Source of the DNA: Nitrospira sp.
GTDB taxonomy: Bacteria > Nitrospirota > Nitrospiria > Nitrospirales > Nitrospiraceae
Assembly: GCA_030123625.1 (NCBI GenBank)
Contig: CP126121.1
Location: 62,001-126,000 of the forward strand
DNA: 64,000 nucleotides
Direction of reading: 5' to 3'
Shown: positions 1 to 64,000 of the stretch, in pieces
Numbering within the stretch: position 1 is the stretch's first letter
Layout: the number at the start of each line of letters is the position of its first letter
Position numbers and translations under genes: made by a program
The notes under the pieces: model-generated
The model's database searches: none
Told to the model about the DNA's origin: nothing
Seen by the model: the letters and a program-made list of their open reading frames with translations, nothing else

Positions 1-294
1 TTTCACGATGAAAAATCCGTTGCCGTCGATGGCAAGGTCCAGCACATTGGACGAGGTCGTCAGCGATCCTTGAGAGAAATTCCCCTGCACCGACGTGAGC
101 GCCACGCCGATGCCGGTCTGAATCGCGCCGGACCCGCCTGAGATCGACGAACTGATCAAGTCCGCAAACGTCGCCTTGCTCCCCTTGAAGCCGACCGTGC
201 TGAGGTTGGCGATGTTATTGCCGATGACGGAGAGCGCGGTACCATTGGCGTTGAGCCCGCTGACTCCGGCAAACAGTGACGACAGGATTCCCAT
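1..294 (-). CDS. flgE: Flagellar hook protein FlgE, N-terminal part (runs off the window)
   Basis: The 98 visible residues match the N-terminus of flagellar hook and rod proteins. They include the ANNIANLSTVGFK-type segment (here NNIANLSTVGFKGS, about residues 26-39) and the conserved LDLAIDGNGFFIV stretch near residue 85. FlgE polymerises into the curved hook outside the cell. The start at 294 is preceded by AAAGGAGG nine bases upstream. It lies 41 bases after flgD, as in many flagellar operons where the hook cap FlgD precedes the hook protein. The C-terminus lies beyond base 1. FlgF or FlgG share the N-terminal motif, but the position after fliK-flgD makes FlgE most likely. Confidence 0.9.
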   Translation of the reverse strand, partial: MGILSSLFAGVSGLNANGTALSVIGNNIANLSTVGFKGSKATFADLISSSISGGSGAIQTGIGVALTSVQGNFSQGSLTTSSNVLDLAIDGNGFFIVK

Positions 295-335
295 GGGTGC
301 ATGCCTCCTTTTCAGCCCGTTCAGATTCGCCGCTG

Positions 336-989
336 CTATTGCACTTCCACGACCTCCGACGGATTCACAGTGATTGTTCCAACAGCCAACTTTGGTTGTC
401 CGTCTTCCATCCGGATGCCCGTGACGGTAAGTTGCGCATGGCCTGTCGCAACAACCGACGCACCCTGCTGATTGACGGCAGAGATGGCATACTTGTACAC
501 ACCGGGCGGCATGGCGGCGCCCTTACTGTCCTTCCCGTCCCATTGTGCTTGATTGAGCCCGGCCTGGAGGCCGGTGTAGCCCAACGTCCGCACGACTTGG
601 CCGCTTTGATCGAGGATCCTAATCTGCACGCTCGCCGCGTTCTTTTCCAGTGTATAGGTCAGCGAGGCCTGACCATTTTCCAACTGCGTCAGGGGTTGAT
701 CGATGCTGACCTGGCGGCCGACCATGGGCAGTAAAGTGAACTCCAGCGAGGCAGTCTGTGCATCGAGGCTCTTCTGAAGCAGGTCCGCCTGTTTCGCGGT
801 CTGCTCCAACTGGCTGAATTGCGCGAGCTGCGAGACGAATTCGGTATTGTCGGTGGGTTTCAACGGGTCCTGATTCTGTAATTGCGTGATGAGCAATTTG
901 AGAAAATCATCCTGACCCAGCTGTCGCGGTCCGGTTTGTTCCGGTGTCGATTGGGTTCCCGTCGAATTGACTTGTGATACATCGATCAT
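336..989 (-). CDS. flgD: Flagellar hook assembly scaffold FlgD
   Basis: A 217-residue protein with the FlgD signature LGQDDFLKLLITQLQNQDPL at about residues 24-43, followed by FVSQLAQFSQLEQ. A C-terminal FlgD Ig/tudor-like part carries GVYKYAISAVNQQG. FlgD caps the growing hook so that FlgE subunits can be added, and it leaves when the hook is complete. The gene follows fliK by 34 bases and precedes flgE, so all three are probably one transcript. A purine-rich Shine-Dalgarno (AGGGGGGA) precedes the start. Length is normal for the family. Confidence 0.95.
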   Translation of the reverse strand: MIDVSQVNSTGTQSTPEQTGPRQLGQDDFLKLLITQLQNQDPLKPTDNTEFVSQLAQFSQLEQTAKQADLLQKSLDAQTASLEFTLLPMVGRQVSIDQPLTQLENGQASLTYTLEKNAASVQIRILDQSGQVVRTLGYTGLQAGLNQAQWDGKDSKGAAMPPGVYKYAISAVNQQGASVVATGHAQLTVTGIRMEDGQPKLAVGTITVNPSEVVEVQ

Positions 990-1023
990 GTCCGGTATCC
1001 CCCCTCTGATCTACGCCTCTGAT

Positions 1024-2763
1024 CTATGCCACGACATTCAAGAGGCCATGGAGCGACGTGCGTTGTTCATCCTGTCGGTCAGAACTCTGTCCCCAATTCA
1101 TCCCCTGCGAACCCTGATCCCAGGTCTGGCCTTGTTCTTGGGAAGGACCATGATGGAAGGAACGACCGGCACTCTGACGATCGATGTCCACACGGAATTG
1201 TCCCATGTCCAATCCGTTCGCCTGAAACGCCGCCTGAAGGCGATCCTGTCCGTTGATGAGGAATTGTCCAACCTCCAGACGGTCGGCCGACAAATGGGTA
1301 TGCACCACATCGTTCGTCATGGCCACGCGAATATTCACATGGCCCAGGTCAGGCTGTGCCACATCAAACACGACTGATCGCGCCATCACCTGGGCGGATT
1401 TGTCCGCTGAGTCATGGCCTGGCATGGCAGGTTGCGCATGACTCGCGAAAGGGGCAGTGGAAGGAGGCGGTGGAGGCGGACTGGAGCCTACGCCTCCCTG
1501 AGTTCCCGCCATGATCGACTCTGTAGATTGTCCGCCCGTCACTTGGCGGTCAATGGCAGCTGCCTGCGGTAGTTCGATCTGAGCTTGATCATGCAGAAAT
1601 CCGCTTTGACCGACCTTCAACTCGCTGAATTGTTTCATCACATCAAAGCTCAATTGACGACCACGCAATAATGCCTCACTGACTTTCGATTCACCGTTTC
1701 CATCGTCGCTTGAAGAGAGCGCAGGATCATCAAACGGCAACAGGGCCTCCGTCTTCGATTCCACAGTATTCTTGCCACCGCGTGCTGGTGCATGGCCCTC
1801 GGAATGTGAGGAAACGGAGCGTGCGAGCGTGGCCGCCTCCGCAATCCGAGCAGCGTCATTCATTGGACGGTCGATCCCTCCGTCGTTCGGCACCGGGCCG
1901 GAATTTAGATTGGGCTGGCTTCGAGAAAGACCGTCGGACTGTGGACGAGATGGACCTGCCTCCTGTCCTGAAGAAGCGGCATGAGTTTCCGCATCAGCGA
2001 CCACGGTCTTTGTATCGGCACTGCCGACAACGGCTTGCAGGTTATCTTTTAAGATCAGACCTGCTTGAGCATTGTTCTCCATAGGACGTACCGGCATGGC
2101 CGACGTCTGTTTTGGTTGATCCTTGGATTGTGTAGCCGCTCCATCTGCGGACGATGCGTCTTTGTGAGTCTCAGGAGCCGTCATCGAAGGCATGGGGGCG
2201 GCCGGCGATGCCTGCGCAGACATGGAGGACGCTGTTGTTGCCCGGTGCTCGTCTTTGGACGATCGAGGATCCTCTTCCGTTGGAATCTGTTCCTGGTTGA
2301 TCGTATGTGTGGTGATTGGAACCGGAGTCGGAGCAACAGGCTGAGCCTCTGCGCTGTGCGAATCGGAACGGACATCGTCCTCTACGGTGGAACGTTCATC
2401 ATTCTCCTTTGTCTCATCCTTCCTCGAAGCCTCGGCCGACTTGTTCATGTTCTCGTCAGAGCGGTTTCTCTCCGACGTCTTTGAAGATGGCCGGTCAGCA
2501 CGATCCGTTCGAACCGAAGAACCATCCCGCTCCTTCGACTCATTCGCCTGGGGCTTGTTCTGAGATTTGTTGGATGATCGAATGTCGTCTGCCTCGCGAC
2601 GGTCGACCCTCCCCTCCTCTCCCTGAGCTCTCTGGAGAACCGCCGAAAAATGTTTCCGAATACCACTGGAGCTGAAGGGAGAAGCTATTCGGGCCGACCG
2701 AGGACTCCCGTCCACAGAGGATCTGGACGGAGGGGAGATGATGTCTGTCGCAATAAAATCCAT
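1024..2763 (-). CDS. fliK: Flagellar hook-length control protein FliK
   Basis: A 579-residue protein. The first 400 residues are low-complexity and rich in Ser, Asp, Lys, Gln and Ala, as in FliK proteins that act as a molecular ruler. The C-terminal 150 residues hold the Flg_hook domain: DLGHVNIRVAMTNDVVHTHL, then RLEVGQFLINGQDRLQAAF. FliK is secreted during hook assembly and switches export specificity through FlhB once the hook reaches its length. The gene lies just before flgD. It is now separated from the upstream flagellar genes by about 19 kb of unrelated genes, and a sigma-54-like promoter precedes it. The start is only weakly supported by a Shine-Dalgarno. Confidence 0.88.
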   Translation of the reverse strand: MDFIATDIISPPSRSSVDGSPRSARIASPFSSSGIRKHFSAVLQRAQGEEGRVDRREADDIRSSNKSQNKPQANESKERDGSSVRTDRADRPSSKTSERNRSDENMNKSAEASRKDETKENDERSTVEDDVRSDSHSAEAQPVAPTPVPITTHTINQEQIPTEEDPRSSKDEHRATTASSMSAQASPAAPMPSMTAPETHKDASSADGAATQSKDQPKQTSAMPVRPMENNAQAGLILKDNLQAVVGSADTKTVVADAETHAASSGQEAGPSRPQSDGLSRSQPNLNSGPVPNDGGIDRPMNDAARIAEAATLARSVSSHSEGHAPARGGKNTVESKTEALLPFDDPALSSSDDGNGESKVSEALLRGRQLSFDVMKQFSELKVGQSGFLHDQAQIELPQAAAIDRQVTGGQSTESIMAGTQGGVGSSPPPPPPSTAPFASHAQPAMPGHDSADKSAQVMARSVVFDVAQPDLGHVNIRVAMTNDVVHTHLSADRLEVGQFLINGQDRLQAAFQANGLDMGQFRVDIDRQSAGRSFHHGPSQEQGQTWDQGSQGMNWGQSSDRQDEQRTSLHGLLNVVA

Positions 2764-2798
2764 GGATGTCGATCTTTCTGCGATCCAAGGCAGGCGGA

Positions 2799-2814
2799 TA
2801 CAAACCCCATGCCA
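2799..2814 (-). promoter_or_regulatory. Candidate sigma-54 promoter of fliK-flgD-flgE
   Basis: Read on the minus strand, TGGCAT-GGGGT-TTGTA fits the -24/-12 pattern TGGCAC-N5-TTGCA with two changes; the -12 C is T. The predicted start site lies about 25 bases before the fliK ATG. Two NtrC-type activators are encoded in the same cluster, so the assignment fits the context, but it rests on pattern matching alone. Confidence 0.4.
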
Positions 2815-2939
2815 ATTGAGTGGCTTCTAACACCGCAAAGAATTTGGTTTTGTTGTGGAAACCTTTACGACTCTGTCGGGAAAGAAGAAAACTTTACCGT
2901 GTGGTAGGCAAAACTAACCATCGAACGCTAAGCATCCCG

Positions 2940-3335
2940 TTACAGCGGCGCTTCGATCGGTGGGGAGGGATGTTTCTTGGAGCGGTCTTCCGGCTGTCTG
3001 AATTGAAAACGCCAATCATATTGACCGGATTCCGGCAATGAGCGGAACCACCCTTCGGCCGTAAAATGCTGATCGGACTTTGACTTACCCTCCGGATAGA
3101 ATTTGAATTGCAGGCGTTTCCCCCGATCACCCTTCATTCCATCGGCGTGAAGGTTTCCTGAAATTTCTACATGGTCCTCAAATCTATCGAGCGCGTGATT
3201 GAGCAGCGAACGGAGCACACCGGTGGTCATCGCCTGCTCGAAGGGTTGATCGGGGTCAAAGGATTCGTTCTGATCCGCCCACGCAGGGGCGGCCATGGAC
3301 ATTAGAAAGAGCGCGGTTACACAAGCTCGTATCAT
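2940..3335 (-). CDS. Exported protein of unknown function
   Basis: A 131-residue product if started at base 3335. It begins with a typical signal peptide (MIRACVTALFLMSMAAPAWA, cleavage after AWA). The mature part is hydrophilic, with GNLHADGMKGDRGKRLQF and WFRSLPESGQYDWRFQFRQ. No family is recognised. An upstream Met at 3359 would add eight residues, and neither start has a clear ribosome binding site. It is the first gene of the accessory block downstream of the vapBC-like pair and is probably periplasmic. Confidence 0.6.
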   Translation of the reverse strand: MIRACVTALFLMSMAAPAWADQNESFDPDQPFEQAMTTGVLRSLLNHALDRFEDHVEISGNLHADGMKGDRGKRLQFKFYPEGKSKSDQHFTAEGWFRSLPESGQYDWRFQFRQPEDRSKKHPSPPIEAPL

Positions 3336-3429
3336 AGGAGCACTGTAATGCCTGGACATGATCTGGTCAAGCGACCCATCGAGTGGGGTACACCTTATCC
3401 TGCTTCGGCACCTCATCAAGACTCTGTCT

Positions 3430-3855
3430 CTATTCCCAACACAGGAGATGAAAGGGCATCTCACGCTGAATCGCGCGGAAGTCTGTGTGATTGGTCGTGA
3501 TCACACTGGCGCCGATACTCCTTGCCGATAGGGCGATCAACACATCGAAGGCCAGCTCGCGCAACTTGGCAGCCTCATAGTGCTCTCGCCGTCTGAGCCG
3601 AAGGAGGATCTCCGCAGCCCTCAGCCACTGCTGCTCCGTTGGCGTCAACACTTGGCACCGCTGACTCAATTCCAAAACAAACTTCCGTTCAGTGCCTGTT
3701 CGAGCTCCGCGGAGTAATTCGTGGAGCACAACGGAAGAGCACCGGACGATGAAAGGAGATTGCAGCAGGCGAAAGGTAAAGCGTCCGTATCGGAAATTTT
3801 CAATGTAGATCGCGGTATCGAGCAGCGCGAACTTAGTGGTCTTCGCCGAAGGCAT
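3430..3855 (-). CDS. PIN-domain ribonuclease toxin, VapC-like
   Basis: A 141-residue PIN domain. It has the N-terminal acidic residue in KFALLDTAIYIENF, a central E in LHELLRGA, and the C-terminal D pair around AFDVLIALSA and TNHTDFRAI. VapC enzymes cleave RNA (often initiator tRNA or rRNA) with a metal ion held by these acids. The start ATG lies inside the end of the antitoxin gene (23-base overlap), which is typical translational coupling for a vapBC operon. The overlap, the antitoxin's size and the promoter repeats upstream support a toxin-antitoxin module. Confidence 0.82.
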   Translation of the reverse strand: MPSAKTTKFALLDTAIYIENFRYGRFTFRLLQSPFIVRCSSVVLHELLRGARTGTERKFVLELSQRCQVLTPTEQQWLRAAEILLRLRRREHYEAAKLRELAFDVLIALSARSIGASVITTNHTDFRAIQREMPFHLLCWE

Positions 3856-4027
3856 CGGGCTTGCCCACACCGCTATAGCGCTGGAGGATACGATCATGCA
3901 CGGCCTTTTCCGTGACCAAATCCAAGGCGCGCTGCAGTGTTTCGCTCGTTGTTTTAGCGCCGAGCGCTTTTTGGGCTCGCCGAAGTTGTATGGGATTTAA
4001 TCTGGCGGACACTTGAATGAGCGCCAT
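3833..4027 (-). CDS. Antitoxin of the PIN toxin, VapB-like
   Basis: A 64-residue protein beginning MALIQVSARLNPIQLRRAQK with a ribbon-helix-helix-like composition (ALGAKTTSETLQRALDLV). Such antitoxins bind DNA as dimers through the N-terminus and block the toxin with the C-terminus. The ATG at 4027 is preceded by AGAGGTGG, so it is preferred over the longer reading from 4075. It overlaps the toxin gene by 23 bases. The promoter directly upstream contains a repeated 10-mer, suggesting autoregulation. Confidence 0.75.
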   Translation of the reverse strand: MALIQVSARLNPIQLRRAQKALGAKTTSETLQRALDLVTEKAVHDRILQRYSGVGKPDAFGEDH

Positions 4028-4038
4028 GCACCACCTCT

Positions 4039-4075
4039 TGTCCGACAGAGTACCAAGTCTGTCCGACAGCGTCAA
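4039..4075 (-). promoter_or_regulatory. vapBC-like promoter with repeated operator
   Basis: On the minus strand, TTGACG (4070-4075) and TACTCT (4047-4052) are separated by 17 bases, a good sigma-70 pair. The 10-mer CTGTCGGACA occurs twice (4039-4048 and 4060-4069), 21 bases apart, that is two helical turns. One copy overlaps the -10. This is the arrangement expected for an operator bound by the antitoxin on one face of the helix. Confidence 0.6.
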
Positions 4076-4099
4076 GCCAGGCCGATCACAATACGGGTC

Positions 4100-4138
4100 G
4101 GTTTATGGGGAAGCTCATCGGCGGAGCACGACTTAGGG
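4100..4138. repeat. 39-bp dispersed repeat, copy 1
   Basis: This segment matches 9035-9073 in 34 of 39 positions (both contain GGTTTATGGG and TCGGCGGAG). It lies in the gene-free stretch 4076-4392, where nothing else could be identified. Both copies are near rearranged or toxin-related sequence, so it may be a scar of a former mobile element. Confidence 0.5.
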
Positions 4139-4392
4139 CACGACACGCGGGTTACCGTTCTCTCTTAAGCACCATTCGAAATGAACGATGGCAGTTTCTC
4201 ATGCCGTGTAGTGGCCAAAGCGTCACCCATCGAGAAGTTCCCCAAAAACGCGGAGCACTGAAGCGAATTAGGAACTGGCGAACATGGCATCGAATGGCAA
4301 GATCGCGTCTGCTTTCCTGTGCCGTGCACGGTGCAAGATCCGACCCCATCTTCGAAACAAGGGTGGACATGATATGTACTACAATCCCGGCA

Positions 4393-5001
4393 TCATTGAC
4401 TCCACTGGCCACTCAGAGTTAAGAGACTCGCCGCAATACTCGCGATATGTCCCTGTTCATCAAGGACAGGGATCAGCCAACCGGTCACGGTGCCCTGCCC
4501 TTTCGCGCCGCTAAGAAAATTCATCCTCCCGCTCAACAGTAACCCAGGGATGAAGTTTCCGCCCGGTGTGGCAATGCACGACGCGCCGTTAGGAGTCTCG
4601 CACTCCACTGGAGTGGGACCTGTGCTCGATGCCATCGTGATATTCGCTTCATACGTGCCTGCGATGAGGCGCGCATGAATGCGGCCCGACTGCGTAGCAA
4701 TGGGCACGTTGGAATCATACGTGATAGTGAAAGGGACTCCGGTCGTGCCGCCGATGGAGCCCGTCAATATCCCGGTAATGTGGCGATCTCTCACGATGAA
4801 ACGCCCGCTTTGACCGGCCGGCGTGACGTCGCCGGCGTCGATCGTCAGAATGGTACCGCTGGCGCTGAATGGCACGTGCGGCCCGGCCACCGCCGGTGCC
4901 GACATGATTCCCAGCGAGCCGATGGCGGATCCGAAAGCAAGCGCTACTGCGCACGTGAACATACGCGCTGATCGAATGCATCGAAGACCGTGTTCAACCA
5001 T
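4393..5001 (-). CDS. Exported protein of unknown function
   Basis: 202 residues from the ATG at 5001, which has AAGGTG in front of it. The N-terminus has a long signal peptide (FTCAVALAFGSAIGSLGIMSAPAVAG). The mature part is rich in Gly, Thr and Ser with beta-type alternation (ILTIDAGDVTPAGQSGRFIVRD, GTYEANITMASSTG) and has two Cys in VECETPNGASCIATPGG that could form a disulfide. Probably periplasmic or cell-surface. No family recognised, and neighbours give no hint. Confidence 0.65.
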   Translation of the reverse strand: MVEHGLRCIRSARMFTCAVALAFGSAIGSLGIMSAPAVAGPHVPFSASGTILTIDAGDVTPAGQSGRFIVRDRHITGILTGSIGGTTGVPFTITYDSNVPIATQSGRIHARLIAGTYEANITMASSTGPTPVECETPNGASCIATPGGNFIPGLLLSGRMNFLSGAKGQGTVTGWLIPVLDEQGHIASIAASLLTLSGQWSQ

Positions 5002-5350
5002 ATCAGGTACACCTTCTTGTAATATGTTCGTAATCAAAAATATATACAGTACGTATTATAATGTAATATGGGATGGTGGCGCAAACGAACACGCGCACCT
5101 AAACCGGACGATGCATGTGCGACAAAAAACGACGGATGATGTGCTATTTACACTGGATACACGATTTACAGGCTGGCTTAGAAAATGCGTCCTAAAAGGA
5201 GTAGAGAGTCGCGTCTTGCCCGACTCTTTAACCCGCATTATTCACGAAGGCTTCTACTGCAACCGCTGATACGCCGCTGCGACGCACCTCATGGCGGGCG
5301 GGCTCGCCGGCGTCTCATCGGTTTCGTCACGACTCCTCGTGGCGGAGCAA
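5002..5350. other. Intergenic stretch, no gene seen
   Basis: About 350 bases between two minus-strand exported-protein genes. It is AT-rich near 5035-5070 (a plausible promoter zone for the gene starting at 5001). Short reading frames on both strands lack coding character. Confidence 0.5.
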
Positions 5351-6259
5351 CTAGAAGACTTTGGTGAAGCGAACCTTGTAAAAGTCTCCGGACGGATTAG
5401 CATTCAGGGCGCCTGTCGTTCCATTCGGGTTTATCGTGTGCACACTCTCTGCGAAGTCTTTGCCCGCTGCAAACATGAACGACATCCCCATCGGCATCCG
5501 GAGTTCAACATAGCCGCCAAGCCAGGCAACCATCCCCTGCGGCGGCAGAACGGATGCGCTCTGACCGTTTGCGAGACAGCCAATGCAGGGGTGTCCTCCG
5601 CTGCTGAACTGATGGATGTCCTCATAGTAGCCACCTATGATGAGCTTCGTGCCGCTCTCGGTCTTGATGACCGGGACTCCGGCATAGAGCCAATGATGGG
5701 TGAACGAACTCTGGGTCGGGCCTTGCTTTCTAACATCCTCAACCAGCACGAAATACCCATCCACATCCACCAGATCCCCGGCATAGTGGCCCTGGAACAG
5801 GAACAGGAACGCGTCAAAGACATTGGCGTGGCATCCGCCGTTGCTTCCTAACTGTGCGGCGCCGCAGGAGTTGACCTGGCCGTTCGTGAATCCGACCTGG
5901 GGACGGAGCACCAGTTTTCCGTCCATGAAGGACTTGTGGATTCCACCATAAACCCAGGTCCAAGGATTGCTCCAGTCCGGCCGCGGGTTGGACAAGTGCC
6001 CATAGAGCGTAGAGCCGAAGGCGATGCCGAAATCCTGTCGCAGGTAGTAGGTGCCGGCAATGATCGGATAGAATCCGAAGAACTTATCCTGGTTCAGGGA
6101 CACCGAAACATTAAAGCGATCGAATTCCTTTTGGGCCTCTTTAGTCTCCTGTGCGCTCACGAGCGAGACCGTAAGATGCAGCAGGCCCACTAAAGTCCAC
6201 GCCGCCGTGGAGGCGACCTTTCGTAGAACGCTTCGCTCACAACTCATAAGAAGATTCAT
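5351..6259 (-). CDS. Outer-membrane beta-barrel-like protein
   Basis: A 302-residue protein with a signal peptide ending VSLVSAQ. It has many alternating aromatic strands (NVSVSLNQDKFFGFYPIIAGTYYL, GDFYKVRFTKVF) and ends in F, as outer-membrane barrels often do. Repeated Gly-aromatic motifs and Cys-containing loops (HPCIGCL, NSCGAAQ) are visible. The start has AAAGGAG nine bases upstream. A pore or structural role in the outer membrane is an inference from composition, and no specific substrate can be named. It stands alone with no operon partner. Confidence 0.65.
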   Translation of the reverse strand: MNLLMSCERSVLRKVASTAAWTLVGLLHLTVSLVSAQETKEAQKEFDRFNVSVSLNQDKFFGFYPIIAGTYYLRQDFGIAFGSTLYGHLSNPRPDWSNPWTWVYGGIHKSFMDGKLVLRPQVGFTNGQVNSCGAAQLGSNGGCHANVFDAFLFLFQGHYAGDLVDVDGYFVLVEDVRKQGPTQSSFTHHWLYAGVPVIKTESGTKLIIGGYYEDIHQFSSGGHPCIGCLANGQSASVLPPQGMVAWLGGYVELRMPMGMSFMFAAGKDFAESVHTINPNGTTGALNANPSGDFYKVRFTKVF

Positions 6260-6964
6260 AAAAGGACTCCTTTCACTAGGACCCCCATGTCTTCAGGTAT
6301 GCGTGTGTAAACGAATGCGACCAAGAGTTTTCCACGGTTCTGTCTGTCGTCGGCTTGAACCATAAGGATGGTTGCGACCTTCTATGAAGTCCTTTGTGGG
6401 TGCACATTTTATCGGCCTTCACGATCCACGGATCTCTATCGATGCCGTTGGCAAGTCGAAGTGTTCTTCAAAGGAATCATGCAGCATCGGGAGTTGGTTC
6501 TGCGAAGTGGAAAAGACTGACCTCTCGCGTTTCTTTGCCACACGCTACAGGGCGAATAAATGTACTACGCTTCAACGCTTTCGACGCTAGAGGAAACCCC
6601 TAGCTCAACAGCATTTTCCGGTCAAAGCTTTATTTGGATACCTAGAAATTTCCCACCTGCACAAGCTGTACTTGAAAATACCTGGCCATTCCAGAGATCT
6701 GCCGATTTCATTCATGCCACATTGGCACAATACTGAGTTGATGTGACACATTGACACATCCAACAGATACCCTTGCTTAGGGGGCTGTGAGATAAATGAA
6801 GGAAGAAGGCAGGAGAAACCCGACCCAGAGGTTCTGAGGGAATGAGTAAAAGAGTCCCTTCTCTGATCCTGCTTTGACCACTTAGCTGGGTATATTTTCA
6901 GTGACTCTATTCGGGGCAAGGGTTGCAAGAAGTTGTGAAACTTAGAATGCGCAGCGGCCCGTCA
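6260..6964. other. Intergenic stretch, no gene seen
   Basis: About 700 bases without a convincing gene. Short frames on either strand have unusual composition (many Cys, Ser, Arg) and no ribosome binding sites. The part next to 6260 should hold the promoter of the outer-membrane protein gene. Confidence 0.5.
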
Positions 6965-7909
6965 CTATTCCACGGGAGATGTTCCGGGCATTCGGGCGCG
7001 CGCCTTGTCGGCGCTCTGTTCCTGAAGACGCTTCATCTCCGCCTTGACCGACTCCAATTCATTGGCTTGTCCGGCAATTCTGGCTTGTAACTCTTTCAAA
7101 GCGACAGCGAGGTCCTCGACCTGCCGTTGCAACGCCTTATCGTTGTTTTCGCGGGCCGTCTCGGTGTTTGTCTGGGCAGAAGCACCTTCCGTGCGTCCGC
7201 CTTGATCGGACGTCTCCATGGCTTCAACCGACTGCGAGACACTAAGGTCGGATGGAAACTCTTCCGGGATTCTCAACGAAATATGCATCGTGTCCGACTT
7301 GGTCCACAGTTGGGCGCCCGAACCTTCGACGAAGACCTCCTGAACCGGTTCAGCTGCCTTGATGGTCATCGAGCGGCCGGCGATTTGCGTTGTTTCTCCC
7401 TCGACCGGGAGAACGAATGGCTTGAGGGCCACGTGCAAATAGCGGTGACGCACAAATAGGGTTCCCATGGTCCTGCCTCCGGGGGAGGGAAACGGAGTAG
7501 AGGCGAGGGAAAAGAACACCCGATCTGTCCGGCTTGCGCGGCTGAACGCGGAAGTCAACCATGGAACGAGTTTGTTCAGTTCATCCGCCCTGAAGAGCGG
7601 AGCATCGAGGTGTCTGCTTTGTTGCGTGTCATTATCGAGCGCGGCAATGGAAAGCGATCCAAGAAGTTGTCGCAGCTCGGTTTGGGAAAAAGCGTAGGGA
7701 TGATCATTGCGGGGGGATGCCGGCCCAGATCCCATATCGCCGAGTCCGATGGCATCCGTGGTGGGGTCATGCTGGAGGCCCACTTGAAGATCGCCCCGGC
7801 CATATAGAACCTGCCGATCCAGACCGCAGGCAGTCTGGAAAATGGCGGCCATCAGCAAGACCGGACCGAATCCGATCCCCAAGGCGCCGCTTCGAAAGAG
7901 CTTCACCAT
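6965..7909 (-). CDS. Putative lipoprotein with C-terminal coiled coil
   Basis: 315 residues from the Met at 7909. The signal peptide ends in a lipobox (FQTAC), so the protein is probably anchored to a membrane by a lipidated Cys. The middle part is beta-rich (GTLFVRHRYLHVALKPFVLP, SMTIKAAEPVQEVFVEG). The last 80 residues are a heptad-type coiled coil (LQRQVEDLAVALKELQARIA, LESVKAEMKRLQEQ). No family recognised. A longer reading from 8008 adds 33 residues before the signal peptide and is less likely. Confidence 0.65.
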   Translation of the reverse strand: MVKLFRSGALGIGFGPVLLMAAIFQTACGLDRQVLYGRGDLQVGLQHDPTTDAIGLGDMGSGPASPRNDHPYAFSQTELRQLLGSLSIAALDNDTQQSRHLDAPLFRADELNKLVPWLTSAFSRASRTDRVFFSLASTPFPSPGGRTMGTLFVRHRYLHVALKPFVLPVEGETTQIAGRSMTIKAAEPVQEVFVEGSGAQLWTKSDTMHISLRIPEEFPSDLSVSQSVEAMETSDQGGRTEGASAQTNTETARENNDKALQRQVEDLAVALKELQARIAGQANELESVKAEMKRLQEQSADKARARMPGTSPVE

Positions 7910-8343
7910 CACGATCTCCCGTGCCTGAATAGCCAGCGCTCTATCAGGTCCGCTATGTTCAGTCAATAGCAGGCTGTTCAAACTGTTGATATGGGCTCCC
8001 CTTTTCACATCGCATTCAAGATGAATATTTCTTCACACTCTCATCATCGGCCATTCATTTCCGAACCGTATGCTTTCGATTTAGTAAAGAACTACACCCT
8101 TCCAGGCGGAGATTTTTGAACCTGAATGGTTTTTGTTCCTCCGCTACCTATTATGAGTTGCCATTCCTTCTCGTTCCTCCGAACGGGTGTTCTTTGCGTT
8201 GCTCGCGCTGATCCCGATTTTAGGATTTATTCACGATCTCGCACTGCAATCTCTGCAGGCGTTGGTGACAGCATTCAATCCGGCGGGATAGGTATTGTAA
8301 GGTCAATTTCACAGACGAATAGTCTAAGAGAAGGGAGATAGCC
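7910..8343. other. Divergent intergenic region
   Basis: This 434-base region separates a minus-strand lipoprotein from the plus-strand Slp-like gene, so it should hold promoters for both. No clear operator, RNA gene or terminator could be identified. Confidence 0.4.
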
Positions 8344-8880
8344 ATGAAGCGCGCAAGCCTTTCATTGAGCATTGCTCTGTTATGCCTTCTTGCGATCGCA
8401 TGTCAGCACACGACGGATGTCATTCCCGATCGCTTGGAAGGACCTGTCGATCGTGATCTCCGTTACGCCGACATTAAGGACCATCCTGAGACCTATCGAG
8501 GAAAGCTGATGCTGGCAGGCGGTAAGGTGTTGTCGGCAAAGCGGACCCAACAGGGGACAGTGCTCGAGGTGCTACAGATTCCACTGTCCGAAGAGTTGAT
8601 TCCCGCTGGGTCTGATACCGAGACGAAAGGCCGATTCGTCATCATCGATCGCAACAACGATAAGGTACCGGATCCGGCGGTATTTGATGACGAGAAGAAA
8701 CGCGTAACCATCGTGGGAGAAGTGCTGGGTATGACTACAATCAAAATCGATGATGTCCAGCAGCAAGTTCCTGAGCTGGCCATCAGGAATATCACGGTGT
8801 GGGACTGGGATCATCGGAATAGGGGAAATGGTCCGTCTTATGGCTATGCATATCGCTACGGGTATCCCTATTTTTGGTAA
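8344..8880 (+). CDS. Slp-family outer-membrane lipoprotein
   Basis: A 178-residue lipoprotein with signal peptide and lipobox LLAIACQH. The body fits the Slp family (starvation-inducible outer-membrane lipoproteins): DIKDHPETYRGKLMLAGGKVL, then LEVLQIPLS, then VTIVGEVLG. The C-terminus is Tyr/Gly rich (GYAYRYGYPYFW), as seen in several family members. Slp proteins sit on the inner face of the outer membrane and their exact job is not settled. AGGGAGAT precedes the start. A second Slp-like gene lies at 37554-38081. Confidence 0.82.
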   Translation: MKRASLSLSIALLCLLAIACQHTTDVIPDRLEGPVDRDLRYADIKDHPETYRGKLMLAGGKVLSAKRTQQGTVLEVLQIPLSEELIPAGSDTETKGRFVIIDRNNDKVPDPAVFDDEKKRVTIVGEVLGMTTIKIDDVQQQVPELAIRNITVWDWDHRNRGNGPSYGYAYRYGYPYFW

Positions 8881-9034
8881 CACGAGTTCACAGCCTAAAT
8901 CGATGAACCGGCAGTCGACGGATTACCCGTGCTGGGCAGGAACCACTCTTGGCAATTTCCGCCGCCTGCCTGAGACAACAAAAGAGAATAGGCTCACTGT
9001 TGTCCCCTTTTCCCTATTCTGATCACCATGAACA

Positions 9035-9073
9035 GGTTTATGGGAAAGCTCTTCGGCGGAGTAGGACTTTGGG
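9035..9073. repeat. 39-bp dispersed repeat, copy 2
   Basis: Matches 4100-4138 in 34 of 39 positions in the same orientation. It lies immediately upstream of the duplicated PIN-gene fragment at 9091, next to the broken transposase. Confidence 0.5.
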
Positions 9074-9090
9074 CTGGCGTGCGGAAGCAG

Positions 9091-9168
9091 CGGCCTTAGG
9101 CATCGTCAAGGACGGCACGTTGCGTTTCCTTCAGGCAATAAGCAATCACTTGCGACTCACCCGGCCCC
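9091..9168 (-). repeat. 78-bp duplicated fragment of the DUF3368 PIN gene
   Basis: This 78-base stretch is identical at 76 positions to 11043-11120, which is the inside of the DUF3368 PIN toxin gene. Read on the minus strand it encodes GPGESQVIAYCLKETQRAVL and joins the transposase remnant at the codons for VVLN. The duplication therefore replaced the 3' end of the transposase gene. Confidence 0.9.
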
Positions 9169-9541
9169 GAGTTGAGCACCACGTAGCGACAGACTTCCAG
9201 CAGGTGGCTCTCTTTTCTGCATTAGGATGGCCCTTGTACCGGCCCTGAAACAAATGCTCCACCGCTCGATGACGTCGGTGATAGCGTTGGGTATAGATGC
9301 CGTTGAGTTGGCGCATCCCCTGGGAGATCTTTGCCTCAAGGGTTTCGATAACCAGATGATAATGGTTGCCCATCAGACAGTACGCATGGCAGAGCCAGTG
9401 AAAGCGGTGAACGACCTTCTCCAGACATTCCAAGAAGGCGTGGCGATCCCCATCGTCATCGACAATATCTTCTCGGGCGTTGCCGCGGGACGTCACAGGG
9501 TAAATCGCTCCGTCAAATTGCAGTCGAAGAGGGCGGGCCAT
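9146..9541 (-). pseudogene. Broken REP-associated (Y1) transposase
   Basis: The first 100 residues match the REP-type tyrosine transposases (TnpA-REP, Y1 family): MARPLRLQFDGAIYPVTSRG at the start, the HUH-like motif LMGNHYHLVIE, RQLNGIYTQRYHRRH and HLFQGRYK. After GRYK the frame shifts. In another frame the usual LLEVCRYVVLN follows, then the sequence passes directly into a fragment of a PIN toxin gene. The protein is thus truncated, frameshifted and chimeric. Active relatives move single-stranded DNA or REP sequences. Start supported by GAGGAAAT upstream. Confidence 0.85.
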
Positions 9542-9676
9542 GACCTGATTTCCTCGTAGAAACGGATTAACCTTAATCTTGCGGGAAAGCGGGTTCCGTG
9601 ATTAATAGGCAGGTTCTTCTGTTCAGCCCTAAACGCCACGGGTCGGCGCGACATGCGATCCGATCTGAAGGCCCAA

Positions 9677-9895
9677 TTAGGCGGAAATGGTCTGCACAAT
9701 CAGCGGCAGCTTGCTGAGCGTGAGCTGTTTCAATTCGACCTTTTGGCTGGCATTGTCGATATCGATCCCGACAAGATGCCCGGCGGCATCGTAATCGAGA
9801 ACGATACCGTCAGCGATCTCTCGGCTTTCGATGCTCGGCCGCTCGGAAAGATCGATATACAGCGAATCGGTATCGGGATAATAATTGAGCTTCAT
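9677..9895 (-). CDS. DUF2283 family protein, probable antitoxin
   Basis: A 72-residue protein with the DUF2283 pattern: MKLNYYPDTDSLYIDLSERP, EIADGIVLDYDAAGHLVGIDI. The family is small, beta-rich and often encoded next to RelE- or DUF4258-like toxins, where it is thought to be the antitoxin. The start ATG overlaps the stop of the upstream gene (ATGA), so the two are translationally coupled. The function as antitoxin is inferred from this pairing. Confidence 0.75.
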   Translation of the reverse strand: MKLNYYPDTDSLYIDLSERPSIESREIADGIVLDYDAAGHLVGIDIDNASQKVELKQLTLSKLPLIVQTISA

Positions 9896-10137
9896 GGTTT
9901 GAATCCTCTGTCTGGAAAAGCGTTGTGTATTGTGACCTTATCGTTGAGGGTGATGACTCGTAATATTCGGCCCTCTAGCTCTTCAATCCGACCCCAGAAC
10001 CGGTACCGGTTTCCCTCTTGAATCTCGCTTCTTAGTGCGTTTTCAAGAACTCGGAAGCACCACTCCTTCTTCAGGTATGGACGTTTCCGCAATACTTCAT
10101 TTTCAAAATATTCGGTGAACTTGTACTGCACCATCAT
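9892..10137 (-). CDS. Small RelE/DUF4258-like toxin candidate
   Basis: 81 residues: YKFTEYFENEVLRKRPYLKK at the start, then RFWGRIEELEGRILRVITL and DKVTIHNAFPDRGF at the end. The layout, an N-terminal helix followed by Arg-rich beta strands, fits the RelE-like superfamily often paired with DUF2283. It lies directly upstream of the DUF2283 gene with a 4-base overlap. Ribonuclease activity is suggested by the pairing only, and no catalytic residue can be assigned with certainty. Confidence 0.65.
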   Translation of the reverse strand: MMVQYKFTEYFENEVLRKRPYLKKEWCFRVLENALRSEIQEGNRYRFWGRIEELEGRILRVITLNDKVTIHNAFPDRGFKP

Positions 10138-10327
10138 TCACACAATAGCGCATTCACACAGAACTGGCCAGCCCTCGGTATAACTATTGCGTATACTGAC
10201 GGTCATAGTACGCACCGACGACCTTTGCACAATGGCGGTATTTTTTTAGGTTATGCAATCACTTGTCAACGCTCGCCGTACTTGTAGGGCATATCAATGG
10301 CCGGAGTGGTGAAACTCTGATTAGCCC

Positions 10328-10468
10328 GCGTGGGATGAGCGTATTCATGTCTGACTGGATTTCCGCCTGCGAGAGGGCGAGGTTATACACCCATATTTCA
10401 TCGAGTGTCCCATTGAAGAATTCCTGAATATCAGGGTTGCCGAAATCGGCGGCGGCGAGGAAGAGAAG
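10328..10468 (-). pseudogene. Remnant of a LamG-like domain gene
   Basis: About 47 codons encode FFNGTLDEIWVYNLALSQAE and IQSDMNTLI, the characteristic end of LamG/concanavalin-like domains of secreted proteins. The fragment has no start and is fused in frame to an unrelated ATPase fragment on its 5' side. It is a relic, not a functional gene. Confidence 0.65.
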
Positions 10469-10525
10469 AGTAGCCGGCAAACATGGCGTGTGCTGAATTA
10501 TTGAGTGGCAAGACCGAATCTGCTC

Positions 10526-10717
10526 TCCAAGATCCGCCCCACTTTCAACCCCACTCGCCAGGTGATAGAGCAGCGTCAGGACATGGGTTTTTCCACCACC
10601 AAATTGTATCGTCAAATTATAGACGGCAGAGGCCTCGACTTTGATTCCGTACAAACGACGGACAATACCAGCGGCAAGACCGTTAAGGTCTTTTGCCAAG
10701 AATGTTCGCTCAAAACA
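10526..10717 (-). pseudogene. Remnant of a DUF499-type ATPase gene
   Basis: The codons read FERTFLAKDLNGLAAGIVRRL and then LTIQFGGGKTHVLTLLYHLA, which contains the GGGKTH nucleotide-binding motif of DUF499 ATPases. Those proteins are normally about 1000 residues and occur in defence-type gene clusters beside methylases and helicases. Only the P-loop segment survives here. It may be the leftover of another defence locus that once occupied this block. Confidence 0.6.
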
Positions 10718-10765
10718 CGCTCGGGGCTTTGATAATCAACAGGAGCCCGTCCTTCCCGACAAGGT

Positions 10766-11356
10766 CTAGGTGTACGACAAATTCAGAGGTATCGAGCCGA
10801 CGCTTTCTCGCAAATCTTCTCGTGGCGTCACCACCTTATACCAAGGCTTCAGCATGGCCATATACGCTATTCTCTTATCAGTCTGAGAGCCCTCGGTGAG
10901 GACGTGATCCGACAGATACATGCCCGAGCGGTGAAGCGTTTCCAGCACAGGCCGAGCAGCCGAGATCATCCCTTGGCGCTTCGCGCTCAGCACAATCCCC
11001 ACAGTGCCAATGACTGCGATGCCATGTGCGCTCGCGCACTGGCGGCCTTGGGCATCGTCAAGGACGGCACGCTGCGTTTCCTTCAGGCAATAAGCAATCA
11101 CTTGCGACTCACCCGGCCCCAAATCCCACCGTTCAACGGACAAGGGAATCGGCACGTCAGTCGCTCGGCGCGGTGCAGCCCAATCCGCCGTGCTCTGTAC
11201 CGCCTGGTACTCGCTGATCCCAGCCTGGATTTCAAGAAAAACGGCGTTTGGGACGACGGCCTTGGCCGCCAGACGCTCCAACAGATCTAGCCTGCCAATT
11301 TTCCCCAGTAGGATCAGCGGGGACGCATTGAGAACCCAAACGTTACCCACCGGCAC
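10766..11356 (-). CDS. DUF3368 PIN-like toxin with a frameshifted C-terminus
   Basis: The first 155 residues fit DUF3368, a PIN-fold toxin family: WVLNASPLILLGKIGRLDLL, RWDLGPGESQVIAYCLKE, AVLDDAQGRQCA, GTVGIVLSAKRQGMI. Start is GTG at 11356, overlapping the preceding antitoxin gene by 14 bases. Near base 10890 an extra base breaks the expected ending: VLTE is followed in another frame by ALRLIRE and a stop. The present frame instead runs about 35 residues into unrelated sequence. The core domain is complete, so activity may survive. A 78-bp piece of this gene is duplicated at 9091-9168. Confidence 0.75.
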   Translation of the reverse strand: MPVGNVWVLNASPLILLGKIGRLDLLERLAAKAVVPNAVFLEIQAGISEYQAVQSTADWAAPRRATDVPIPLSVERWDLGPGESQVIAYCLKETQRAVLDDAQGRQCASAHGIAVIGTVGIVLSAKRQGMISAARPVLETLHRSGMYLSDHVLTEGSQTDKRIAYMAMLKPWYKVVTPREDLRESVGSIPLNLSYT

Positions 11357-11602
11357 GCTCGATTTCTTCGGCTAATTCCTGCAGTGTAACCTGAGAAGCT
11401 GGCACACGCCGACGAAACAGTTCGTCGAGGAAGTCGACGCGGCTCAATCCGGCGATTTCCGCCGCGCCTTCTCTTGGGAAATTTGCTGCTGTGCATACCA
11501 TTGGACGGCTGCCGCGATGCGCATCTCTTTTGCAAACTCCTGAGGGGAGCGACGCAACGCCGAGAACGCACCTTCCGGTAATTCGATGGTCAATGTTGCC
11601 AT
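11343..11602 (-). pseudogene. UPF0175 antitoxin gene with internal frameshift
   Basis: The first 45 codons read MATLTIELPEGAFSALRRSP and continue to QWYAQQQISQEKA. The rest, AEIAGLSRVDFLDELFRRR and VTLQELAEEIERAGG, is in a different frame. A 2-base excess inside the run GGCGCGGCGG at about 11460 accounts for the break. UPF0175 proteins are the usual antitoxins of DUF3368 toxins, and the downstream gene is exactly that. With both partners damaged, the module may be decaying, or the base run may have been misread. Confidence 0.75.
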
Positions 11603-11646
11603 GATATCTTCTCCTGTCTGACATGCCCATCGGGAGCATTTGGTCA

Positions 11647-11832
11647 TCAACGACGAACTTTCACTCGGTATGTTTCCCACCGATCCCCACTCGCGACTGG
11701 TAGCACGTATGTCATCTGCTTCTGGGACCTTTGCTCGGGCGTATAGAGAACTTGTTCCACAAGCTTCTGCGGGATTTTACGCTTTTCCAATTCTTCGAGC
11801 ACGTGCTGGGAGAATGGAAACTTCATCGCCAT
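11647..11832 (-). CDS. DUF4258-like small protein, possibly truncated
   Basis: About 61 residues starting MAMKFPFSQHVLEELEKRKI and continuing with PQKLVEQVLYTPEQR, the helical start of DUF4258 proteins. The usual second half with beta strands is only partly recognisable (DRWETYRVKVRR), so the gene is probably shortened or frameshifted. Such proteins are toxin-like partners in small two-gene units. The next gene downstream is the UPF0175 antitoxin relic. No clear ribosome binding site. Confidence 0.5.
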   Translation of the reverse strand: MAMKFPFSQHVLEELEKRKIPQKLVEQVLYTPEQRSQKQMTYVLPVASGDRWETYRVKVRR

Positions 11833-11952
11833 AGCTCAGCGTCTGCTGCCCCAGTGAAAGTGGAGCCTTCGGGGAGTTCTCGATCTTCAGGCTCACGCAG
11901 GGCCTTTTGGCATCTTTCCTTATACTTCTTACGCTAGCTCAGGAGTACAAAG

Positions 11953-14031
11953 TCATAACTTCATATCATCCAAGAATTCCGATGCCGGCTCCACGCTGGT
12001 TACCAGCAAATAATCCCGCGCGCGGGTGCAGGCCACATATAGCAGATGCCGTTCAGTGTCGTAGATTTCCTGCAGGTCTGCATCATCCCCTACTGTTTCG
12101 ATTCGTTCCTGCAAAGGGATGATTTCATCATCACAGGCCATCACGGCCACTGCCCGAAACTCCAGTCCCTTAGCCAGATGCATCGTGCTGATTGAAGCAT
12201 ACCCGCTGGTGGTCTCCACATGCTCATCGAGAACTTTGAATGGAATTCCCGCCTGTTCAACCGCCGCGCGCGCACGAGGCAACTGTGCTTCAGACCGAAC
12301 AAAGACCCCAAACTCATGTGATGCCACCCCTGCCTTCACATGTTCTGATATCCAGATACTCACTGCCTTGCTCTCCTCCTTTTCATTGTTGTGGACCTGG
12401 ATCACGGGCGGCGGGCCATTGAAGATTGAGACGGTATCCCGTCGATCATCAACATTACCGTCAACATCAGCAACCTGCGGCCCTAACAGTCGATCGGCCT
12501 GCATACGGATCTGATGCGAAGTCCGGTAATTGACTCGGAGCATGCGCGAGCGCCCCCGAATATCCACGCCTAGAGACTTCCAAGAGAACGGCTGTTGAAA
12601 GATTCTCTGTCCTAGGTCGCCCGCAAAGAAAAGCGCATTCTCACGATTGACCCCCAACGCGGCGAAGAACCGCAATTGAGCGATGCCGATGTCTTGCGCT
12701 TCGTCCACTACGGCAAAGTCAAACGGAAGGTTCCTCTCCTTGCTTAATTGGGAAGCAAGAGCCGTAAAGACCGCGGCTTGCGTGGTCAGCCCCTTATTCT
12801 TGAGTCCCGCACGACACTGTTCAAAGATCGACCATAAGACCGCCCGCTGCGCTTCTGGCAGTCTTGTCTTGCGACCCAATCGAACCACGTCCCGATAAGC
12901 TTCCCAACTTGCCAACTGCCAGGCATCGACAACCTGTTTCCACTCGCTGAAGAGGAAGGAAAGACTAAACTTGTGGTCGCTGATGGATTGGGATGCCGCG
13001 TTAAGAAGGTCACGTACATCATTCCGGGTTGCAAGCTTGATCGGACCCAAGAGTGATTTGTGAAGACGTATACCGAGCGTATTCAGTGAATGGACATCGA
13101 TGCGTTCTCCAAGGCGCGGTTCGTTGCCGATCAACCGCCGCAACTTGGCATGCAGCGCATGGGCCAGCGTGTCTGAGAAGGTGGCCAACAATACCCGAGC
13201 GTCGGGATTGGTGCGGGCCAAAAATGCGGCTCGATGCAACGCCACAATCGTCTTGCCCGTCCCCGCCGAACCAGAGACTCGTGCTGGGCCGTTGTAGTCT
13301 CGTTCTACCCATTGCCGCTGCTCTGGATGAAGAAAGACCGTCCATTTCTCCCAAGGGTACTCAAGGGCACGTTCCAACTCTTCGACATTGGTCATCACCC
13401 GGAATCGGCGCTGCGCGTCCGGGTGATCAAAAGGATTTGTCGCCGTGGTGATAGGCTGAGGCAGGCTTGGCCTCCCGCCGGTGGCCAGTTCCAAGAGAGC
13501 CTCTGCGGCTTCACCAGGCAAATGATCGGCCAGCGTCAACAGCGTATCCTCGGTGGCCTGGCGCACATCAGAAAGCCACTCTTGAGGCACACCAAAACTG
13601 AGCAGCTCCGCATCAGACATTTGAGAAAACAGCCTCTGTTGGTTGGCGTCGACCTTGGGCGCGTCAACATATCTTGGAATGACGATCTCCTGAACCTTCT
13701 CGTGAATCTCCACTAACTGAGCCGCGCCGGTTTTCGGATGCGTCTCCAGTTTGCGGCGCTCGGCCCAGTCATAGGCCTTGTCGTGATGATCGACGTAGCA
13801 GAGGAGCAGGCTCCCTGGCGTACGGTGGACAATTAAACGGATATCGCTACTGACCCGAACCGACCAGAAATTCTTGTCCTTGGCTTTATCAAGCTTATGA
13901 AAGCTGAAACCAGGATTCGCGGGGTTGAGCTGGAGGTCGAAAGCCGTCGTCTTCACAGCCTTCTGCTCATCGCCAGTCAAGCGCGAGAGACTATCTGTGA
14001 AGGTGTCGGCAATGCGGAAGTCCATCAGCAC
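11953..14031 (-). CDS. RelE-like domain fused to a UvrD-type DNA helicase
   Basis: A 692-residue protein. Residues 1-100 look like a RelE/ParE-fold domain (LDKAKDKNFWSVRVSSDIRL, VHRTPGSLLLCYVDHHDKAY). The rest is a superfamily 1A helicase: Walker A GSAGTGKT at 254-261, Walker B FAVVDEAQDIG, LRVNYRTSHQIR, STMHLAKGLEF and YVACTRARDYLLV near the end. The enzyme should unwind DNA with ATP in the 3' to 5' direction. The N-terminal domain could sense or bind RNA/DNA. It is the last gene of the cluster with Res, Mod and two unknown proteins, which points to a defence role. GTG at 14031 or ATG at 14025 may be the start. Confidence 0.85.
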   Translation of the reverse strand: MLMDFRIADTFTDSLSRLTGDEQKAVKTTAFDLQLNPANPGFSFHKLDKAKDKNFWSVRVSSDIRLIVHRTPGSLLLCYVDHHDKAYDWAERRKLETHPKTGAAQLVEIHEKVQEIVIPRYVDAPKVDANQQRLFSQMSDAELLSFGVPQEWLSDVRQATEDTLLTLADHLPGEAAEALLELATGGRPSLPQPITTATNPFDHPDAQRRFRVMTNVEELERALEYPWEKWTVFLHPEQRQWVERDYNGPARVSGSAGTGKTIVALHRAAFLARTNPDARVLLATFSDTLAHALHAKLRRLIGNEPRLGERIDVHSLNTLGIRLHKSLLGPIKLATRNDVRDLLNAASQSISDHKFSLSFLFSEWKQVVDAWQLASWEAYRDVVRLGRKTRLPEAQRAVLWSIFEQCRAGLKNKGLTTQAAVFTALASQLSKERNLPFDFAVVDEAQDIGIAQLRFFAALGVNRENALFFAGDLGQRIFQQPFSWKSLGVDIRGRSRMLRVNYRTSHQIRMQADRLLGPQVADVDGNVDDRRDTVSIFNGPPPVIQVHNNEKEESKAVSIWISEHVKAGVASHEFGVFVRSEAQLPRARAAVEQAGIPFKVLDEHVETTSGYASISTMHLAKGLEFRAVAVMACDDEIIPLQERIETVGDDADLQEIYDTERHLLYVACTRARDYLLVTSVEPASEFLDDMKL

Positions 14032-14099
14032 ACTTTCATTTACAAAGACACGGCAGAAGAACCACTTCTTTTCCGATAAACATGGCTACTGTTACGTCC

Positions 14100-15209
14100 T
14101 TAGTCTGCGAGTTCTATGTCGACGAATTTCAACTTCTTCTCAGAGACGCGGATCGCCCGAACGATTACGGATCGATTCACCATCGGACCAATCACGTCAT
14201 CCACTGTGTCTTGTAATCCTTCAATGTGCATCGGGACACCCTCTACCATAACATCGAGCCAGTCCTTATCCAGATGGACAGCCCGCAAAGTCCCGCGCAA
14301 TTCCTCATGTACTAGCTCAGTTGCCTCGAACACAGTTTGCTTTTTCCGTAGCTGCTGATTAATGTTCCCGCGAGACTCAACCCCCAATGAGACGGGCCGC
14401 GTCTCGCCAGCCGCATGGAGTTCAATACGATCAAAAGTAGTTCCGGTCGGTGCAAGGTTGCGCACTAGCTTTAAGAAAGTGCTGCGGTAATTCTCATCTG
14501 CAACCAGATGCTCTAGCTCAGACTGGTCTTCGCTTGAAGACGCGCCAACGATTTCCAGAAAATGATGTGCGACCCGTTCAGGCTCAATTTCCTGCCTAAA
14601 GAAGTCGAGCTGAGCAGGCCTCTGTATCGCGACGGAAAACTGATAGCTGCCGGGCGCTGATTGGAATAACCACGGGCGGCAGGCCTCCTGCAGTTCCTTC
14701 GATGGCCTACCTCTTTTGCGGTGTGAAGCACCGCTAACAAACTCAATCGTCCTATAAAACAGCGATTGGATTGTCTGAACTTTATCGACAATTAGATCAA
14801 GAGGTGCTCCACCAGTTACCACTTCACCACCCTTTACTGAAACCATGACCTCACCTGGCAGGAACGCAACACCCGCACTTTGCTTAGCGCTCTCTGTCCA
14901 GATCGCCTGCACAAGGTTCCTTAATCCCTCTCGGGCAAATTCAGGAACTTGTGGATCAGCAAGAAGCGAATGTGCAAGCCGCTCTGCAAGCACATACTCG
15001 TGAGCTTTAAACCAAAGAGCCACTGCGCTCACTCCGGTAATACCGCGCGTTCTCGTCTTGGATGGATCAAGTTGATCAAGCGCCTGCTGCTCGCTATCCG
15101 CCGCGCGCTTGTAGAGTTCTACTGCGCGGCTTGCATTGTGAGCCTTCAGCGCCAACTGGGCTTCAATGGCAAACCGTTCGCTTTCGGCATGGAGATCAGC
15201 CCATGTCAT
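14100..15209 (-). CDS. Unrecognised TPR-like protein of the restriction cluster
   Basis: 369 residues. The N-terminal 100 residues are helical with a TPR-like look (SERFAIEAQLALKAHNASRA, VELYKRAADSEQQALDQL). The middle has a short basic stretch SHRKRGRPSKELQEA that resembles an AT-hook (RGRPSK). The C-terminus is beta-rich (DIELAD at the end). The start overlaps the stop of the preceding gene (ATGA). It probably works with its neighbours: helicase downstream, and the 184-residue protein, Mod and Res upstream. No function can be named. Confidence 0.75.
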   Translation of the reverse strand: MTWADLHAESERFAIEAQLALKAHNASRAVELYKRAADSEQQALDQLDPSKTRTRGITGVSAVALWFKAHEYVLAERLAHSLLADPQVPEFAREGLRNLVQAIWTESAKQSAGVAFLPGEVMVSVKGGEVVTGGAPLDLIVDKVQTIQSLFYRTIEFVSGASHRKRGRPSKELQEACRPWLFQSAPGSYQFSVAIQRPAQLDFFRQEIEPERVAHHFLEIVGASSSEDQSELEHLVADENYRSTFLKLVRNLAPTGTTFDRIELHAAGETRPVSLGVESRGNINQQLRKKQTVFEATELVHEELRGTLRAVHLDKDWLDVMVEGVPMHIEGLQDTVDDVIGPMVNRSVIVRAIRVSEKKLKFVDIELAD

Positions 15210-15760
15210 TTTTCACTCTGTACTTTTTGGATAAGGACAGCCTTCCCTTTGAACCCAACAACAGATGCAACTGCGGGTAGATTACTCGCTCCTCTTCTCG
15301 TCTGAGCGATCTTTTGCCGTAAGCGTGCCTCCACAAAGGCACGGTCACCGGCGTCCACACCAGAAATCTCTAACCGAAAGCAGTCTTCCAGATCGGCCGG
15401 TTCTGTGCCAATTGGTGCGATGTACCAATCCGCACCTGTAAGTGTCTCTGCCCGCCGGACGGCAATCATTTGTTCCTCAGCTTCTACAGCTGCTAGACAC
15501 ACCCCGTATGCGCCAGCCTCAGTGGTGTCTATTTCATTAGCCCAAGCGTTCTGCACCCGAAGGTCTGGGCTTTCGAAATCTATAATGCGTTTGGTCGTTT
15601 CGCCACTACAAGCAATCTCAAATTCTACTGGGGAATTATGGTGGCGGCTCAGACACACTGATGCCGCCTCGAAGAAGCTGCCGCCTAATGAAGCAGTCAA
15701 ACCACTATGCCGCTCATGCAGCGAGTTAATTTCTAGCTTCCCAACGTTCGCCTCAGCCAT
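15206..15760 (-). CDS. Unrecognised 184-residue protein of the restriction cluster
   Basis: A soluble, acidic protein: HERHSGLTASLGGSFFEAAS, EAGAYGVCLAAVEAEEQMIA, RAETLTGADWYIAPIGTEPA. Reading it, one sees alternating strands and helices and no membrane segment. The segment ADWYIAPIG is reminiscent of small nuclease-like or ligand-binding folds, but this is not enough for a call. Its stop overlaps the start of the 369-residue gene, and Mod ends 33 bases upstream, so all belong to one operon. Confidence 0.7.
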   Translation of the reverse strand: MAEANVGKLEINSLHERHSGLTASLGGSFFEAASVCLSRHHNSPVEFEIACSGETTKRIIDFESPDLRVQNAWANEIDTTEAGAYGVCLAAVEAEEQMIAVRRAETLTGADWYIAPIGTEPADLEDCFRLEISGVDAGDRAFVEARLRQKIAQTRRGASNLPAVASVVGFKGKAVLIQKVQSEK

Positions 15761-15793
15761 AGAAAGATCCGCTTGATGATGCCCGATTTGGCA

Positions 15794-18577
15794 CTAGACT
15801 TTGAACACCTTCATTACTTCATCCCCGAGGTGGTTAATGACTTTCACGGCAATTCGGCCAGACTTGGGCTTGTCGAAAGCTCTTGAAGTATCGCTGTTGA
15901 GGGTAGCCCAGGCTTCGGGGTCGATCTCGGCTTTGAGGGTTGTCCTGAGGGCGCTGTAGGGATCGTTCGCACCGAGGAAGTAGGCGTGGCGGACGAAGAA
16001 GCTTTCTTCGTTGTAGTCGGTGTCGATAAACCAACAGGCGATGCCTTCGGCGCTGTCGCTGATGACTTCACCAGTCTGAGGTTTGAATACGTCCACACCC
16101 TTTACCTTCACACGTAGCTTCCCATCTTTCTCTTTGAGGATATCGATATCCGGCTCGCCGAAGATGACGAAGAGATTGCCCTTGCCGGTATTCTTGAGAT
16201 CGTCGGCCATGTGCAGGTCGGCATTCATTCTGGCCTTGAGCACGGGAATGCGGCCGAGCTTGCTGAACTCGGTGGTGTGGGCCTCGTAATTGAAGGCACA
16301 GGCAATGAGAGCATCAAACCCGGCGTCACCAGCCTCGCGAGCCGCTTCCACCATATCAGGCCTAGTGACGGTCCCGAATTCAGGTCCGATGAAGATGGCG
16401 GCACGTTTTTCCTTCTCTCCTTCCAGATAGCGACCTTCCGCGCAGACGAGATCGCCCGGCCAGGGAGTGAGGGCGGTGAAGGCAATTTTGTCCGACTTAT
16501 GTGCCTGTTGGACGCCGGATGTTTTGAGATTTTCTAGGATCATCTGGGCGAAGCCTTGCTTCGCCCCGTACTCTGGGGTGCATTCTTTAGACGTATCGAT
16601 CAACTCATCGTTCTCATCCACGCCGAGCACGCGATGCGGTGAAAGACTCTCAACCGTAAAGGGCCCCGCCACACGGACGGTCTTCTTGTTCTCGTATGGT
16701 TTGTCGTAGAGGTATTCAAACTCGGCCTTGGCAGCGATGGACTTATCAATCTCCTGCTGCCGAGCAATGCGGGCCTCCCACCAGTCGACATGGAGCTTCT
16801 TTGCCGTATCACTCCACTTGGCATCGGCCTCGCGAGGAATTTCCCACTCCTGCCACTGCTGCTTAAGCACAGCATTCAGCTTCTCGCGCAATGGTTCGAG
16901 AGTGGCTTGCCACTTGTCCCAGATAACGTCGATCTCAGCATTGTTGGTAATAGATTTGAGCGTGATATGCGGGACGCGTTCATAGACGAAGCCGTGACGG
17001 ATGTTCCCATGCACCGACTGCGAGGACGGCGCTGTGCGGGTAATTTCAGCTTCTTTGAGTTGACCTTCACGGGAATCGGCGAGCAGGTAGAACGGATAAC
17101 GCGCCCCCATGATACGGGCGCGGGCAAGGGCCAGTGCCACACGCGAAGTGTCAATAGTGATCCAGCGACGGCCCCATTGCTCGGCAACGGTAGCGGTTGT
17201 CCCGGAACCGCACGTCGGATCAAGCACGAGATCGCCGGGATCGGTGGCCATGAGAAGGCAGCGTTCGATCAACCGGGGGTTTGTTTGAACCACGTAAATT
17301 GGAAACTTCTCGCCATGAAACTCGGTCCAGATGTTTGAAATTGAGGCGTAGGACCAGTCATTCCAATACACCACACCACCAAGCGATTTACCCCCGCCGT
17401 CAAAGATGCGATCAGCTCTATCAAGGCGTCGCATGTCAACGTCAGGATCATACGTCCAGTGCCGGTTACTCCCGCACTCGAAGTCTTTGCCGTGAAAGCT
17501 AAAGTCTTTGCTTCGCTCTGACCGGTCTTGGCTTACGAGCGGGTAGTTAACTCGCGTCCACTTCCAATTCGCTTCAAGTTTTTCTTCGATCTCTTGGGGT
17601 TCCAGATTGACGATGCGGGCATGCTCACCTTCGGAGGAAACTAGCGTGTTGAACTTGCTGTCATCTTCAGGATCACGCCGCTCTTTGTAGAGCGTGCGAA
17701 GCTTTAACTCAGTGCGTCGCTTTGCATACCAAACCAGGAAATCATTCACAGGATCGGTAGCCGTTGTGGCACTCTTCTTTTTCACCACAATCGTTACGAT
17801 GGCGTTATCTTCGCCAAAGATTTCGTCCATCACAGCACGGATGCGGTGCAGGTTTTCCTCCCCAATCTGGACGAAGATGGAGCCGGAATCGGTGAGGAGA
17901 TCGCGGGCGACCGTGAGGCGGTCGCGGAGATAGGTCAGGTAACTATGAATGCCATCGCGCCATGTATCGCGAAAGGCCTTCACTTGTTCCGGCTCGCGGG
18001 TGATGTGCTCAGCGTTGCCGTCTTTTACGTCGCGGCTGGTCGTGGACCACTGGAAGTTGCTATTGAATTTGATGCCGTAGGGTGGGTCGAAGTAGATGCA
18101 TTGCACCTTGCCTCGCAGCCCCTCACGCTCCGCCAGGCTGGCCATGACTTGTAATGAATCTCCGAGGATCATCCGGTTCGACCAATTTTGGTCGTGCTGA
18201 TAAAACTCGGTCTTATCGACTCCTTTGGGGATGCCGTTGAAATCTGCAAAGAGATCTGGCGTGAGTTGCCCAGTTTCGTACTCACGTTCCTTCGTTTCTC
18301 GCAGCAAATCATCGATCAGTGCCTTCGGATGAACCTTTTCCTGAATGTACAGCGGCGGCGCATGGACAACGAGATCTGACCAATCCTGCTCATCCTTCCC
18401 GCGCCAGACGAGTTGCGGGTCCAAATCACGATTGCGCCGTTCGTACGCGATCCGGACAGGGCTTTGCTCTTCTTTCCGTAAGACAGACTGATATTCCGCC
18501 GTGGGAATATTCTTTCGCTTCGCCTCATCGTGCTTCAGTGCTTCGACCGTCTTGGTCGTCCCCTGCTTCTTGGCCAT
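15794..18577 (-). CDS. Type III-like DNA methyltransferase (Mod)
   Basis: A 927-residue DNA methyltransferase. Motif IV DPPYG is at residues 164-168 and motif I (DPTCGSGTTATVAEQWG) follows some 300 residues later, the order of the beta class that methylates adenine N6 or cytosine N4. The long C-terminal half includes a likely target-recognition part. In type III systems Mod binds a short asymmetric site, modifies one strand, and also carries Res to DNA. The gene begins two bases after the Res stop, so Res is translated first, the reverse of the more common mod-res order. GAGGGG upstream supports the start. Confidence 0.9.
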   Translation of the reverse strand: MAKKQGTTKTVEALKHDEAKRKNIPTAEYQSVLRKEEQSPVRIAYERRNRDLDPQLVWRGKDEQDWSDLVVHAPPLYIQEKVHPKALIDDLLRETKEREYETGQLTPDLFADFNGIPKGVDKTEFYQHDQNWSNRMILGDSLQVMASLAEREGLRGKVQCIYFDPPYGIKFNSNFQWSTTSRDVKDGNAEHITREPEQVKAFRDTWRDGIHSYLTYLRDRLTVARDLLTDSGSIFVQIGEENLHRIRAVMDEIFGEDNAIVTIVVKKKSATTATDPVNDFLVWYAKRRTELKLRTLYKERRDPEDDSKFNTLVSSEGEHARIVNLEPQEIEEKLEANWKWTRVNYPLVSQDRSERSKDFSFHGKDFECGSNRHWTYDPDVDMRRLDRADRIFDGGGKSLGGVVYWNDWSYASISNIWTEFHGEKFPIYVVQTNPRLIERCLLMATDPGDLVLDPTCGSGTTATVAEQWGRRWITIDTSRVALALARARIMGARYPFYLLADSREGQLKEAEITRTAPSSQSVHGNIRHGFVYERVPHITLKSITNNAEIDVIWDKWQATLEPLREKLNAVLKQQWQEWEIPREADAKWSDTAKKLHVDWWEARIARQQEIDKSIAAKAEFEYLYDKPYENKKTVRVAGPFTVESLSPHRVLGVDENDELIDTSKECTPEYGAKQGFAQMILENLKTSGVQQAHKSDKIAFTALTPWPGDLVCAEGRYLEGEKEKRAAIFIGPEFGTVTRPDMVEAAREAGDAGFDALIACAFNYEAHTTEFSKLGRIPVLKARMNADLHMADDLKNTGKGNLFVIFGEPDIDILKEKDGKLRVKVKGVDVFKPQTGEVISDSAEGIACWFIDTDYNEESFFVRHAYFLGANDPYSALRTTLKAEIDPEAWATLNSDTSRAFDKPKSGRIAVKVINHLGDEVMKVFKV

Positions 18578-18579
18578 GT

Positions 18580-21500
18580 CTATTTCCCCTCGACCACGGG
18601 CGAGACTGCGGCGGCTTTCTCAATCATTTTATTAAATTCGGCTGCAACCTTGGCTTCAAAATCCGCTTCGATTTGATAAATTTCGGTAAACTCAGCAAAC
18701 GCCCATCGACCATAGGTCCCAAGGTTATTCACCCCCGGCACCCAATAGGTGTCCATGGTGGCCTTCTTTTCCTTCGCATCCTCGCGGCGATAGCCTTTGA
18801 TCTCGACAATCAGATGCAACAGGTCCTTCTCGCCATGTCCGTCATCAACCAGCACGATGAAGTCCGGTAGATACCTCCTCGTCTCGGAGCCATAGCGGTA
18901 CGGCACTTCGAGCCCAAGATTGTGGTTTTTCACATAGGCCCTGACTTTCGGATGGGCCTCGGCCACTCGACAGAATTCCGCCTCCCAGTCGCTGTCGAGG
19001 ATGACCCAATTGATATGACAACGGCGAGCGTCTGTCTCCCAACGGCTGGGTTTGGAGGTATTGAATTTCACATGCCTGGTTGACCCCGTAGGATTGTAGG
19101 CATCGAGCACGGCCTTGATCGGCCTTTTCCCCATGAACTCTCGTGTGATGCCTGCCATGATCTTTTGACAGGCCATCTCGGCCAACATCTTGTACTTGAG
19201 CTGCGCCGGGTAGGTCCCTCCCTTACAGACCAAATATTTCTCGTCGAGCCACTGCTTGACCACCCGTTTCAGCTGACCGAAGAGATGCAACTGCGGATCG
19301 CCATTGGCATCACGCCAGCGCGTCATCAGAAAATGCGAGGTCAGTTCGTACACAACCTGAGACGGGCGCACCTCTCCGGTATGGATGAGATTCAGATCCA
19401 CGCTTTCGCCGATAATTCCTGAATTGCGTGTTTTCGTGGCCCCGACCAGATCGGGCGTGAGCTCAAGAACCGAGTCTTCATTGAACCTCGCTGCTAACCG
19501 CTCCTCCGGCAGCTCAACATGGTAGCCCTCGACGCGGGGAAAGCTGATTTCGAGTCCATCCCGATCGGGACGGATGGCTTTGACTTGAATGGTCTCGCGC
19601 GGCGGCTGAGGCGGTGCGATGACTGGTTTGGCATTGAAGTCAAAGGGAATACCGAGCACATCGGCATACTCGACATTGAATTGGTCTTCGTTGTTTAACT
19701 CATAGGACTGGCGTCGCAATGCGCGCCCGATAACCTGTTCGCACAAGAGCTGCGTCCCAAACGCCCGCACACCGAGAACATGCGTGACCGTATTCGCATC
19801 CCATCCTTCCGTCAGCATCGACACCGACACCACGCACCGTATGTCGGCCCCAAGGCGGCCCGGCTTGCCGACCGTGTTCATCACTTCCCGAAGCAGGTCT
19901 TGGTCCGTCAAATCTTCAGCTTGCCGCCGATCGCCGGTCCGTTCGACGATCTCACGACGAAAGCGTTCAATTTCATCGGCGGCCATGTTGCGGAAATTGT
20001 CATCCAGCGCTTCGCCGGATTCCAATTGTTCGCTGTCGATCAACAAGGTTCTGGGGCGTGGGAGCGGATTGCCATGCTCATCGTGATTTTGGAACAGTGG
20101 CAGTTTCCCAAATACAAGCCTGCTGGACCCGTCTTCATTCACCCGCTGAAAGCCGGAGATATAGTCGTACACCAGCTTGGACGTGGACGTGTTGTTACAG
20201 ACGATGATGAAACAGGGCGGCACCGGAACCTTTCTCTCGGCCCAAAGTGCGTAGGTCTTCTCGTAGTGGCCGTAGAGCGCATCGATCGCCGTCTGTAATT
20301 GGGGCGGCAGATCTAGAGGGTCCAGACTCCCAGCTTTACCGCGACCTTTCTTCGGCATCTTGGCCCTGATGTGCTCCCATAGGTTGCGGAACATCGGCAT
20401 TTCGTTGCCCGGTATGTTGTCCGTGATGGGCACGCGCGGCAACTTCACGATGCCGCACTCGATTGCATCCATCAGCGAGAAGTCGCTCATGGTCCAGGGG
20501 AACAACGTCCCTTCTGCGTAACCGGAGCCCCGCAAGAAGAACGGCGTGGCCGATAAGTCGATGATCTGGGTGACGCCGAGTTTACGTGTGACCGTTTCGA
20601 GTCCGGAGATCCACAGGCGGGCGGTCTCGTTGTTCTTTTCCGCTTCCTTCTTCTCATCCCCCTTGAGATCCTCATCGCCGGTCTTGGCCCCCGGCTTCTC
20701 CCGGTAACAGTGGTGCGCCTCGTCATTGAGGACCAGAATGTTTTTCATGCCCATCAAGTCGGGCATCACCCTCTGGAGCATCTGGCCCTCTGTTTCAAGC
20801 GTATTGAGTTCTTTCCCTCGTCCTTGAAGTAAAGAGCGGCCTCCTTTTGACAGTTCCAATCGGTCTCGAAGCTTGAAGGCATGGTAATTGGTAATGACGA
20901 TCTTGGCGTCTCTGACCTCGTCCAGCAGATCGTTGGGCACCAATTCACGGCTGGCATAGTAACTGTCCGGGTCGTTTGGCTGAAGGACACGAAGACGGTC
21001 TTTGATCGTGAGTCCCGGAGTCACGACCAGAAACCCGCGAGTAAATTTCTTGCTGTTCGGTCGGCGGACCGCGTTGATCGTTTGCCAGGCGATGAGCATG
21101 GCCATGACCGTGGTCTTGCCTGCCCCTGTGGCCAACTTCAATCCCAGGCGGGTAAGTCCTGGGTTCGCATCGTTGTTCGCATTGGCAAGATGCTCAAGAA
21201 AGCTCTTGCCGGCTTTTACATTGGGGGCGACCTCGGTCAACCAAATCGCTGTTTCGACTGCCTCCACCTGGCAGAAGAACGGTCGCGTGTTGCTGAACTT
21301 GTGATGACGCCAGTGTTGGAGTAGCCGGGCGGTTTCGGGCGTGACCTGCCAGTCATTGGGGTTCTGTAATTGACGCCATGCGTCGACTTCGGCCCGAACA
21401 CCATTGATGATGGCCGTGACGTCATACTGCTGTTCCTGAGTTGAGAGCCCTTTCCCTTCGTCAAAGACCATCGAGGCTTGCTTCTCTGACGTTTTGCGCT

Positions 21501-21654
21501 TTTTTGGCTTTGGAATCGGCGTGATGAATTCGGCTGGGCGGCGCTTATCTATAATCTTGTGTGTCGGTTGGCCTTGGTCGTCGAGGTCCCAATGGCGTAT
21601 AGGATACGCATAAGGGGAATTGAGGATGGGTTTCGAGAAGAAATCAGCACTCAT
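18580..21654 (-). CDS. Type III-like restriction subunit (Res), helicase-nuclease
   Basis: 1024 residues. Superfamily 2 helicase motifs: Walker A ATGAGKTT at 175-182, DEAHH near residue 313, DLSATPFF, then VIGRALRR as motif VI. The C-terminus carries a PD-(D/E)XK nuclease (YLPDFIVLVDD, LIVEIKGY). It should translocate or switch on DNA with ATP and cut when two unmodified sites meet. It is the first gene of the five-gene cluster and lies 88 bases after hicA. All key residues are visible, so it looks intact. Confidence 0.9.
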   Translation of the reverse strand: MSADFFSKPILNSPYAYPIRHWDLDDQGQPTHKIIDKRRPAEFITPIPKPKKRKTSEKQASMVFDEGKGLSTQEQQYDVTAIINGVRAEVDAWRQLQNPNDWQVTPETARLLQHWRHHKFSNTRPFFCQVEAVETAIWLTEVAPNVKAGKSFLEHLANANNDANPGLTRLGLKLATGAGKTTVMAMLIAWQTINAVRRPNSKKFTRGFLVVTPGLTIKDRLRVLQPNDPDSYYASRELVPNDLLDEVRDAKIVITNYHAFKLRDRLELSKGGRSLLQGRGKELNTLETEGQMLQRVMPDLMGMKNILVLNDEAHHCYREKPGAKTGDEDLKGDEKKEAEKNNETARLWISGLETVTRKLGVTQIIDLSATPFFLRGSGYAEGTLFPWTMSDFSLMDAIECGIVKLPRVPITDNIPGNEMPMFRNLWEHIRAKMPKKGRGKAGSLDPLDLPPQLQTAIDALYGHYEKTYALWAERKVPVPPCFIIVCNNTSTSKLVYDYISGFQRVNEDGSSRLVFGKLPLFQNHDEHGNPLPRPRTLLIDSEQLESGEALDDNFRNMAADEIERFRREIVERTGDRRQAEDLTDQDLLREVMNTVGKPGRLGADIRCVVSVSMLTEGWDANTVTHVLGVRAFGTQLLCEQVIGRALRRQSYELNNEDQFNVEYADVLGIPFDFNAKPVIAPPQPPRETIQVKAIRPDRDGLEISFPRVEGYHVELPEERLAARFNEDSVLELTPDLVGATKTRNSGIIGESVDLNLIHTGEVRPSQVVYELTSHFLMTRWRDANGDPQLHLFGQLKRVVKQWLDEKYLVCKGGTYPAQLKYKMLAEMACQKIMAGITREFMGKRPIKAVLDAYNPTGSTRHVKFNTSKPSRWETDARRCHINWVILDSDWEAEFCRVAEAHPKVRAYVKNHNLGLEVPYRYGSETRRYLPDFIVLVDDGHGEKDLLHLIVEIKGYRREDAKEKKATMDTYWVPGVNNLGTYGRWAFAEFTEIYQIEADFEAKVAAEFNKMIEKAAAVSPVVEGK

Positions 21655-21742
21655 CGCGAACCGGCATCATGGGAAATGGCATGCATGTGCCGCAGAATAC
21701 CTTCATTCGCACATGAAGTCATCCCATCGTTGGCTTTGCGTC

Positions 21743-21964
21743 TCAGAGCAATGACAAGAACTCGTCCACGGTGAGTCCAGCGTTCCGAATGAGAGCCCGG
21801 AGTGTCCCTACAGATAGCTCTTTGTGCTGGGGGATCGAAAGATTGACTCGAACGTTCGCCTTTATCATCACGACATGACTGCCCACTTGGCCAATTTGTT
21901 CCCACCCGGCCTTGCGGAAAGCCTTGACAGCCTCCTTTCCGGAGATATCGGCTAATCTCGCCAT
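21743..21964 (-). CDS. hicA: HicA mRNA interferase toxin
   Basis: A 73-residue HicA-like protein: SGKEAVKAFRKAGWEQIGQV, then GSHVVMIK with the catalytic His in the double-stranded-RNA-binding-like fold, and SIPQHKELSVGTLRALIRNA. HicA cleaves mRNA, and HicB neutralises it. The gene follows hicB by three bases, so order is hicB-hicA. It sits directly upstream of the restriction operon. Confidence 0.9.
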   Translation of the reverse strand: MARLADISGKEAVKAFRKAGWEQIGQVGSHVVMIKANVRVNLSIPQHKELSVGTLRALIRNAGLTVDEFLSLL

Positions 21965-21967
21965 TCG

Positions 21968-22183
21968 CTAGACTGCCACCACGATTGGTGCTTGACCGGG
22001 CTTTGTGGGAAGAGCCTTCATCGCCTTTTGGTCTTCGGCCCACAGCCACGCGGTGATGGCTTCTTTGATGTTGTCAACGGCTTCTTTTTCATCTTTTCCT
22101 TGAGAGACACAGCCAGGAAGCGCCGGGCACTCTACGACAACCCAGCCATCTTCCGCTTGCTCCAACGTTACGTGGAAAATCAT
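21968..22183 (-). CDS. hicB: HicB-family antitoxin
   Basis: 71 residues with the partial RNase H-like fold of HicB: FHVTLEQAEDGWVVVECPAL, PGCVSQGKDEKEAVDNIKEA, ITAWLWAEDQ. No C-terminal DNA-binding domain is present, so this is the short type of HicB. It pairs with the downstream hicA. A TA-rich stretch near 22215 (TATATAG on the minus strand) could be its promoter. Confidence 0.88.
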   Translation of the reverse strand: MIFHVTLEQAEDGWVVVECPALPGCVSQGKDEKEAVDNIKEAITAWLWAEDQKAMKALPTKPGQAPIVVAV

Positions 22184-22454
22184 TGCGTCCTACCTCCCTT
22201 CTTCCGACGGTTCCACTATATACCACGAACATACCGCTGGCACCCCATCTTCCTTCATTACTCTTCCCGCAATCCGTCCATGACCGGTTGCCACGCTGCC
22301 CCACTGGGCGGAGAACTAACCCGCCACAACGTGACAATCACTGCAAGAGCCATGGGCCGAGAAGTTGCGGTCTGATCTTGAATCGTGCACGGTGTCGGAG
22401 AGCAGATTCGATGTTGCCGCTCAATACTCCAGCAACCGCCATGTCCGCCAGCCA

Positions 22455-23207
22455 CTACGGCGTTTGTGCCAACAATTGTTCTGTGAGTTTCGCAGCCCGG
22501 TCGGCTTTGACTTGCGCGAGGATGGCCCCGGCGGTCTTGGCTTTCACCATTCTGAGGATTTCGATCGCTTTCCGATCCGGCATCCGTTCGAGACGCGAGG
22601 CGGCATCTTCAGACGGCATGGACTCGTACATTTTGGCCAGCTGCGTCCGTTGGTCCTGCGCCACACGCTCCTTTTCCGCTTGGAGCTTCGCTTGTTGGGC
22701 AGGGACTTTGGCCTGCGCGCTCTGGATCTTCTTTTCCAAGGCTTCGTTCTGATCCAAGAGCTCCTCAACCTGACCCCTCACGATCATGAGCCGTTCTTCG
22801 TTCTGGCGAATCGTTTGCTCGCGGCGGTCAAGATCGCGCTTTCGCTGATCCAACATATCGAGCACCTCACGAGGAAAATCGATGGCCGGCCCTTGCGTCG
22901 CGGGCGGCGCCAACAGCTTGGCGCCGTCTTCGTCGGATTCTGCGCTTGCGCTCTCTGCATCCTGCACTCGCGGCGGCACTCCCTGCTTCGGCTCGCTGGT
23001 CGTCATCGGCCGGGTATTGTATTTTGGCTCGGAGGAGGCCTGTCCCAATTGCACCATGATCCAAAAAAGAATCGTCGAACCGACGATCCCACCAACCATC
23101 GTCCATAGCTGGGAGTAGCGGTTGATCCCCGGCGCCGTTCTGGCCACACGTCCAAGGCCGCCGCGACCGCTATGATGTGTCCAGCCCTTGATGAATCGAG
23201 CCCTCAT
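22455..23207 (-). CDS. MotE-like flagellar protein (MgtE-N domain)
   Basis: 250 residues. One transmembrane segment near residue 40 (WTMVGGIVGSTILFWIMVQL) is followed by a long coiled coil (residues 110-195, QRKRDLDRREQTIRQNEERL). A C-terminal MgtE-N-like domain follows: YESMPSEDAASRLERMPDRK, AIEILRMVKAKTAGAILAQV. This is the MotE layout; MotE acts as a chaperone of the stator protein MotC in some bacteria. The start overlaps the fliJ stop (ATGA), so it is the last gene of the fliE-fliJ operon. In the uninterrupted order fliK would come next. Confidence 0.75.
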   Translation of the reverse strand: MRARFIKGWTHHSGRGGLGRVARTAPGINRYSQLWTMVGGIVGSTILFWIMVQLGQASSEPKYNTRPMTTSEPKQGVPPRVQDAESASAESDEDGAKLLAPPATQGPAIDFPREVLDMLDQRKRDLDRREQTIRQNEERLMIVRGQVEELLDQNEALEKKIQSAQAKVPAQQAKLQAEKERVAQDQRTQLAKMYESMPSEDAASRLERMPDRKAIEILRMVKAKTAGAILAQVKADRAAKLTEQLLAQTP

Positions 23208-23644
23208 GAATAACCCGCTTTGCCGACGGAATACCGGCGGCTCGCCGCTTCATCTGTCGTCCGCTGCTCCTGTCGCCCAGCCTCGGCACGCTGCGCTTCG
23301 CGGCGTTTGTCGGCAACACGATCAAGAAGCCTACGCTCCCGGCCGGCTTCGACGAGGAGCGCCTTGGTGTGCTGCCAAGCCTCAACGGCTTGGTCGATCT
23401 CGCCACGCACTCGCTGTAGCGCTGCCTGTTGCGAATCGATGCGTCCCTGCCATTCCAGCCATGCTTCGATCGTCAACCCTTGCGCTGATTGTCGGTCATA
23501 GAGGACGACATCTTTCTGAATCTGAGCTTCGAAGTCGCGACACCGTTCCTCGTTCTGAGCGAGGGTGCGGGTGACCTGCGCCAATTCCATCATCAGGCGC
23601 TCTACTGCCTGGGCGCGCAGTTTCCGCAACGACTCAAGACTCAT
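23204..23644 (-). CDS. fliJ: Flagellar export chaperone-like FliJ
   Basis: 146 residues, nearly all helical coiled coil: LESLRKLRAQAVERLMMELA at the start and RERRLLDRVADKRREAQRAE near the end. FliJ forms the stalk in the FliI hexamer and helps recycle export chaperones at the flagellar type III export gate. Sequence conservation of FliJ is low. The call rests on length, coiled-coil form and position directly after fliI, with an ATGA overlap. Confidence 0.85.
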   Translation of the reverse strand: MSLESLRKLRAQAVERLMMELAQVTRTLAQNEERCRDFEAQIQKDVVLYDRQSAQGLTIEAWLEWQGRIDSQQAALQRVRGEIDQAVEAWQHTKALLVEAGRERRLLDRVADKRREAQRAEAGRQEQRTTDEAASRRYSVGKAGYS

Positions 23645-24948
23645 GCCGCCTGCTGGGCCAATGCCTCGAGTTGTTGCACCGAGGAAGGCAAACCGGCCGG
23701 TTGGTCAATGTCTTGTCGCAAATAGGCATTGATCGCCTCCTGAGCGTGAACAGCACGGTCGAGCGCGGCATTCATCCCTGGCTTATAGGCTCCCAGCACG
23801 ACCAAGTCTTCAGATTGGCGATACCGGGCCACCAATTCGAGGAGCTTCCTGGCGGCCTCGTAGTGTGTCCGTCCGACGATATCCCGCATCACGCGGCTGG
23901 TACTCTGGAGAAGATCGATGGCGGGGAAGTGATTGCGTGCGGCCAATGTGCGCGACAAGACGATATGGCCGTCCAAGAAGGAGCGAGCGGCATCGGCGAT
24001 CGGATCGGTGAGATCATCGCCGTCGACGAGCACCGTATACAGTCCGGTAATGGTTCCCGGACCTGGTCCGGTCCCGACACGTTCCAGTAGCTTCGGTAAG
24101 AGGGTAAACACAGAGGGGGTATAGCCTTTGGTCGTCGGAGGCTCTCCGATCGCCAAACCCACTTCTCTCTGGCTATAGGCCAATCGCGTCAGCGAATCCA
24201 TCAACAACAAGACCTGTTTCCCCGCATCACGGAAGTATTCGGCGATGGTGGTGGCCACCAACGCCGCCCGCAGCCGTATGAGCGGAGCTTGGTCGGAGGT
24301 TGCCACCACCACCACCGAACGACTGAGGGCCTCTGCGCCCAGATCGCGTTCCAGGAATTCGTTGACCTCACGACCTCGCTCTCCGATCAGGGCAATGACA
24401 TTGACATCCGCTTTCGTGTAACGACTGATCATGCCCAACAACACGCTCTTCCCGACCCCGGAACCGGAAAAGATGCCCATCTTCTGGCCACGTCCGCATG
24501 TCAAGAATCCGTTGATCGCGCGGACGCCGAGATCAAGCGGAGCGCGGAGACGGGCTCGTTGTAACGGGTTCGGCGGGCCCGCATACAGCGGATACCGCTC
24601 CATGGCCGTCAGCCGACCTTTGCCGTCCATCGGACTTCCACAGCCGTCGAGAACCCGACCCAGCAGACCCGGTCCGACGGCGAGATTGGCCACGTGGCCG
24701 GACATGGTAATTCGACTTCCAGGCCCGATCCCTTGCATGTCGCCCAGAGGCATGAGGAGGACCCGGTCCCCTCGGAATCCCACGACCTCCGCAGCAATCG
24801 ACTCTCCCGCCGCCTCTCTCGTAATTCGGCACAGTTCTCCGACAGTCGTCATCGGCCCGTACCCTTCGACAACGATCCCGACTGCTTGAGCCACTCTTCC
24901 GGAAACTTCGATGGGATCGACGCGCTCGATCAGATGACTAAGGCTCAT
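23641..24948 (-). CDS. fliI: Flagellar export ATPase FliI
   Basis: 435 residues from the Met at 24948. Walker A SGSGVGKS is at 161-168, and the conserved GERGREVNEFLERDL and LLLMDSLTRLAYSQREVGLA segments follow. These are diagnostic of the F1-like ATPases of type III export. FliI forms a hexamer at the cytoplasmic face of the basal body and drives or assists export. The gene overlaps the end of fliH by 11 bases, and fliJ starts on its stop codon. Confidence 0.96.
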   Translation of the reverse strand: MSLSHLIERVDPIEVSGRVAQAVGIVVEGYGPMTTVGELCRITREAAGESIAAEVVGFRGDRVLLMPLGDMQGIGPGSRITMSGHVANLAVGPGLLGRVLDGCGSPMDGKGRLTAMERYPLYAGPPNPLQRARLRAPLDLGVRAINGFLTCGRGQKMGIFSGSGVGKSVLLGMISRYTKADVNVIALIGERGREVNEFLERDLGAEALSRSVVVVATSDQAPLIRLRAALVATTIAEYFRDAGKQVLLLMDSLTRLAYSQREVGLAIGEPPTTKGYTPSVFTLLPKLLERVGTGPGPGTITGLYTVLVDGDDLTDPIADAARSFLDGHIVLSRTLAARNHFPAIDLLQSTSRVMRDIVGRTHYEAARKLLELVARYRQSEDLVVLGAYKPGMNAALDRAVHAQEAINAYLRQDIDQPAGLPSSVQQLEALAQQAA

Positions 24949-25960
24949 GATGAGCCCTGTTCCTAAGAGCATCGCCCAAGCGGAATAACTGAGTATCCAG
25001 GGAGGCGTCGACTAATCGTGTTGCTGTGTGCAAAAGGCAGCTTCCTCGTGGGAGAGAGGCCACCGGTTCGATGGTCAGCGTCAGCTCGACATGCTGCCGT
25101 GCTGCAAGCTCCTTCCGAACCTCTTCAAGTACGGCCGCGTCCGCCGGATGCACTTGTATCACCACGCCACCCGCCTCTTGAACGGCGCCCAGCGCCGCCT
25201 TGACCTGCGTCACGATCTGTTCGCGTCGAGACTCAGACGACTCATATAGTATTTTGGCCGTGATTTGAATCGCGAGCGCGATGATCTCATCCTCCATCGT
25301 CTGCCGAAGCGCGGATCGGGCGGCATCAAACTTTCTCGCGGCCTCGGTCAGCACCGCGAGATCTTGTCGGCGTTGCGCTTCGGAATGTCGCCCGCCGTCC
25401 GCCAGACCACGCTCATAGTCCGTCAGGCCGTCCTCCCCACGGAGCGTGCCGTCATCTCCAAAGATCTGAAACGGTACGCTCTGCAGCCGGACTGCGCCGG
25501 ACCGTACGGCGGCATGCTTCAAGACCGTCTGGTCGGCGCGCAATCGATAGAGTTCCAATAACCGATGGACGATGGAGAGGACCGCGTCAGGCTGAAATGG
25601 TTTCGTCAAGAAATCGCTGGCGCCGGCTCTCATCGCACGGACGGCGAGTTCGATCGAGGCTGCGCCGGTCATCACGACTCCGATCATGCGGCTGTCGATT
25701 CGCTGCGCCTCCTCCAGAACTGCGATTCCATCCCGATCCGGCAGAGAGGCATCGACGATCAGCAATGCGGGAGTCCCCTGCTTCACCATCGCAAGCGCCT
25801 CCTGTCCTGAGCTCGAGAGTCGGACGGCCACTTGTTCTCCACGAAGCAGCTCGTGGAGCGAATTCCGCATCCCCTCGTCATGATCGACGACTAAAACCGT
25901 CTCCTGGAGTCGCGGAACGTTTGTATGAACGGTCGACTTCGGGATGGTCATCCCTGTCAC
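24938..25960 (-). CDS. fliH: FliH fused to an N-terminal CheY-like receiver
   Basis: 340 residues in two parts. Residues 20-135 form a complete response-regulator receiver: acidic pair at D26/D28, phosphoacceptor D70 in LLIVDASLPDRDG, T98 in VVMTGAAS, and K120 in FLTKPFQ. Residues 190-330 are FliH-like: RQTMEDEIIALAIQITAKIL, then AALGAVQEAGGVVIQVHPAD. FliH binds FliI and keeps it inactive or carries it to the export gate. Position between fliG and fliI confirms FliH. The receiver is unusual for FliH and may let phosphorylation regulate the ATPase complex. Start GTG at 25960 overlaps the fliG stop; ATG at 25951 is possible. Confidence 0.9.
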   Translation of the reverse strand: MTGMTIPKSTVHTNVPRLQETVLVVDHDEGMRNSLHELLRGEQVAVRLSSSGQEALAMVKQGTPALLIVDASLPDRDGIAVLEEAQRIDSRMIGVVMTGAASIELAVRAMRAGASDFLTKPFQPDAVLSIVHRLLELYRLRADQTVLKHAAVRSGAVRLQSVPFQIFGDDGTLRGEDGLTDYERGLADGGRHSEAQRRQDLAVLTEAARKFDAARSALRQTMEDEIIALAIQITAKILYESSESRREQIVTQVKAALGAVQEAGGVVIQVHPADAAVLEEVRKELAARQHVELTLTIEPVASLPRGSCLLHTATRLVDASLDTQLFRLGDALRNRAHHEP

Positions 25961-26952
25961 TACAGCATCTCCTCTCCTGCGCCCGCGATGACGATACGGC
26001 CTTCTTCCTCAAGTTTTCGGCAGACTTTCAAAATATTTTGCTGTGCTTTCTCGATATCGGACACCTTGACGGGTCCTTTGGCCTCCATATCTTCTTTCAA
26101 CATTTCCGCGGCACGGCTCGACATGTTTTTGAAGAATTTCTCCTTCACCTCCGGATTGGCGCCCCGGAGGGCCAACGGAAGGTCGTCCTTGCTGATCTCT
26201 TTCATCAATTCCTGCACACCGCGATCGTCGACCTTTATCAGGTCGTCGAAGACGAACATAAGTGCCCGAATCGCGTCCGCCAACGGCTGACTCTTCTCCG
26301 CAATCTTGACCATGATGCCGCCTTCGTTGGCCTTATCCATCCGCGTCAAAATATCGGCGATGACCTCAGGTCCTCCGATGCTCTGTGAACCCAGTCCCTT
26401 GCTCGCCAGCAACGTTTCCTGCATGCTTTGGCTGAGTTCTTCCAAGACATCCGGTTGCACCTCTTCCATGGTGGCAAGCCGAAGCGCCACGTCTCCCCGC
26501 ATCGATTCCGGCAGTCCGGCAAGCACTTGCCCGGCTTGATCGCTTTCAAGATGCGCGAGAATGACCGCCACTGTTTGCGCATGCTCGATCTTCAACATTT
26601 GAACAAGCGTTTTCACATCGGCCCATTTCAGCGCCTCCAGACCCGGATAGCTTTTCCGCGTCATCGATTCGATGATCCGCGCCGCCTTTTCCGGACCCAA
26701 TGCCTTGATGAGCACGGTCTTGATGAACTCTTTTCCCTGGAATTGAACCTCGCCGGACGCGCTGGCAGCCCGGAAATCCGAGATGACCGCATCTTCCTCA
26801 TCCCGAGAAATGTGGGCGGTGCCGCTCATGAAACTTCCCAGCCGCTTGATCTCTTTAGGGTCGAGTTGCTTCATGACCTGGGCGGCTGCTTCTTCTCCGA
26901 TGGCACGAAGAAGAATGGCCGCCTTCTGTTCACCCGTCAAATTCTTGGCCAT
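25960..26952 (-). CDS. fliG: Flagellar motor switch protein FliG
   Basis: 330 residues with the three FliG domains. The N-terminal part includes LTGEQKAAILLRAIGEEAAA, the middle has the EHAQTVAVILAHLESDQAGQ signature, and the C-terminal domain has VDDRGVQELMKEISKDDLPL followed by FFKNMSSRAAEML. FliG couples the MS ring to the stators and is part of the rotation switch. Length is normal. No clear Shine-Dalgarno precedes the ATG, and a 131-bp repeat lies 47 bases upstream, between fliF and fliG. Confidence 0.97.
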   Translation of the reverse strand: MAKNLTGEQKAAILLRAIGEEAAAQVMKQLDPKEIKRLGSFMSGTAHISRDEEDAVISDFRAASASGEVQFQGKEFIKTVLIKALGPEKAARIIESMTRKSYPGLEALKWADVKTLVQMLKIEHAQTVAVILAHLESDQAGQVLAGLPESMRGDVALRLATMEEVQPDVLEELSQSMQETLLASKGLGSQSIGGPEVIADILTRMDKANEGGIMVKIAEKSQPLADAIRALMFVFDDLIKVDDRGVQELMKEISKDDLPLALRGANPEVKEKFFKNMSSRAAEMLKEDMEAKGPVKVSDIEKAQQNILKVCRKLEEEGRIVIAGAGEEML

Positions 26953-26998
26953 TGCGACGCGCTATGTGAGGCTATTGCAATACCGTAAATAGCCCGCA

Positions 26999-27129
26999 GA
27001 GGATGTTGAAAAAGTTCGCCGTCTCACCCGCCCAACCCGGCGCGCCGAGACGCGCCTTTCACCGGGCACAGCCGCAGCGAGGTCTTGAGCGATGCGAGAA
27101 CGACGCTGGAGGGCTTTTGCACCATCCTC
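26999..27129. repeat. 131-bp MITE-like repeat between fliF and fliG
   Basis: The element starts GAGGATGTTGAAAAAG and ends CTTTTGCACCATCCTC, giving 16-bp inverted ends with 14 matches. The inside is GC-rich and can fold. The right end overlaps the last codons and stop of fliF. I recall closely similar elements scattered in Nitrospira genomes, but could not check this. Confidence 0.65.
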
Positions 27130-28693
27130 ATGTGGGATTCTTGAGCCATTGCTTCACGACCACGGCCGTCGTGTCGGGATTCTTTCTTGCCATGTCGATG
27201 ACTTGCGCCCGGTCCGGCGCGCCGGCCAATGAGGCCTCTGTCGTTCCGAACGCGCCGGGCAACGCAGAAAGCGGCGTTTCAGCCGGCGTCTGTGCCGTCG
27301 CCGAACCCAGCATGGCCAACAACGGACGGACCACGAACAGGAGAATCACGGTAAACAGAAGGATTCCGACCGCATAGCGAAGATAGGGCAACCATGGCTT
27401 GGGACCTGGCGCCATGGCTTCCGCCGCCGCACCCTGCGGCTCGTCCGGTTCCGCACCGAATTGAACATTGACGACTTGAACCTGGTCCTGCCGTTCGGCC
27501 GAGAAACCCATCGCTTTCTTGACGATCTCTTCAATCCTTTTAAGATCGTCTTCCGAGCGTGGGGTATATTTGCGCGCCGCAGCCGGCGTATCCGCCGACT
27601 GCCCATCGCCGGTTTTGGCTGTTTCATACGTTCCATCGACCAGCACGGCCACGGATAATTGTTTAATGACGCCCACCGGCTCGACGATTTTTGAAACGGT
27701 TCGGCTGATCTCGTAGTTGACCGTTTCATTTTTCGTCTGACTGTTGCTCGAACTGGTTTGTGCAGGCTCTTGATCCGTTCCCGGCGGGACGTTCGACTGC
27801 ACGCCCGGCACGCCGCCGCCGACGCCGTTGGTGCCATTGGCCTTTTCCTGCCCCCTCTGCTCGCTCCTCACGACCTGGCTGTTCGGATCATACCGCTCTT
27901 CCGTCGTCTCGACCTTTCGAAAATCCACCACGCTGGATACACGCACCACGGCCTTGTTGGCTCCGACAATCCGTTCCACCATCGTTTGGATACGCGTTTC
28001 CACGTCCTTTTCGATGCTGCGCTGATAATCGAGCTGCGCATTGGTCAAACCGGAGGTTTCGTCCGCCGTGGCGCTCGACAACATACGGCCGTGTCCATCC
28101 ACCACAGTCACATCGCGGGCCTGCAGGCCTTCTACGCTGCTCGATACCAGGTGAATGACCCCTTGCACCTGCGACTGACTCAACTGTTGTCCGCTGCGAA
28201 GCGACACGATCACGGATGCTCGCGCTTTCTCCTGTTCATTGGCGAAGAGTCGCCGTTCCGGAATCGCCAGATGAACCCGCGCTCGCTCGACTTCCGGCAG
28301 CTGCGCAATGGTTCTCGCCAACTCGCCCTGTAAGGCGCGACGATAATTGAGCTTCTGGACGAATTCAGACATGCCGATCGACGTACGATCAAAAATCTCG
28401 AACCCGACCCCTCCTCCGTGTGGAAGCCCTTGGGTCGCCAGTTGCAGCCGTAGGTCGTGAACTTGGGCGCTCGGAACCAGCACGGTCGATCCACCGCCGG
28501 TTGTTTCGTACGGCACCTTCGTTTCTTTCAGCTTATCGATGATGGCGGCGGCATCTTCGCTACTGAGATTCGTGAACAACACCTGCATGTCGGGCTGCTG
28601 CGTCCAGAGTGCGAGCGCGATGAGGCCCGCCACCGACCCGGCCAGAGCGATGAGGATGATCATCCGCTGATTGATGGAGAACTTGGAGAACAT
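27128..28693 (-). CDS. fliF: Flagellar MS-ring protein FliF
   Basis: 521 residues. The N-terminal membrane segment is at 11-30 (MIILIALAGSVAGLIALALW), and the second is near 440-460 (AVGILLFTVILLFVVRPLLA). Between them lie the YscJ/FliF ring-building domains, with LATQGLPHGGGVGFEIFDRT and EVERARVHLAIPERRLF. The C-terminus binds FliG (the next gene). FliF rings form the base of the flagellum in the inner membrane. A strong GAGGAGG lies before the start. Confidence 0.97.
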   Translation of the reverse strand: MFSKFSINQRMIILIALAGSVAGLIALALWTQQPDMQVLFTNLSSEDAAAIIDKLKETKVPYETTGGGSTVLVPSAQVHDLRLQLATQGLPHGGGVGFEIFDRTSIGMSEFVQKLNYRRALQGELARTIAQLPEVERARVHLAIPERRLFANEQEKARASVIVSLRSGQQLSQSQVQGVIHLVSSSVEGLQARDVTVVDGHGRMLSSATADETSGLTNAQLDYQRSIEKDVETRIQTMVERIVGANKAVVRVSSVVDFRKVETTEERYDPNSQVVRSEQRGQEKANGTNGVGGGVPGVQSNVPPGTDQEPAQTSSSNSQTKNETVNYEISRTVSKIVEPVGVIKQLSVAVLVDGTYETAKTGDGQSADTPAAARKYTPRSEDDLKRIEEIVKKAMGFSAERQDQVQVVNVQFGAEPDEPQGAAAEAMAPGPKPWLPYLRYAVGILLFTVILLFVVRPLLAMLGSATAQTPAETPLSALPGAFGTTEASLAGAPDRAQVIDMARKNPDTTAVVVKQWLKNPT

Positions 28694-28725
28694 GCTAGCC
28701 GTTCCTCCTCATCGCGCCTGACCAA

Positions 28726-29034
28726 TTACACCTGCATCCGTTGAATTTCTTCATAGGCCGAGACCAGTTTGTTCCTGATTTGCATCATCAATTGGAAAGA
28801 CACGTCTGCCTGCTGCAGCGCGACCATCGTACGATGAAGGTCCTGCGTTTCACCCGTCATGAGGGCCTCCACCGCTCGGCCTGCTTCCATTTGCGTGTCG
28901 TTGACCTTTCCGATCGCGGACTTGAGAGAATCCAAGAATCCGGAGGTGCCCGCGGTTCCTGCCGGCCCGGCCGGCGCCACATCGGGAATGGGAGCGATAC
29001 CGGATGTCGGACCGTAAACCTGACTCATCATCAC
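28726..29034 (-). CDS. fliE: Flagellar hook-basal body protein FliE
   Basis: A 102-residue FliE: SGFLDSLKSAIGKVNDTQME in the middle, then LHRTMVALQQADVSFQLMMQ and IRNKLVSAYEEIQRMQV at the end, the family's conserved C-terminus. FliE joins the MS ring to the proximal rod. The start overlaps the flgC stop, and fliF follows 32 bases later, the standard order flgB-flgC-fliE-fliF. Confidence 0.95.
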   Translation of the reverse strand: MMMSQVYGPTSGIAPIPDVAPAGPAGTAGTSGFLDSLKSAIGKVNDTQMEAGRAVEALMTGETQDLHRTMVALQQADVSFQLMMQIRNKLVSAYEEIQRMQV

Positions 29035-29480
29035 CTCCCGATTTCCAGCGCTTTATTCCACATGGCGCGTGTCGCATTGATGGCCTGGACATTGGCTTCG
29101 TACGCGCGCGACGCGCCGATCATGTTCACCATCTCTTCCATAACGCTCACGTTTGGGAGCCGCACGAACCCTTTGGAATCGGCATCCGGATGATGGGGGT
29201 CATACATGAGCTGCCCGGGTTTGTGATCCTCCACGACACGCGCGACAGAGACCCCTTCAAGCGCGCGCGACGAAGGCCCGACGGCGACTTGGCGAAAAGC
29301 CCGCTGAAATGCGCTGGGCACCGCCGTCGATCGAAAAACAACATCCCGCCGTTTATACGGACCACCGGTCGGCGTGCTGGTCGATTGAGCGTTCGCAAGA
29401 TTGCTGGCGATGACATTGAGTCGTCGACGTTGGGCATCCAAACCGGAAACCGATACGGCCAGACTGTCGGACATTTCCAT
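29031..29480 (-). CDS. flgC: Flagellar proximal rod protein FlgC
   Basis: 149 residues with the rod-protein N-terminus (VSVSGLDAQRRRLNVIASNL) and the C-terminal NVSVMEEMVNMIGASRAYEA segment that ends ANVQAINATRAMWNKALEIG. FlgC is part of the proximal rod in the periplasm. CGGAGGT seven bases upstream supports the start. A repeat-rich hairpin region separates it from flgB. Confidence 0.95.
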   Translation of the reverse strand: MEMSDSLAVSVSGLDAQRRRLNVIASNLANAQSTSTPTGGPYKRRDVVFRSTAVPSAFQRAFRQVAVGPSSRALEGVSVARVVEDHKPGQLMYDPHHPDADSKGFVRLPNVSVMEEMVNMIGASRAYEANVQAINATRAMWNKALEIGR

Positions 29481-29499
29481 GAAATACCTCCGTGAAGCA

Positions 29500-29570
29500 G
29501 GTTGAGGCTGAGGTTAATAGTGGAACGGCGTGAGCCGGCTTCGCTCAGCCTTGACCTTAGCCTTAGCCTG
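29500..29570. repeat. Inverted-repeat element between flgB and flgC
   Basis: Arms built of variants of AGGTTGAGGCTGAGGTTAA and its complement (CTTGACCTTAGCCTTAGCCT on the plus strand) surround a small GC-rich hairpin. A similar element lies on the other side of flgB at 30058-30132. The transcript of this region could fold and affect the flgB/flgC expression ratio. Confidence 0.55.
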
Positions 29571-29575
29571 ATTTT

Positions 29576-29986
29576 CTATCGCGCATCTCGTATCGCACTC
29601 AGTAATCCGTTAAATCTCTTGGCCAGTATCGTAGCAGCCGCGTTGTACTGCATGGCGTTCTCGGATAATTTGGCCATCTCCAACTCAAGATTGACGGAAT
29701 TGGCGTCCAGCGGGAGATCCCCGGCCGGGACTTCACTAAGTTTCCCCGTGACTGTCTGAAAACCCTGCGGTCCATGAACGCCGAAATGTCGAGACTGAGT
29801 CGCAGCCAGGACGATCGGCAGGCGTCCCTTGCGGGCCGACTGCAATTGGTCCATAAAGGTCAACTCCGACGCACGATAGCCCGGCGTTTCTTCGTTGGCC
29901 ACGTTCGAGGCGATCACGCGTTGTCGCGCGCTGCGAAGGTCGAGGGTCCGTTCCAACAGTCGCATGGTCCTGTCAAAGATCGTCAT
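29576..29986 (-). CDS. flgB: Flagellar proximal rod protein FlgB
   Basis: 136 residues from the ATG at 29986: RTMRLLERTLDLRSARQRVI, ASNVANEETPGYRASELTF and the C-terminal NSVNLELEMAKLSENAMQYN AA. FlgB forms the first part of the rod. GGAAGGA-type purines precede the start, and a good sigma-54-like promoter lies 49 to 64 bases upstream. The longer reading from 30184 runs through repeat sequence and is rejected. It is the first gene of the basal-body operon. Confidence 0.94.
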   Translation of the reverse strand: MTIFDRTMRLLERTLDLRSARQRVIASNVANEETPGYRASELTFMDQLQSARKGRLPIVLAATQSRHFGVHGPQGFQTVTGKLSEVPAGDLPLDANSVNLELEMAKLSENAMQYNAAATILAKRFNGLLSAIRDAR

Positions 29987-30034
29987 GCATGCTTCCTTTC
30001 CTCTCCGGTTCCATACGGGTACGCTCGACGAGCG

Positions 30035-30050
30035 TGCAACCTTGATGCCT
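30035..30050 (-). promoter_or_regulatory. Sigma-54 promoter of the flgB operon
   Basis: On the minus strand AGGCAT-CAAGG-TTGCA has the GG at -24 and GC at -12 with correct spacing. The predicted start site is about 38 bases before the flgB ATG. The gene just upstream encodes an FlrC-like sigma-54 activator with the GAFTGA loop, which fits a class III-type flagellar promoter. Confidence 0.65.
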
Positions 30051-30057
30051 GGTAAAG

Positions 30058-30132
30058 ATAAGGTTAAGGATGGAGGTTGAGGCAGAAGCGCTCTCACTCT
30101 TTTCTTAACCTTAACCTCAACCTTAACCTTCC
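30058..30132. repeat. AAGGTTAAGG-type inverted repeat before flgB
   Basis: The left arm carries AAGGTTAAGGATGGAGGTTG and the right arm CTTAACCTTAACCTCAACC, partly complementary. It lies upstream of the flgB promoter and downstream of the regulator gene, so it may end the regulator transcript. It resembles the element at 29500-29570. Confidence 0.55.
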
Positions 30133-30180
30133 AACACTGTTGCCCTGCACGAATCTGCCGACCGGCAATTCTTGCCTCGT

Positions 30181-31593
30181 TCACGGCGAAGTGATAGACA
30201 ATGGTCGTTCACCCTCCCGATACTCTCGCAGTTTATTTCGTAACGTACGAATGCTGATGCCGAGCTCCTTCGCCGCGTGCGTCCGATTGTCCTTCACTCG
30301 CGCCAGCGTCTTAAAAATCAGCTCTCTCTCCATTTCCCACAACGATCCATTGGCCGGCTGTTGCGGAGGGATAGGTGGGACCGGCGTTTCTCCGCTCTGC
30401 TCAGAAGGACAGTGTTCGGGAAGGATCGGGCCATGTCCCGCCAGCAACACCGCTCGTTCCATGACATTCTCCAACTCACGGACGTTTCCTTTCCATACCA
30501 ACCGTTGCAAGTGAGCACCCGCACTTTCCGATAGCGTAGGTGGCGTCAGGCCGTTCCGTATGGCCGACTGACTCACAAAATGCCGCGCGAGCAATGGAAT
30601 ATCGATCGTGCGTTCCCGCAGCGGGGGAACCGTGACCGGAAAGACGTTGAGACGATAGTACAGATCCTCACGAAAACGTCCTTGTTCGACTTCCCGGTAA
30701 AGCGCCCGATTGGTCGTCGCGATCACGCGAATATTAATTGAAACGGGATCGCGCCCCCCGATCCGATCGACCTCTCGTTCCTGCAGCACGCGCAACAACT
30801 TCGCCTGAAGGGTGAGGTTCATTTCACTGATTTCGTCCAGGAGCAGCGTGCCGGTATGAGCCATCTCAAACTTGCCGATTTTTCGGATCAACGCGCCGGT
30901 GAACGCACCGCGCTCGTGTCCGAAGAGCTCACTTTCGAGCAGTCCATCCGGGAGCGCCGCACAATTGACCGCGATGAATGGCCGATGCGCCCGCGGGCTT
31001 CGGTTATGAATGAATCGGGCCAGCAGCTCTTTTCCGGTGCCGCTCTCCCCTTGAATCAGGACGGTGGCTTGGCTGGACGCCACTCCTTCGATGGTACTGA
31101 TGAGACGGATCATGCCTGGGTCTTGAGTTAGGAGGGCTCGGTTTTCCGTTGGATGGGGCGAGCGATCAGGGGCCGCCCCTTCGTCTCGCCCCGATTTGAG
31201 ATTCGCGATGACTCGCTCCAGCACGTCCATTGAAAACGGTTTCAAGAGATACTCGCTGGCCCCCAGCTTCATGGCCTCGACGGCGGTTTCGATGGCCCCG
31301 TAGGCCGTCATGAGAACGATCGTGGCTTGAGGAGCGCGCGCCTTGACCTCCTTGATCAAGTCGAGACCGTTCAGACGCGGCATCCGGAGATCGGTCAGCA
31401 CCATCCAGGGACGAAAGCGGACAAGCCGTTCGATGGCATCCATTCCGTCAACCGCCCCTTGCACGGAGTAGCCGAGTCGCTTGACCGTCTCCATCAGTGC
31501 GGTCCGCATCGAGGGGTCGTCATCGACGATGAGGATGCGCTCGCTCTCGTCACCATGTTCAGAAAGAGGGTTCCCCTTCTCGTGGTCATTCAT
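30181..31593 (-). CDS. FlrC-like sigma-54-dependent response regulator
   Basis: 470 residues: receiver domain with phosphoacceptor D68 (MVLTDLRMPRLNG) and LLKPFS, AAA+ domain with Walker A GESGTGKE and the sigma-54 contact loop GAFTGA, and C-terminal Fis-type HTH (HAAKELGISIRTLRNKLREY). Phosphorylated by a kinase, it should remodel sigma-54 RNA polymerase at flagellar promoters. The start overlaps the end of the histidine-kinase gene by 8 bases. FlrC (FleR) is the closest functional analogue given the kinase and flgB next to it. Confidence 0.92.
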   Translation of the reverse strand: MNDHEKGNPLSEHGDESERILIVDDDPSMRTALMETVKRLGYSVQGAVDGMDAIERLVRFRPWMVLTDLRMPRLNGLDLIKEVKARAPQATIVLMTAYGAIETAVEAMKLGASEYLLKPFSMDVLERVIANLKSGRDEGAAPDRSPHPTENRALLTQDPGMIRLISTIEGVASSQATVLIQGESGTGKELLARFIHNRSPRAHRPFIAVNCAALPDGLLESELFGHERGAFTGALIRKIGKFEMAHTGTLLLDEISEMNLTLQAKLLRVLQEREVDRIGGRDPVSINIRVIATTNRALYREVEQGRFREDLYYRLNVFPVTVPPLRERTIDIPLLARHFVSQSAIRNGLTPPTLSESAGAHLQRLVWKGNVRELENVMERAVLLAGHGPILPEHCPSEQSGETPVPPIPPQQPANGSLWEMERELIFKTLARVKDNRTHAAKELGISIRTLRNKLREYREGERPLSITSP

Positions 31594-32887
31594 GAGACCA
31601 TTCCTCCGCTATCACCGCCTCCTGCTCAACAGGGAGCGCATCGCTGGATTCAGGTTCGCTCCGCGCTCCGCCCTGCACTTCATTGGGATTTCCGCCGATC
31701 GACGGATGAGGGAGAATAATCGAGCATGCGGTGCCTTGGCCGACCGTACTTTCGACATCGATCCGTCCTTGGTGCGCTTCGACGATCGAATACACAATGG
31801 CCAGGCCGAGGCCGGTTCCCTCGTCCTTCGTCGTAAAAAACGGATCGAATATACGCGAGCGATGGGCCGGGTCGATGCCCATGCCGGAGTCGCGTACGGT
31901 CAGCCGAACAGCGGGCATGCCGAGTGTCCGGCTCGACTCCTGGAAGAGACTGATCGCCAAGACCCCTCCATGCGGCATCGCTTGAACCGCATTGACGATC
32001 AAATTCACGAGGACTTGCTTCAGCCGGCCGTCGTGGCACCAGATCGAAGGAACCTCCCGACCGATATCTACTCTGATGTCAACCGGGACCTTGGTCAGTG
32101 CATGGGCGGCTAACTTGATCGAGTCCCCGATTAACGGCTCGGCCGAATGCCAATCACGAGCCATGCGAACCGGCCGCGTGTAAAGCAAGAGGTTCGCCAA
32201 CAAGCGATCCATCGACTGAACGGCCTGCGAGATCTGCCGGGCATAGCGCTTGGCGGAGGAATGCTCCGCAAGATCGCGCTGCAACATGGATGCGAACAGC
32301 TCCACGCTGCCCAAGGGATTTCTGATTTCATGGGCGATTCGACCGATCAATTCCCCCATGGCCGCCAGCCGTTCCTTGCGTTGCAATTGTTCTTCAAGCT
32401 GATAGATGCGAGTGATGTCCTGAAAGAGGATGAGATGACCGGAACGCTCTCCGGAATCGTTGCGGAGCGGAACCCGGCTGATGGAGAGAACCGTCTGTCC
32501 GATACGTTGCGGTCGATCACACAGGCCGAGGCCCGCATCCGCCAAGACATCCCCGGCACGGCGGTTCTGCAGTTCGGCATCCGTAGCGCCCAGCAACCTC
32601 TCGGCGGCGCGATTGCTGCGACTGATCGTCTCGCAATCGTCCACCACCAACACTCCTGTGGATAAGGACTCTAGAATTCCATCCAGATGCACGCGCATGG
32701 CCTCATTGTCGCCAAGCTGGCGACGAAGAGCCTCGTTGCTCCTCGCCAACTCCAGATCCATTTGCTCCACACGTGCCGTCAGCGCGCCGTATGACTGTTG
32801 CAACGTATGGGCGGCCTCATCAAAACTTCTGAACGCGGCCTGCAACAGCTCGCGTTCCTCCGGATGTCCGGCCACGGCATTCGTCAT
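31586..32887 (-). CDS. FlrB-like PAS histidine kinase
   Basis: 433 residues from the ATG at 32887, which overlaps the stop of the TPR gene. It has no membrane segment, so it is cytosolic. A coiled coil is at 20-65 and a PAS-like part at 68-155 (LDGILESLSTGVLVVDDCET). The dimerisation helix has H186 in RIAHEIRNPLGSVELFASML, and the ATPase domain has NLIVNAVQAMPHGGVLAI, DSGMGIDP and GTGLGLAIVYSIVEAHQG. It probably phosphorylates the FlrC-like regulator encoded next, as FlrB/FleS does. Confidence 0.92.
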   Translation of the reverse strand: MTNAVAGHPEERELLQAAFRSFDEAAHTLQQSYGALTARVEQMDLELARSNEALRRQLGDNEAMRVHLDGILESLSTGVLVVDDCETISRSNRAAERLLGATDAELQNRRAGDVLADAGLGLCDRPQRIGQTVLSISRVPLRNDSGERSGHLILFQDITRIYQLEEQLQRKERLAAMGELIGRIAHEIRNPLGSVELFASMLQRDLAEHSSAKRYARQISQAVQSMDRLLANLLLYTRPVRMARDWHSAEPLIGDSIKLAAHALTKVPVDIRVDIGREVPSIWCHDGRLKQVLVNLIVNAVQAMPHGGVLAISLFQESSRTLGMPAVRLTVRDSGMGIDPAHRSRIFDPFFTTKDEGTGLGLAIVYSIVEAHQGRIDVESTVGQGTACSIILPHPSIGGNPNEVQGGARSEPESSDALPVEQEAVIAEEWSHE

Positions 32888-35064
32888 AGCTCTTCCGGTC
32901 TCCCAGACCGACCCACCGTCCGCAAACTCGTTTTCAGGGACGAGGCCAGTCGATTCAGCATCGGATCGTCCGTGACATCGAGATCGGACAGCTCGACGGT
33001 GGCGCGGTCGTATTGTTTCAACACCGTCCAATGTCGGGCGGTTTGGAGACGCGCCCACGCGGCCTGGGACGCGTCCGGTTTCTTTTCCAACACGAATTGA
33101 TAGGCGGCGATGGCCCGCTCATGTCGGTTCAATCGCGACAAGGTATCCGCATATGATACGAGCGTATCGGATGATTGCGGCGCACCGACCTTAAACGCCT
33201 CTTCGTAGGCCAGTGCGGATTCCTCGAGTTTTTCCAGTTCGCCCAGCGTCTTGGCCAACTGGATATACATGGCCGGTCGTTCAGGATGGACGGGATGGCG
33301 CAAGAGCCACGTGCGGCACAGATGGAGAAGCCCTTGGAGATCCCGCTGTTGCCGCATGGCATCTATCAAAAAATGCACGACCTCCCCCTCATGCTTTCCG
33401 AGAGGGAACTGAAACCGGTATCGCTCCAGCACTTTTCTGGCGGCTTGAGGATCCCGCTGATCCAGATAGATCTTTCCGAGGCCGATCAAGGCGGATTCGA
33501 GCGATGCCGAATCGCCGTGCGACTTAACGACCTGTTGATGCAGCCGTATGGCTTCCGGCGCGAATCCCAAGCGCCGATGAGATTCCGCGATGTCAAGCAA
33601 GAGGGGGGACCGCGCATAGCGTTGTTCGGCCATGGTTCCATGCCTGTGAAACAGACTCACGACCGTCAGGTCGTCTCGCGATGCGATCGCCGCCTCTATC
33701 CACGGTATCAAAATGGCCGACAGGCGCTCTGAGGCTTTCATGGCCCATGAATCGTTTTTATCGGCGGCTCGGAGCGTGATCTCCTTGTAGGTTTGAAGCG
33801 CTCGGTTCATGTCCCCTGCATGCTCGTAACCGTGGCCGAGGTAATACAGAGCCTCACTTCCCATCGGATTACCGGCTTCTCGAGTCGCAATCTTTTCGAG
33901 CAGCGATCGGTAGGACGCGTCGGTCTGGTCCGGAACCGGCACATTGTGCATCATGGCGTTGACCGTGAGCCCAAGCGAATTGCTCTCAGCCGGCAACATG
34001 TTCTCCGCGCGCAGCGCCGCGAGCCGGAGGACGGCCGTCGCATCCGCCTCGCTATCCGGATAGAGCGAGGGAATCAGCGCGTAGACGAACTCCGCTTGCG
34101 CTCGTTTGGCCCTCGCCCGCAACCCTTCGGCTACGTGCAGCAAAGCCGTCGGCGCATACGCATGACGGGGATAGAGATTATAAAAGATCAGCATGAGTTC
34201 TCGAGCGGAAGCCTCATGCTGCAGTTTCATTTGAGTGACGGCATACCGCTGAAGAGACAAAGGATCGCCTCTCAAGAGATGCGGCCACCGCCGATAACCG
34301 ATATCGAAAATCGGCTGCGCTTCGGAAAATCGTTGTTCTCTGAACAGCGCATGGGCCAATCCCACTGTCGATCCTTGAAGGGACGGCTCGTCGTCGCTTC
34401 GCTTTCGCACGTCGGCAAACGCATGTTCGGCATCGCTCCATTTCCCCATGGCCATGAACGTATAACCAAGACCCAGCAAAGCCCGATTTCTATCGAAAGG
34501 AACAGCGGCGGAATGGGCCATGGCTTGCTCGTAAAACGCTTGTGCCTCTTGGAACGCGCTTTGTTCGAAATACAAATCCGCGATCCGCCATTCTGCTCTC
34601 CGGGCGTTTGTCGATTGTGGATGGTCCCGCAGGAGTTTTTTGTACTCCACGATCGCGTCGGATCGGGATTGCCCCGAGGCATCATCACGCAACAAGAGCT
34701 CGACCAGAAAGGCTTTCGCCGATGGGACGAGCGGACTGTCAGGATGTTCCTTTACGATCTTTCCAAAGAAGCGTTGCGCCTCCGGCCATGCGTTCTTCCT
34801 GTACGCGGACCAGCCTTCTTGCCAAACCAGTGCGTCAATCCCCGAAGATTGGCCTTCCTGGCGAGGGCCGTCATCCGGCAGAGATTGCACGGGTCGTTCA
34901 ATCGGTACCGAATTCCTCATCGAGGTTGCTCGTTCGGTTGTTGCGGCGATCGGGATTTTAGGGGAAGGAGATGAGGGGACCTCCCCGATGGCCGCGGAGG
35001 GGAACAACATCCGAGCGGCAATCAAGAATAGGAATGGGCAATATGATGGGCGGCATTGATGCAC
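32884..35064 (-). CDS. Exported TPR-repeat protein of the flagellar regulatory operon
   Basis: A 726-residue protein with an N-terminal signal-like segment (YCPFLFLIAARMLFPSAAIG) and about a dozen tetratricopeptide-like helical pairs, for example DLYFEQSAFQEAQAFYEQAM and SLSRLNRHERAIAAYQFVLE. TPR arrays make protein-protein contacts, and if exported it would act in the periplasm. It is translationally coupled to the FlrB-like kinase. A partner role in sensing basal-body assembly is a guess from its position. Start is GTG at 35064, only a few bases after the predicted sigma-54 start site, so a downstream start is possible. Confidence 0.8.
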   Translation of the reverse strand: MHQCRPSYCPFLFLIAARMLFPSAAIGEVPSSPSPKIPIAATTERATSMRNSVPIERPVQSLPDDGPRQEGQSSGIDALVWQEGWSAYRKNAWPEAQRFFGKIVKEHPDSPLVPSAKAFLVELLLRDDASGQSRSDAIVEYKKLLRDHPQSTNARRAEWRIADLYFEQSAFQEAQAFYEQAMAHSAAVPFDRNRALLGLGYTFMAMGKWSDAEHAFADVRKRSDDEPSLQGSTVGLAHALFREQRFSEAQPIFDIGYRRWPHLLRGDPLSLQRYAVTQMKLQHEASARELMLIFYNLYPRHAYAPTALLHVAEGLRARAKRAQAEFVYALIPSLYPDSEADATAVLRLAALRAENMLPAESNSLGLTVNAMMHNVPVPDQTDASYRSLLEKIATREAGNPMGSEALYYLGHGYEHAGDMNRALQTYKEITLRAADKNDSWAMKASERLSAILIPWIEAAIASRDDLTVVSLFHRHGTMAEQRYARSPLLLDIAESHRRLGFAPEAIRLHQQVVKSHGDSASLESALIGLGKIYLDQRDPQAARKVLERYRFQFPLGKHEGEVVHFLIDAMRQQRDLQGLLHLCRTWLLRHPVHPERPAMYIQLAKTLGELEKLEESALAYEEAFKVGAPQSSDTLVSYADTLSRLNRHERAIAAYQFVLEKKPDASQAAWARLQTARHWTVLKQYDRATVELSDLDVTDDPMLNRLASSLKTSLRTVGRSGRPEEL

Positions 35065-35078
35065 GGCGATAAGGCATC

Positions 35079-35095
35079 AGCAAAGCTCATGCCTG
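35079..35095 (-). promoter_or_regulatory. Candidate sigma-54 promoter of the TPR-flrB-flrC operon
   Basis: On the minus strand CAGGCATGAGCTTTGCT fits the -24/-12 pattern well (GG and GC with correct spacing). The predicted start site is only about 4 bases before the GTG of the TPR gene, which would make the mRNA nearly leaderless. The NtrC-type gene just upstream would be the natural activator. Confidence 0.45.
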
Positions 35096-35181
35096 CATCC
35101 GTGTAGGAAACTCACGGGAAATCAGGAGAGTTATCCAGAGAAATCACGCCGTTCTGCTGATCGCGTCAGGAATGGCGCCGA

Positions 35182-36630
35182 CTAGGTCGACAGGTCGTCA
35201 ATCTTTTGACTTGAAGGACGCGGCCACAACGGAAGGGTTTCCAACTGAGATCGCGGATCCACGCCCCTACGCTTGAGTTTTTCAACCAATGTCGTCCGGT
35301 TCAGTTGGAGCAGTTGGGCCGCCCGTGAGGTGACGCCGTTGGCTTTGCGCAAGGCTTCCATGATGAGATGTTTTTCGTACTGTTCAACCTCCCTGGAAAG
35401 ATTGATGCCGTCCTCGTTGAACCGGATGAACTGCTCCTTGAGTTCGGAGCCCGACCTCCGACAGATCTTTTCGGGGAGATCTCCGATGGAAAGGACTCCC
35501 TGTTTCTTGAGCACGACCAGCCGCTCGATCATGTTCTCCAGCTCCCGAATGTTGCCGGGCCAGTCGTATTCGGTCAACAGACGGAGCGCGTCGGAGGCAA
35601 GGCCTGAAACCTCGGAATGCTTGATTTGATTGAAGCGAGTCAGAAAATGATCGATCAGGAGCGGGATGTCGCTTCGGCGTTCTCGTAGCGGAGGGATCAC
35701 GATGGGAATGACATTGAGCCGATAGAACAGATCTTTGCGAAATCGCTTTTCCTCAACCAGCGTTTCCAAATCCTGATTCGTCGCGGCGACGATACGCACA
35801 TCCACATGGATCGTCCGATTTCCTCCGACTCGTTCGAACTCCCGTTCCTGTAACACCCGTAAAAGTTTCACTTGCAACGGCAGGCTCATTTCACCGATTT
35901 CATCGAGAAAGATCGTCCCTCCGTTCGCCAATTCAAACCGTCCCATCCGCGCGTGAGTGGCCCCTGTAAACGCGCCTTTTTCGTGTCCGAAGAGTTCCGA
36001 TTCCAGCAGATTTTCAGGGATGGCGCCGCAATTCACCGGGACCAGGGGGCGATCCTTTCGGAGGCTATTGAAGTGAAGCATGCGGGCCACCAACTCCTTG
36101 CCGGTGCCGCTCTCGCCCTGAATCATGACCGTGCTGTCGCTGTCGGCGACTTTTTGGACGAACTCCATCACGTGTTGGATCGGCTCGCTGGCCCCTATCA
36201 TCTGTTCCAACCGATATTGATCGCGTACGGCCTTCCGCAAGAGATGGTTTTCTTGCCGAAGTCGAAGAACCTCCGCCGCCCGCCGAACCACCACGGCCAC
36301 GGCTTCAAGATCAAACGGCTTGGTAATGAAGTCGAATGCGCCGGACTTCATGGCGCGAACCGCTGTTTCGATAGTGCCGAATCCGGTCATCATGATGGGA
36401 ATGATTTTCGCATCGAATTTCGCCAGGCGATCAATGATCGCGAGTCCATCGATATCGGGCAACTGAAAGTCCGTGATCACGATATGGATCACCGAGTCCC
36501 TCACCGCCTGGATTGCCGCCGCACCGTCCTCGGCAGTGGAGACGGTATACTCCTCCTGCATCAGGGCTTCTTGCAGAACATCCCGCACGGCCGGGTCGTC
36601 ATCGACAATCAGCACATGGAGTTGGTTCAT
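35182..36630 (-). CDS. NtrC-family sigma-54 activator, likely flagellar master regulator
   Basis: 482 residues from the ATG at 36630. The receiver has D54 in VITDFQLPDIDG and ends FITKPFDLEAV. The AAA+ domain has Walker A GESGTGKE and GAFTGA. The Fis-type HTH is AAQLLQLNRTTLVEKLKRRG at the C-terminus. It should activate sigma-54 promoters when phosphorylated or otherwise switched on. It is the first regulator gene upstream of the TPR-kinase-regulator operon and is therefore a candidate top-level regulator, analogous to FlrA/FleQ in position, though it has a full receiver. Confidence 0.9.
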   Translation of the reverse strand: MNQLHVLIVDDDPAVRDVLQEALMQEEYTVSTAEDGAAAIQAVRDSVIHIVITDFQLPDIDGLAIIDRLAKFDAKIIPIMMTGFGTIETAVRAMKSGAFDFITKPFDLEAVAVVVRRAAEVLRLRQENHLLRKAVRDQYRLEQMIGASEPIQHVMEFVQKVADSDSTVMIQGESGTGKELVARMLHFNSLRKDRPLVPVNCGAIPENLLESELFGHEKGAFTGATHARMGRFELANGGTIFLDEIGEMSLPLQVKLLRVLQEREFERVGGNRTIHVDVRIVAATNQDLETLVEEKRFRKDLFYRLNVIPIVIPPLRERRSDIPLLIDHFLTRFNQIKHSEVSGLASDALRLLTEYDWPGNIRELENMIERLVVLKKQGVLSIGDLPEKICRRSGSELKEQFIRFNEDGINLSREVEQYEKHLIMEALRKANGVTSRAAQLLQLNRTTLVEKLKRRGVDPRSQLETLPLWPRPSSQKIDDLST

Positions 36631-36975
36631 ACCTACATGTCCTTTGGAATACAAAATGAAAACCGAACCTAGAATAATGACCACCAGCACGCAATGCAAG
36701 CCGTATCAATAAACCGGCAATCGAGCTAAGAAAGGTCTGATAGGATGAGAGGGCCTCTCCTGACAAATTCTTCGGCCTACCCTGGTACCGTGAGAGACAA
36801 AAGGTCGGATGCTGGTCATGATGGTGATGCCGTCCCTGTGTGCCGTTGAGTCGCAACGCTTCAGGGATTTTTATTGGCCGCGTTGGTTGCGGGGTGTGAC
36901 GGAGAGTGCTATATAGCGGCTCGCGGCTACAGTATAGACGTGCGAAGCACGCAGTGTTGAGAAGGAGGACAACGG
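36631..36975. other. Divergent intergenic region
   Basis: This 345-base region separates the minus-strand NtrC gene from a plus-strand lipoprotein gene. It must contain promoters for both, but no sigma-54 match or operator was identified. A near-perfect AAGGAGG precedes the lipoprotein start. Confidence 0.4.
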
Positions 36976-37410
36976 ATGAGGCGTACAGGCTTCGTGAGAG
37001 GGTGTGTGATGCTTGTTGCGCTTACTTCCATGATGGGCTGCACAGGACTGACACCACAAGACCCCAAATATTATTCCTCGCGTCTCTATGACCTGCCCTA
37101 TGAGCGAGTGTTTAATGCCGTGCATGCTCGTGTGGCTGAGTACCCAATGGGCGTGAGGCAAGCCGATCAGACTAAGGGGATTGTCAAGAGCCGCATCGGC
37201 GGGACAACGCCGGGCATCGAGACGAGTGGCGGCTACCAAGTCACCGTGGCCGTCTCGCAGGTGGGCAATCGGACCCGAGTGACCCCGGACTGGAAAAAGA
37301 CCGCCTCATCAGCACCGACCAACACTTACCTGCTTCCGATCAGTATCGACGAGCGTCCACAGCTCTATACGGAATTCTTCGACGAACTCGACAAACACTT
37401 ACAGTACTGA
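36976..37410 (+). CDS. Small lipoprotein of unknown function
   Basis: 144 residues with signal peptide and lipobox (TSMMGCTG), so probably lipid-anchored. The mature part (YDLPYERVFNAVHARVAEYP, GGYQVTVAVSQVGNRTRVTP) resembles small lipoproteins with an alpha-beta fold found in many Gram-negative genomes. GAGAAGGAGG precedes the start. It stands alone, convergent with the Slp-like gene. No function can be named. Confidence 0.75.
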   Translation: MRRTGFVRGCVMLVALTSMMGCTGLTPQDPKYYSSRLYDLPYERVFNAVHARVAEYPMGVRQADQTKGIVKSRIGGTTPGIETSGGYQVTVAVSQVGNRTRVTPDWKKTASSAPTNTYLLPISIDERPQLYTEFFDELDKHLQY

Positions 37411-37553
37411 AGAAAGTTATGAAGCGGTTAAATTTTGAGTACTCTAGCTGGAGTCACTTCCCCTTCGGCAGCGACCGCTTCTTTACATCCACGTCTTCAC
37501 TATTTTCTCATCCATCTCAGCAAACGAATGGCAATGAGTCTTCAATATTGTCA

Positions 37554-38081
37554 TTACTGGAATGGGTCCGATTCACGGATGAGTTCAGGCGGAGTCGTTG
37601 GCCCGTAGTTCTCATCCACACTGTGTTCCCACACTCCGTCGTGTTTCGGGTTCATTCCCCACCCGCGTGCGTAGATCAACTTCAAGAGGGGCTGTCCTTC
37701 GGGGCCGACGCCGATCACACGACCAACGATGGTCATATCAGCCCAATGGCGGTAGGAACTGGGCAAGGTTTGATGGTTCTTCACGATAAGCCAATACCAC
37801 CCAGCTTCGTGATCGCTGGGGCTGGGCGGAAGCTGTGGACGGTACTTCTCATCAAGGGGGCGATTCTTGACGTGCAACCAGAGGTCTCCCTCCTGCACTT
37901 CCTCCGTCACGATGACAGCCCCCAAAACGACAAGCCGATCTCGATAACACTCGGGCGTGGCGGCCAACCATGAAAACTTAAGGGTTGAATCTGCTTCCTG
38001 CAGATATTTTTGCGGCACAGCGGTGCACCCGACGGCTACGCACAGGGCTGATATAAGGATGGCCCGAGTCAATCGGCTCAT
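37554..38081 (-). CDS. Slp-family outer-membrane lipoprotein
   Basis: 175 residues from Met at 38081, with signal peptide and lipobox (CVAVGCTA). The Slp pattern is visible: ECYRDRLVVLGAVIVTEEVQ, EAGWYWLIVKNHQTLPSSYR, DMTIVGRVIGVGPEGQPLLK. This is the second Slp-like gene in the window (first at 8344-8880), and the two are only distantly alike. Likely attached to the outer membrane. A start four codons upstream is possible. Confidence 0.82.
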   Translation of the reverse strand: MSRLTRAILISALCVAVGCTAVPQKYLQEADSTLKFSWLAATPECYRDRLVVLGAVIVTEEVQEGDLWLHVKNRPLDEKYRPQLPPSPSDHEAGWYWLIVKNHQTLPSSYRHWADMTIVGRVIGVGPEGQPLLKLIYARGWGMNPKHDGVWEHSVDENYGPTTPPELIRESDPFQ

Positions 38082-38440
38082 ATACACCCACATGCTGCAA
38101 GACGTGGCGCTCTAAACGGTTATGGTATTCGTACTAGTGATAAAGTTTTAGAGCGTCAACTATCCTCTGTGCTCGGTAGTGAGACGTGGTTTCATGGATT
38201 TTCTCTGAACCGCAGCGGCATTTTCATCGTGATCATTAAAATCTCTGAGGAGATTTCGAAGCGCCCACGATCCGGCAGGTTCTTCAGAGTCTTTTCGTTT
38301 CACCATGCAGCGGAAAGTAACACAAGTATTCAACAATGGTAAACGACGGTTGACATACCGGTCGTGCCGGTACAAGACCGATCTTCGGGAAGCGTCATAC
38401 AATTCCACGGGCACAGTCGGGCACACTTCGCGAAACAATC
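38082..38440. other. Intergenic stretch before the tRNA, no gene seen
   Basis: About 360 bases between the Slp-like gene and the tRNA promoter. A short minus-strand frame at 38160-38450 has no coding character. Nothing else was identified. Confidence 0.45.
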
Positions 38441-38469
38441 TTGACATCAAACTGACTAACTCGTTAGTT
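38441..38469 (+). promoter_or_regulatory. Promoter of tRNA-Thr
   Basis: TTGACA at 38441-38446 and TTAGTT at 38464-38469 are separated by 17 bases. The tRNA starts 10 bases after the -10. A short inverted repeat (ACTAAC...GTTAGT) overlaps the -10 region. Confidence 0.6.
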
Positions 38470-38479
38470 TGTTTGAATT

Positions 38480-38555
38480 GCTGGCGTAGCTCAATCGGCA
38501 GAGCAGCGGTTTTGTAAACCGCAGGTTGGAGGTTCGATTCCTCTCGCCAGCTCCA
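38480..38555 (+). tRNA. tRNA-Thr (anticodon UGU)
   Basis: 76 bases fold as a cloverleaf: acceptor stem GCTGGCG/CGCCAGC, anticodon stem GCGGT/ACCGC with loop TTTGTAA (anticodon TGT, reading ACA), T arm with GGTTCGATTCC, discriminator T and encoded CCA. The 3' 48 bases are the left attachment repeat of the island, so the tRNA remains intact after integration. Confidence 0.97.
38508..38555. repeat. attL: 48-bp attachment repeat within tRNA-Thr
   Basis: Bases 38508-38555 (anticodon arm to CCA) recur without mismatch at 53251-53298. Tyrosine integrases commonly use the tRNA 3' half as attachment site, and the integrase gene lies 1.2 kb inside. Confidence 0.93.
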
Positions 38556-38600
38556 TTTTTTCAGTAGGTTAGCAACCTCACGAAAACCCCTTTCGGAAAA

Positions 38601-38622
38601 CGTAGTGAATAGCGTAGTGAAT
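38601..38622 (+). repeat. Arm-type direct repeats next to attL
   Basis: CGTAGTGAAT occurs twice, separated by AG. The same motif and variants (CGTAGGGGAAT) occur next to attR at 53110. Paired repeats inside both ends are what arm-type integrase binding sites look like. Confidence 0.5.
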
Positions 38623-38703
38623 CATTCCCGATTTACAGCGCGCATATTTGACGATATATGCCGATTGGCATAAAGTCCTACCTTCACTCGAAACCTTAAA
38701 CAA

Positions 38704-39225
38704 ATGACATCGGAAACGGATAATTTTTCATGGCTTATTAAAGCACGCACATCAAACCAGGAAGCCTTGTTACGACTCTACCGCCTCAATATCACCGATA
38801 ATTCAAACCCGGTCAGTCAGCAAACATATACTCTGCTCGTTGGTGCAGGCTTTTCGTTATGGCGTGCTGCATTTTTAAGTGATGTCACACGAGAAACTCA
38901 TAAGATTGCAGAGGATGCGAGAAAATTAATTAAGCGTCTCATTCAAGACAATTCCGTAGGCTATCCTCAAGACCGTGAGACACGCGAATGGATGGCTGGT
39001 TACTACATCAATAATGCAATATGGCGTCTTCTTATCGCGTGGAAATTTATCAAAGAAGAAGCCAATGAGCCAACGCCACAAGCCTTGGTGAGTCTAAAAG
39101 ACTTCGATGAACGTGGAGCGGAGAATGAATCACCTGTCGATCTATGGAATTCTTCGCACGAAGCCCTCTGTGCCATCTTGCATATTCTAGAAAGTAGGAC
39201 ACAGCAAACAAAGGCACTCGAATGA
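38704..39225 (+). CDS. Unrecognised cargo protein, first gene of a coupled pair
   Basis: 173 residues, mostly helical: FSWLIKARTSNQEALLRLYR, VSQQTYTLLVGAGFSLWRAA, NNAIWRLLIAWKFIKEEANE. The base composition is clearly more AT-rich than the flanking chromosome. The gene ends on the start of the next gene (ATGA), so the two are a unit. It lies between attL and the integrase, the usual place for cargo genes in satellites. No family recognised. An antitoxin or sensor partner of the HEPN-like second gene is a possibility only. Confidence 0.7.
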   Translation: MTSETDNFSWLIKARTSNQEALLRLYRLNITDNSNPVSQQTYTLLVGAGFSLWRAAFLSDVTRETHKIAEDARKLIKRLIQDNSVGYPQDRETREWMAGYYINNAIWRLLIAWKFIKEEANEPTPQALVSLKDFDERGAENESPVDLWNSSHEALCAILHILESRTQQTKALE

Positions 39226-39773
39226 CAGACTTTTCATCTAGTTTCCCAGGAACTGGAAGTTTAGCGCAACGATTGAGAAAAATTCTTTATCCCGACCTGA
39301 CAGATAACGAAGTAGAAACTATCACCGTATGCTTGATGTCGCATTTGCTAGTGGAGAGCGCTCTTAACGGCCTACTGTTTCGATGGTTACAACGAGACAC
39401 CGTGATGATAGGGAGTGCCAAAGCCTTGTACGAGGCGGAAGAAGTTTTGTGGAAGCAGATCGTGAAGATGGATTTTGCAAAAAAATATAGTCTGGTAGAG
39501 CCATTTTTTGCGATCTCTTTTTCTAAGGATGCTGTAAAAGATCCTTGGAAAATTAATGATCTTCGAAATGACCTATTCCACGGACGGGCTATTAAGGAAG
39601 CAAAATTCAAGGGAAAGTCAATATGCGAAGAGAGCACCGTTCAGGATATTTTTTTAGCCGCGCAATCCGCTAGAAATAACTTTGGAAGATTTGAAGAAAT
39701 GAAATACGCGCCACGCTCTCCCCTGCAAGGTTGGGAAGAATGGCTAAAAATGAAAGACGAAACTTCCTTATGA
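39222..39773 (+). CDS. HEPN-like protein, second gene of the attL cargo pair
   Basis: 183 residues, all-helical. Segment INDLRNDLFHGRAIKEAKF contains R-N-x-x-x-H, the RX4H pattern of HEPN ribonucleases, in the usual LRN...HG setting. The N-terminal helices (TVCLMSHLLVESALNGLLFR) also fit HEPN-type folds. HEPN proteins often act as RNases in toxin-antitoxin and antiphage systems, but many LRN...HG proteins are not proven enzymes. It overlaps its partner by 4 bases and converges with the integrase gene, overlapping it by 6 bases. Confidence 0.7.
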   Translation: MTDFSSSFPGTGSLAQRLRKILYPDLTDNEVETITVCLMSHLLVESALNGLLFRWLQRDTVMIGSAKALYEAEEVLWKQIVKMDFAKKYSLVEPFFAISFSKDAVKDPWKINDLRNDLFHGRAIKEAKFKGKSICEESTVQDIFLAAQSARNNFGRFEEMKYAPRSPLQGWEEWLKMKDETSL

Positions 39774-40946
39774 CGCAGGTACAGCTTCAATACTATGGAG
39801 CACGTTCAAGGAATGATCGGGATTATCGTTCGATACCGCAGGATCGGTGAAATGGACGAGCCGTTCAATCGCCTTTGTTTTATGCTGCGGGGCGAGGTGA
39901 GCGTACCGCATCACCATCGTTAAGTCAGCCCAACCGCCGAGTTCCTGAACAGTCCGAAGATCGACGCCTGCCATCACAAGCCGGGACCCAAAGGTGTGTC
40001 TGAGGTCATGGGGCCTGATCTTCGGGATCTTCGCCCGTTTCCACGCGTGTCTAAAGCTTGTCCCGATGTCGCTATAGGGAGTTCCATCCTTCTTCGCAAA
40101 TACGTACTCAGATGTTGCGGTCTCCTTCATCGCTTTTAAGGTGTTGAAGGCAATGGAATTCAAAGGCACATTCCGCGTATGACCATTTTTCGCATATCCC
40201 GATTCTACCGTTAAGAACCCTCGTTTCAAATCTACGCACTCCCATTTCAAGGTGAGAGCCTCGGCCTTGACCCTTAAGCCGGTATGGATGGCGATCAAAA
40301 TGAGTGAGCGTAAGGGTTCTTGCGCGGCTGAGAGTAGGCGAGTCTCTTCGGTGGGGTCGAGAAAACGGTCTTGATTACGTGGTTCCCTGCGGTACCGTAC
40401 CTTTTTCATAGGATTCTCGCCTTGGTATAGCCCCCAGGCGATACACTTATTAAACAGGACCTTCACCGTGGCAAGCTCGCGATTACAGCGGACCGGAGCC
40501 CCGCGCTTCGCAACGATGCGGCGTCGTTCCCACTCCTTATCGCTGATGTCCGAAGGCCGTTCGGTCAGTTCCCTGCCCTCCCCTCGCCGCTTCTTATACG
40601 CTTCCAGGCTCCAGGCCGTGATCTGGCTCAATCGCTTCCCGCTGAACTCCTCACTAAGATAGTCGAGACAGGCGGTGTACGTGCGGATGGTATTCGGTCG
40701 TTTCTCGCCTTTGATCCAGTCTTCGAATTTCTTCCGCGCCTCATCAAAGGTGAGATCTTTTTTCGATTTTCTTCCGATCCCGGCTTCCCCCCGAAGGATC
40801 TTCGCACGCTCAATCGCGGCCAACTCCAAGGCGACCGTGCGGGTGATCCCTCGGCCTAATCGTTTTTGGTAACGGGCGTGGTTGATGAAAATATCCAACC
40901 ACCAGGTCTTCCCCCGCTTATAAATTCCGTCACCGCGCCGAGGCAT
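39768..40946 (-). CDS. int: Tyrosine recombinase (integrase) of the island
   Basis: 392 residues from the ATG at 40946, which has GGAGGA five bases upstream; the longer frame to 41027 is not needed. The N-terminal part has an arm-binding-like region and a SAM-like core-binding domain (FEDWIKGEKRPNTIRTYTAC). The catalytic part shows R225 (HTGLRVKAEALTLKW), K253 region, H313-x-x-R316 (PHDLRHTFGSRL), W339 in place of the second His, and Y348 (VMRYAHLAP). All are compatible with activity. It would join the 48-bp att site in tRNA-Thr. Excision would need a directionality factor, perhaps the AlpA-like gene. Confidence 0.94.
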   Translation of the reverse strand: MPRRGDGIYKRGKTWWLDIFINHARYQKRLGRGITRTVALELAAIERAKILRGEAGIGRKSKKDLTFDEARKKFEDWIKGEKRPNTIRTYTACLDYLSEEFSGKRLSQITAWSLEAYKKRRGEGRELTERPSDISDKEWERRRIVAKRGAPVRCNRELATVKVLFNKCIAWGLYQGENPMKKVRYRREPRNQDRFLDPTEETRLLSAAQEPLRSLILIAIHTGLRVKAEALTLKWECVDLKRGFLTVESGYAKNGHTRNVPLNSIAFNTLKAMKETATSEYVFAKKDGTPYSDIGTSFRHAWKRAKIPKIRPHDLRHTFGSRLVMAGVDLRTVQELGGWADLTMVMRYAHLAPQHKTKAIERLVHFTDPAVSNDNPDHSLNVLHSIEAVPAS

Positions 40947-41103
40947 CGTGTCCTCCTTCGGTGAAGATCTGGTCGGCGACAGCATACGCCCGAGGGGCTG
41001 AGAGACCGGCGGCCCGGAGGAAGGCAAGACATTGAAAATAGTCGCGCTCCGATTCGGGGAACGCAGCGAGGTAACGGGCGGCCATCTCGGCGTCGTCGGT
41101 CAT
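40930..41103 (-). CDS. Small protein coupled to the XRE repressor
   Basis: 57 residues: MTDDAEMAARYLAAFPESER then DYFQCLAFLRAAGLSAPRAY and IFTEGGHDASAR. Its ATG overlaps the stop of the XRE gene (ATGA) and its end overlaps the integrase start, so it is the middle gene of an XRE-small-int operon. The helical composition suggests a small DNA-binding or adaptor protein. No family recognised. Confidence 0.65.
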   Translation of the reverse strand: MTDDAEMAARYLAAFPESERDYFQCLAFLRAAGLSAPRAYAVADQIFTEGGHDASAR

Positions 41104-41276
41104 TTCAGTAATTTTCCGAGTGGGACTTTCAGGGCCTTCGCCAATTTCTTCAACGTCGCCAATGAGGGATTCCGGCGCTTGCCGCGTTCGAGCATCGACA
41201 GGTACGGTTGCGACATTCCCGTTCGTTCGGCGAGTTGGGAGAGCGTGAGGTGATGGGTTTTGCGAAGGCGTTTCAT
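41100..41276 (-). CDS. XRE-family repressor of the island (likely leaderless)
   Basis: 58 residues from MKRLRK at 41276. A classic Cro/CI helix-turn-helix: LTLSQLAERTGMSQPYLSML, ERGKRRNPSLATLKKLAKAL. It probably represses the island's promoters. The -10 hexamer TATAAT lies seven bases before this ATG, so the message probably has no leader, as known for lambda cI from PRM. An ATG two codons upstream falls before the expected transcription start and is less likely. Confidence 0.88.
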   Translation of the reverse strand: MKRLRKTHHLTLSQLAERTGMSQPYLSMLERGKRRNPSLATLKKLAKALKVPLGKLLK

Positions 41277-41283
41277 AGCCATT

Positions 41284-41312
41284 ATTATAACTAGTAGTTA
41301 ATACCAATGGTA
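41284..41312 (-). promoter_or_regulatory. Promoter and possible operator of the XRE-int operon
   Basis: On the minus strand TTACCA and TATAAT are separated by 18 bases. The inverted repeat TACCATTGGTA (41302-41312) covers the -35 region and may be the repressor's own operator. Confidence 0.5.
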
Positions 41313-41338
41313 AGTTAGTAGATATACGTGCTGATGTG

Positions 41339-42787
41339 TTAATAAATTCCAAGCTGGCGCAACTTTTGTCGGCTGAGTGGGCGGCCTGTTCCTGTATCGT
41401 ACATTTGGACTTGGTGCCGACCTTGTTGAGAGCAGAGAGTGATGTTGCCGCAACAAGCATTCGCCAGGTCGTCCCTCCCTCCTGGAGGATGATCAATTGA
41501 GTCTTTGCCGCTGCGGGCGGTGCGGCGTTCAAGCTGCATCAGTTCAAGCGTGAGTGGTTGGATATCGAGCAGACTCAATGCCCCTTGCGAGAACAAGGGG
41601 AGGACTTCAAGATAGAGTTCTGATTTGGTCAGCTCGGAGTGTTGATACGTAATGCCATTTTTGTCGAAGGCCTCGCGGACCCATTCACCTGAATATCTGT
41701 CGCCAGTGACCGTGTAACAGCGATACGACTTAAGCAAATTGGAGAACTCTTTCGCCACGGCGCTTGGATCAAATGGTGGTTTGATACCTCGACAGACATC
41801 CAAGACGTATCGCTCACCTTCTGTATGTGCAATACTCAACGCGAACGAGTCGTGTACACCGCCTGACGGATCGCAAAAAGCGGTGTAGTGGTAACGGTCT
41901 TGGGGCGCACGCTCATGGCGTCCTCGCTCAATGGCTTGCTCGATGAGTTCATAATCCAAGAAAGTGCCCACGTCGCTCCGAAATTGCGCCAGGTATTCGG
42001 CGCTAGCCGCTGCCGGATCAAGTTCCATGGCACGGTCAATGATCGATTGCGGCACGCAGGGGTTCATTCGACGAGTCTCGGACTGGACTATCAAAACGCT
42101 CGATTCATCTTTTCCATAGTGGCGTTTATGCGCCTCGTAGAGAGGACCACTTCGCTTGTACGGAGAACTGAGACCGAGTAGGAGGGCTCCAGGAATCGTA
42201 GCCATGGCCGGCCGCAATGCAGCCAAGATTTCCTCGGCGGGATTGCTCGACTCTTCACTCCGCCAAAACGCAATTTCATCACACAGAGCAGCGAGCACCG
42301 TATAACCTCTGATCGTCCTGTATGAGGCCGTCATAATCTCAATGGTCACGCCGTTGGTCAGGTCAATCGACTCGGTGTCCTCGCGTTCGATCATTCCGGC
42401 CAGCATCGGTACAGACTGCAAGATGGCTTTGAGATACCGCATAATGATTCTGGACTGCTTTTTGTCGGTGGCAATGACCGGAATCACACCGCGTTCGCCG
42501 GGACCAAGGCAGGAACGATAATCTCGAAAGCACGCCAGGAAGGCGGCAATCAGAGCAACGATGAAGCTCTTGCCGCTCCGTCGTCCGCAAATGAGCCACG
42601 CTTCCGAGACTGGACCTGCAGGCGGATGCTGGCGTCCGGTGAGTTGCCGGAAGATGGAAAGATCCTCATCCGACATCGGCAGGCCAAAAATCGCTCGAAG
42701 CACGACAAGCCACGCCTGCCACGTTGCAAGATCTTTGAACAGCGGTCGGAGCAGCTTTGCATCGTGAATTGCGTCCAAGATGGTCAC
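41339..42787 (-). CDS. Phage terminase large subunit
   Basis: 482 residues from GTG at 42787, with GGAGGAG before it and six bases after the preceding stop. The ATPase part has Walker A GRRSGKS (68-74) and Walker B LAALCDEIAFW (D170/E171). The nuclease part has D306 in FCDPSGGVHDSFA, GDRYSGEW and GGRDDLANA near the end, the RNase H-like acidic residues. The enzyme packs DNA into empty heads. With no capsid genes in the element, it may redirect a helper's packaging. It looks complete. Confidence 0.92.
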   Translation of the reverse strand: MTILDAIHDAKLLRPLFKDLATWQAWLVVLRAIFGLPMSDEDLSIFRQLTGRQHPPAGPVSEAWLICGRRSGKSFIVALIAAFLACFRDYRSCLGPGERGVIPVIATDKKQSRIIMRYLKAILQSVPMLAGMIEREDTESIDLTNGVTIEIMTASYRTIRGYTVLAALCDEIAFWRSEESSNPAEEILAALRPAMATIPGALLLGLSSPYKRSGPLYEAHKRHYGKDESSVLIVQSETRRMNPCVPQSIIDRAMELDPAAASAEYLAQFRSDVGTFLDYELIEQAIERGRHERAPQDRYHYTAFCDPSGGVHDSFALSIAHTEGERYVLDVCRGIKPPFDPSAVAKEFSNLLKSYRCYTVTGDRYSGEWVREAFDKNGITYQHSELTKSELYLEVLPLFSQGALSLLDIQPLTLELMQLERRTARSGKDSIDHPPGGRDDLANACCGNITLCSQQGRHQVQMYDTGTGRPLSRQKLRQLGIY

Positions 42788-42791
42788 AACG

Positions 42792-43088
42792 TCACTCCTC
42801 CAAATTTCCACCTGCGTTTGCGAGCCGGATGCTCCAATCACGGAGCTGCGTTCTATCGCGGCTCTCAAGACGTCGCAGGATGACATCGTGGGTGTACCGT
42901 TGCACGTCGGCTGGTGAGTGCTCTGGGTATTGAATGCCAATCTCGCCTTGGAGATTCTTTTGTTGCTCGGCCAAATCAAGTTTGGTCTCTAGCGACGAGA
43001 CGATGAAGTTGAGTGATTCCTCGATAGCCTTCGTAAGAGCGGATTGCTGTTTTGCTAACTGGTTATAATTTTCGACGGCTGCACTCAT
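42792..43088 (-). CDS. Small coiled-coil protein upstream of the terminase
   Basis: 98 residues from the ATG at 43088, with AAAGGAG in front. A helical, Gln- and Glu-rich protein: YNQLAKQQSALTKAIEESLN, FIVSSLETKLDLAEQQKNLQ, then YTHDVILRRLESRDRTQLRD. It lies six bases before the terminase start, the place where small terminase subunits are usually encoded, but no HTH is evident. Function unknown. Confidence 0.7.
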   Translation of the reverse strand: MSAAVENYNQLAKQQSALTKAIEESLNFIVSSLETKLDLAEQQKNLQGEIGIQYPEHSPADVQRYTHDVILRRLESRDRTQLRDWSIRLANAGGNLEE

Positions 43089-43214
43089 TGGTTGCTCCTT
43101 TGTTAGATGAGGCGGAAATGTCCTGGCGTTTCCATAATGTCTCCTTTGGCCTAACTTCGGCGAGGCACCCCACCGGGGCAACCTCGCCTGGGCCGGGGCA
43201 GGCCTGCCGCGACT

Positions 43215-43916
43215 TTACGTTGACGCCCCAGCAAGTTGAGGCACGTCGGCTATGTCCGCACCCAAATTGTCACGAAGGATTTTAGGTTCCACGCCGATTT
43301 CTTCCGACAACCATTTGCTGATCCAATCTCGGATCATCACGAGAAATTCCAATAAGAGTTCGGCCTGCTCAAGGTTCGTGTGATCTTGCGGTCTGAGACG
43401 CGCGGCCCGTTCAAACAAGACTCGTTCTTTCACGTCCTGCGGGACCATTTCGCCTTCCGGATGACTTAACATCGCGGCCAACGTCTTCACTTCGTCTTTT
43501 TCGCCAGCCAGCGCAAAGCGTTTGGTGCGACCGTTAGGGTCGAGCACGTCCAGCTTTTGCCAGAGATAAATGAACGTCGAGATACGCTCTGCTGGGTCCT
43601 TGATCGTTGAGTCGACTGCGAGAAACTCTGACCGGAGGCGCTTGACCTTTGCCTCTAAGTCCTCGATCTCCTTCTTCTGCCACTTCAAATTCTTGATGGT
43701 CTCGTCGATGGCATACTTTTTCAGCTTCTCCCTCTGCCCTTGTTGACTCAAGCCAAGATTCGCCATAATTTTATGGTCTTCGCGCTGGAACTCTTCTAAG
43801 AGCGTCTTTGTGTCGCGGATGTGCGTCCGCTTGGTATTGAAGGAGTCAGTGGTCAGCCCGGTATTGCGTGCCATCTCCGTGTCCAATGCGCTCGTGATCC
43901 GTACTGGCGTTGACAT
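43215..43916 (-). CDS. Coiled-coil protein of unknown function (island)
   Basis: 233 residues, highly charged and helical: NTKRTHIRDTKTLLEEFQRE, KKYAIDETIKNLKWQKKEIE, DLEAKVKRLRSEFLAVD. A long coiled coil spans about 55-100, and the second half has GEKDEVKTLAAMLSHPEGEM. No family recognised. It starts three bases after the preceding gene's stop, so it is part of the same transcript. A scaffold or DNA-binding role is conceivable but not supported. Confidence 0.7.
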   Translation of the reverse strand: MSTPVRITSALDTEMARNTGLTTDSFNTKRTHIRDTKTLLEEFQREDHKIMANLGLSQQGQREKLKKYAIDETIKNLKWQKKEIEDLEAKVKRLRSEFLAVDSTIKDPAERISTFIYLWQKLDVLDPNGRTKRFALAGEKDEVKTLAAMLSHPEGEMVPQDVKERVLFERAARLRPQDHTNLEQAELLLEFLVMIRDWISKWLSEEIGVEPKILRDNLGADIADVPQLAGAST

Positions 43917-43919
43917 TGT

Positions 43920-44360
43920 TTATTCTCCTTTACTGGGTTGTGGCTCCGTTGATTGAGGAGCCTGTTGTAGAGCCGTGGGCTCCAGTTGTTTGCGTGCTTC
44001 AATGTATTCGTGTAGGGGTGGAATCTTTTTCGCCCGACGTCGCAATCCGATCTTCGACAAGAGACCGGCTAATGCGTTTATGGACGCGATGTACGCGTGT
44101 ACTTCCACTGTCCCGCCTTTCGCCACGATCAATTCCATTCGCTCGATATGTCGTTCCAGAAAAACAATTCGTTTGCATAGCGATTGTTCTTGAAACGAAA
44201 GGCTCTCAAGTCCACCGAGATCCGAGGCGAGGGCGTTGAACCGTTCGTGGAGTGCTTTCACCGCGGTGACTCGTCCGTCCATCTTTTGGATAAAGTCCGC
44301 TCGATACCGTTTGGAGATGTCGGTCGGTTTTGTTCCTATTCCACTATTCTTCCCGCCCAT
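43920..44360 (-). CDS. Island protein starting MGGKNSG, unknown function
   Basis: 146 residues: MGGKNSGIGTKPTDISKRYR, FIQKMDGRVTAVKALHERFN, then RIVFLERHIERMELIVAKGG. Helical middle and a Pro/Gln-rich tail. Genes opening with MGGKNSG or similar are common just before terminase genes in phages, where some are small terminase subunits. The resemblance here is limited to the opening. It overlaps the preceding frameshifted gene by 17 bases. Confidence 0.65.
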   Translation of the reverse strand: MGGKNSGIGTKPTDISKRYRADFIQKMDGRVTAVKALHERFNALASDLGGLESLSFQEQSLCKRIVFLERHIERMELIVAKGGTVEVHAYIASINALAGLLSKIGLRRRAKKIPPLHEYIEARKQLEPTALQQAPQSTEPQPSKGE

Positions 44361-44759
44361 CGTTTTCCCTTCGCCGAGCTACAATTTCCCTACGGCATTC
44401 ACTACGCTCGGCCAAAATGCGTGCTAAGTCGTTGAGATTCTTAGACCAAGGTGCGGTCTTAAGAACCTCCGGTCGATAACATATTGTTGGGCGATACGAG
44501 GCTTCCTTCGAACTGCGCTCGTCTCGCACCTCCTGCAATGGTTTAAGCGGCTTAACGGGCTGGTCCTTCGCACCTTCCTTCCATCCGGCTTCGATCCTAA
44601 TGGGGGAAGTACGGGGAAATACGGGAAGTGGGTTCTTAGGGTTCTTTGGGCCTGTTCTATCCGTGCCCGGGTTATAACTGTCTTTTTGGAAAATCCAGTT
44701 TCGACCCGAGATCTACGGTAAAACGCAAAAGAACACACTTTTCGGGCTTTTTTTGTCAC
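44344..44759 (-). pseudogene. Frameshifted small gene between primase and MGGKNSG gene
   Basis: A GTG at 44759 overlaps the primase stop (GTGA) and opens a frame beginning MTKKARKVCSFAFYRRSR. After about 44,712 a different frame has the stronger coding character: NWIFQKDSYNPGTDRTGPKN, PIRIEAGWKEGAKDQPVKPL, then ARILAERSECRREIVARR to a stop at 44344. This second frame has no ATG or GTG for 170 bases, so the two halves are probably one gene broken by an indel. A run of seven As near the start is error-prone. Function unknown. Confidence 0.45.
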
Positions 44760-47527
44760 AAAGAACCCACTTCCTTCTCCCGCCTCTTTACTTCATACCG
44801 CGCCAGACCGTTTTTCATCGTCCGGTCGAGGTATAAAACGACTCCCCACTCGTTCACCGCATTCCGCCCCAAGAGTCTCGATAGGGCATGTCCCACCGAC
44901 CGCTCACTTTTAATGTCTTTCACCCGTAGGGCTAAGAGGGTTTCCCTCAAAATCGGGTCCGGCCCGAACCATTGCTCAGACCCCTCGGCGGCACGTCGTG
45001 GATTCGCATCCGTGACAAGATCACTGGCGCTGAATTGCTTGCCGTCGTACAAATGACGTAAGTGGTGCAGCAGCGCCCGATGGGCGCCGAGTTCCGGCGA
45101 GGTCTCAATGTTCATATCGAACACCGTGCCCACATCCTCCTGCCCGGACCAAAGCAAGGGATGCCGAACCAGCCGGTCCCACTGGGGAAAACGGGATGGG
45201 GCAACCTGAACCGGTTCGTTGTGTGTGAGGTATCCGGCAATCACTCCAATGACGTGACGGAGAACCACGTCTCGAATCTCTAAGGCGTGGCGGATGAGAT
45301 CGGGATAGGTGAATTGTCGCTTATGGGGACTGACTTCTTTCGTCGTGAGTCGAATCGGAATAAAACGGGACGCTTCGTCATTCGACAATGTCACGTTGTT
45401 GCCCGTCAGGATAAAGACGACACTCGTCGATACCACCGCGTCACGATTATGCCCAAGCAACCGACCTTGCTTTGTGGCCGAGGTCATCGCGGCCGACAGG
45501 GCGGGTGAACGAAAAGACATTCCATCGCCGCAATTATCAAAGGTCACCACCTCTGGACTCCGTAGCAACGTCGACAAAAGAAGTTTTTGTACTTCCACAT
45601 CATCGTCCGGCCACGTAAAGATCGGCGCATCCGTGCCAGTCACGGCGCAATGAATTTTTCTTGCCAAACTTGTTTTGCCGCTACTTTGTGTCGAGGCCGT
45701 AATCAAAAACCCCGGGGACATATCCATTAACTTCCGCTCGACTATCGTGAAAAGCAGCGCAAGAGCTGCCGCGATATCCAAGCCAGATGCAAACTCAAAT
45801 CCATCAAAAAGATCCCGCACGATGTGGTCAACCGCTTCGCGGGCTTCCGCTTGGGAATACGGGCGAAGTCCTTCGATGTGAGGACCGTAAAGAAAAAGGC
45901 CAGTGGTCGGGTCAATTCCTGAAGCCGCGATAATTTCCCCAGTTCGAATGACCTGAGGATGGGCCGAGAGGCCAATAACAGTTCGGATGAAGCGCGGATT
46001 GACCAGGATCTGATCCAGGATACTGTGCGGCACGCCGATTAGTGTGGAACCGGATTCAGTGAAGATCTGGAGAACCGTCGCGCGTTCAACTAGCGGAAGC
46101 AGTTTGGCCCTGGTCATCAAATCGAGTTGGCCGGTTGGCACTGAAGAGACATCGCTATCCGCTTGGTGCGTATGCGGAAGGGTTTGCCGACAAAACCGCA
46201 CGACGCTGTCGCCAAATCGGACACATTCCCCTTCGGTGAGTCGTGCCACCATCGCCGCTTCCACTTGGTGGGCGACGTCGCAGACATCTTCGGGGCGAAA
46301 CTCGATAATGGTCCGGCGCCCAATGCGCTGCTGGGCGGCCTCCCGTTTTTTCTGTTCGTGCTCTTCGCGCAGCCTGGCTTTGAGCAGATTCACGCCGGTG
46401 CCGAGGAGCCGCGCAAGTTCCGTCAAGACCGTGTGGCGGTCTTCCGCATTCAGCCCCCTCACATAGTCCTTCCAGGTGGCCTTAAGGTCGTCGATGGACA
46501 AGGCACGTAGTTTCGCTAATCGCTCGGCCACGGTCAGAGGGGCTTGGTAAGTCTCCGTTACAGTGGCGCACGCGTTGGCGATACATTCCGCCCCATAAGT
46601 GCTCTCATTCCGCCGTTCATCCCATTTCTCCCGCATCAGCTTACTCTGACGAAACATTCGATCCATTCGTTCGGGATTGCGGCCATACCAGTATGCGAGA
46701 TAACAACACAAGGCGCTGTCTGCTTCCGATTGGGATGGGTAGTCGCCGATCCAATCACCCGCCCATAGCTTCTTGATCTTCGTACCGTTCTTTGAGCCAA
46801 AGGCACGCGCCAATTGCGTCTCATCATCCTCGGGAATAGGCTCGGACGGCTTTTCCGTTTTCTTGGTTTCTTCTAAAGGCACCAATACCGACTCAAGCCC
46901 GTTCACAATAGCGCCGGTTCCCCCGGGAACCGCTCTGACGAGGACTGGTTCGAGCGAGCGACCAGCTTTGGCCTTCTTAGCGTTGGGCCAGTTCAACGTC
47001 CCATCGATACGCCAGACGTGGGCAATATCACCCGTTCCGGCATCGCATTTGGCTGTCAATTGCAGGCGCTTGGCGAGCGTCTCCGCGTGCGCAGCGTCCG
47101 ATGGATCGAGAAAGTAGCCGGTTTGAAAACGGCCTGGAGAGCTTTCGAGCGCATAACTCGGCGCAAGGGGAACTCGGTTTGGCCAATCCACAGCATTGGC
47201 ATCATCGTAATCAGCAACCAACCCGAGCACCGCTACAATATCTTCCTTACCTCCTCGGCTCCCTATAGGCAGATTGGGGCGCATCAGAACGAGGGCGGTA
47301 TAGACATTGACGTGGGGCAGGACCGTCCATTCCATTGTCTGCTCGACCATTCGGCTCACATCCCCAATGGGAAAGGGTTTGATCCTCGACGGGAGCTTCT
47401 TGCCGGAGGACGGATTTTGGCCATAGGCGACCAGCACCAGCTCTCCTTCTACCTCCGCTGCTTTGGCGCGCGTATGGATCATCTCCACAAACGAGGTAAT
47501 CGCCGCTCGGTTAGGAGTTGCGCTCAT
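44756..47527 (-). CDS. Primase-helicase with NrS-1-like domain
   Basis: 923 residues from the ATG at 47527 (GGAG six bases before). The N-terminal archaeo-eukaryotic-type primase has the acidic motif VADYDDANA (D106, D108) and HVWRIDGTLNWPN like the RxPGT motif of RepB/PriS-type primases. Residues 262-320 (EADSALCCYLAYWYGRNPER to STYGAECIANAC) resemble the helix-bundle domain of the NrS-1 phage polymerase. Walker A TQSSGKTS is at 613-620, with Walker B VVTFDNCGD. It should prime and unwind at the island's origin for autonomous replication, the role of Rep/Pri in satellites. Confidence 0.85.
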   Translation of the reverse strand: MSATPNRAAITSFVEMIHTRAKAAEVEGELVLVAYGQNPSSGKKLPSRIKPFPIGDVSRMVEQTMEWTVLPHVNVYTALVLMRPNLPIGSRGGKEDIVAVLGLVADYDDANAVDWPNRVPLAPSYALESSPGRFQTGYFLDPSDAAHAETLAKRLQLTAKCDAGTGDIAHVWRIDGTLNWPNAKKAKAGRSLEPVLVRAVPGGTGAIVNGLESVLVPLEETKKTEKPSEPIPEDDETQLARAFGSKNGTKIKKLWAGDWIGDYPSQSEADSALCCYLAYWYGRNPERMDRMFRQSKLMREKWDERRNESTYGAECIANACATVTETYQAPLTVAERLAKLRALSIDDLKATWKDYVRGLNAEDRHTVLTELARLLGTGVNLLKARLREEHEQKKREAAQQRIGRRTIIEFRPEDVCDVAHQVEAAMVARLTEGECVRFGDSVVRFCRQTLPHTHQADSDVSSVPTGQLDLMTRAKLLPLVERATVLQIFTESGSTLIGVPHSILDQILVNPRFIRTVIGLSAHPQVIRTGEIIAASGIDPTTGLFLYGPHIEGLRPYSQAEAREAVDHIVRDLFDGFEFASGLDIAAALALLFTIVERKLMDMSPGFLITASTQSSGKTSLARKIHCAVTGTDAPIFTWPDDDVEVQKLLLSTLLRSPEVVTFDNCGDGMSFRSPALSAAMTSATKQGRLLGHNRDAVVSTSVVFILTGNNVTLSNDEASRFIPIRLTTKEVSPHKRQFTYPDLIRHALEIRDVVLRHVIGVIAGYLTHNEPVQVAPSRFPQWDRLVRHPLLWSGQEDVGTVFDMNIETSPELGAHRALLHHLRHLYDGKQFSASDLVTDANPRRAAEGSEQWFGPDPILRETLLALRVKDIKSERSVGHALSRLLGRNAVNEWGVVLYLDRTMKNGLARYEVKRREKEVGSL

Positions 47528-47918
47528 CGACGGCTCCACGTCCCGCGTGGCGCGAACAAATAGCGTCCATCGTCGAGTGACATCGCCATATCGATGTTCA
47601 GCTCCTTCGCGACTTTGACCAACGTTCGCTGTTCATCCTCAACGACAATCGGCTCCGAAAGAGCCACTCTTGGCCCTCGACCGAGCCCCAGTGCATCTGC
47701 CAGTGCTTCATAAACGACAGCCGGAAGAGAGCGTCCCAATGCGTCGGACACCATTCTTGGGCAAAGCGTTCTCTGTAGGGCGTCAGGAGGATTTCCAGCC
47801 AGCGCGGCATCCGACCGACGAGAACCGGCAGGATCAAATTCACGCGGATCATTCGACCGCGCTGAGTGACGATGGGGATATGTTCGCTTTTTTGAATCGG
47901 CTGGCGTAAAGTTTCCAT
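47524..47918 (-). pseudogene. Small gene with a probable frameshift
   Basis: The ATG at 47918 has AAAGGAG seven bases upstream and opens METLRQPIQKSEHIPIVTQR, then LEILLTPYRERFAQEW. From about 47,750 this frame turns into a Trp/His/Met-rich shadow. The neighbouring frame continues naturally with SLPAVVYEALADALGLGRGP, ALSEPIVVEDEQRTLVKVAK and ends on the primase start (ATGA). One indel near 47,750 would join both. Two overlapping genes are the alternative, but the second has no ribosome binding site. Function unknown. Confidence 0.55.
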
Positions 47919-47971
47919 TACACACTCCTTTGTACGAGCCGCGTCGGGGTCATCGTCCTGGCGCGGCTAAA

Positions 47972-48193
47972 TCATCGTTGTCGAGCCTTCCAATTAAGTT
48001 CAGCTTCAACAGCGCTCGTTCCCGGAAGACTTTTGAGAAATCGATCCAGTTCAGTTTTTTTAAAGACCAGTCGTTTGCCAATTTTTTGCCATGGGATGAG
48101 ACGGCGAGCGACCTTGTGCCGTACGGCTTTGGTGGAACAGTTCAACAACTCCGCAACCTGCGCCACATCATAAAAAATGGCCTTATCGCCCAT
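47972..48193 (-). CDS. AlpA/excisionase-like HTH protein
   Basis: 73 residues with a winged-helix DNA-binding pattern of the MerR/excisionase (HTH-17) type: FYDVAQVAELLNCSTKAVRH, KVARRLIPWQKIGKRLVFKK, TELDRFLKSL. Such AlpA-like proteins activate satellite and prophage gene expression or act as excision factors. It overlaps the preceding HTH gene by 11 bases and lies upstream of the primase operon, a fitting place for an activator. Confidence 0.82.
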   Translation of the reverse strand: MGDKAIFYDVAQVAELLNCSTKAVRHKVARRLIPWQKIGKRLVFKKTELDRFLKSLPGTSAVEAELNWKARQR

Positions 48194-48383
48194 GACGGTG
48201 CTCCGCGAGAACGCCCAGAATGCGAAGCTTCACCGCTGCAGGCATCGCCACCCTTTCGCGGAGCATATTGCTCAAAGATGCCGGATGGACTCGAATCCGG
48301 GCCGCGAGGATATACAGTGGTTGGCGCCAATGCCGGGTAATTTCAACGCGAAGTTCAGTTGCCGATATGCCTGTATTCTGCAT
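48183..48383 (-). CDS. Small HTH protein of the island control region
   Basis: 66 residues: ISATELRVEITRHWRQPLYI, LAARIRVHPASLSNMLRERV, AMPAAVKLRILGVLAEHRHG. The central part fits a Cro/CI-type helix-turn-helix (recognition helix around VHPASLSNML). It overlaps the AlpA-like gene. It could counteract the XRE repressor or set early gene expression. Confidence 0.65.
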   Translation of the reverse strand: MQNTGISATELRVEITRHWRQPLYILAARIRVHPASLSNMLRERVAMPAAVKLRILGVLAEHRHGR

Positions 48384-48428
48384 ATCGGGACTCTAACGAA
48401 TTTTTAGTTTTAAGGAAAAAAAGAAAGG

Positions 48429-48455
48429 CTCGGTAAAACCGAGAGTATCTTTTTT
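48429..48455. terminator. Bidirectional hairpin terminator
   Basis: CTCGGT-AAA-ACCGAG (48429-48443) is followed by a T run on the plus strand (48450-48455), and on the minus strand by TTTCTTTTT. For the minus strand it ends the transcript of the gene at 48499-48834. Confidence 0.6.
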
Positions 48456-48498
48456 GGGGCCCGCCCCCTAGGAGAGCGGACCCCGAAGGTGTGACGAC

Positions 48499-48834
48499 TT
48501 AGGAGTGGTCGTCAGCGAGGCGATGCGGACGCACGCGGATGGCCGACACCCGTTCGCCGTTATACTCGACGTTTTTGTCGATAAACAGCGCGATGCGCTG
48601 GCCAACCCAGTCGTCCATCTCATACCCGAATAGGCCGACAACTACATTGCCGTTGCCGACATTTAACGCAAAGCCCTTCTCCAGTTCTCTGAACCAGAGA
48701 ACCGGTTTCTTCGCAGGCTTCGCGCCGTACTTGAGATCCTCTTCGGTAACCGATTGAATCGTGACGACGGTGTCCCGATCCGTTGGCAGATCAGTGGCCC
48801 GAAGAAGCGTGATAGGTGGTTTGTAAATAGCCAT
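48499..48834 (-). CDS. Phage-type conserved protein, possible ssDNA-binding-like
   Basis: 111 residues from the ATG at 48834 (TTGGAGGA eight bases before). Text: MAIYKPPITLLRATDLPTDR, KPVLWFRELEKGFALNVGNG, GYEMDDWVGQRIALFIDKNV, YNGERVSAIRVRPH. The WVGQRIALF...VRP pattern occurs in small phage proteins near recombination or replication genes. A single-strand-binding or annealing-helper role is possible from that context only. It has its own transcript ended by the hairpin at 48429. Confidence 0.65.
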   Translation of the reverse strand: MAIYKPPITLLRATDLPTDRDTVVTIQSVTEEDLKYGAKPAKKPVLWFRELEKGFALNVGNGNVVVGLFGYEMDDWVGQRIALFIDKNVEYNGERVSAIRVRPHRLADDHS

Positions 48835-48922
48835 TACGTCCTCCAATGTTTGACGCTGCACCTATTGCAACGCCTTCTGGAGGAACTATGTCACGCGCTG
48901 ATCGAGCCAGGATAAAAAGGAA

Positions 48923-49579
48923 CTATGCCGCTCGACGAGACTTTCTTTTTCGGACCGGAAAGAAAGTGGTGTGCCGCTCAGAGTAGGCGGAATATATGGA
49001 GGAACGAAGCGATTTCATCTCAACAAGCCGTACCGGAGCGATACAGGCGACTGCAAATTTATGGAAGTTGCCGATGTAAAGATCGTCAGCATACGCGTTT
49101 GGAGAAAACTGAGGCATAATTCCTGTGGCGTCCTCAAAAATGCTCAGGAGCAGATTGACCGCACGATGGATCGCGTAGTTTTTTAACTTTCCGGTCTTCT
49201 GAAGGTTTACGTGAAAATTAGGTTTCTCTGCCGCTTGCCGCACAGTAGTTAAGCCTCTGCCGAAGAGGGAAGGCCAATCCATCCGGTCCTGGTCATCAAG
49301 GTGCCACTGCTCACGTACTCCAAGCGCCTCATAAGCCTGGGCTGCCATTTCCAGCCCTTTAATAATGTTTCTATAATGGTGGGCCCTCTTGCCCGAATAG
49401 GCCACGGCGCCTGGGACTAAAGTACCCTCCGACAAGTCCACCATCGTGGTGCTGATAATAAAAAGAATGCGGTCCCAGCTAACGTCAGCCTTCAACCCTG
49501 CTTTCTTCAAGGCCTGATAGATGGCCTTCTCTTCTTGCTTGGAGTATCCAGTTTCGTGGAACGGCTTTGCTTGGCGCAT
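48923..49579 (-). CDS. Unrecognised 218-residue island protein
   Basis: Soluble mixed protein: TGYSKQEEKAIYQALKKAGL, DRILFIISTTMVDLSEGTLV, GKRAHHYRNIIKGLEMAAQA, NYAIHRAVNLLLSIFEDATG, with a basic tail FFPVRKRKSRRAA. No family recognised. It is transcribed divergently from the TIR gene with 237 bases between, so it may share control with it. It could be cargo. Confidence 0.65.
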   Translation of the reverse strand: MRQAKPFHETGYSKQEEKAIYQALKKAGLKADVSWDRILFIISTTMVDLSEGTLVPGAVAYSGKRAHHYRNIIKGLEMAAQAYEALGVREQWHLDDQDRMDWPSLFGRGLTTVRQAAEKPNFHVNLQKTGKLKNYAIHRAVNLLLSIFEDATGIMPQFSPNAYADDLYIGNFHKFAVACIAPVRLVEMKSLRSSIYSAYSERHTTFFPVRKRKSRRAA

Positions 49580-49816
49580 CTGTCTCCTCCAGCGGTGTTG
49601 CTATTCGCACAGGCAATTGGATAGACAAAATCGATTCATCACGAACGCCCCGTATCACCCCGCTCGACTATACGCCGATTCTGGGATCTTGCGCTATCCT
49701 TCATTCGCACATACAATTACTTTTCCGTTTTGGAGGCCTATGGTCTTCTCAATTCCTCCACACCCCATTCGTTGCTTCTCGACATTAGTCTTCACACTTG
49801 AGCCAAAGGGGAAAAC

Positions 49817-50670
49817 GTGACAGCCTCGACCAAAGACATTTTCATTTGTCACGCGAGCAAGGATAAAGAAAAGGTAGCCTTCCCTCTGTTTCGAGCGTTT
49901 GAAGATTCCCAGATCTCCTGTTGGTACGACGAGGCAGAAATTCGATGGGGAGATAGCATAACCGAGAAGGTTAATCACGGGATGCGAATCTCAACATATG
50001 TCCTGGTCGTGCTGAGTCCAGCCTTCTTGGAAACGAGTTGGCCACAACGCGAAATGAATGCAGCATTAAACGTGGAGGCCTCATCAGGTGATGTAAAAGT
50101 ACTTCCCTTAATCGTAGGCAATGCTCAAGAGAGAGAGACAATTATCAAGCAATATCCTCTACTGAATGACAAATACCACCTCCCTGGAATGGCCAAGTTG
50201 AGCCAATAGTTCAAGCGCTTCAGGCAAGACTTAATCGCAAACCGGAATCAACATCCAGCCGTTCTCCTCAAACCAAACCAAGCCGAAGTATACCGATGCC
50301 TAAAATTCAGAGGGACTTTACTCAATTTGAAAAAGACACTTTTCTCCGTGAAGCTTTTTCATCGGCGGAGGATTATTTCCGGACGGCGCTTGCCAATCTG
50401 AAACGCGAAACAGTAGACGTTGAAACGGACCTAAATGAAATTCATAAATATAAGTTTATCTGTACCGCCTATATCAAAGGTGAATCGTATTCAGACTCTG
50501 ATAACTCAATGAATGATTGGCTGACTGTGAAAGACGACGGGCAGCAGTTGGGCTTTGAGACTTCAGGTATGTGGTTTAAGGCTGACTATTCAGGGCGAAA
50601 CTTTCTTACCGTTGAGGAGGCGTCGGAGTATTTATGGCGAAGGTTTACGGATAGATTGACAAGGAGGTAG
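49817..50670 (+). pseudogene. TIR-domain gene split by one frameshift
   Basis: Start is GTG at 49817 with AAGGGG upstream. The first 130 residues are a TIR domain: KDIFICHASKDKEKVAFPLF, ISCWYDEAEIRWGDSITEKV, VLVVLSPAFLETSWPQREMN, with E in the WxxxE position expected for NAD hydrolases. A stop at 50207-50209 ends it. From about 50,203 another frame runs on without a break (VQALQARLNRKPESTSSRSP) into the piece starting MPKIQRDFTQFEKDTFLREA and ending SEYLWRRFTDRLTRR. This C-terminal part is typical of one TIR family. So one gene was cut by a single-base change. TIR proteins act in antiphage defence. Confidence 0.8.
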
Positions 50671-50672
50671 CC

Positions 50673-50825
50673 ATGGTTAAGGCGAGCTATTTCTGCCGTC
50701 GATGTGGGGCAAAATTCAGCATTGATGTTTTCGAGGAAGGTGAAGCTGAAGAAAAAAGAATACCCTCTGGACCCGTGAGATGCAAAGATTGTGGTGGTGG
50801 TGGTGATCTAGAGCGTCGAGGTTAA
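50673..50825 (+). CDS. Small zinc-ribbon protein coupled to the TIR gene
   Basis: 50 residues with two CxxC knuckles (YFCRRCGAKF at 6-15 and VRCKDCGGGG at 35-44), a zinc-ribbon layout. The AAGGAGG ribosome binding site lies over the last codons of the TIR gene, two bases before the ATG, so both are translated together. It is too short for standard gene finding. A regulator or partner of the TIR protein is possible. Confidence 0.75.
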   Translation: MVKASYFCRRCGAKFSIDVFEEGEAEEKRIPSGPVRCKDCGGGGDLERRG

Positions 50826-50883
50826 TCGAGGTTGATTGATTCGATACATGTCTTACCCCATGGCTCGCGCGGCTACGTCGTCA

Positions 50884-51369
50884 TTAGAGGGGCCGTTTCA
50901 ATAACGCCTCAGACAAATATCCCTCAAGTCGGGCGTCATTCAACTCTTTCGTGAGGCACAGGATGTCGTCAGACAGCCTCTTCAGGTCCCTGGACGTAGG
51001 CAAGGGCTGCCAACGGTGATCCTCGCTTTTTTGACATGCGTCTCCGTCGAGTTCTTTCCCCACGACGCTATGTACATAACTATTCCGCTTTTCGGTTGCC
51101 CTCCTGCAGCGTTCGATGATGGCCTCAAGCTTGAGTAGAACCTGCCCTTCGCCTAGTCTTTGTTTAGCCAATTTGCGGATACGGCCTCGGAGATTTGAAG
51201 CACCCTCATAGGCCGTCGCATCTAACGCTTCGTTTACTTCTAAATTTGCAAGTGTCTTTATCGTCATGCGCAGAGCATGATTTAAGTGCTCATGCCGTAA
51301 GGTAAGTTCACCGAACGCTGCGAGAAGTGTTTGGTCCTCGGGGACATCAAGCATAATCATTCTTTCCAT
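50884..51369 (-). CDS. HEPN-like small protein near attR
   Basis: 161 residues from the ATG at 51369, with AGGAGG in front. Helical: LTLRHEHLNHALRMTIKTLA, ASNLRGRIRKLAKQRLGEGQ, then RATEKRNSYVHSVVG. The RNSYVH segment fits the RX4H pattern of HEPN domains. The setting in a long helix after ERCRRATEK is right for such folds, but this pattern alone is weak evidence. It is convergent with the zinc-ribbon gene. It could be cargo or a toxin. Confidence 0.6.
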   Translation of the reverse strand: MERMIMLDVPEDQTLLAAFGELTLRHEHLNHALRMTIKTLANLEVNEALDATAYEGASNLRGRIRKLAKQRLGEGQVLLKLEAIIERCRRATEKRNSYVHSVVGKELDGDACQKSEDHRWQPLPTSRDLKRLSDDILCLTKELNDARLEGYLSEALLKRPL

Positions 51370-51538
51370 AGAACCTCCTGATCGTCGTACGGTTAGATTT
51401 CGGGGCATCCAAGTGTGTCAGAGGATTGGTTCCGTGATCTACCTGCCGAATCAGACCCAGTGCAACCCCCAATTGACAGCATCTCTGCTAGGTTTAACGT
51501 AGAATTTTGACCGACAGACACATGAAAAGGAGGGCGTG

Positions 51539-51685
51539 ATGATAGGACTCTTGATCGCAGCGCTAGAAAGTGTACGCGGCAGGACCAAGCGCCAAGTGGA
51601 ACAAGCCAAAGCGGACGAGTTGAAGGCGGAACTGGAACGAGCGAAGGGCGATGCCGAGCAAGAGAAGGGCGAAGCGAAAGACTAG
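51539..51685 (+). CDS. Short Lys/Glu-rich peptide
   Basis: 48 residues starting MIGLLIAALESVRGRTKRQV and continuing EQAKADELKAELERAKGDAE, a charged single helix likely to form a coiled coil. AAAAGGAGGG lies six bases before the ATG, which is the main evidence for coding. No family. Confidence 0.5.
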   Translation: MIGLLIAALESVRGRTKRQVEQAKADELKAELERAKGDAEQEKGEAKD

Positions 51686-51812
51686 AATCAAAACGTTCGA
51701 TTCTCGCCCTCAACGCACTCGTCCCCAAAGAGTTGGCTCAGGCCAGTAATCTTCTCCTTGACATCCTCGCCGCATCAGCTCAGAGTGCAACTCTACTTTA
51801 ATCCACATCTGC

Positions 51813-51866
51813 CGACGGCCTCCTGTAAGGCCTGACCGCCGTCTTGTGTGAGAAAGGCGGTCACCC
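51813..51866 (+). promoter_or_regulatory. Structured leader element, copy A
   Basis: A first small stem GGCCT/AGGCC is followed by a stem TGACCGCC/GGCGGTCA with loop containing TGTGAGAAA, ending three bases before the ATG at 51867. The only Shine-Dalgarno-like bases (AAGGCGG) lie in the 3' arm. A second copy precedes the gene at 52694. Confidence 0.6.
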
Positions 51867-52190
51867 ATGGCAGATGTTCCACGTGTATCAGCGCGTAATC
51901 TCATCCCTGACTCCACCGTCAAACCGCTCTCGATCAGTGAGAAACGTCGAGTTTCTAGAGACGCGATACAACGCCTTGAGCACATTGTCACCGTCCAAGA
52001 GGATCGTGTGAAGACGATGCGGCATCGGTCAATAGGAAGTCCCTCCCTCACACGTCGACTGCAAGTGCTTATGAAGGAGAATCTCATCACCTATAGGAAC
52101 ACCCTTCAGTATGTGCGACAGACAGCGGAAACCCTCGAAGTTTGTTGGTCTGCGATAGAGAATGGAAATTCTCTACCTGATACTGAATAG
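51867..52190 (+). CDS. Small helical island protein with structured leader
   Basis: 107 residues: VSARNLIPDSTVKPLSISEK, RRVSRDAIQRLEHIVTVQED, LTRRLQVLMKENLITYRNTL, QYVRQTAETLEVCW. It is rich in Arg and helices; a DNA- or RNA-binding role cannot be excluded. The leader element directly before it is shared with the gene at 52694, although the two proteins are not visibly related. No family recognised. Confidence 0.6.
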   Translation: MADVPRVSARNLIPDSTVKPLSISEKRRVSRDAIQRLEHIVTVQEDRVKTMRHRSIGSPSLTRRLQVLMKENLITYRNTLQYVRQTAETLEVCWSAIENGNSLPDTE

Positions 52191-52204
52191 CGAGGAGGAG
52201 GCCA

Positions 52205-52489
52205 TCACCCTGATTTTCGAGCAATCCCGCGCCTCGGTACACGAGGCTTGCGAGTAGATTTTCGAACGGACGCAGTGACGAGAGGAAAGCCTGAAGAGAG
52301 TTTTAACGAGGTATGTTTTCTCTTCCATGTATCAAGAAACGTCACCAATCCAGTTATGGTTACCTCGACCGAACTCAAGTCTTGGTCTGTGAGTTCGCGA
52401 CCTTGTTGTAAATAGGCCTCCAGCGGCGAACATCCCTTCATAAACGTCGCGATCATTTTTTGGGTTGCGAGATACTGCGGCTTGGCCAT
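52205..52489 (-). CDS. Small protein related to the one at 61509
   Basis: 94 residues from Met at 52489: YLATQKMIATFMKGCSPLEA, YLQQGRELTDQDLSSVEVTI, then LVTFLDTWKRKHTS and a basic tail. The pattern QK...FM...SP..A.L..G..LT...L.S....L.T....W.RK recurs in the protein at 61509-61754 outside the island, so these are paralogues. The start has no clear ribosome binding site. Function unknown. Confidence 0.55.
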   Translation of the reverse strand: MAKPQYLATQKMIATFMKGCSPLEAYLQQGRELTDQDLSSVEVTITGLVTFLDTWKRKHTSLKLSSGFPLVTASVRKSTRKPRVPRRGIARKSG

Positions 52490-52640
52490 GCGATGGAGTA
52501 TGACGTGCGCGGGAACAAGATTGCTAGATGTTTTTCCGGAACGCCTCACTAAGCCGTGGACCGAATCGCCCTTCCGTAGGCATTGACACGTCCGGGGCTG
52601 GCGAGTAACATCGCCTACCTCACATCTCTAACCCACATTG

Positions 52641-52693
52641 CGACGGCCGCATGGATGGCCAGTCCGCCGACTTTGTGAGAAAGGCGGACCGCT
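52641..52693 (+). promoter_or_regulatory. Structured leader element, copy B
   Basis: Shares CGACGGCC, CCGCCG and TGTGAGAAAGGCGG with copy A. The main stem is GTCCGCC/GGCGGAC. Compared with copy A one base pair is swapped (A-T to T-A) while pairing is kept, a sign that structure is selected. It ends four bases before the ATG at 52694. Confidence 0.6.
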
Positions 52694-53035
52694 ATGCTAC
52701 GGCTTCGTAGAGAGATCAGCGACTATTCACGTTCTTGCGAGCATCTCATTTCCGCAGCAGCAGCTTCCGATGCCGTTCCCTTTACTCAGGACGAGATTGA
52801 TTGGATCGAGTACTATGCTACGGAGATGACCAACCTGGTCGATCAACTCGTGCGGAAATCTAAAACGCAGGTTTACCACGACCGCCAAACAATCCAAGCG
52901 TTCGCCATCGCCTCCGAGGCGTTATTCCTCACGGATAGTCTTTCGAATGGGGAGCGAGACAGCATCCGGCAATCGGTCTCCGATATCACGACACAGATTC
53001 TGGATGAAAACAAAGATCCAGCCTTGGAGGCGTGA
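52694..53035 (+). CDS. Small helical island protein with structured leader
   Basis: 113 residues: LRLRREISDYSRSCEHLISA, FTQDEIDWIEYYATEMTNLV, DQLVRKSKTQVYHDRQTIQA, SNGERDSIRQSVSDITTQIL. Acidic and helical. It is the last gene before attR and is preceded by leader copy B, which would hide the start site. No family recognised. Confidence 0.6.
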   Translation: MLRLRREISDYSRSCEHLISAAAASDAVPFTQDEIDWIEYYATEMTNLVDQLVRKSKTQVYHDRQTIQAFAIASEALFLTDSLSNGERDSIRQSVSDITTQILDENKDPALEA

Positions 53036-53109
53036 TTCACGCCACCAACGCAATCGTCACGGTTGGGTTAAACCGTGACCCAATCCCCTCCCCGCACATC
53101 GAAAAAAAG

Positions 53110-53170
53110 CGTAGTGAATAGCGTAGGGGAATTGTAGGGGAATCTCGGGGTAATGCGGGGAAATACGGGG
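53110..53170 (+). repeat. Arm-type direct repeats next to attR
   Basis: Consecutive variants CGTAGTGAAT, CGTAGGGGAAT, TGTAGGGGAAT, then CGGGG-type units. The first is identical to the repeat pair at 38601-38622. They lie 80 to 140 bases inside attR, suiting arm-type integrase or excisionase sites. Confidence 0.5.
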
Positions 53171-53250
53171 TATACCTACCAACACGAAATCGTCAGTCTA
53201 GACGCGGTGATTCGAGCGTTTTCAGGGGGTTACGAAGACCCTGCCCGGAA

Positions 53251-53298
53251 GGTTTTGTAAACCGCAGGTTGGAGGTTCGATTCCTCTCGCCAGCTCCA
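53251..53298. repeat. attR: 48-bp attachment repeat
   Basis: Perfect copy of the 3' 48 bases of tRNA-Thr (38508-38555), without the 5' half, so not a functional tRNA. It marks the right end of the island. Confidence 0.93.
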
Positions 53299-53335
53299 CC
53301 CCTCCTGTGGCTTGGCCGTCATTGGTGCATTTCCC

Positions 53336-53344
53336 TGGTATAAT
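53336..53344 (+). promoter_or_regulatory. Extended -10 promoter, leaderless gene
   Basis: TGGTATAAT is an extended -10 element without a good -35. The ATG at 53352 is seven bases after TATAAT, exactly where transcription should begin. Confidence 0.55.
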
Positions 53345-53351
53345 ATTGGGC

Positions 53352-53531
53352 ATGCCTCCAAAGAACTCCAAACCCCGTCTCGTTAGTCGCAAACGCTCCC
53401 GGCCCCTCGGCCTAGGCAAGAGGAAGCCGCTCGCCGGTCTCAGGATCAACACAAAGCCCGCTAAGCCGCTGCCCGATACCAGCCGTATACCGTGGTTTTC
53501 AGCTATTCCCAAGACCGGAACGGACGCCTAG
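53352..53531 (+). CDS. Small basic protein, probably from a leaderless mRNA
   Basis: 59 residues, strongly basic at the start: MPPKNSKPRLVSRKRSRPLG, LGKRKPLAGLRINTKPAKPL, PDTSRIPWFSAIPKTGTDA. Pro/Lys/Arg-rich and probably unfolded or nucleic-acid binding. There is no ribosome binding site, but a perfect TATAAT seven bases before the ATG suggests a leaderless transcript. The gene is just outside attR. Another gene with the same arrangement lies at 54054. Confidence 0.5.
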   Translation: MPPKNSKPRLVSRKRSRPLGLGKRKPLAGLRINTKPAKPLPDTSRIPWFSAIPKTGTDA

Positions 53532-53571
53532 AGCGTCTGCTCAGAATCTTTCTAGCCTGATTCGGTAAACC

Positions 53572-53940
53572 TTAGAAGTCTTCAAACAAACGAAGCTGAT
53601 TTCGATGTACCTTTTTCCCCATCACTGCGGACAGCCTCGGAAGCTTCGGTTCTTTCTTTGGTTTGGTTGAATGGGCAGATGCCAACAAAACCTGGGCCTC
53701 TGTCCAGGTTCCAATCAGTTCAAAGCCAACGAGGTCCGTCTCTCGCAGGTTCAAACTCCATGGTGGAACTGGCTTCTTGCGCATGCCCCCAGGTGGGTTC
53801 AAATAGTGAAGTTGAAACATCCATTCCCCGCTCCAGTCTGTGCCGACCTTATGCACGACACCGATTAGACCTGCAGGAATGCCATGCCGCTCTATCGTCT
53901 GCTTGAGATAAATCCCCTCAACAATGTCAGCCTTCAGCAT
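53572..53940 (-). CDS. Unrecognised small protein
   Basis: 122 residues: DIVEGIYLKQTIERHGIPAG, LIGVVHKVGTDWSGEWMFQL, LRETDLVGFELIGTWTEAQV. Beta-rich start (GIPAGLIGVVHKV) resembles small barrel proteins that bind nucleic acid or phosphate groups, but this is not a firm call. The last 40 residues are basic. No ribosome binding site is clear. Stand-alone. Confidence 0.55.
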   Translation of the reverse strand: MLKADIVEGIYLKQTIERHGIPAGLIGVVHKVGTDWSGEWMFQLHYLNPPGGMRKKPVPPWSLNLRETDLVGFELIGTWTEAQVLLASAHSTKPKKEPKLPRLSAVMGKKVHRNQLRLFEDF

Positions 53941-54038
53941 GTCCCACGGTTACATAGGTGGAGCATATCGGAATGCGGGTAAAATCAACTAAACTGACCT
54001 TCGTTTCTGAAACCTATACAAGCTTTTAGAGTGTTGCC

Positions 54039-54047
54039 TGATATAAT
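54039..54047 (+). promoter_or_regulatory. Extended -10 promoter, leaderless gene
   Basis: TGATATAAT six bases before the ATG at 54054, the same arrangement as at 53336. Confidence 0.5.
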
Positions 54048-54053
54048 TCCAGG

Positions 54054-54149
54054 ATGGGAACTAGGAAGAACCCTAAGAAGTACTTAAAGATTAGCAGAGC
54101 TAGAGGAGACGTTCCGCCCTTCGACTGCAAGACCGGCAGTGTCAATTAG
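54054..54149 (+). CDS. 31-residue basic peptide, probably leaderless
   Basis: MGTRKNPKKYLKISRARGDV then PPFDCKTGSVN. Basic N-terminus like the protein at 53352, same promoter-to-ATG spacing, no ribosome binding site. Too short for gene finders; coding is supported only by the parallel arrangement. Confidence 0.4.
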   Translation: MGTRKNPKKYLKISRARGDVPPFDCKTGSVN

Positions 54150-54287
54150 CCGCCAGCGTCGAGATTTCACTGGTGCAATAGTCAGCTTTATCTGGGGCAG
54201 CCCGGATGTTTGCAGAGGTAAGCATTTCCTCCCTGGTCGGCTGTTCGGTATTCGTCGGAACAGAATTCTTCTCCAACTGGACTCCCC

Positions 54288-54620
54288 TCAATCATCCCGC
54301 TGCAACGTCGTCGTATGGCCCTGGTCTGTCACATAGGCTTTAACAAAGTCGCCCGTCATCACTTTATCCAACTTGGTGCTCTTATCGACATGGATCTTTT
54401 GCACCTGGCCGTCATCGTCTCGGATGTAGTAATACTCACCCTCTTTTCTCATTAAGGTTCCCTCTTTTCTCGTTAAGGTCCCCATGATGGTGTCTCGCGT
54501 GACACGCTCGGTGATGGTCGGGTTCGCTTTTTTCTCGGCCATGGAATCGTCTGAGTATGCCGTGCCGAGTCCGGAACCCAATAATCCGACCACAAGCATT
54601 GATAGGATTCGAGCCTCCAT
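54288..54620 (-). CDS. Small exported protein with a 7-residue duplication
   Basis: 110 residues with a signal peptide (LSMLVVGLLGSGLGTAYS). Mature part: ERVTRDTIMGTLTRKEGT, then EYYYIRDDDGQVQKIHVDKS, TKLDKVMTGDFVKAYVTDQG. The GEYY(I)xDDxGQ...HVDKSTK core fits a family of small periplasmic proteins I recall from Nitrospira. The segment LTRKEGTLMRKEGE is a 7-residue duplication from a 21-bp tandem repeat. GGAGGA precedes the start. Function unknown; the fold may be a small beta barrel. Confidence 0.75.
   Translation of the reverse strand: MEARILSMLVVGLLGSGLGTAYSDDSMAEKKANPTITERVTRDTIMGTLTRKEGTLMRKEGEYYYIRDDDGQVQKIHVDKSTKLDKVMTGDFVKAYVTDQGHTTTLQRDD
54439..54480 (-). repeat. 21-bp tandem duplication inside the exported gene
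   Basis: Two 21-bp units differing at two positions, in frame, adding seven residues. Recent slippage or unequal exchange is likely. Confidence 0.8.
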
Positions 54621-55044
54621 TGGTGTCCTCCGTTCAGTATTCGCTTACTGTCGCGTAAGTCCACCGGCTTTGTAACTGGGGAAATTCCTTGGACGAGAGA
54701 TCGCTTCCGATAGTTTAATTCGGGTTGCAGTCAACCGAGCCTGCTCGTCTCGTGATCGGTACTTTCGTTGGAGCGGATCCACAGGGCAGTATTCTGATCG
54801 TCTACATACGCCGTAATGCGGCCTCCTGCATCACCGGCTTGTCCGTTCTCTTGTCGGACAGCAAGCTCCCTCACAATTGCAACGCGACATTGTCAGTCAG
54901 GTACCACAGATGGCAACAATGGATATCCTCGGACGTGCTGGATGTCAACCGATTGCTTCGCTCAGAGTTCAGATCGTGACCGTACAGAAATAGTTGGAGA
55001 CATACCTAGTTGACAAGGGAAGGGCGGCTCGACATTGTTGGAAT
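54621..55044. other. Divergent intergenic region, no gene seen
   Basis: 424 bases between a minus-strand and a plus-strand exported protein gene. A plus-strand frame at 54725 has no ribosome binding site and poor composition. Promoters for both genes must lie here but none stood out. Confidence 0.4.
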
Positions 55045-55548
55045 ATGCGACTGTATCAGCTCGCCCTTTATACATTGATCGTATCTGTTTCCGCCTGTGG
55101 CACCCATACAACCCATCAGTCGACCTTGAACCTTGACCGCGAGTCGCCGTTCACCAATGTCACGGTCCATGATTGCTCCGAGGCCGACACGTGCATCATC
55201 TCGTTGAGCGATCCAATGCTGCCCCCCATATTTGGTCAAAATATCCCGATTCGGCTGAAGGGAATCCACACATGGGCGATCAAAGGCCGGTGTCTCCAGG
55301 AAACGGAGCTGGCGAAAGAAGCACGTGATTTTCTTCGAGCCCAATTGGGTAAAGCCATGCGCATCGATGTGACTGAGCCCGAGCGGGATAAATATTTTCG
55401 CCTGCACGGCTATCTGATAGTGGACGGCAAAAACCTTTCCACCACTCTCATCGCCGCCGGCCATGCGCAGCCCAATAACGAGGAAACCAAGCTTCACCGA
55501 CCGTGCCCGGCGTATACCCCGCTCCACTGCAAACTGCAATGTAGGTAA
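55045..55548 (+). CDS. Degenerate staphylococcal-nuclease-like lipoprotein
   Basis: 167 residues from Met at 55045, with lipobox IVSVSACGT. The SNase-like fold is visible: FGQNIPIRLKGIHTWAIKGR, LAKEARDFLRAQLGKAMRID, PERDKYFRLHGYLIVDGKNL and IAAGHAQP. Two Arg positions are kept (IRLKG and KYFRL). The Asp and Glu of the usual GIDTPE motif are replaced (GIHTWA), so the calcium-dependent nuclease chemistry is probably lost. It would be anchored in a membrane, facing the periplasm. A binding role is more likely than cleavage. Confidence 0.8.
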   Translation: MRLYQLALYTLIVSVSACGTHTTHQSTLNLDRESPFTNVTVHDCSEADTCIISLSDPMLPPIFGQNIPIRLKGIHTWAIKGRCLQETELAKEARDFLRAQLGKAMRIDVTEPERDKYFRLHGYLIVDGKNLSTTLIAAGHAQPNNEETKLHRPCPAYTPLHCKLQCR

Positions 55549-55830
55549 ACTGTCCGGCCAGGTTGGTCTAGGTGTTTCCTTTGCCGCCCGGTTGGTGGGT
55601 CAGCTAATTAAGGCCCGAAGGTTGAGGGTACCCCTCACCGACTGAGGCAAAAAGCGTCAAAAACGTTCTAGAATCCGCAGTGAGATCGTGCAGGACAATA
55701 TGCCACCTAGGGATTGAGAGCATGGACATCCGTTGCCATGGAGGTATCCTGTGCAGTCTACGATTGACCCACATCGTGCCGACGGGACAGGAGAGCCGCC
55801 GCCGACATCGGGCGAGAAGGAAGGTGACCG

Positions 55831-55968
55831 ATGACTGTATCCCCCAACCATCTTCAGAACTTTCTCCAATGGCGTCACAATCCACTGGCGAGAGCCGCCG
55901 TGTTGTACGTGACAGGCGTCATTGGCGTCCTAGTCTTCAGTTATTTCGTGACACGATCGTGGTATTAG
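55831..55968 (+). CDS. Small single-pass membrane protein
   Basis: 45 residues: a hydrophilic start HLQNFLQWRHNPLARAA, then one membrane span (VLYVTGVIGVLVFSYFV) and TRSWY. GAAGGTGA lies five bases before the ATG. Too short for standard gene finding. No family. Confidence 0.5.
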   Translation: MTVSPNHLQNFLQWRHNPLARAAVLYVTGVIGVLVFSYFVTRSWY

Positions 55969-55991
55969 TCGAGATTGCTGATGGGATTTGC

Positions 55992-56513
55992 CTAGTCCAC
56001 ATAGATGAACCTGCTGACTCGGATATCCTTGTGCTTGGGACAAAAGAACTGATACCGAGCCCCCAGGTTTTCCTCACCAATTAATCCGTGTGACGCAACC
56101 TGAACTCTCCTCGTCTGTCCAGACTTTACCTTGATGTGAAGCGGTACCCGGATGCTTCTGGGGAGCAGCCCTGCGGATTCAGGATCCAACTTTATCTCGG
56201 GGATTGCCTCTTCTTCCGGTACCAGCATGAAAAGTCCCCCTACCGCGAATTCGTGATCGATGCCGGTAGGGTTCTGAACTATGAACCATAAGGGTTCATT
56301 GAGATCTTCTTTCTGCTCAATGACTACAGCGGGAGGAAGCCAGATTTTCGTTTCTCCCGCTTCGTAAACACCCTTCTCCTTATCCAATTCCTGCGCTTCA
56401 AACCAGAACTCCTTGGCATGAGCCTCGGGCCGGCCGAACACATCAACGCACAATGCCAACACGGCAATCAGACGCATCGATGCGAAGAAGCGCAAGAGTC
56501 CCTTGCTTCTCAT
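55992..56513 (-). CDS. Exported cupredoxin-like protein
   Basis: 173 residues from Met at 56513, with a signal peptide (MRLIAVLALCVDVFGRPEAHA). The body has cupredoxin-like strands: LWFIVQNPTGIDHEFAVGGL, then VPLHIKVKSGQTRRVQVASH and ARYQFFCPKHKDIRV. H in DHEF plus C and H in FCPKH could be copper ligands, as in other exported cupredoxin-like proteins of nitrifiers. Metal binding is inferred, not shown. An earlier start would add ten residues. Stand-alone. Confidence 0.7.
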   Translation of the reverse strand: MRSKGLLRFFASMRLIAVLALCVDVFGRPEAHAKEFWFEAQELDKEKGVYEAGETKIWLPPAVVIEQKEDLNEPLWFIVQNPTGIDHEFAVGGLFMLVPEEEAIPEIKLDPESAGLLPRSIRVPLHIKVKSGQTRRVQVASHGLIGEENLGARYQFFCPKHKDIRVSRFIYVD

Positions 56514-57152
56514 AACATCCGCTTCTTTTCGTGGATGCGCCATGCAGGCTATCGCGTGACTGCGTGTATCTTCACATCTTCTTTCAGCGCCATGCGTTGG
56601 AGAACCAGCAACCCATGCCGAGGGAACGCAAGAACCGAACCGCCCAGGGTGATGAGCGGTCTCATCCATTTAACCCAGACCTCGGTACCATCCGAACAAA
56701 CTGCGGCTGCATTAACATCCTAATATTTGCCGGCACATGAATCGGTGCGCACTGTACTTCCTTTCTTCATCTATCTCATATCTCCTGAGCGGGAGGTCTG
56801 CGCCCGAAAGTGTCAATGTGGCATCTCCTTTCAGGAGTGTCACATTCTTTCGTCGAGTTAGGCCGGTCGCGCTGGATGCAAGGCTCGGTGTCGGAAGCCT
56901 TGCATATGCGTTGTACGGTATGTCTTGCGATGGGTCCTGTATTTCTATATAGATTCCCCCGCCTTTACAGGGGGGTCTCTCAGAATTCAAGCTGCGCACC
57001 TTCAGCAATTCCCATACATTCAGTCTATGTTGGATATCCTCTGCGCGGTAGGCCGTTGACACTTATCATGTGTCACGCAGCTCGTGTTGCGTGGTTGAGT
57101 CGCGCACACAAGACGATACGCTAGGCGTACTGCACTCATGAGTTCGCTATGC
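56514..57152. other. Intergenic stretch, no gene seen
   Basis: About 640 bases. A hairpin with arms CCCCC/GGGGG is at 56954-56975. Frames on both strands look non-coding. Confidence 0.45.
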
Positions 57153-57527
57153 TTATACATACATCGGCCGGCCGTCGCTAAGAGTGACCCAACCGCGAAC
57201 GATCCGGTACACGAACCAAAGTCCGACTAGAGTGATTGGTAGCCACATTACGAGGAGGCCGATCCCAAAGGTTGCGATGATGAAAACCACGCAAAGGGAG
57301 ATCCACAGCAGTCCGAACCAGAACGTCCGGATCTGCCAGCGAAAGTGCGAGTCGAGCCAGGTGCCGCGAGCCTCGCTCCGCTTGATGTAGTTCAGAATGA
57401 CCGCGATGATCGAAGGCCAGCCGGTAAGGAATGCGCCGACCACTGTGGCAGTGCCGATGATGCCGGTAAGCAGGCTGAACGCATGGAGGGCGTACACGAC
57501 CTTCGTCCAAGTGACAAGTGAATCCAA
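57153..57527 (-). CDS. DUF4870-like small membrane protein
   Basis: 124 residues with three membrane spans (VYALHAFSLLTGIIGTATVV, FGLLWISLCVVFIIATFGIG, LLVMWLPITLVGLWFVYRIV). Between the first two spans lies the cytosolic KRSEARGTWLDSHFRWQIRT, the motif of DUF4870-type proteins. Inner-membrane, function unknown. The start at 57527 is the first Met of the frame. Stand-alone, near the Pal-like gene. Confidence 0.8.
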   Translation of the reverse strand: MDSLVTWTKVVYALHAFSLLTGIIGTATVVGAFLTGWPSIIAVILNYIKRSEARGTWLDSHFRWQIRTFWFGLLWISLCVVFIIATFGIGLLVMWLPITLVGLWFVYRIVRGWVTLSDGRPMYV

Positions 57528-57600
57528 GAATATGCCCCAGTCTTACGTTCTGTGGGGGTGTTGCGTGGAGATTGAAGCGGGTTGTCTTTCTCCACACCTG

Positions 57601-58188
57601 CTACGGCTGCTTGAAATGCACTCGTCGGTTCGATTGCCAGCAGGCTTCACTGTGCTCGGTGCAGAAGGGCCGTTCTTTCCCGTAACTGAGGATGCGGAGT
57701 TGCGACGCGGCCACCCCGAGGTCTTGCAAATAGCGCTTGGCGGCCTGAGCGCGCCGTTCCCCCAGGACGAGGTTGTACGCACTGGTGCCCCGCTCATCAC
57801 AGTGGCCTTCGATCACGATCGTTTGGTCCGGCTGCGCCTGGAGAATCGTGGCCGCGGCTTTGAGCCTCGATCGCGCCTCACGGCGGAGCGCATATTGATC
57901 AAAATCGAAATACACGTCGGCGAGCTCGGCCACCGGTTCGCTCGGCGGAGGGATCGGGTTGGATGGAGACTCCACGGCAGCCGGCTGTTCCGGCAGACGC
58001 ATCTCCGGGGCTTCCACGCGAGCCGGGGGCGCGACTTTCGCCGCCTCGTCCTCAGGAAAGGGACGGGATACGGAAGCTTGATCCTCCACCCCGCTCATGA
58101 CTCTCCGGCCGCTACAGCCCGCTACAATCGTGAGCACCATCACCCACAGCACGAGCCTGTCCCGCCCGCGTCGTCTCTGAAGCAACAT
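57601..58188 (-). CDS. pal: Pal-like peptidoglycan-associated lipoprotein
   Basis: 195 residues. Signal peptide and lipobox (LTIVAGCSG), a Pro/Glu-rich linker, then an OmpA-type peptidoglycan-binding domain: VYFDFDQYALRREARSRLKA, IEGHCDERGTSAYNLVLGER, RAQAAKRYLQDLGV and LRILSYGKERPFC. The segment with GHCDERGT..YN..LGERRA is typical of Pal. It should link the outer membrane to peptidoglycan. No tol genes are next to it, so it may be a second or dispersed copy. The following gene upstream is an exported protein 12 bases away. Confidence 0.85.
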   Translation of the reverse strand: MLLQRRRGRDRLVLWVMVLTIVAGCSGRRVMSGVEDQASVSRPFPEDEAAKVAPPARVEAPEMRLPEQPAAVESPSNPIPPPSEPVAELADVYFDFDQYALRREARSRLKAAATILQAQPDQTIVIEGHCDERGTSAYNLVLGERRAQAAKRYLQDLGVAASQLRILSYGKERPFCTEHSEACWQSNRRVHFKQP

Positions 58189-58200
58189 CCGTCCTCCTCG

Positions 58201-58536
58201 TCATCGCACATGAACGGATCGAGCAATCAAACCATCTGGGGTCTTCAGGTACGTGATATCCGCCTTCTCACCGACTTGGACGTCCGCTAACTGAGCGTCC
58301 TGCTTCCCTCTCGTAATCTTCGTATCCGTCGGCACACGAGCTCCGACCACGAGCGCTTCCTGATGCGGGAGCGGGACTTCCACCACGATGGTCTGCGGAT
58401 CGACAGTGATGTCCGTCGCGACCACAGTCCCCCGGACCGTTCGCTGGAGGGTCTCTGCAGAGTCAGTGGTCACAGCGAATGCCAGGCTTGTCCCTCCACA
58501 GGCGAGAAGAACGACAGGGATGTAGGCTTTCATCCT
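58201..58536 (-). CDS. Exported protein upstream of the Pal-like gene
   Basis: 111 residues from Met at 58536, with a signal peptide (MKAYIPVVLLACGGTSLAFA). The mature part is beta-rich: VRGTVVATDITVDPQTIVVE, VVGARVPTDTKITRGKQDAQ, LADVQVGEKADITYLKTPDG. It resembles small OB-fold-like exported proteins. The gene ends 12 bases before pal, so they may share a transcript. The start could also be at 58554. Confidence 0.7.
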   Translation of the reverse strand, partial: RMKAYIPVVLLACGGTSLAFAVTTDSAETLQRTVRGTVVATDITVDPQTIVVEVPLPHQEALVVGARVPTDTKITRGKQDAQLADVQVGEKADITYLKTPDGLIARSVHVR

Positions 58537-58667
58537 CATAGAACCGACCTTCATTCCACTGCCGATGATTCGGCGCGGGATCGCCCTGAAATCTGGACTT
58601 GGCGAGAAGAACGCCACGCAGGCGGTCTACGACCGCATCGGTCGTCTCGCGCGCCAGATCCTCGGGT

Positions 58668-58861
58668 TCAAGCATGGACGCAAGAATACCTGTTGTAACC
58701 TGGGAAAACACCCCGTTCTTTGTCACATTCCTTCCTATTGTAGTGGCTATCATGCCGTCGCCTCTCATGTGGCGCACGCTGATTCATTTCCCACAGGGCG
58801 AAGGTATTGCCCTCCGTATCTTCGCAGATTGCGAAGTACCCCATTCCCGACACGACTGTTT
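58668..58861 (-). pseudogene. Remnant of a glyoxalase-like (VOC) gene
   Basis: The codons TVVSGMGYFAICEDTEGNTF then ALWEMN are the typical C-terminal end of VOC (glyoxalase/bleomycin-resistance) proteins. A stop codon sits directly before, and the rest of the domain is missing. A relic. Confidence 0.65.
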
Positions 58862-58947
58862 ACAGCCCCACCGACGGTACTGTGCCCGCGTTACATACTT
58901 TCATTTGCAGGTGGGATGTGTGGAGATCGCCGCATGATTGATCGCAT

Positions 58948-59568
58948 CTACGGGACAGGCGGCACCAGATCCGACAAGGTCGTCGAGAAGACGAAGAAGA
59001 ATATGTAGTGGTTATAGTAGGCATCGCCCTCATATGTTGGTGTCGAACCTACGAGCTGCCCGGTTTTCTTATCCAGAAAATCCATCGACAAACGGGCATG
59101 TCCTTGCTGCCTGGACGCCTCGTAGATCGACAATTTGGGCACGGCAAACGGGATGAATGCGCTGCTGAGCGCCGGCATACCGAAGAACGTGTGGTTGTGG
59201 AGCGTACCGAACGCATCCAACGTCACCCTGACTACCAGCGTTTCTTTTCCGTCTTTGTCTTTCGGTACAGAAAACCCTTCCCGGCTCAGCCATCTCTCAA
59301 TGAGCGCGTTCGCGTATCCCTGATCAGCCGTAAGGCCGGTTGTTTCAACCGCGACAGATTGCCCCGGACGAACGGGCACCGCTGCATCGATCAGACTCCT
59401 TTGAAACGCCTGGGCCAAGACCAATTGTTCGGTGGCGGTTCTGGGCGTGTTGGTCGTGCCGTAGGAAACCGCACACCCCCCAATTTCCAGCATCAGGCCC
59501 ACTGAACAGAGTATGATCCAACTCCGCTCGGCGAGCATGCACCTCATGTTTCGATCCGTCGCGTTCAT
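58948..59568 (-). CDS. Lipoprotein of unknown function
   Basis: 206 residues from Met at 59568 (GAGAGG upstream). Signal peptide with lipobox (MLEIGGCAVS). Mature part: TEQLVLAQAFQRSLIDAAVP, SVAVETTGLTADQGYANALI, ERWLSREGFSVPKDKDGKET, then FFGMPALSSAFIPFAVPKLS and a final YNHYIFFFVFSTTL. The pattern of a small alpha-beta domain that presents a conserved hydrophobic tail resembles lipoproteins near secretion loci, but no family is certain. The similar-sized lipoprotein at 59654 is next to it. Confidence 0.7.
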   Translation of the reverse strand: MNATDRNMRCMLAERSWIILCSVGLMLEIGGCAVSYGTTNTPRTATEQLVLAQAFQRSLIDAAVPVRPGQSVAVETTGLTADQGYANALIERWLSREGFSVPKDKDGKETLVVRVTLDAFGTLHNHTFFGMPALSSAFIPFAVPKLSIYEASRQQGHARLSMDFLDKKTGQLVGSTPTYEGDAYYNHYIFFFVFSTTLSDLVPPVP

Positions 59569-59653
59569 GCGAAGACCTCTCACGCAGTTCATCGGAAGAG
59601 CACTCGACGATCCGCCTTTCGTGCTTCTGCCTCTGATGAATCGTTGAACCAAC

Positions 59654-60211
59654 TCATTGCGAGCCCGTCGGGAGAGGTTCGGCAATGGCGCACATCTTCT
59701 CAGAAGAGAGAAACCACTTTGTTCCCGACGGACGGAACCCCCAGACCGTCGCGAGCGCCTCACACGTCAGCAGAGCAAGGGCATCCTTCGTGGGACGGGT
59801 CTCGAACGTGGCATACCGGGCGCTGCCGCTCCAGGAAATTCGTCCAGTCTGGACATCTACGCCCCGGACGCTGATCATCGGCGCCCGATGGTCGCCTCCG
59901 CGATTGAGAAATACCACTTCCTGCACTCCCATTTTCGTCGCGGTCTGAAGGATGGTCGCTTCATCCTTGAGCGTGTGCGTCAGTTCGAGGTTGTCTGTCT
60001 CCAGGTTCGTGTACAAGAGGCTTCGCTCGAGAACAGACCGGCCTCGTTTCTGCAGCCAGGTCGTCGCCATGCCCACGGCGCTCACATCGTCTCCCCACAC
60101 AATCGTGAGCGCGCCCTGAGCCGGCGGATCGTGTCGAAACCCGTCGGTCACCGGCACGCACCCGGCGAAGAATACCATCATCCATCCACATGCGATTGTG
60201 AATGTCCTCAT
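59654..60211 (-). CDS. Lipoprotein of unknown function
   Basis: 185 residues from Met at 60211 (CGGAGGG upstream). Lipobox WMMVFFAGCVP. Mature part: ALTIVWGDDVSAVGMATTWL, then DEATILQTATKMGVQEVVFL, GDHRAPMISVRGVDVQTGRI and TCEALATVWGFRPSGTKWF. It has the feel of a small nucleotide-free alpha-beta domain as in some curli/CsgG-related lipoproteins, but this is a weak impression. It lies directly upstream of the lipoprotein at 58948 on the same strand. Confidence 0.7.
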   Translation of the reverse strand: MRTFTIACGWMMVFFAGCVPVTDGFRHDPPAQGALTIVWGDDVSAVGMATTWLQKRGRSVLERSLLYTNLETDNLELTHTLKDEATILQTATKMGVQEVVFLNRGGDHRAPMISVRGVDVQTGRISWSGSARYATFETRPTKDALALLTCEALATVWGFRPSGTKWFLSSEKMCAIAEPLPTGSQ

Positions 60212-61508
60212 GAAGCCCTCCGTACAACTCTCAGGTAGGTGTCTCGTGCTGTGGCCCCTTAGGTTTTCTTGCCAGTACATTTTGCGAGGTGGGACTCGAG
60301 ACCATTCTCTACACAACACAGCCAGCCGACTCCCTCGCCGCCTTCAGATACGACTCAGTGCCGGGACATAATCGCTATTGATTTTCGGGATGTGCCAAAC
60401 TGCACGTCTATATTCGAGATGCCGGTCTTTTGATGCTTGATCGTATCGGATTCCAAGTCCCCACGCGGCATTCACCACGCACCCTCAACCTTCACGCACG
60501 AGCCTGAAGGGATTCGTGAAAGAGCTCGAATAGCTCTTGCGCAAATCCTCCTAAACTCGAGCCTGGTGCTCAGCCTGAATACCTGCCACGACAGGGAGAG
60601 ACGCCACATGTTTATCTGAGCAGCCGCATGTTTCTCGATTTATATTCATTTCTTACTCCATCCGCAGCTAGGAAAAGCCATAGCCCAGGCTGAGGATCGA
60701 GCACGTTCCAGCTCTCCGTCCTCGCCTCTCGGAAGAAGACCAGTTCACTCTTTGCCTGCTCCCTGCCTGGGACAAATGGCTGTATATCTCGGCACAAAGC
60801 CGTGAAGAGCGAGTAGTTATCGCAGGGCGATACGTAGATTGATAGCAGTTTCGTGAGAGGGAGTTGACCTATAGCTGCCTCTACGCGGAACGTTTCTTCG
60901 GGTTGCATGGGCGTACACACGCCCATAAATAGCGCTTAAGGAACGCCCTCGGTCGAGGTGTTACTAGATTCCCTCCCTAGCGGGCCAGTACATAGACAAC
61001 CTCCGCCTTGCAAGGTGCGCTTGTGCACGGCCCACTCTTGTGTTTTCGCTCACACGACTCAACCTCAACGCAGAGTACAGAGCGTGTGAAAGATGGATAT
61101 CGGTATAAGTTTAGGTAATCTCTTGACTTGATAATAACCGCACATTTCCCATCCACACATAGCACCTCCGCGTTCCAGGACGGTACGTAACATGCTTCAC
61201 GCCAGGCCATGGGCGGTCGCTGGCATCGCAAGCGTTCCTGCCCAGATCGGTCTATCCAAGTCTTTATGGAAAGCACATCACTTGGGGTGGATACGTGTAT
61301 TCTCTTCTTTGGTGGGATAGTCCAGATTGGTTTTCATCTTAGACTGACTTCTGACCATGCACAGGGAAGGGCCGTTCAAATAGCTTGGCCGGTAGTTTCA
61401 CTGGGCAGAACGATCATTTTGATGAGGTAGGATGGCTTCGAATTTCTTGTATAAAGAGAACAGCTTTCATTGATTCCCAATACGCTCCAGCTTATTGATG
61501 AGGAAGGC
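60212..61508. other. Long stretch with only doubtful genes
   Basis: About 1.3 kb with no convincing gene. Two minus-strand frames (60612-60926, and 60977-61276 with several Cys) have fair composition but no ribosome binding sites or recognisable features. An 8-bp perfect inverted repeat is at 60907-60926. Confidence 0.4.
60907..60926. repeat. 8-bp perfect inverted repeat
   Basis: ATGGGCGT and ACGCCCAT separated by ACAC. It overlaps the start of a doubtful minus-strand frame. It could be an operator or a small hairpin. Confidence 0.5.
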
Positions 61509-61754
61509 ATGGCGACGAATAATAGATCGAGGGTACAGAAGCCTGTGGCGAGGTTTATGACTGCTACCAGCCCCATAGGAGCGCACCTCATGGCAGGAAA
61601 GCCTCTCACGGAAGTGGAACTGGACTCCATTGTGAATACATACTTAGAACTTCAAACGGCCATTGAAGTGTGGAGGAGAAAGAACAGTCTTCCCAGCAAG
61701 GTATCTCGGCGTTCATTCGTGAAGGGCTCTCGATCGGTCGGCATCCAGAGGTAA
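61509..61754 (+). CDS. Small protein, paralogue of the island gene at 52205
   Basis: 81 residues from Met at 61509 (GAGGAAGG upstream): RSRVQKPVARFMTATSPIGA, HLMAGKPLTEVELDSIVNTY, LELQTAIEVWRRKNSLPS. The spacing of QK, FM, SP, G-LT, L-S and the final WRRK matches the island protein at 52205-52489. Its 3' end runs over the Hsp20 relic on the other strand. Function unknown. Confidence 0.65.
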   Translation: MATNNRSRVQKPVARFMTATSPIGAHLMAGKPLTEVELDSIVNTYLELQTAIEVWRRKNSLPSKVSRRSFVKGSRSVGIQR

Positions 61755-61907
61755 GGTTTTGCCTTCTCTGACTTCGGGAGATGCAGATTCAACTCTCCAT
61801 CCTTGAACTCAGTTTTCACCTCCTCTTCCTCCATCACATCGGGCAACGAAAAGGCCTGGCAAAGTTGCCATAGGATCGTTCAATCCGATGATACCGGCAT
61901 TCATTTA
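61754..61907 (-). pseudogene. Remnant of an Hsp20 small heat-shock protein gene
   Basis: Minus-strand codons read YHRIERSYGNFARPF in one frame and then, after a shift, SLPDVMEEEEVKTEFKDGEL and NLHLPKSEKAKP in another. That is the second half of the alpha-crystallin domain of Hsp20. The N-terminal half and the C-terminal tail are missing. Confidence 0.75.
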
Positions 61908-62052
61908 GGATTACTCATGTAAGATAATTTATTCCTCCGAGGATGGCCACGGCTTCTGAGGCCGCCGGCATGCGATTGCTGCCCTGTGAGGTTCTACTTC
62001 ATGAGTAGTTCTTCACCTTCTTTTCGCTCTTCCTTCATCTCCCTTGTGTAGC

Positions 62053-62094
62053 ATGTGTTCGTCGATTGGCGACATGTGTTCGTCGATTGGCGAT
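62053..62094 (+). repeat. 21-bp tandem duplication
   Basis: Two 21-bp units (MCSSIGD when translated) differing at one base. They lie in the otherwise gene-free stretch 61908-62252. The frame around it has no ribosome binding site. Confidence 0.75.
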
Positions 62095-62252
62095 AGGAAA
62101 AGGAAGATCCGAAGATCCATGGATGCGCTGGCTCACATTCGGAGCGGCGATTCTCGGCTAGTGGTCGTGGCTGTGTTTGAAGAAAGGTCAGCAGCCCGTA
62201 GGGCCTGTCACGGGCTGTTGATCAGCTGAAATCGCGCTCTCAGGAGGTTGAC

Positions 62253-62456
62253 ATGGCCATCACACCGATCGAGGATCTCTTCACGTATCGACTTCACCAA
62301 GCTTACAACCGATCTATGCCGGCCGGAGCTTCCTCCACGAATATGTTCGGAGTGGCCCGTTATGTTGTAGAGATGCTCAAACGTGTTGTGTCTCGCATGA
62401 GATTTGTTTCAAAGATGCGAGCCTGCCGAAGTGCTGTACAGAATCTTCTCCTGTAA
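62253..62456 (+). CDS. Small protein of unknown function
   Basis: 67 residues: ITPIEDLFTYRLHQAYNRSM, NMFGVARYVVEMLKRVVSRM and a basic end. AGGAGG lies six bases before the ATG, which is the main reason to accept it. A possible amphipathic helix is at 30-45. It is followed by the exported repeat protein 24 bases later. Confidence 0.55.
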   Translation: MAITPIEDLFTYRLHQAYNRSMPAGASSTNMFGVARYVVEMLKRVVSRMRFVSKMRACRSAVQNLLL

Positions 62457-62480
62457 ATCGTTTCACTCAAGGAGGTTCTT

Positions 62481-62816
62481 ATGATTGCAGTAACCAACAT
62501 CATTGGTATCCTCGCGTGTGGAGTCATACTGAGCATTGGCCTATCTCATCAGACCACATGGGCGAAAGACGGGATGGAAGCGTCTCGTGTTGCTTCACGT
62601 ATCGGCGGACAAGCTGGGCAGCCCTACGGGCACCTCAAACACAACCGCCCATCTGTTCAAGCAAAAGAACGGCTGGACGGACACCCTGGACAACGAACCG
62701 GCGGGCAAGCTGGGCGACCCTACGATCACATAAAACACGAGTATGAGCCTATTCAGGCCAAGGGACGAATCGGAGGGAAAGCGGGAGAAAGCTATAGCCC
62801 CATCTTATTAGAATAG
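62481..62816 (+). CDS. Exported protein with three GGQAG-type repeats
   Basis: 111 residues with a signal peptide (IIGILACGVILSIGLSHQTT). The mature part is made of three similar units: RIGGQAGQPYGHLKH, RTGGQAGRPYDHIKH and RIGGKAGESYSPI, with linkers of the type PSVQAKE. Such Gly-rich periodic sequences often occur in surface or envelope proteins. AAGGAGG precedes the start. It is cotranscribed with the small gene upstream. Confidence 0.7.
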   Translation: MIAVTNIIGILACGVILSIGLSHQTTWAKDGMEASRVASRIGGQAGQPYGHLKHNRPSVQAKERLDGHPGQRTGGQAGRPYDHIKHEYEPIQAKGRIGGKAGESYSPILLE

Positions 62817-62817
62817 C

Positions 62818-63093
62818 GTGCGTCGCGGTGTCGTGGGATTCGCAAGGAGGGACGACATCATACGAGAATATAAGGGCGATCTCATCGCTCTCATCGCAGG
62901 TCAAAAGGAAGGGCGATGGGTGTGCCAGTATCTCATTATTGACTCCGGAGTCACCGGCTATTGCGAGGGCAGCTTCGCGACGCATAGTGAGGCAGACGCC
63001 GCCGCCCTCCATGTAGCGAAGACTGTGATCGATTCACGCCGATGGGGAATGAAATCTGTGGCGGCGCGTCATGGATGTGGGTTGGGCTCATAG
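62818..63093 (+). CDS. Small protein with an uncertain start
   Basis: 91 residues if started at GTG 62818. The recognisable part is REYKGDLIALIAGQKEGRWV then CQYLIIDSGVTGYCEGSFAT and SEADAAALHVAKTVIDSRRW, a pattern I recall in short Nitrospira proteins. A good AAGGAGGG lies at 62844-62851, but the codons after it are ATC and ATA, not ATG, so the native start may have been lost or an unusual start is used. Confidence 0.55.
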   Translation: MRRGVVGFARRDDIIREYKGDLIALIAGQKEGRWVCQYLIIDSGVTGYCEGSFATHSEADAAALHVAKTVIDSRRWGMKSVAARHGCGLGS

Positions 63094-63645
63094 CGTGATC
63101 CCATGCTCCCAGCTTCAGTCCCGGATCCGGTCCCGTGCGCTCCTGGGAGATTCGGATTACTTTCCACTCGACTCAGGAGCCCTTCCTTGCGGTGTGGCAT
63201 CCTCGCCCATTCTCGGTCTCGTCATATCCGGGCGCCCCTTGCTCCATCGGGCCCGAAGGTGTTCGGCCGTGAGTCCGATTTTGGGTCATAGACCCGCCGC
63301 CTGGCTTTTCTAACTCGCTTCCCATTGTCTCCACCTGGAGAGGGTCCACCGCCTACCTGAGCCTGTCCGGCCCCGCCGGTGAATAGTGCGGATACCATGC
63401 GGAATATCCTGGCTAGTGCCCGCGCCGACTCCTCATTTGTCGGAATCACTTACTTACCTTCTCACATCCCTTCTATGAACTCGTGTATATTTCGATCCGT
63501 GGATCGCGATCTCCAAGAGCTGCGACGCGGAGGTGAGGATTCAGCTCTATGTCGCAATCCAGGATGCGACTTGTCTAGTGTCAACTTCAACTCACACAGG
63601 AATGAGTCAAGGTCCACGAGTTCTCAGAACCCGCGGAATTGAAAC
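63094..63645. other. Intergenic stretch, no gene seen
   Basis: About 550 bases. A minus-strand frame at 63222-63449 is Gly/Arg-rich and unconvincing. Nothing else was identified. Confidence 0.45.
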
Positions 63646-64000
63646 ATGGCCGTGACCCTCACCATTGATACGATGATTCGCCTGCTCCGCATGGCCAACA
63701 TCGCGATGCTGTTTCTGTATTCACTTGGGCTCATCATCCGAGTGCCACCGGAAATTATTCGATTGTCAAAATCAGGATCGGTATCTCTGATTGCTTTCCT
63801 CGTCGTCACGTTGCTGTTGTTTGTTCTGCACGTGCTTTCGCTGTACTACGCCTGGCGTGGTTTAGGGTCAACCGGTACACTAAAAGTTGTGCAGATCGCA
63901 TGGCGTCTCAACATAGTCCTGCTCCTGTTCAGCCTGTATCAGATCATCAGTTCCCTGCTGGACACAACGGCAGTTCTTCTTTCTAACCCTCTCTTCACCC
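63646..64000 (+). CDS. Membrane protein, truncated by the window end
   Basis: 118 visible residues with three or four membrane spans: MANIAMLFLYSLGLIIRV, SLIAFLVVTLLLFVLHVLSL, RLNIVLLLFSLYQIISSLL. The start is the ATG at 63646, without a clear Shine-Dalgarno. It continues past base 64000. No family recognised. Confidence 0.6.
   Translation, partial: MAVTLTIDTMIRLLRMANIAMLFLYSLGLIIRVPPEIIRLSKSGSVSLIAFLVVTLLLFVLHVLSLYYAWRGLGSTGTLKVVQIAWRLNIVLLLFSLYQIISSLLDTTAVLLSNPLFT

Follow-up and report, generated by a model that had tools for sequence, protein, structure and literature searches.

Results

An integrated element at tRNA-Thr

The window analyzed here, a stretch of 64,000 nucleotides of a Nitrospira sp. 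genome, contains an integrated element of ~14.7 kb (38508-53298) lying between 48-bp repeats of the 3' end of a tRNA-Thr gene. A TIR gene and a small zinc-ribbon ORF are located toward its right end, among the following features:

38508-38555, + strand: left attachment repeat, 48 bp, the 3' part of tRNA-Thr (38480-38555)
39768-41027, - strand: tyrosine integrase (Pfam Phage_integrase, E 3.9e-35)
41339-42979, - strand: phage terminase large subunit-like gene (PHROG terminase, E 5.3e-28)
44756-47539, - strand: NrS-1-like primase/polymerase-helicase (Pfam NrS1-1_pol-like_HBD, E 7.3e-29)
47972-48193, - strand: AlpA/excisionase-type helix-turn-helix gene (Pfam HTH_17, E 1.4e-10)
48923-49579, - strand: conserved gene, function unassigned, marking the edge of the module shared with genome G041, where the homologue in the corresponding position is 53% identical
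53251-53298, + strand: right attachment repeat, identical 48 bp

The element thus pairs an integrase with direct repeats at a tRNA gene. It also carries replication and packaging genes of its own (the primase and the terminase large subunit) without a full virion set, and no capsid, portal or tail match was found among the element ORFs scanned against Pfam and PHROGs. With phage satellites of the P4-like and PICI types it has in common tRNA attachment repeats, an integrase, a primase, an AlpA-like regulator, a terminase, a size of ~15 kb and a variable cargo edge. It differs from them in its NrS-1-like primase, and its likeness to satellites is one of genes and repeats.

A related module was found in G041, a genome of the same genus. 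It comprises the terminase, two small genes, the primase (71-72% identical over ~586 residues) and homologues of the 48499 and 48923 genes, and it adjoins a tRNA-Met, with a serine recombinase. Viral contigs yielded no sister elements. Beyond its homologue of the 48923 gene, G041 carries an unrelated gene of 337 residues. Since the TIR gene described here begins beyond the 48923-49579 gene, at the same edge, we place it at a variable cargo edge of the element.

A TIR gene in two frames

The region beyond the shared module consists of four features:

49817-50209, + strand: TIR domain frame, with a GTG start, an AAAGGGG ribosome-site-like stretch just upstream and an early TAG end (Pfam TIR_2)
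50174-50187, + strand: switch of the coding frame by -1 (four TIR relatives aligned with both frames, heptamer scan, codon usage)
50185-50670, + strand: last part of the TIR domain, followed by a linker and the C-terminal alpha/beta domain, all in the -1 frame (PADLOC PDLC00420, plasmid homologues, alignments, structure models)
50673-50825, + strand: 50-residue zinc-ribbon ORF, CRRCG...CKDCG (Pfam zf_Tbcl; ribosome-site and CxxC scan)

The TIR frame encodes 130 residues, from the GTG at 49817 to a TAG at 50207-50209, and matches Pfam TIR_2 with an E value of 3.1e-20. By inspection, it retains the glutamate of the motif SWPQREM, which is the expected NADase residue, and the solved structures nearest to it were those of AbTIR, an NAD+ hydrolase, and other bacterial TIRs. 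With a TIR fold recognized by profile and a catalytic glutamate, the domain would be classed as a bacterial NADase TIR. In the -1 frame, an open stretch runs from 50170 to a stop at 50668-50670, and the two frames are open together over 37 bases (50170-50206). Codon usage, trained on the organism's own genome, favored frame 2 up to ~50160 and frame 1 from ~50295, leaving the linker between them undecided. When four TIR relatives were aligned with both frames, the alignment followed the TIR frame as far as 'DK(YHL)' at ~50173-50182, after which the -1 frame supplied 'WNGQVEPIVQALQARL', by inspection a typical TIR-domain ending. The switch was therefore placed at ~50174-50187, within or next to a short C-rich stretch and ~20 bases upstream of the TIR stop.

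The C-terminal half matched the PADLOC ThsB model PDLC00420 (319 residues) from profile position 159 onward, with an E value of 2.3e-15, and its plasmid homologues with E values down to 2e-7, although it is only ~21-32% identical to its homologues. At least 11 distinct homologues join the TIR and C-terminal domains in a single ORF of ~315-350 residues, six on plasmids (L003 and L005-L009) and five on chromosomes (L119, L120, L122, L123 and L126); two further loci, L124 and L125, are near-identical to L007 and joined as well. The intact homologues L003 and L009 matched PDLC00420 from end to end. Judged by these alignments, the TIR frame and the -1 frame are two halves of one gene.

Much of this bears out a preliminary description of the locus, made from the sequence alone, which had given the TIR stop at 50207, had assigned the expected C-terminal part to the next frame (as the PDLC00420 match agrees) and had held that the reading would fall if no homologue joined the two halves. 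It had the frames one base apart, as they are, but took the gene to be interrupted near 50203-50207, which is the position of the stop and not of the switch, and it had the second frame open only from ~50,203.

Relatives of the gene were sparse near this organism. A single-protein query found no close relative in genome contigs or viral contigs, and an alignment query returned 8 distant loci. Among 296 genomes of the phylum, an HMM of the C-terminal domain matched this genome only. The 12-row alignment further revealed that ~25 residues following residue 93 of the C-terminal half are missing here and present in 11 of the 11 aligned homologues. The missing segment is a predicted beta-hairpin: strands 243-252 and 260-265 appear in the model of a homologue and are not formed in the model of this copy. 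This copy may have suffered a second lesion there, or it may be a naturally short variant. The model of the C-terminal domain had a modest pLDDT of 72. A Foldseek search with it against the PDB gave nothing below E 0.1, and a search with a full-length homologue gave matches to the TIR region only, among the matches listed.

The neighborhoods of the joined homologues are informative as to function. Immediately upstream of the L003 gene is a retron-type reverse transcriptase (RT_VI, E 1.7e-84), and the L009 gene has an annotated anti-phage gene beside it; a defence role is therefore indicated for the joined TIR family. On the Pseudosulfitobacter plasmid that carries L003, a helix-turn-helix gene, the retron-type reverse transcriptase (PADLOC RT_VI) and the TIR gene stand in a row at 1890-4067.

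The nature of the frame break

A break of one frame can arise by decay of the gene, by an error in the assembly, or as part of a mechanism that makes use of both frames. If the gene were intact in the organism and the switch a small assembly error, a single indel would suffice; the C-rich stretch at the switch is consistent with such an origin, as is the coding signal kept by both halves, with no other stop. The plasmid record L004, which is split in a like manner and whose close relative (L120) is intact, suggests that such errors do occur in records. To set against this, we compared 104 matched conserved genes, ~101 kb of this genome, with a related genome. Seven apparent splits were seen. 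Four of these, on inspection, were over-extended mechanical ORFs, while the other three, uninspected, had alignments of 19-35 residues. Thus no clear frame break was found elsewhere in ~101 kb of conserved coding DNA, which makes an assembly error unlikely: with an upper limit of 3 per 101 kb, at most ~0.025 errors would be expected in a gene of this size. A base error would, moreover, leave the missing C-terminal segment unexplained. We regard this explanation as rather unlikely, though it keeps some weight.

Programmed -1 frameshifting would yield a short TIR protein along with a full-length TIR-sensor protein, and the preliminary description had listed a switch by frame among its options. 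The direction of the shift and the 37-base open overlap are as such a mechanism would need, and the split in L004 has this direction too, at nearly this position. However, the heptamer scan found no canonical -1 slippery heptamer (X_XXY_YYZ) in phase within the overlap, and at least 11 homologues are joined. The split in L004 is beside a GGG run, and since its close relative L120 is intact we judged it a record error and rejected L004 as a genuine split homologue. With no slippery site and no split homologue beyond this dubious one, programmed frameshifting is extremely improbable. The L004 sequence (2986-4097) comes from a plasmid record labelled Lactiplantibacillus, its close relative L120 being from Sphingomonas, and the record is probably contaminated.

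Alternatively, each half might now be made as a protein of its own, sensor and effector still cooperating as a split pair, with the zinc ribbon as a third member. An ATG at 50296 coincides with the beginning of the C-terminal domain, and the zinc-ribbon gene follows closely behind and has a strong ribosome site. Yet no ribosome site is evident for the second half, no such stretch preceding the ATG at 50296, and the methionine there need not be a start, because the homologous M-P-R-I sits inside the joined L119 protein. The TIR half alone would be without its last helix, and no credible split homologue was present among the homologues found. A split pair is accordingly improbable. More broadly, the junction might serve a function, as a site of splitting or recoding that provides a free TIR fragment, a sensor domain (in small amounts or as a protein of its own) and a zinc-ribbon regulator or antitoxin; this proposal strikes us as very improbable.

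Decay is left as the best account of the break. The broken gene is probably a ThsB-like TIR gene that has recently decayed; both halves retain coding character in frames shifted by one, and because this character is still good, the decay, if real, would be recent. We infer that the TIR gene is non-functional as it stands. On balance, we read the locus as a TIR defence determinant of the single-gene kind that appears to have been inactivated recently and that forms the cargo along one edge of a phage-satellite-like element at tRNA-Thr.

The zinc-ribbon ORF

The zinc-ribbon ORF starts two bases past the stop of the C-terminal half, and its ribosome site, AAGGAGG at 50661-50667, lies inside that half. 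It matched Pfam zf_Tbcl with an E value of 5.6e-5, just under the cut-off. In 426 kb scanned, 29 small ORFs (40-80 residues) had a strong ribosome site and an ATG, and this was one of the 2 with two CxxC motifs. Its codon usage was unconvincing (-0.14). We consider it probably a real gene, separate from the TIR gene, and it would lie at the tail of a transcript shared with it.

Searches of plasmids, phages, viral contigs, 147 genomes of the family and 246 of the phylum yielded no convincing zinc-ribbon homologue; in five genomes of the genus, the matches were all weak and to CxxC proteins of a generic kind. We also scanned 15 other TIR loci, or 13 when near-identical copies are counted once, for an ORF with two CxxC motifs. 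There was none 3' of the TIR gene at the 7 plasmid loci (L003-L009), and none among the listed ORFs of at least 50 residues at the 8 genome loci (L119-L126). A conserved TIR/zinc-ribbon pair was therefore rejected, and the excerpts of literature that we located held no text pairing a TIR and a zinc ribbon as a single defence system. The arrangement of start and ribosome site is as the preliminary description had it, whereas the searches gave no support to the points that it had raised for checking, a CxxC-CxxC mini-protein regularly following TIR genes of this type and the conservation of the zinc-ribbon frame elsewhere. What stands of that description is one TIR gene in two frames; it missed the element context and the C-terminal loss. 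Separately, an Agrobacterium plasmid TIR protein (L133, 1498-2427) combines a stretch resembling a coiled coil with a zinc-binding-like CPYCG segment in a single chain, and the CPYCG segment bears a faint similarity to the zinc ribbon of this locus.

Discussion

The gene can be set beside several known systems. Its C-terminal half shares the profile of the ThsB-type TIR (PDLC00420), the difference being that the gene is frame-broken here. The TIR half matched another ThsB model (PDLC00417, E 1.1e-15), and thus both halves have the features of a Thoeris ThsB-type TIR protein, in a broken gene. A ThsA was not found beside it: at an E threshold of 0.01, none of the element ORFs tested matched ThsA in PADLOC. 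The TIR half resembles the TIR domains of two other kinds of protein, DUF1883-TIR (PDC-S66) and retron type XII, more closely than those of the ThsB type; its best TIR-domain match was retron type XII RT-TIR (NF042941, PADLOC RT-TIR_XII), with 43% identity to an E. coli plasmid protein. A retron XII would require a reverse transcriptase, and scans of element genes with Pfam, PHROGs and PADLOC gave no match to one.

The phage satellites of E. coli have defence hotspots, and a single-gene TIR defence system has been validated in P4-like satellites (Rousset et al. 2022, PMC9122126). The likeness of the present locus to that system is a TIR gene carried as cargo in a satellite hotspot; the host lineage and the element are different here, and the copy is apparently inactive.

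In its ancestral form, the protein may have worked by coupling a sensor to an effector. The C-terminal domain would have sensed infection or controlled the oligomeric state, thereby licensing the TIR domain. Once licensed, the TIR domain would have consumed or converted NAD+, and the outcome may have been abortive infection or the production of a signal. The product translated at present would be a 130-residue TIR fragment that has neither the end of its fold nor the C-terminal domain, and the coupling of sensor and TIR would be lost.

Other loci of this genome may have defence-like features. A second TIR gene (L130, 1158-3364; G000:C1 ~2771660-2773860) apparently carries, by inspection, a fused macro-like domain at its N terminus, and genes of SIR2-like and NTPase-like type come after it, which makes a possible defence cluster. 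Elsewhere in the genome, TIR_2 has a third match (G000:C1:3739869-3740225), which falls within a very long open frame of 2463 residues. In the window itself, large genes on the minus strand at 14100-21654, by flagellar genes, were suggested by inspection only to be a restriction-modification-like or helicase cluster.

The break in the TIR gene is to be seen as ordinary decay or an assembly error, not as a new mechanism. A search of the literature under one genus name returned no report of satellites in this bacterial group. The locus would represent a broken TIR defence gene carried as satellite-like cargo in this group, with exact element ends. Because a related element bears other cargo there, the edge beyond the 48923-49579 gene is a place to seek new defence genes.

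Follow-up and report, generated by a model that had tools for sequence, protein, structure and literature searches.

A structured leader with the Shine-Dalgarno sequence in a start-codon stem, found before unrelated genes in Nitrospiraceae

In a Nitrospira genome, the last two genes of an integrated island, both small, are preceded by copies of the same short structured leader, in which the Shine-Dalgarno (SD) sequence lies in a stem next to the start codon. We found that these two copies belong to a wider leader family, which is a real feature of the genomes that carry it and is probably a translational switch. The explanation that we lean towards, with some reservation, is that of a cis-acting 5' mRNA leader that would control translation through the SD stem, a pseudoknot and a trans-acting factor, and would belong to a host regulon that the island has borrowed.

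Leader copies in the island and in its genome

The window, meaning the whole 64,000-nucleotide stretch of DNA that we analyzed, contains a 14.8 kb integrated island. Both of its ends are marked by a 48-base direct repeat, found at the 3' end of the tRNA-Thr (38508-38555) and again at 53251-53298. The island includes an integrase-like ORF on the minus strand (39768-41027), named by eye, an ORF of 927 aa (44756-47539) with an NrS-1 polymerase HBD domain (E 7.3e-29) that encodes a primase-polymerase-like replication protein, and an ORF with a TIR domain (49817-50209; Pfam TIR_2, E 3.1e-20) that is perhaps part of a defence system. After the two leader genes, no further gene precedes the right end of the island. 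A search of plasmids with 51740-53060 gave no match.

Copy 1 (51803-51866) and copy 2 (52633-52693), both on the plus strand, were identified by direct reading, by folding and by a covariance model match. In copy 1, CACA (51804-51807) is followed by a GGCC hairpin (51817-51820 with 51829-51832) and by an SD stem of 8 pairs, TGACCGCC (51833-51840) with GGCGGTCA (51856-51863), which ends 3 bases 5' of the ATG at 51867. Copy 2 has CACA at 52634-52637, the GGCC hairpin at 52645-52648 and 52657-52660, and an SD stem of 7 pairs, GTCCGCC (52662-52668) with GGCGGAC (52683-52689), with TGTG at 52674-52677 and the ATG at 52694, 4 bases from the stem. An A-T pair in the copy 1 stem is T-A in copy 2, so the pairing is kept. 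The only SD-like purine stretch close 5' of either ATG is AAAGGCGG (plus strand, 51853-51860 in copy 1), which lies within the loop and 3' arm, and thus only partly inside the arm. On these points, namely the common sequence, the stems of 7 to 8 pairs ending 3 or 4 bases before the ATG, the swapped pair and the position of the only ribosome-binding-like bases, our direct reading agrees with an earlier sequence-only reading of this DNA. That reading was right that both copies exist and misplaced their boundaries, since the element starts at CCACA (51803 and 52633), about 10 bases earlier than it had proposed.

The 14-mer TGTGAGAAAGGCGG occurs with zero mismatches only in copies 1 and 2 in the whole 4.69 Mb genome. 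The pattern GCCGNCTTNGTGAGAAAGGCGG, allowing up to 3 mismatches, has one match in the window, which is copy 2, versus none in 100 of 100 shuffles; it misses copy 1, where the loop is one base longer. Folding energies of 64 bases give z = -3.2 for copy 1 and -1.8 for copy 2, which are modest values taken alone. A closing helix over the start codon of copy 1, CATCTGCC with GGCAGATG (51807-51814 with 51868-51875), is strong in that copy; we left it out because inspection did not show it in the other copies.

A third copy, which the sequence-only reading overlooked when it counted two, is found outside the island at 55769-55830 on the plus strand. It is altered: its stem is rearranged and its SD-like AAGGAAGG is predicted to be mostly open (predicted pairing 0.27), so the SD stem is not kept, an exception within the leader family. 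A promoter-like TGGACA, 16 bases, TATCCT lies upstream of this copy, and behind it is an ORF for a putative 45-aa membrane peptide (55831-55968, plus strand). According to model R2, described below, the genome carries six copies: those at 51803, 52633 and 55769 of the window, and G000:576899 (minus strand), 1648762 and 1651356 (both plus strand). Four of the six lie outside 38508-53298. The switch had been proposed to belong to the island, and we reject an island-specific switch because the copies are spread over chromosomes.

Spread, layout and structure of the leader family

Model R1, built from nine leaders of the own genus only, gave 47 matches in 14 of 79 genomes of the genus, and model R2, built from 27 sequences, had matches in 12 of the 79. 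As a covariance model, R2 gave matches at 61 places, spread over 18 of the 175 family genomes, with copies also before unrelated genes, which does not fit the island-only use supposed in the sequence-only reading. In the phylum sample, R2 matched 15 of 395 genomes (3 of 169 genera), all 15 of them in the own family, Nitrospiraceae, so the leader family is found here only in Nitrospiraceae. Although it is a genus-only model, R1 recognises a copy in genus g21 with E 1.1e-22. The exact core pattern was found in 8 genome-contig stretches, all titled Nitrospira MAGs, in a set that possibly does not include the genome of the window.

We judged some of the 47 R1 matches doubtful and left them out of alignment A5 and of the sources for alignment A6. 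These were L057, L058, L065, L069 and a group of four (L078, L079, L063 and L055) that have a leader-like match (GTGAGAAAGGTGGTC or similar) with their own TTTGACAGTGCC upstream and no ATG at the usual spot, apparently one conserved place in four genomes. Of the 55 rows of A6, 52 remain after removal of L113 (truncated), L116:1201 (partial) and L103 (doubtful), and these reduce to 40 non-redundant leaders below 90% identity, which underlie the counts out of 40 given below.

The conserved order of parts is promoter, CACA, TGCCG, GGCC hairpin, ACCGCC, TGTGAGAAA, GGCGGT, a few bases and the start codon. The promoter is sigma70-like: TTGACA, 16-18 bases and TANNNT or CANNNT occur in 28 of the 40 leaders, and in 26 of the 40 within -51 to -42 of the leader start, where shuffled sequences give a mean of 1.4 and at most 5 (200 trials). 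Upstream of copy 1 it reads TTGACA, 17 bases, CAGAGT (51758-51786, plus strand), and upstream of copy 2 TTGACA, 17 bases, TAACAT (52583-52611, plus strand). The hairpin segment contains GGA in 34 of 40 leaders, compared with 14.6 and at most 22 in shuffles, and in 22 of the 40 the GGA is wholly inside the predicted apical loop. Loop bases, including those of TGTGAGAAAGGCGG, are conserved beyond what pairing needs.

The SD stem covaries. Of 39 sequences, 30 form its outermost pair, with five pair types (18.7 expected), and 37 of 40 form the next one (31.2 expected), numbers that 0 of 5000 shuffles reach in either case, while the central pairs hardly vary at all. When the arms were dealt anew among the sequences, P was <0.0002, and 0.0004 when this was done within the two leader types (stratified); kinship among the copies can inflate these and the P values that follow. 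Further copies with compensating changes, on which the sequence-only reading had staked its proposal, were found, and found in the stem that holds the SD. Copy 3 excepted, the stem that contains the SD next to the start codon is conserved and covaries.

Pairing between the 5' CACA and the TGTG in the loop of the stem would make the leader a pseudoknot, which is supported but not secure. With narrower segments, P was 0.0004 free and 0.003 stratified; the stratified value becomes 0.043 without L108 and L115, and 0.115 without L105 too. A first test, which used wider segments and left out only L113 and L116:1201, gave 0.062, 0.065 and 0.049, and the narrower segments were picked after its result was known. 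The signal is weaker than that of the SD stem and comes largely from two variants with both sides changed, L108 with CAGGTGCC/GGCACCTG and L115 with CATATG/CATGTG, both instead of CACA/TGTG. In four controls with a wrong partner P was 0.78 to 0.82, and two of them redone in strata gave 0.70 and 0.48. We found no covariation in the short hairpin (P 0.36 and 0.12), and RNAalifold on A5 returned 4 pairs only, with almost no covariation. We also considered a second state formed by a competing GNCGG/CCGNC helix and dropped it (P 0.36 and 0.37).

On average the 40 leaders fold only a little more stably than their shuffled versions (mean z = -0.97), and the SD is predicted paired at 0.90 on average versus 0.80 with the 5' part shuffled. 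For predicted pairing with the 16S tail, the median over the 40 leaders is -11.6 kcal/mol, with -9.3 in copy 1 and -7.5 in copy 2, and seven leaderless relatives of the 113-aa gene behind copy 2 range from -8.4 to -13.2 kcal/mol. In their ability to pair with the tail, the SD-like bases of the leader are thus roughly on a par with the SDs of leaderless relatives.

The conservation of promoter and leader together at a fixed distance would also be expected of a constitutive cassette, in which the structure would govern the stability of the message or hold translation at one level with no switching, and the failure to find a second state is in line with this. However, the loop bases conserved beyond the pairs suggest that a partner binds there or that the RNA has a tertiary fold, and we consider such a cassette unlikely, though worth keeping in mind.

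Comparison with known leaders

Searched against the 4227 families of Rfam 15 at the gathering cut-off, the window matched tRNA-Thr only. A permissive Rfam scan of the 161 bases surrounding copy 1 gave one chance match (SOX2OT, E 4.3), and one of the same length at L076 gave none. In these searches the leader could be assigned to no named family, and preQ1-II, SAM-II, ROSE and fourU are all included in the Rfam set. The portions of the Nitrospira literature on riboswitches, RNA motifs and pseudoknot or SD leaders available to us contain no report of it.

The preQ1-II and SAM-II riboswitches are H-type pseudoknots that mask the SD, with the SD in the 3' strand and an A-rich loop. Our leader resembles them in being a short 5' leader with a candidate pseudoknot layout that shares both of these features; it differs in having no Rfam match and in that the genes downstream do not belong to one metabolic pathway. 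Leaders autoregulated by ribosomal proteins are likewise structured and control initiation by masking, but there is no ribosomal-protein gene behind any leader that we saw.

Leaders controlled by CsrA/RsmA share with most of ours a GGA in an upstream hairpin segment, and because GGA is enriched we found CsrA attractive as the regulator. In contrast to such leaders, the SD of most of our leaders, AAAGGCGG, contains no GGA, nor does the hairpin of copy 1. CsrA was detected in 15 of the 18 leader-bearing family genomes and in 128 genomes overall, and we disfavour it as the regulator because G247 (99% complete, one contig), G419 and G441 carry the leader without detected CsrA.

RNA thermometers such as ROSE and fourU also hold the SD inside a short stem, and here heat would melt the stem adjoining the start codon and free the SD. 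RRM genes, which are cold-inducible in cyanobacteria, lie near some of the leaders and could be taken to fit. Against this, the stem is G-C rich, there is no Rfam match, and the loop sequence is strongly conserved, unlike the loops of known thermometers; we give a thermometer little credence and favour a bound partner over it because unpaired bases are conserved. The conservation of TGTGAGAAAGGCGG beyond structure might instead reflect one small RNA that pairs with the loop and SD of all its targets. We think this a shade less probable still, since pairing to one small RNA does not favour covariation between the stem arms.

Genes behind the leader and a possible regulon

The 107-aa ORF behind copy 1 (51867-52190, plus strand) has a relative in G247 that also has the leader, and the 113-aa ORF behind copy 2 (52694-53035, plus strand), predicted helical, has relatives with the same leader in G057, G007 and G115. 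There is no BLASTP similarity between the two proteins, consistent with the sequence-only reading, which called the genes unrelated. Matches to the 113-aa protein, of which many are weak and N-terminal, occur in 8 of 98 genomes, and viral contigs gave no relative of this protein. Its close relatives in G057 and G007 carry the leader (L029 of G057 is degenerate), G057 also has leaders in tandem, and relatives elsewhere have plain SDs and no leader. Its predicted fold has three helices (mean pLDDT 73.5, pTM 0.36) and no match in the PDB with E below 1.

By inspection, what follows the 40 leaders is a gene of the 62-aa family in 10 cases, one of the 113-aa family in 5, a looser relative of these in 4, a short or broken frame of the 62-aa or 113-aa kind in 5, a receiver-type gene in 7 and another kind of gene in 9. 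A receiver domain scores above the Pfam cut-off at L102, L105, L112, L115, L064 and L096, and below it at L068. The others include 45-aa membrane peptides; outside the 40, L111 precedes a CMD-family protein. The genes behind the leader thus do not form one family, and their products include receiver-domain proteins and a membrane peptide as well as small helical proteins. The 62-aa family seems to multiply and decay: at L077, L083, L085, L087 and L110 (G057 and G115), leaders stand before shortened or frameshifted copies of the gene. In G057, MEDS-domain genes (L042:7042-7608 and 9892-10488) are directly behind two leader genes, and at L086 in G115 there is a protein similar, by eye, to MEDS-domain proteins.

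These genes bear on whether the leader is merely dragged along with gene duplication and has no function as RNA. By inspection, the genes behind 24 of the 40 leaders do belong to the 62-aa or 113-aa kind, are looser relatives of them or are broken frames of that kind. Yet unrelated genes also have the leader, related genes occur without it, and the SD stem covaries, which makes duplication a very improbable explanation. Hardly credible is an attC-like recombination site, folded as single-stranded DNA: the element is repeated, structured, beside small genes and sometimes in tandem, but it sits almost always on the coding strand, directly 5' of a start codon and behind a promoter, and its exact core has no match in viral contigs.

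RRM genes are found near leaders at G000 (1649024; L088:2242-2511), at G057:C1:200101-200310, with the same place in G115, and at G419:C224:3686-3895. There are 25 RRM matches in 7 genomes, and all 7 leader-bearing genomes examined have them. RRM RNA-binding proteins are a possible partner or target of the leader, which we offer as a lead only; the binding by an island or helper protein proposed earlier has no protein implicated in it.

Returning to translational control by a cis-acting leader, we envisage the following. Transcription would start some 5-15 bases upstream of CCACA, judging by the position of the shared sigma70-like promoter. The RNA would form the short hairpin and then the stem of 6-8 pairs, whose loop and 3' arm, close to the start codon, would bury AAAGGCGG, one base away from AAAGGAGG, and the 5' CACA would pair with TGTG in the loop of the stem to give an H-type pseudoknot. 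The folded leader would hide the SD, and a trans-acting factor, most likely an RNA-binding protein, would shift the balance of folds, thereby setting the output of a regulon that comprises receiver-domain proteins, small helical proteins and others. Two genes on the island would make use of this host control. Masking of initiation is the simplest reading of an SD held in a conserved stem at the 5' end of a message with a fixed promoter. Observations that count against this explanation are the modest folding energies, the few RNAalifold pairs, the lack of covariation in the hairpin, the dependence of the pseudoknot test on segments and rows, the several leaders that precede broken frames and the stem that is not kept in copy 3. 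Because the same stretch precedes many small and signalling genes across Nitrospira, the leader looks to us like a switch of an undescribed family that would be used cell-wide and not by the island only.

More tentatively, and at odds that we put below even, the leader may represent an undescribed class of pseudoknotted, SD-masking RNA restricted to Nitrospiraceae, which would coordinate a genome-wide regulon of orphan receiver and small helical proteins through one trans-acting factor, with the nearby RRM proteins or a small ligand as candidates, and into which cargo genes of a mobile island would have been plugged. Among the Nitrospira are the complete ammonia oxidisers as well as major nitrite oxidisers, and to our knowledge little is recorded of post-transcriptional control in them. 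With a leader common to unlinked signalling genes, a regulon could be delimited from sequence alone; such a leader would also give a handle on the signal to which that regulon responds, and would show a mobile island using the translational control of its host.
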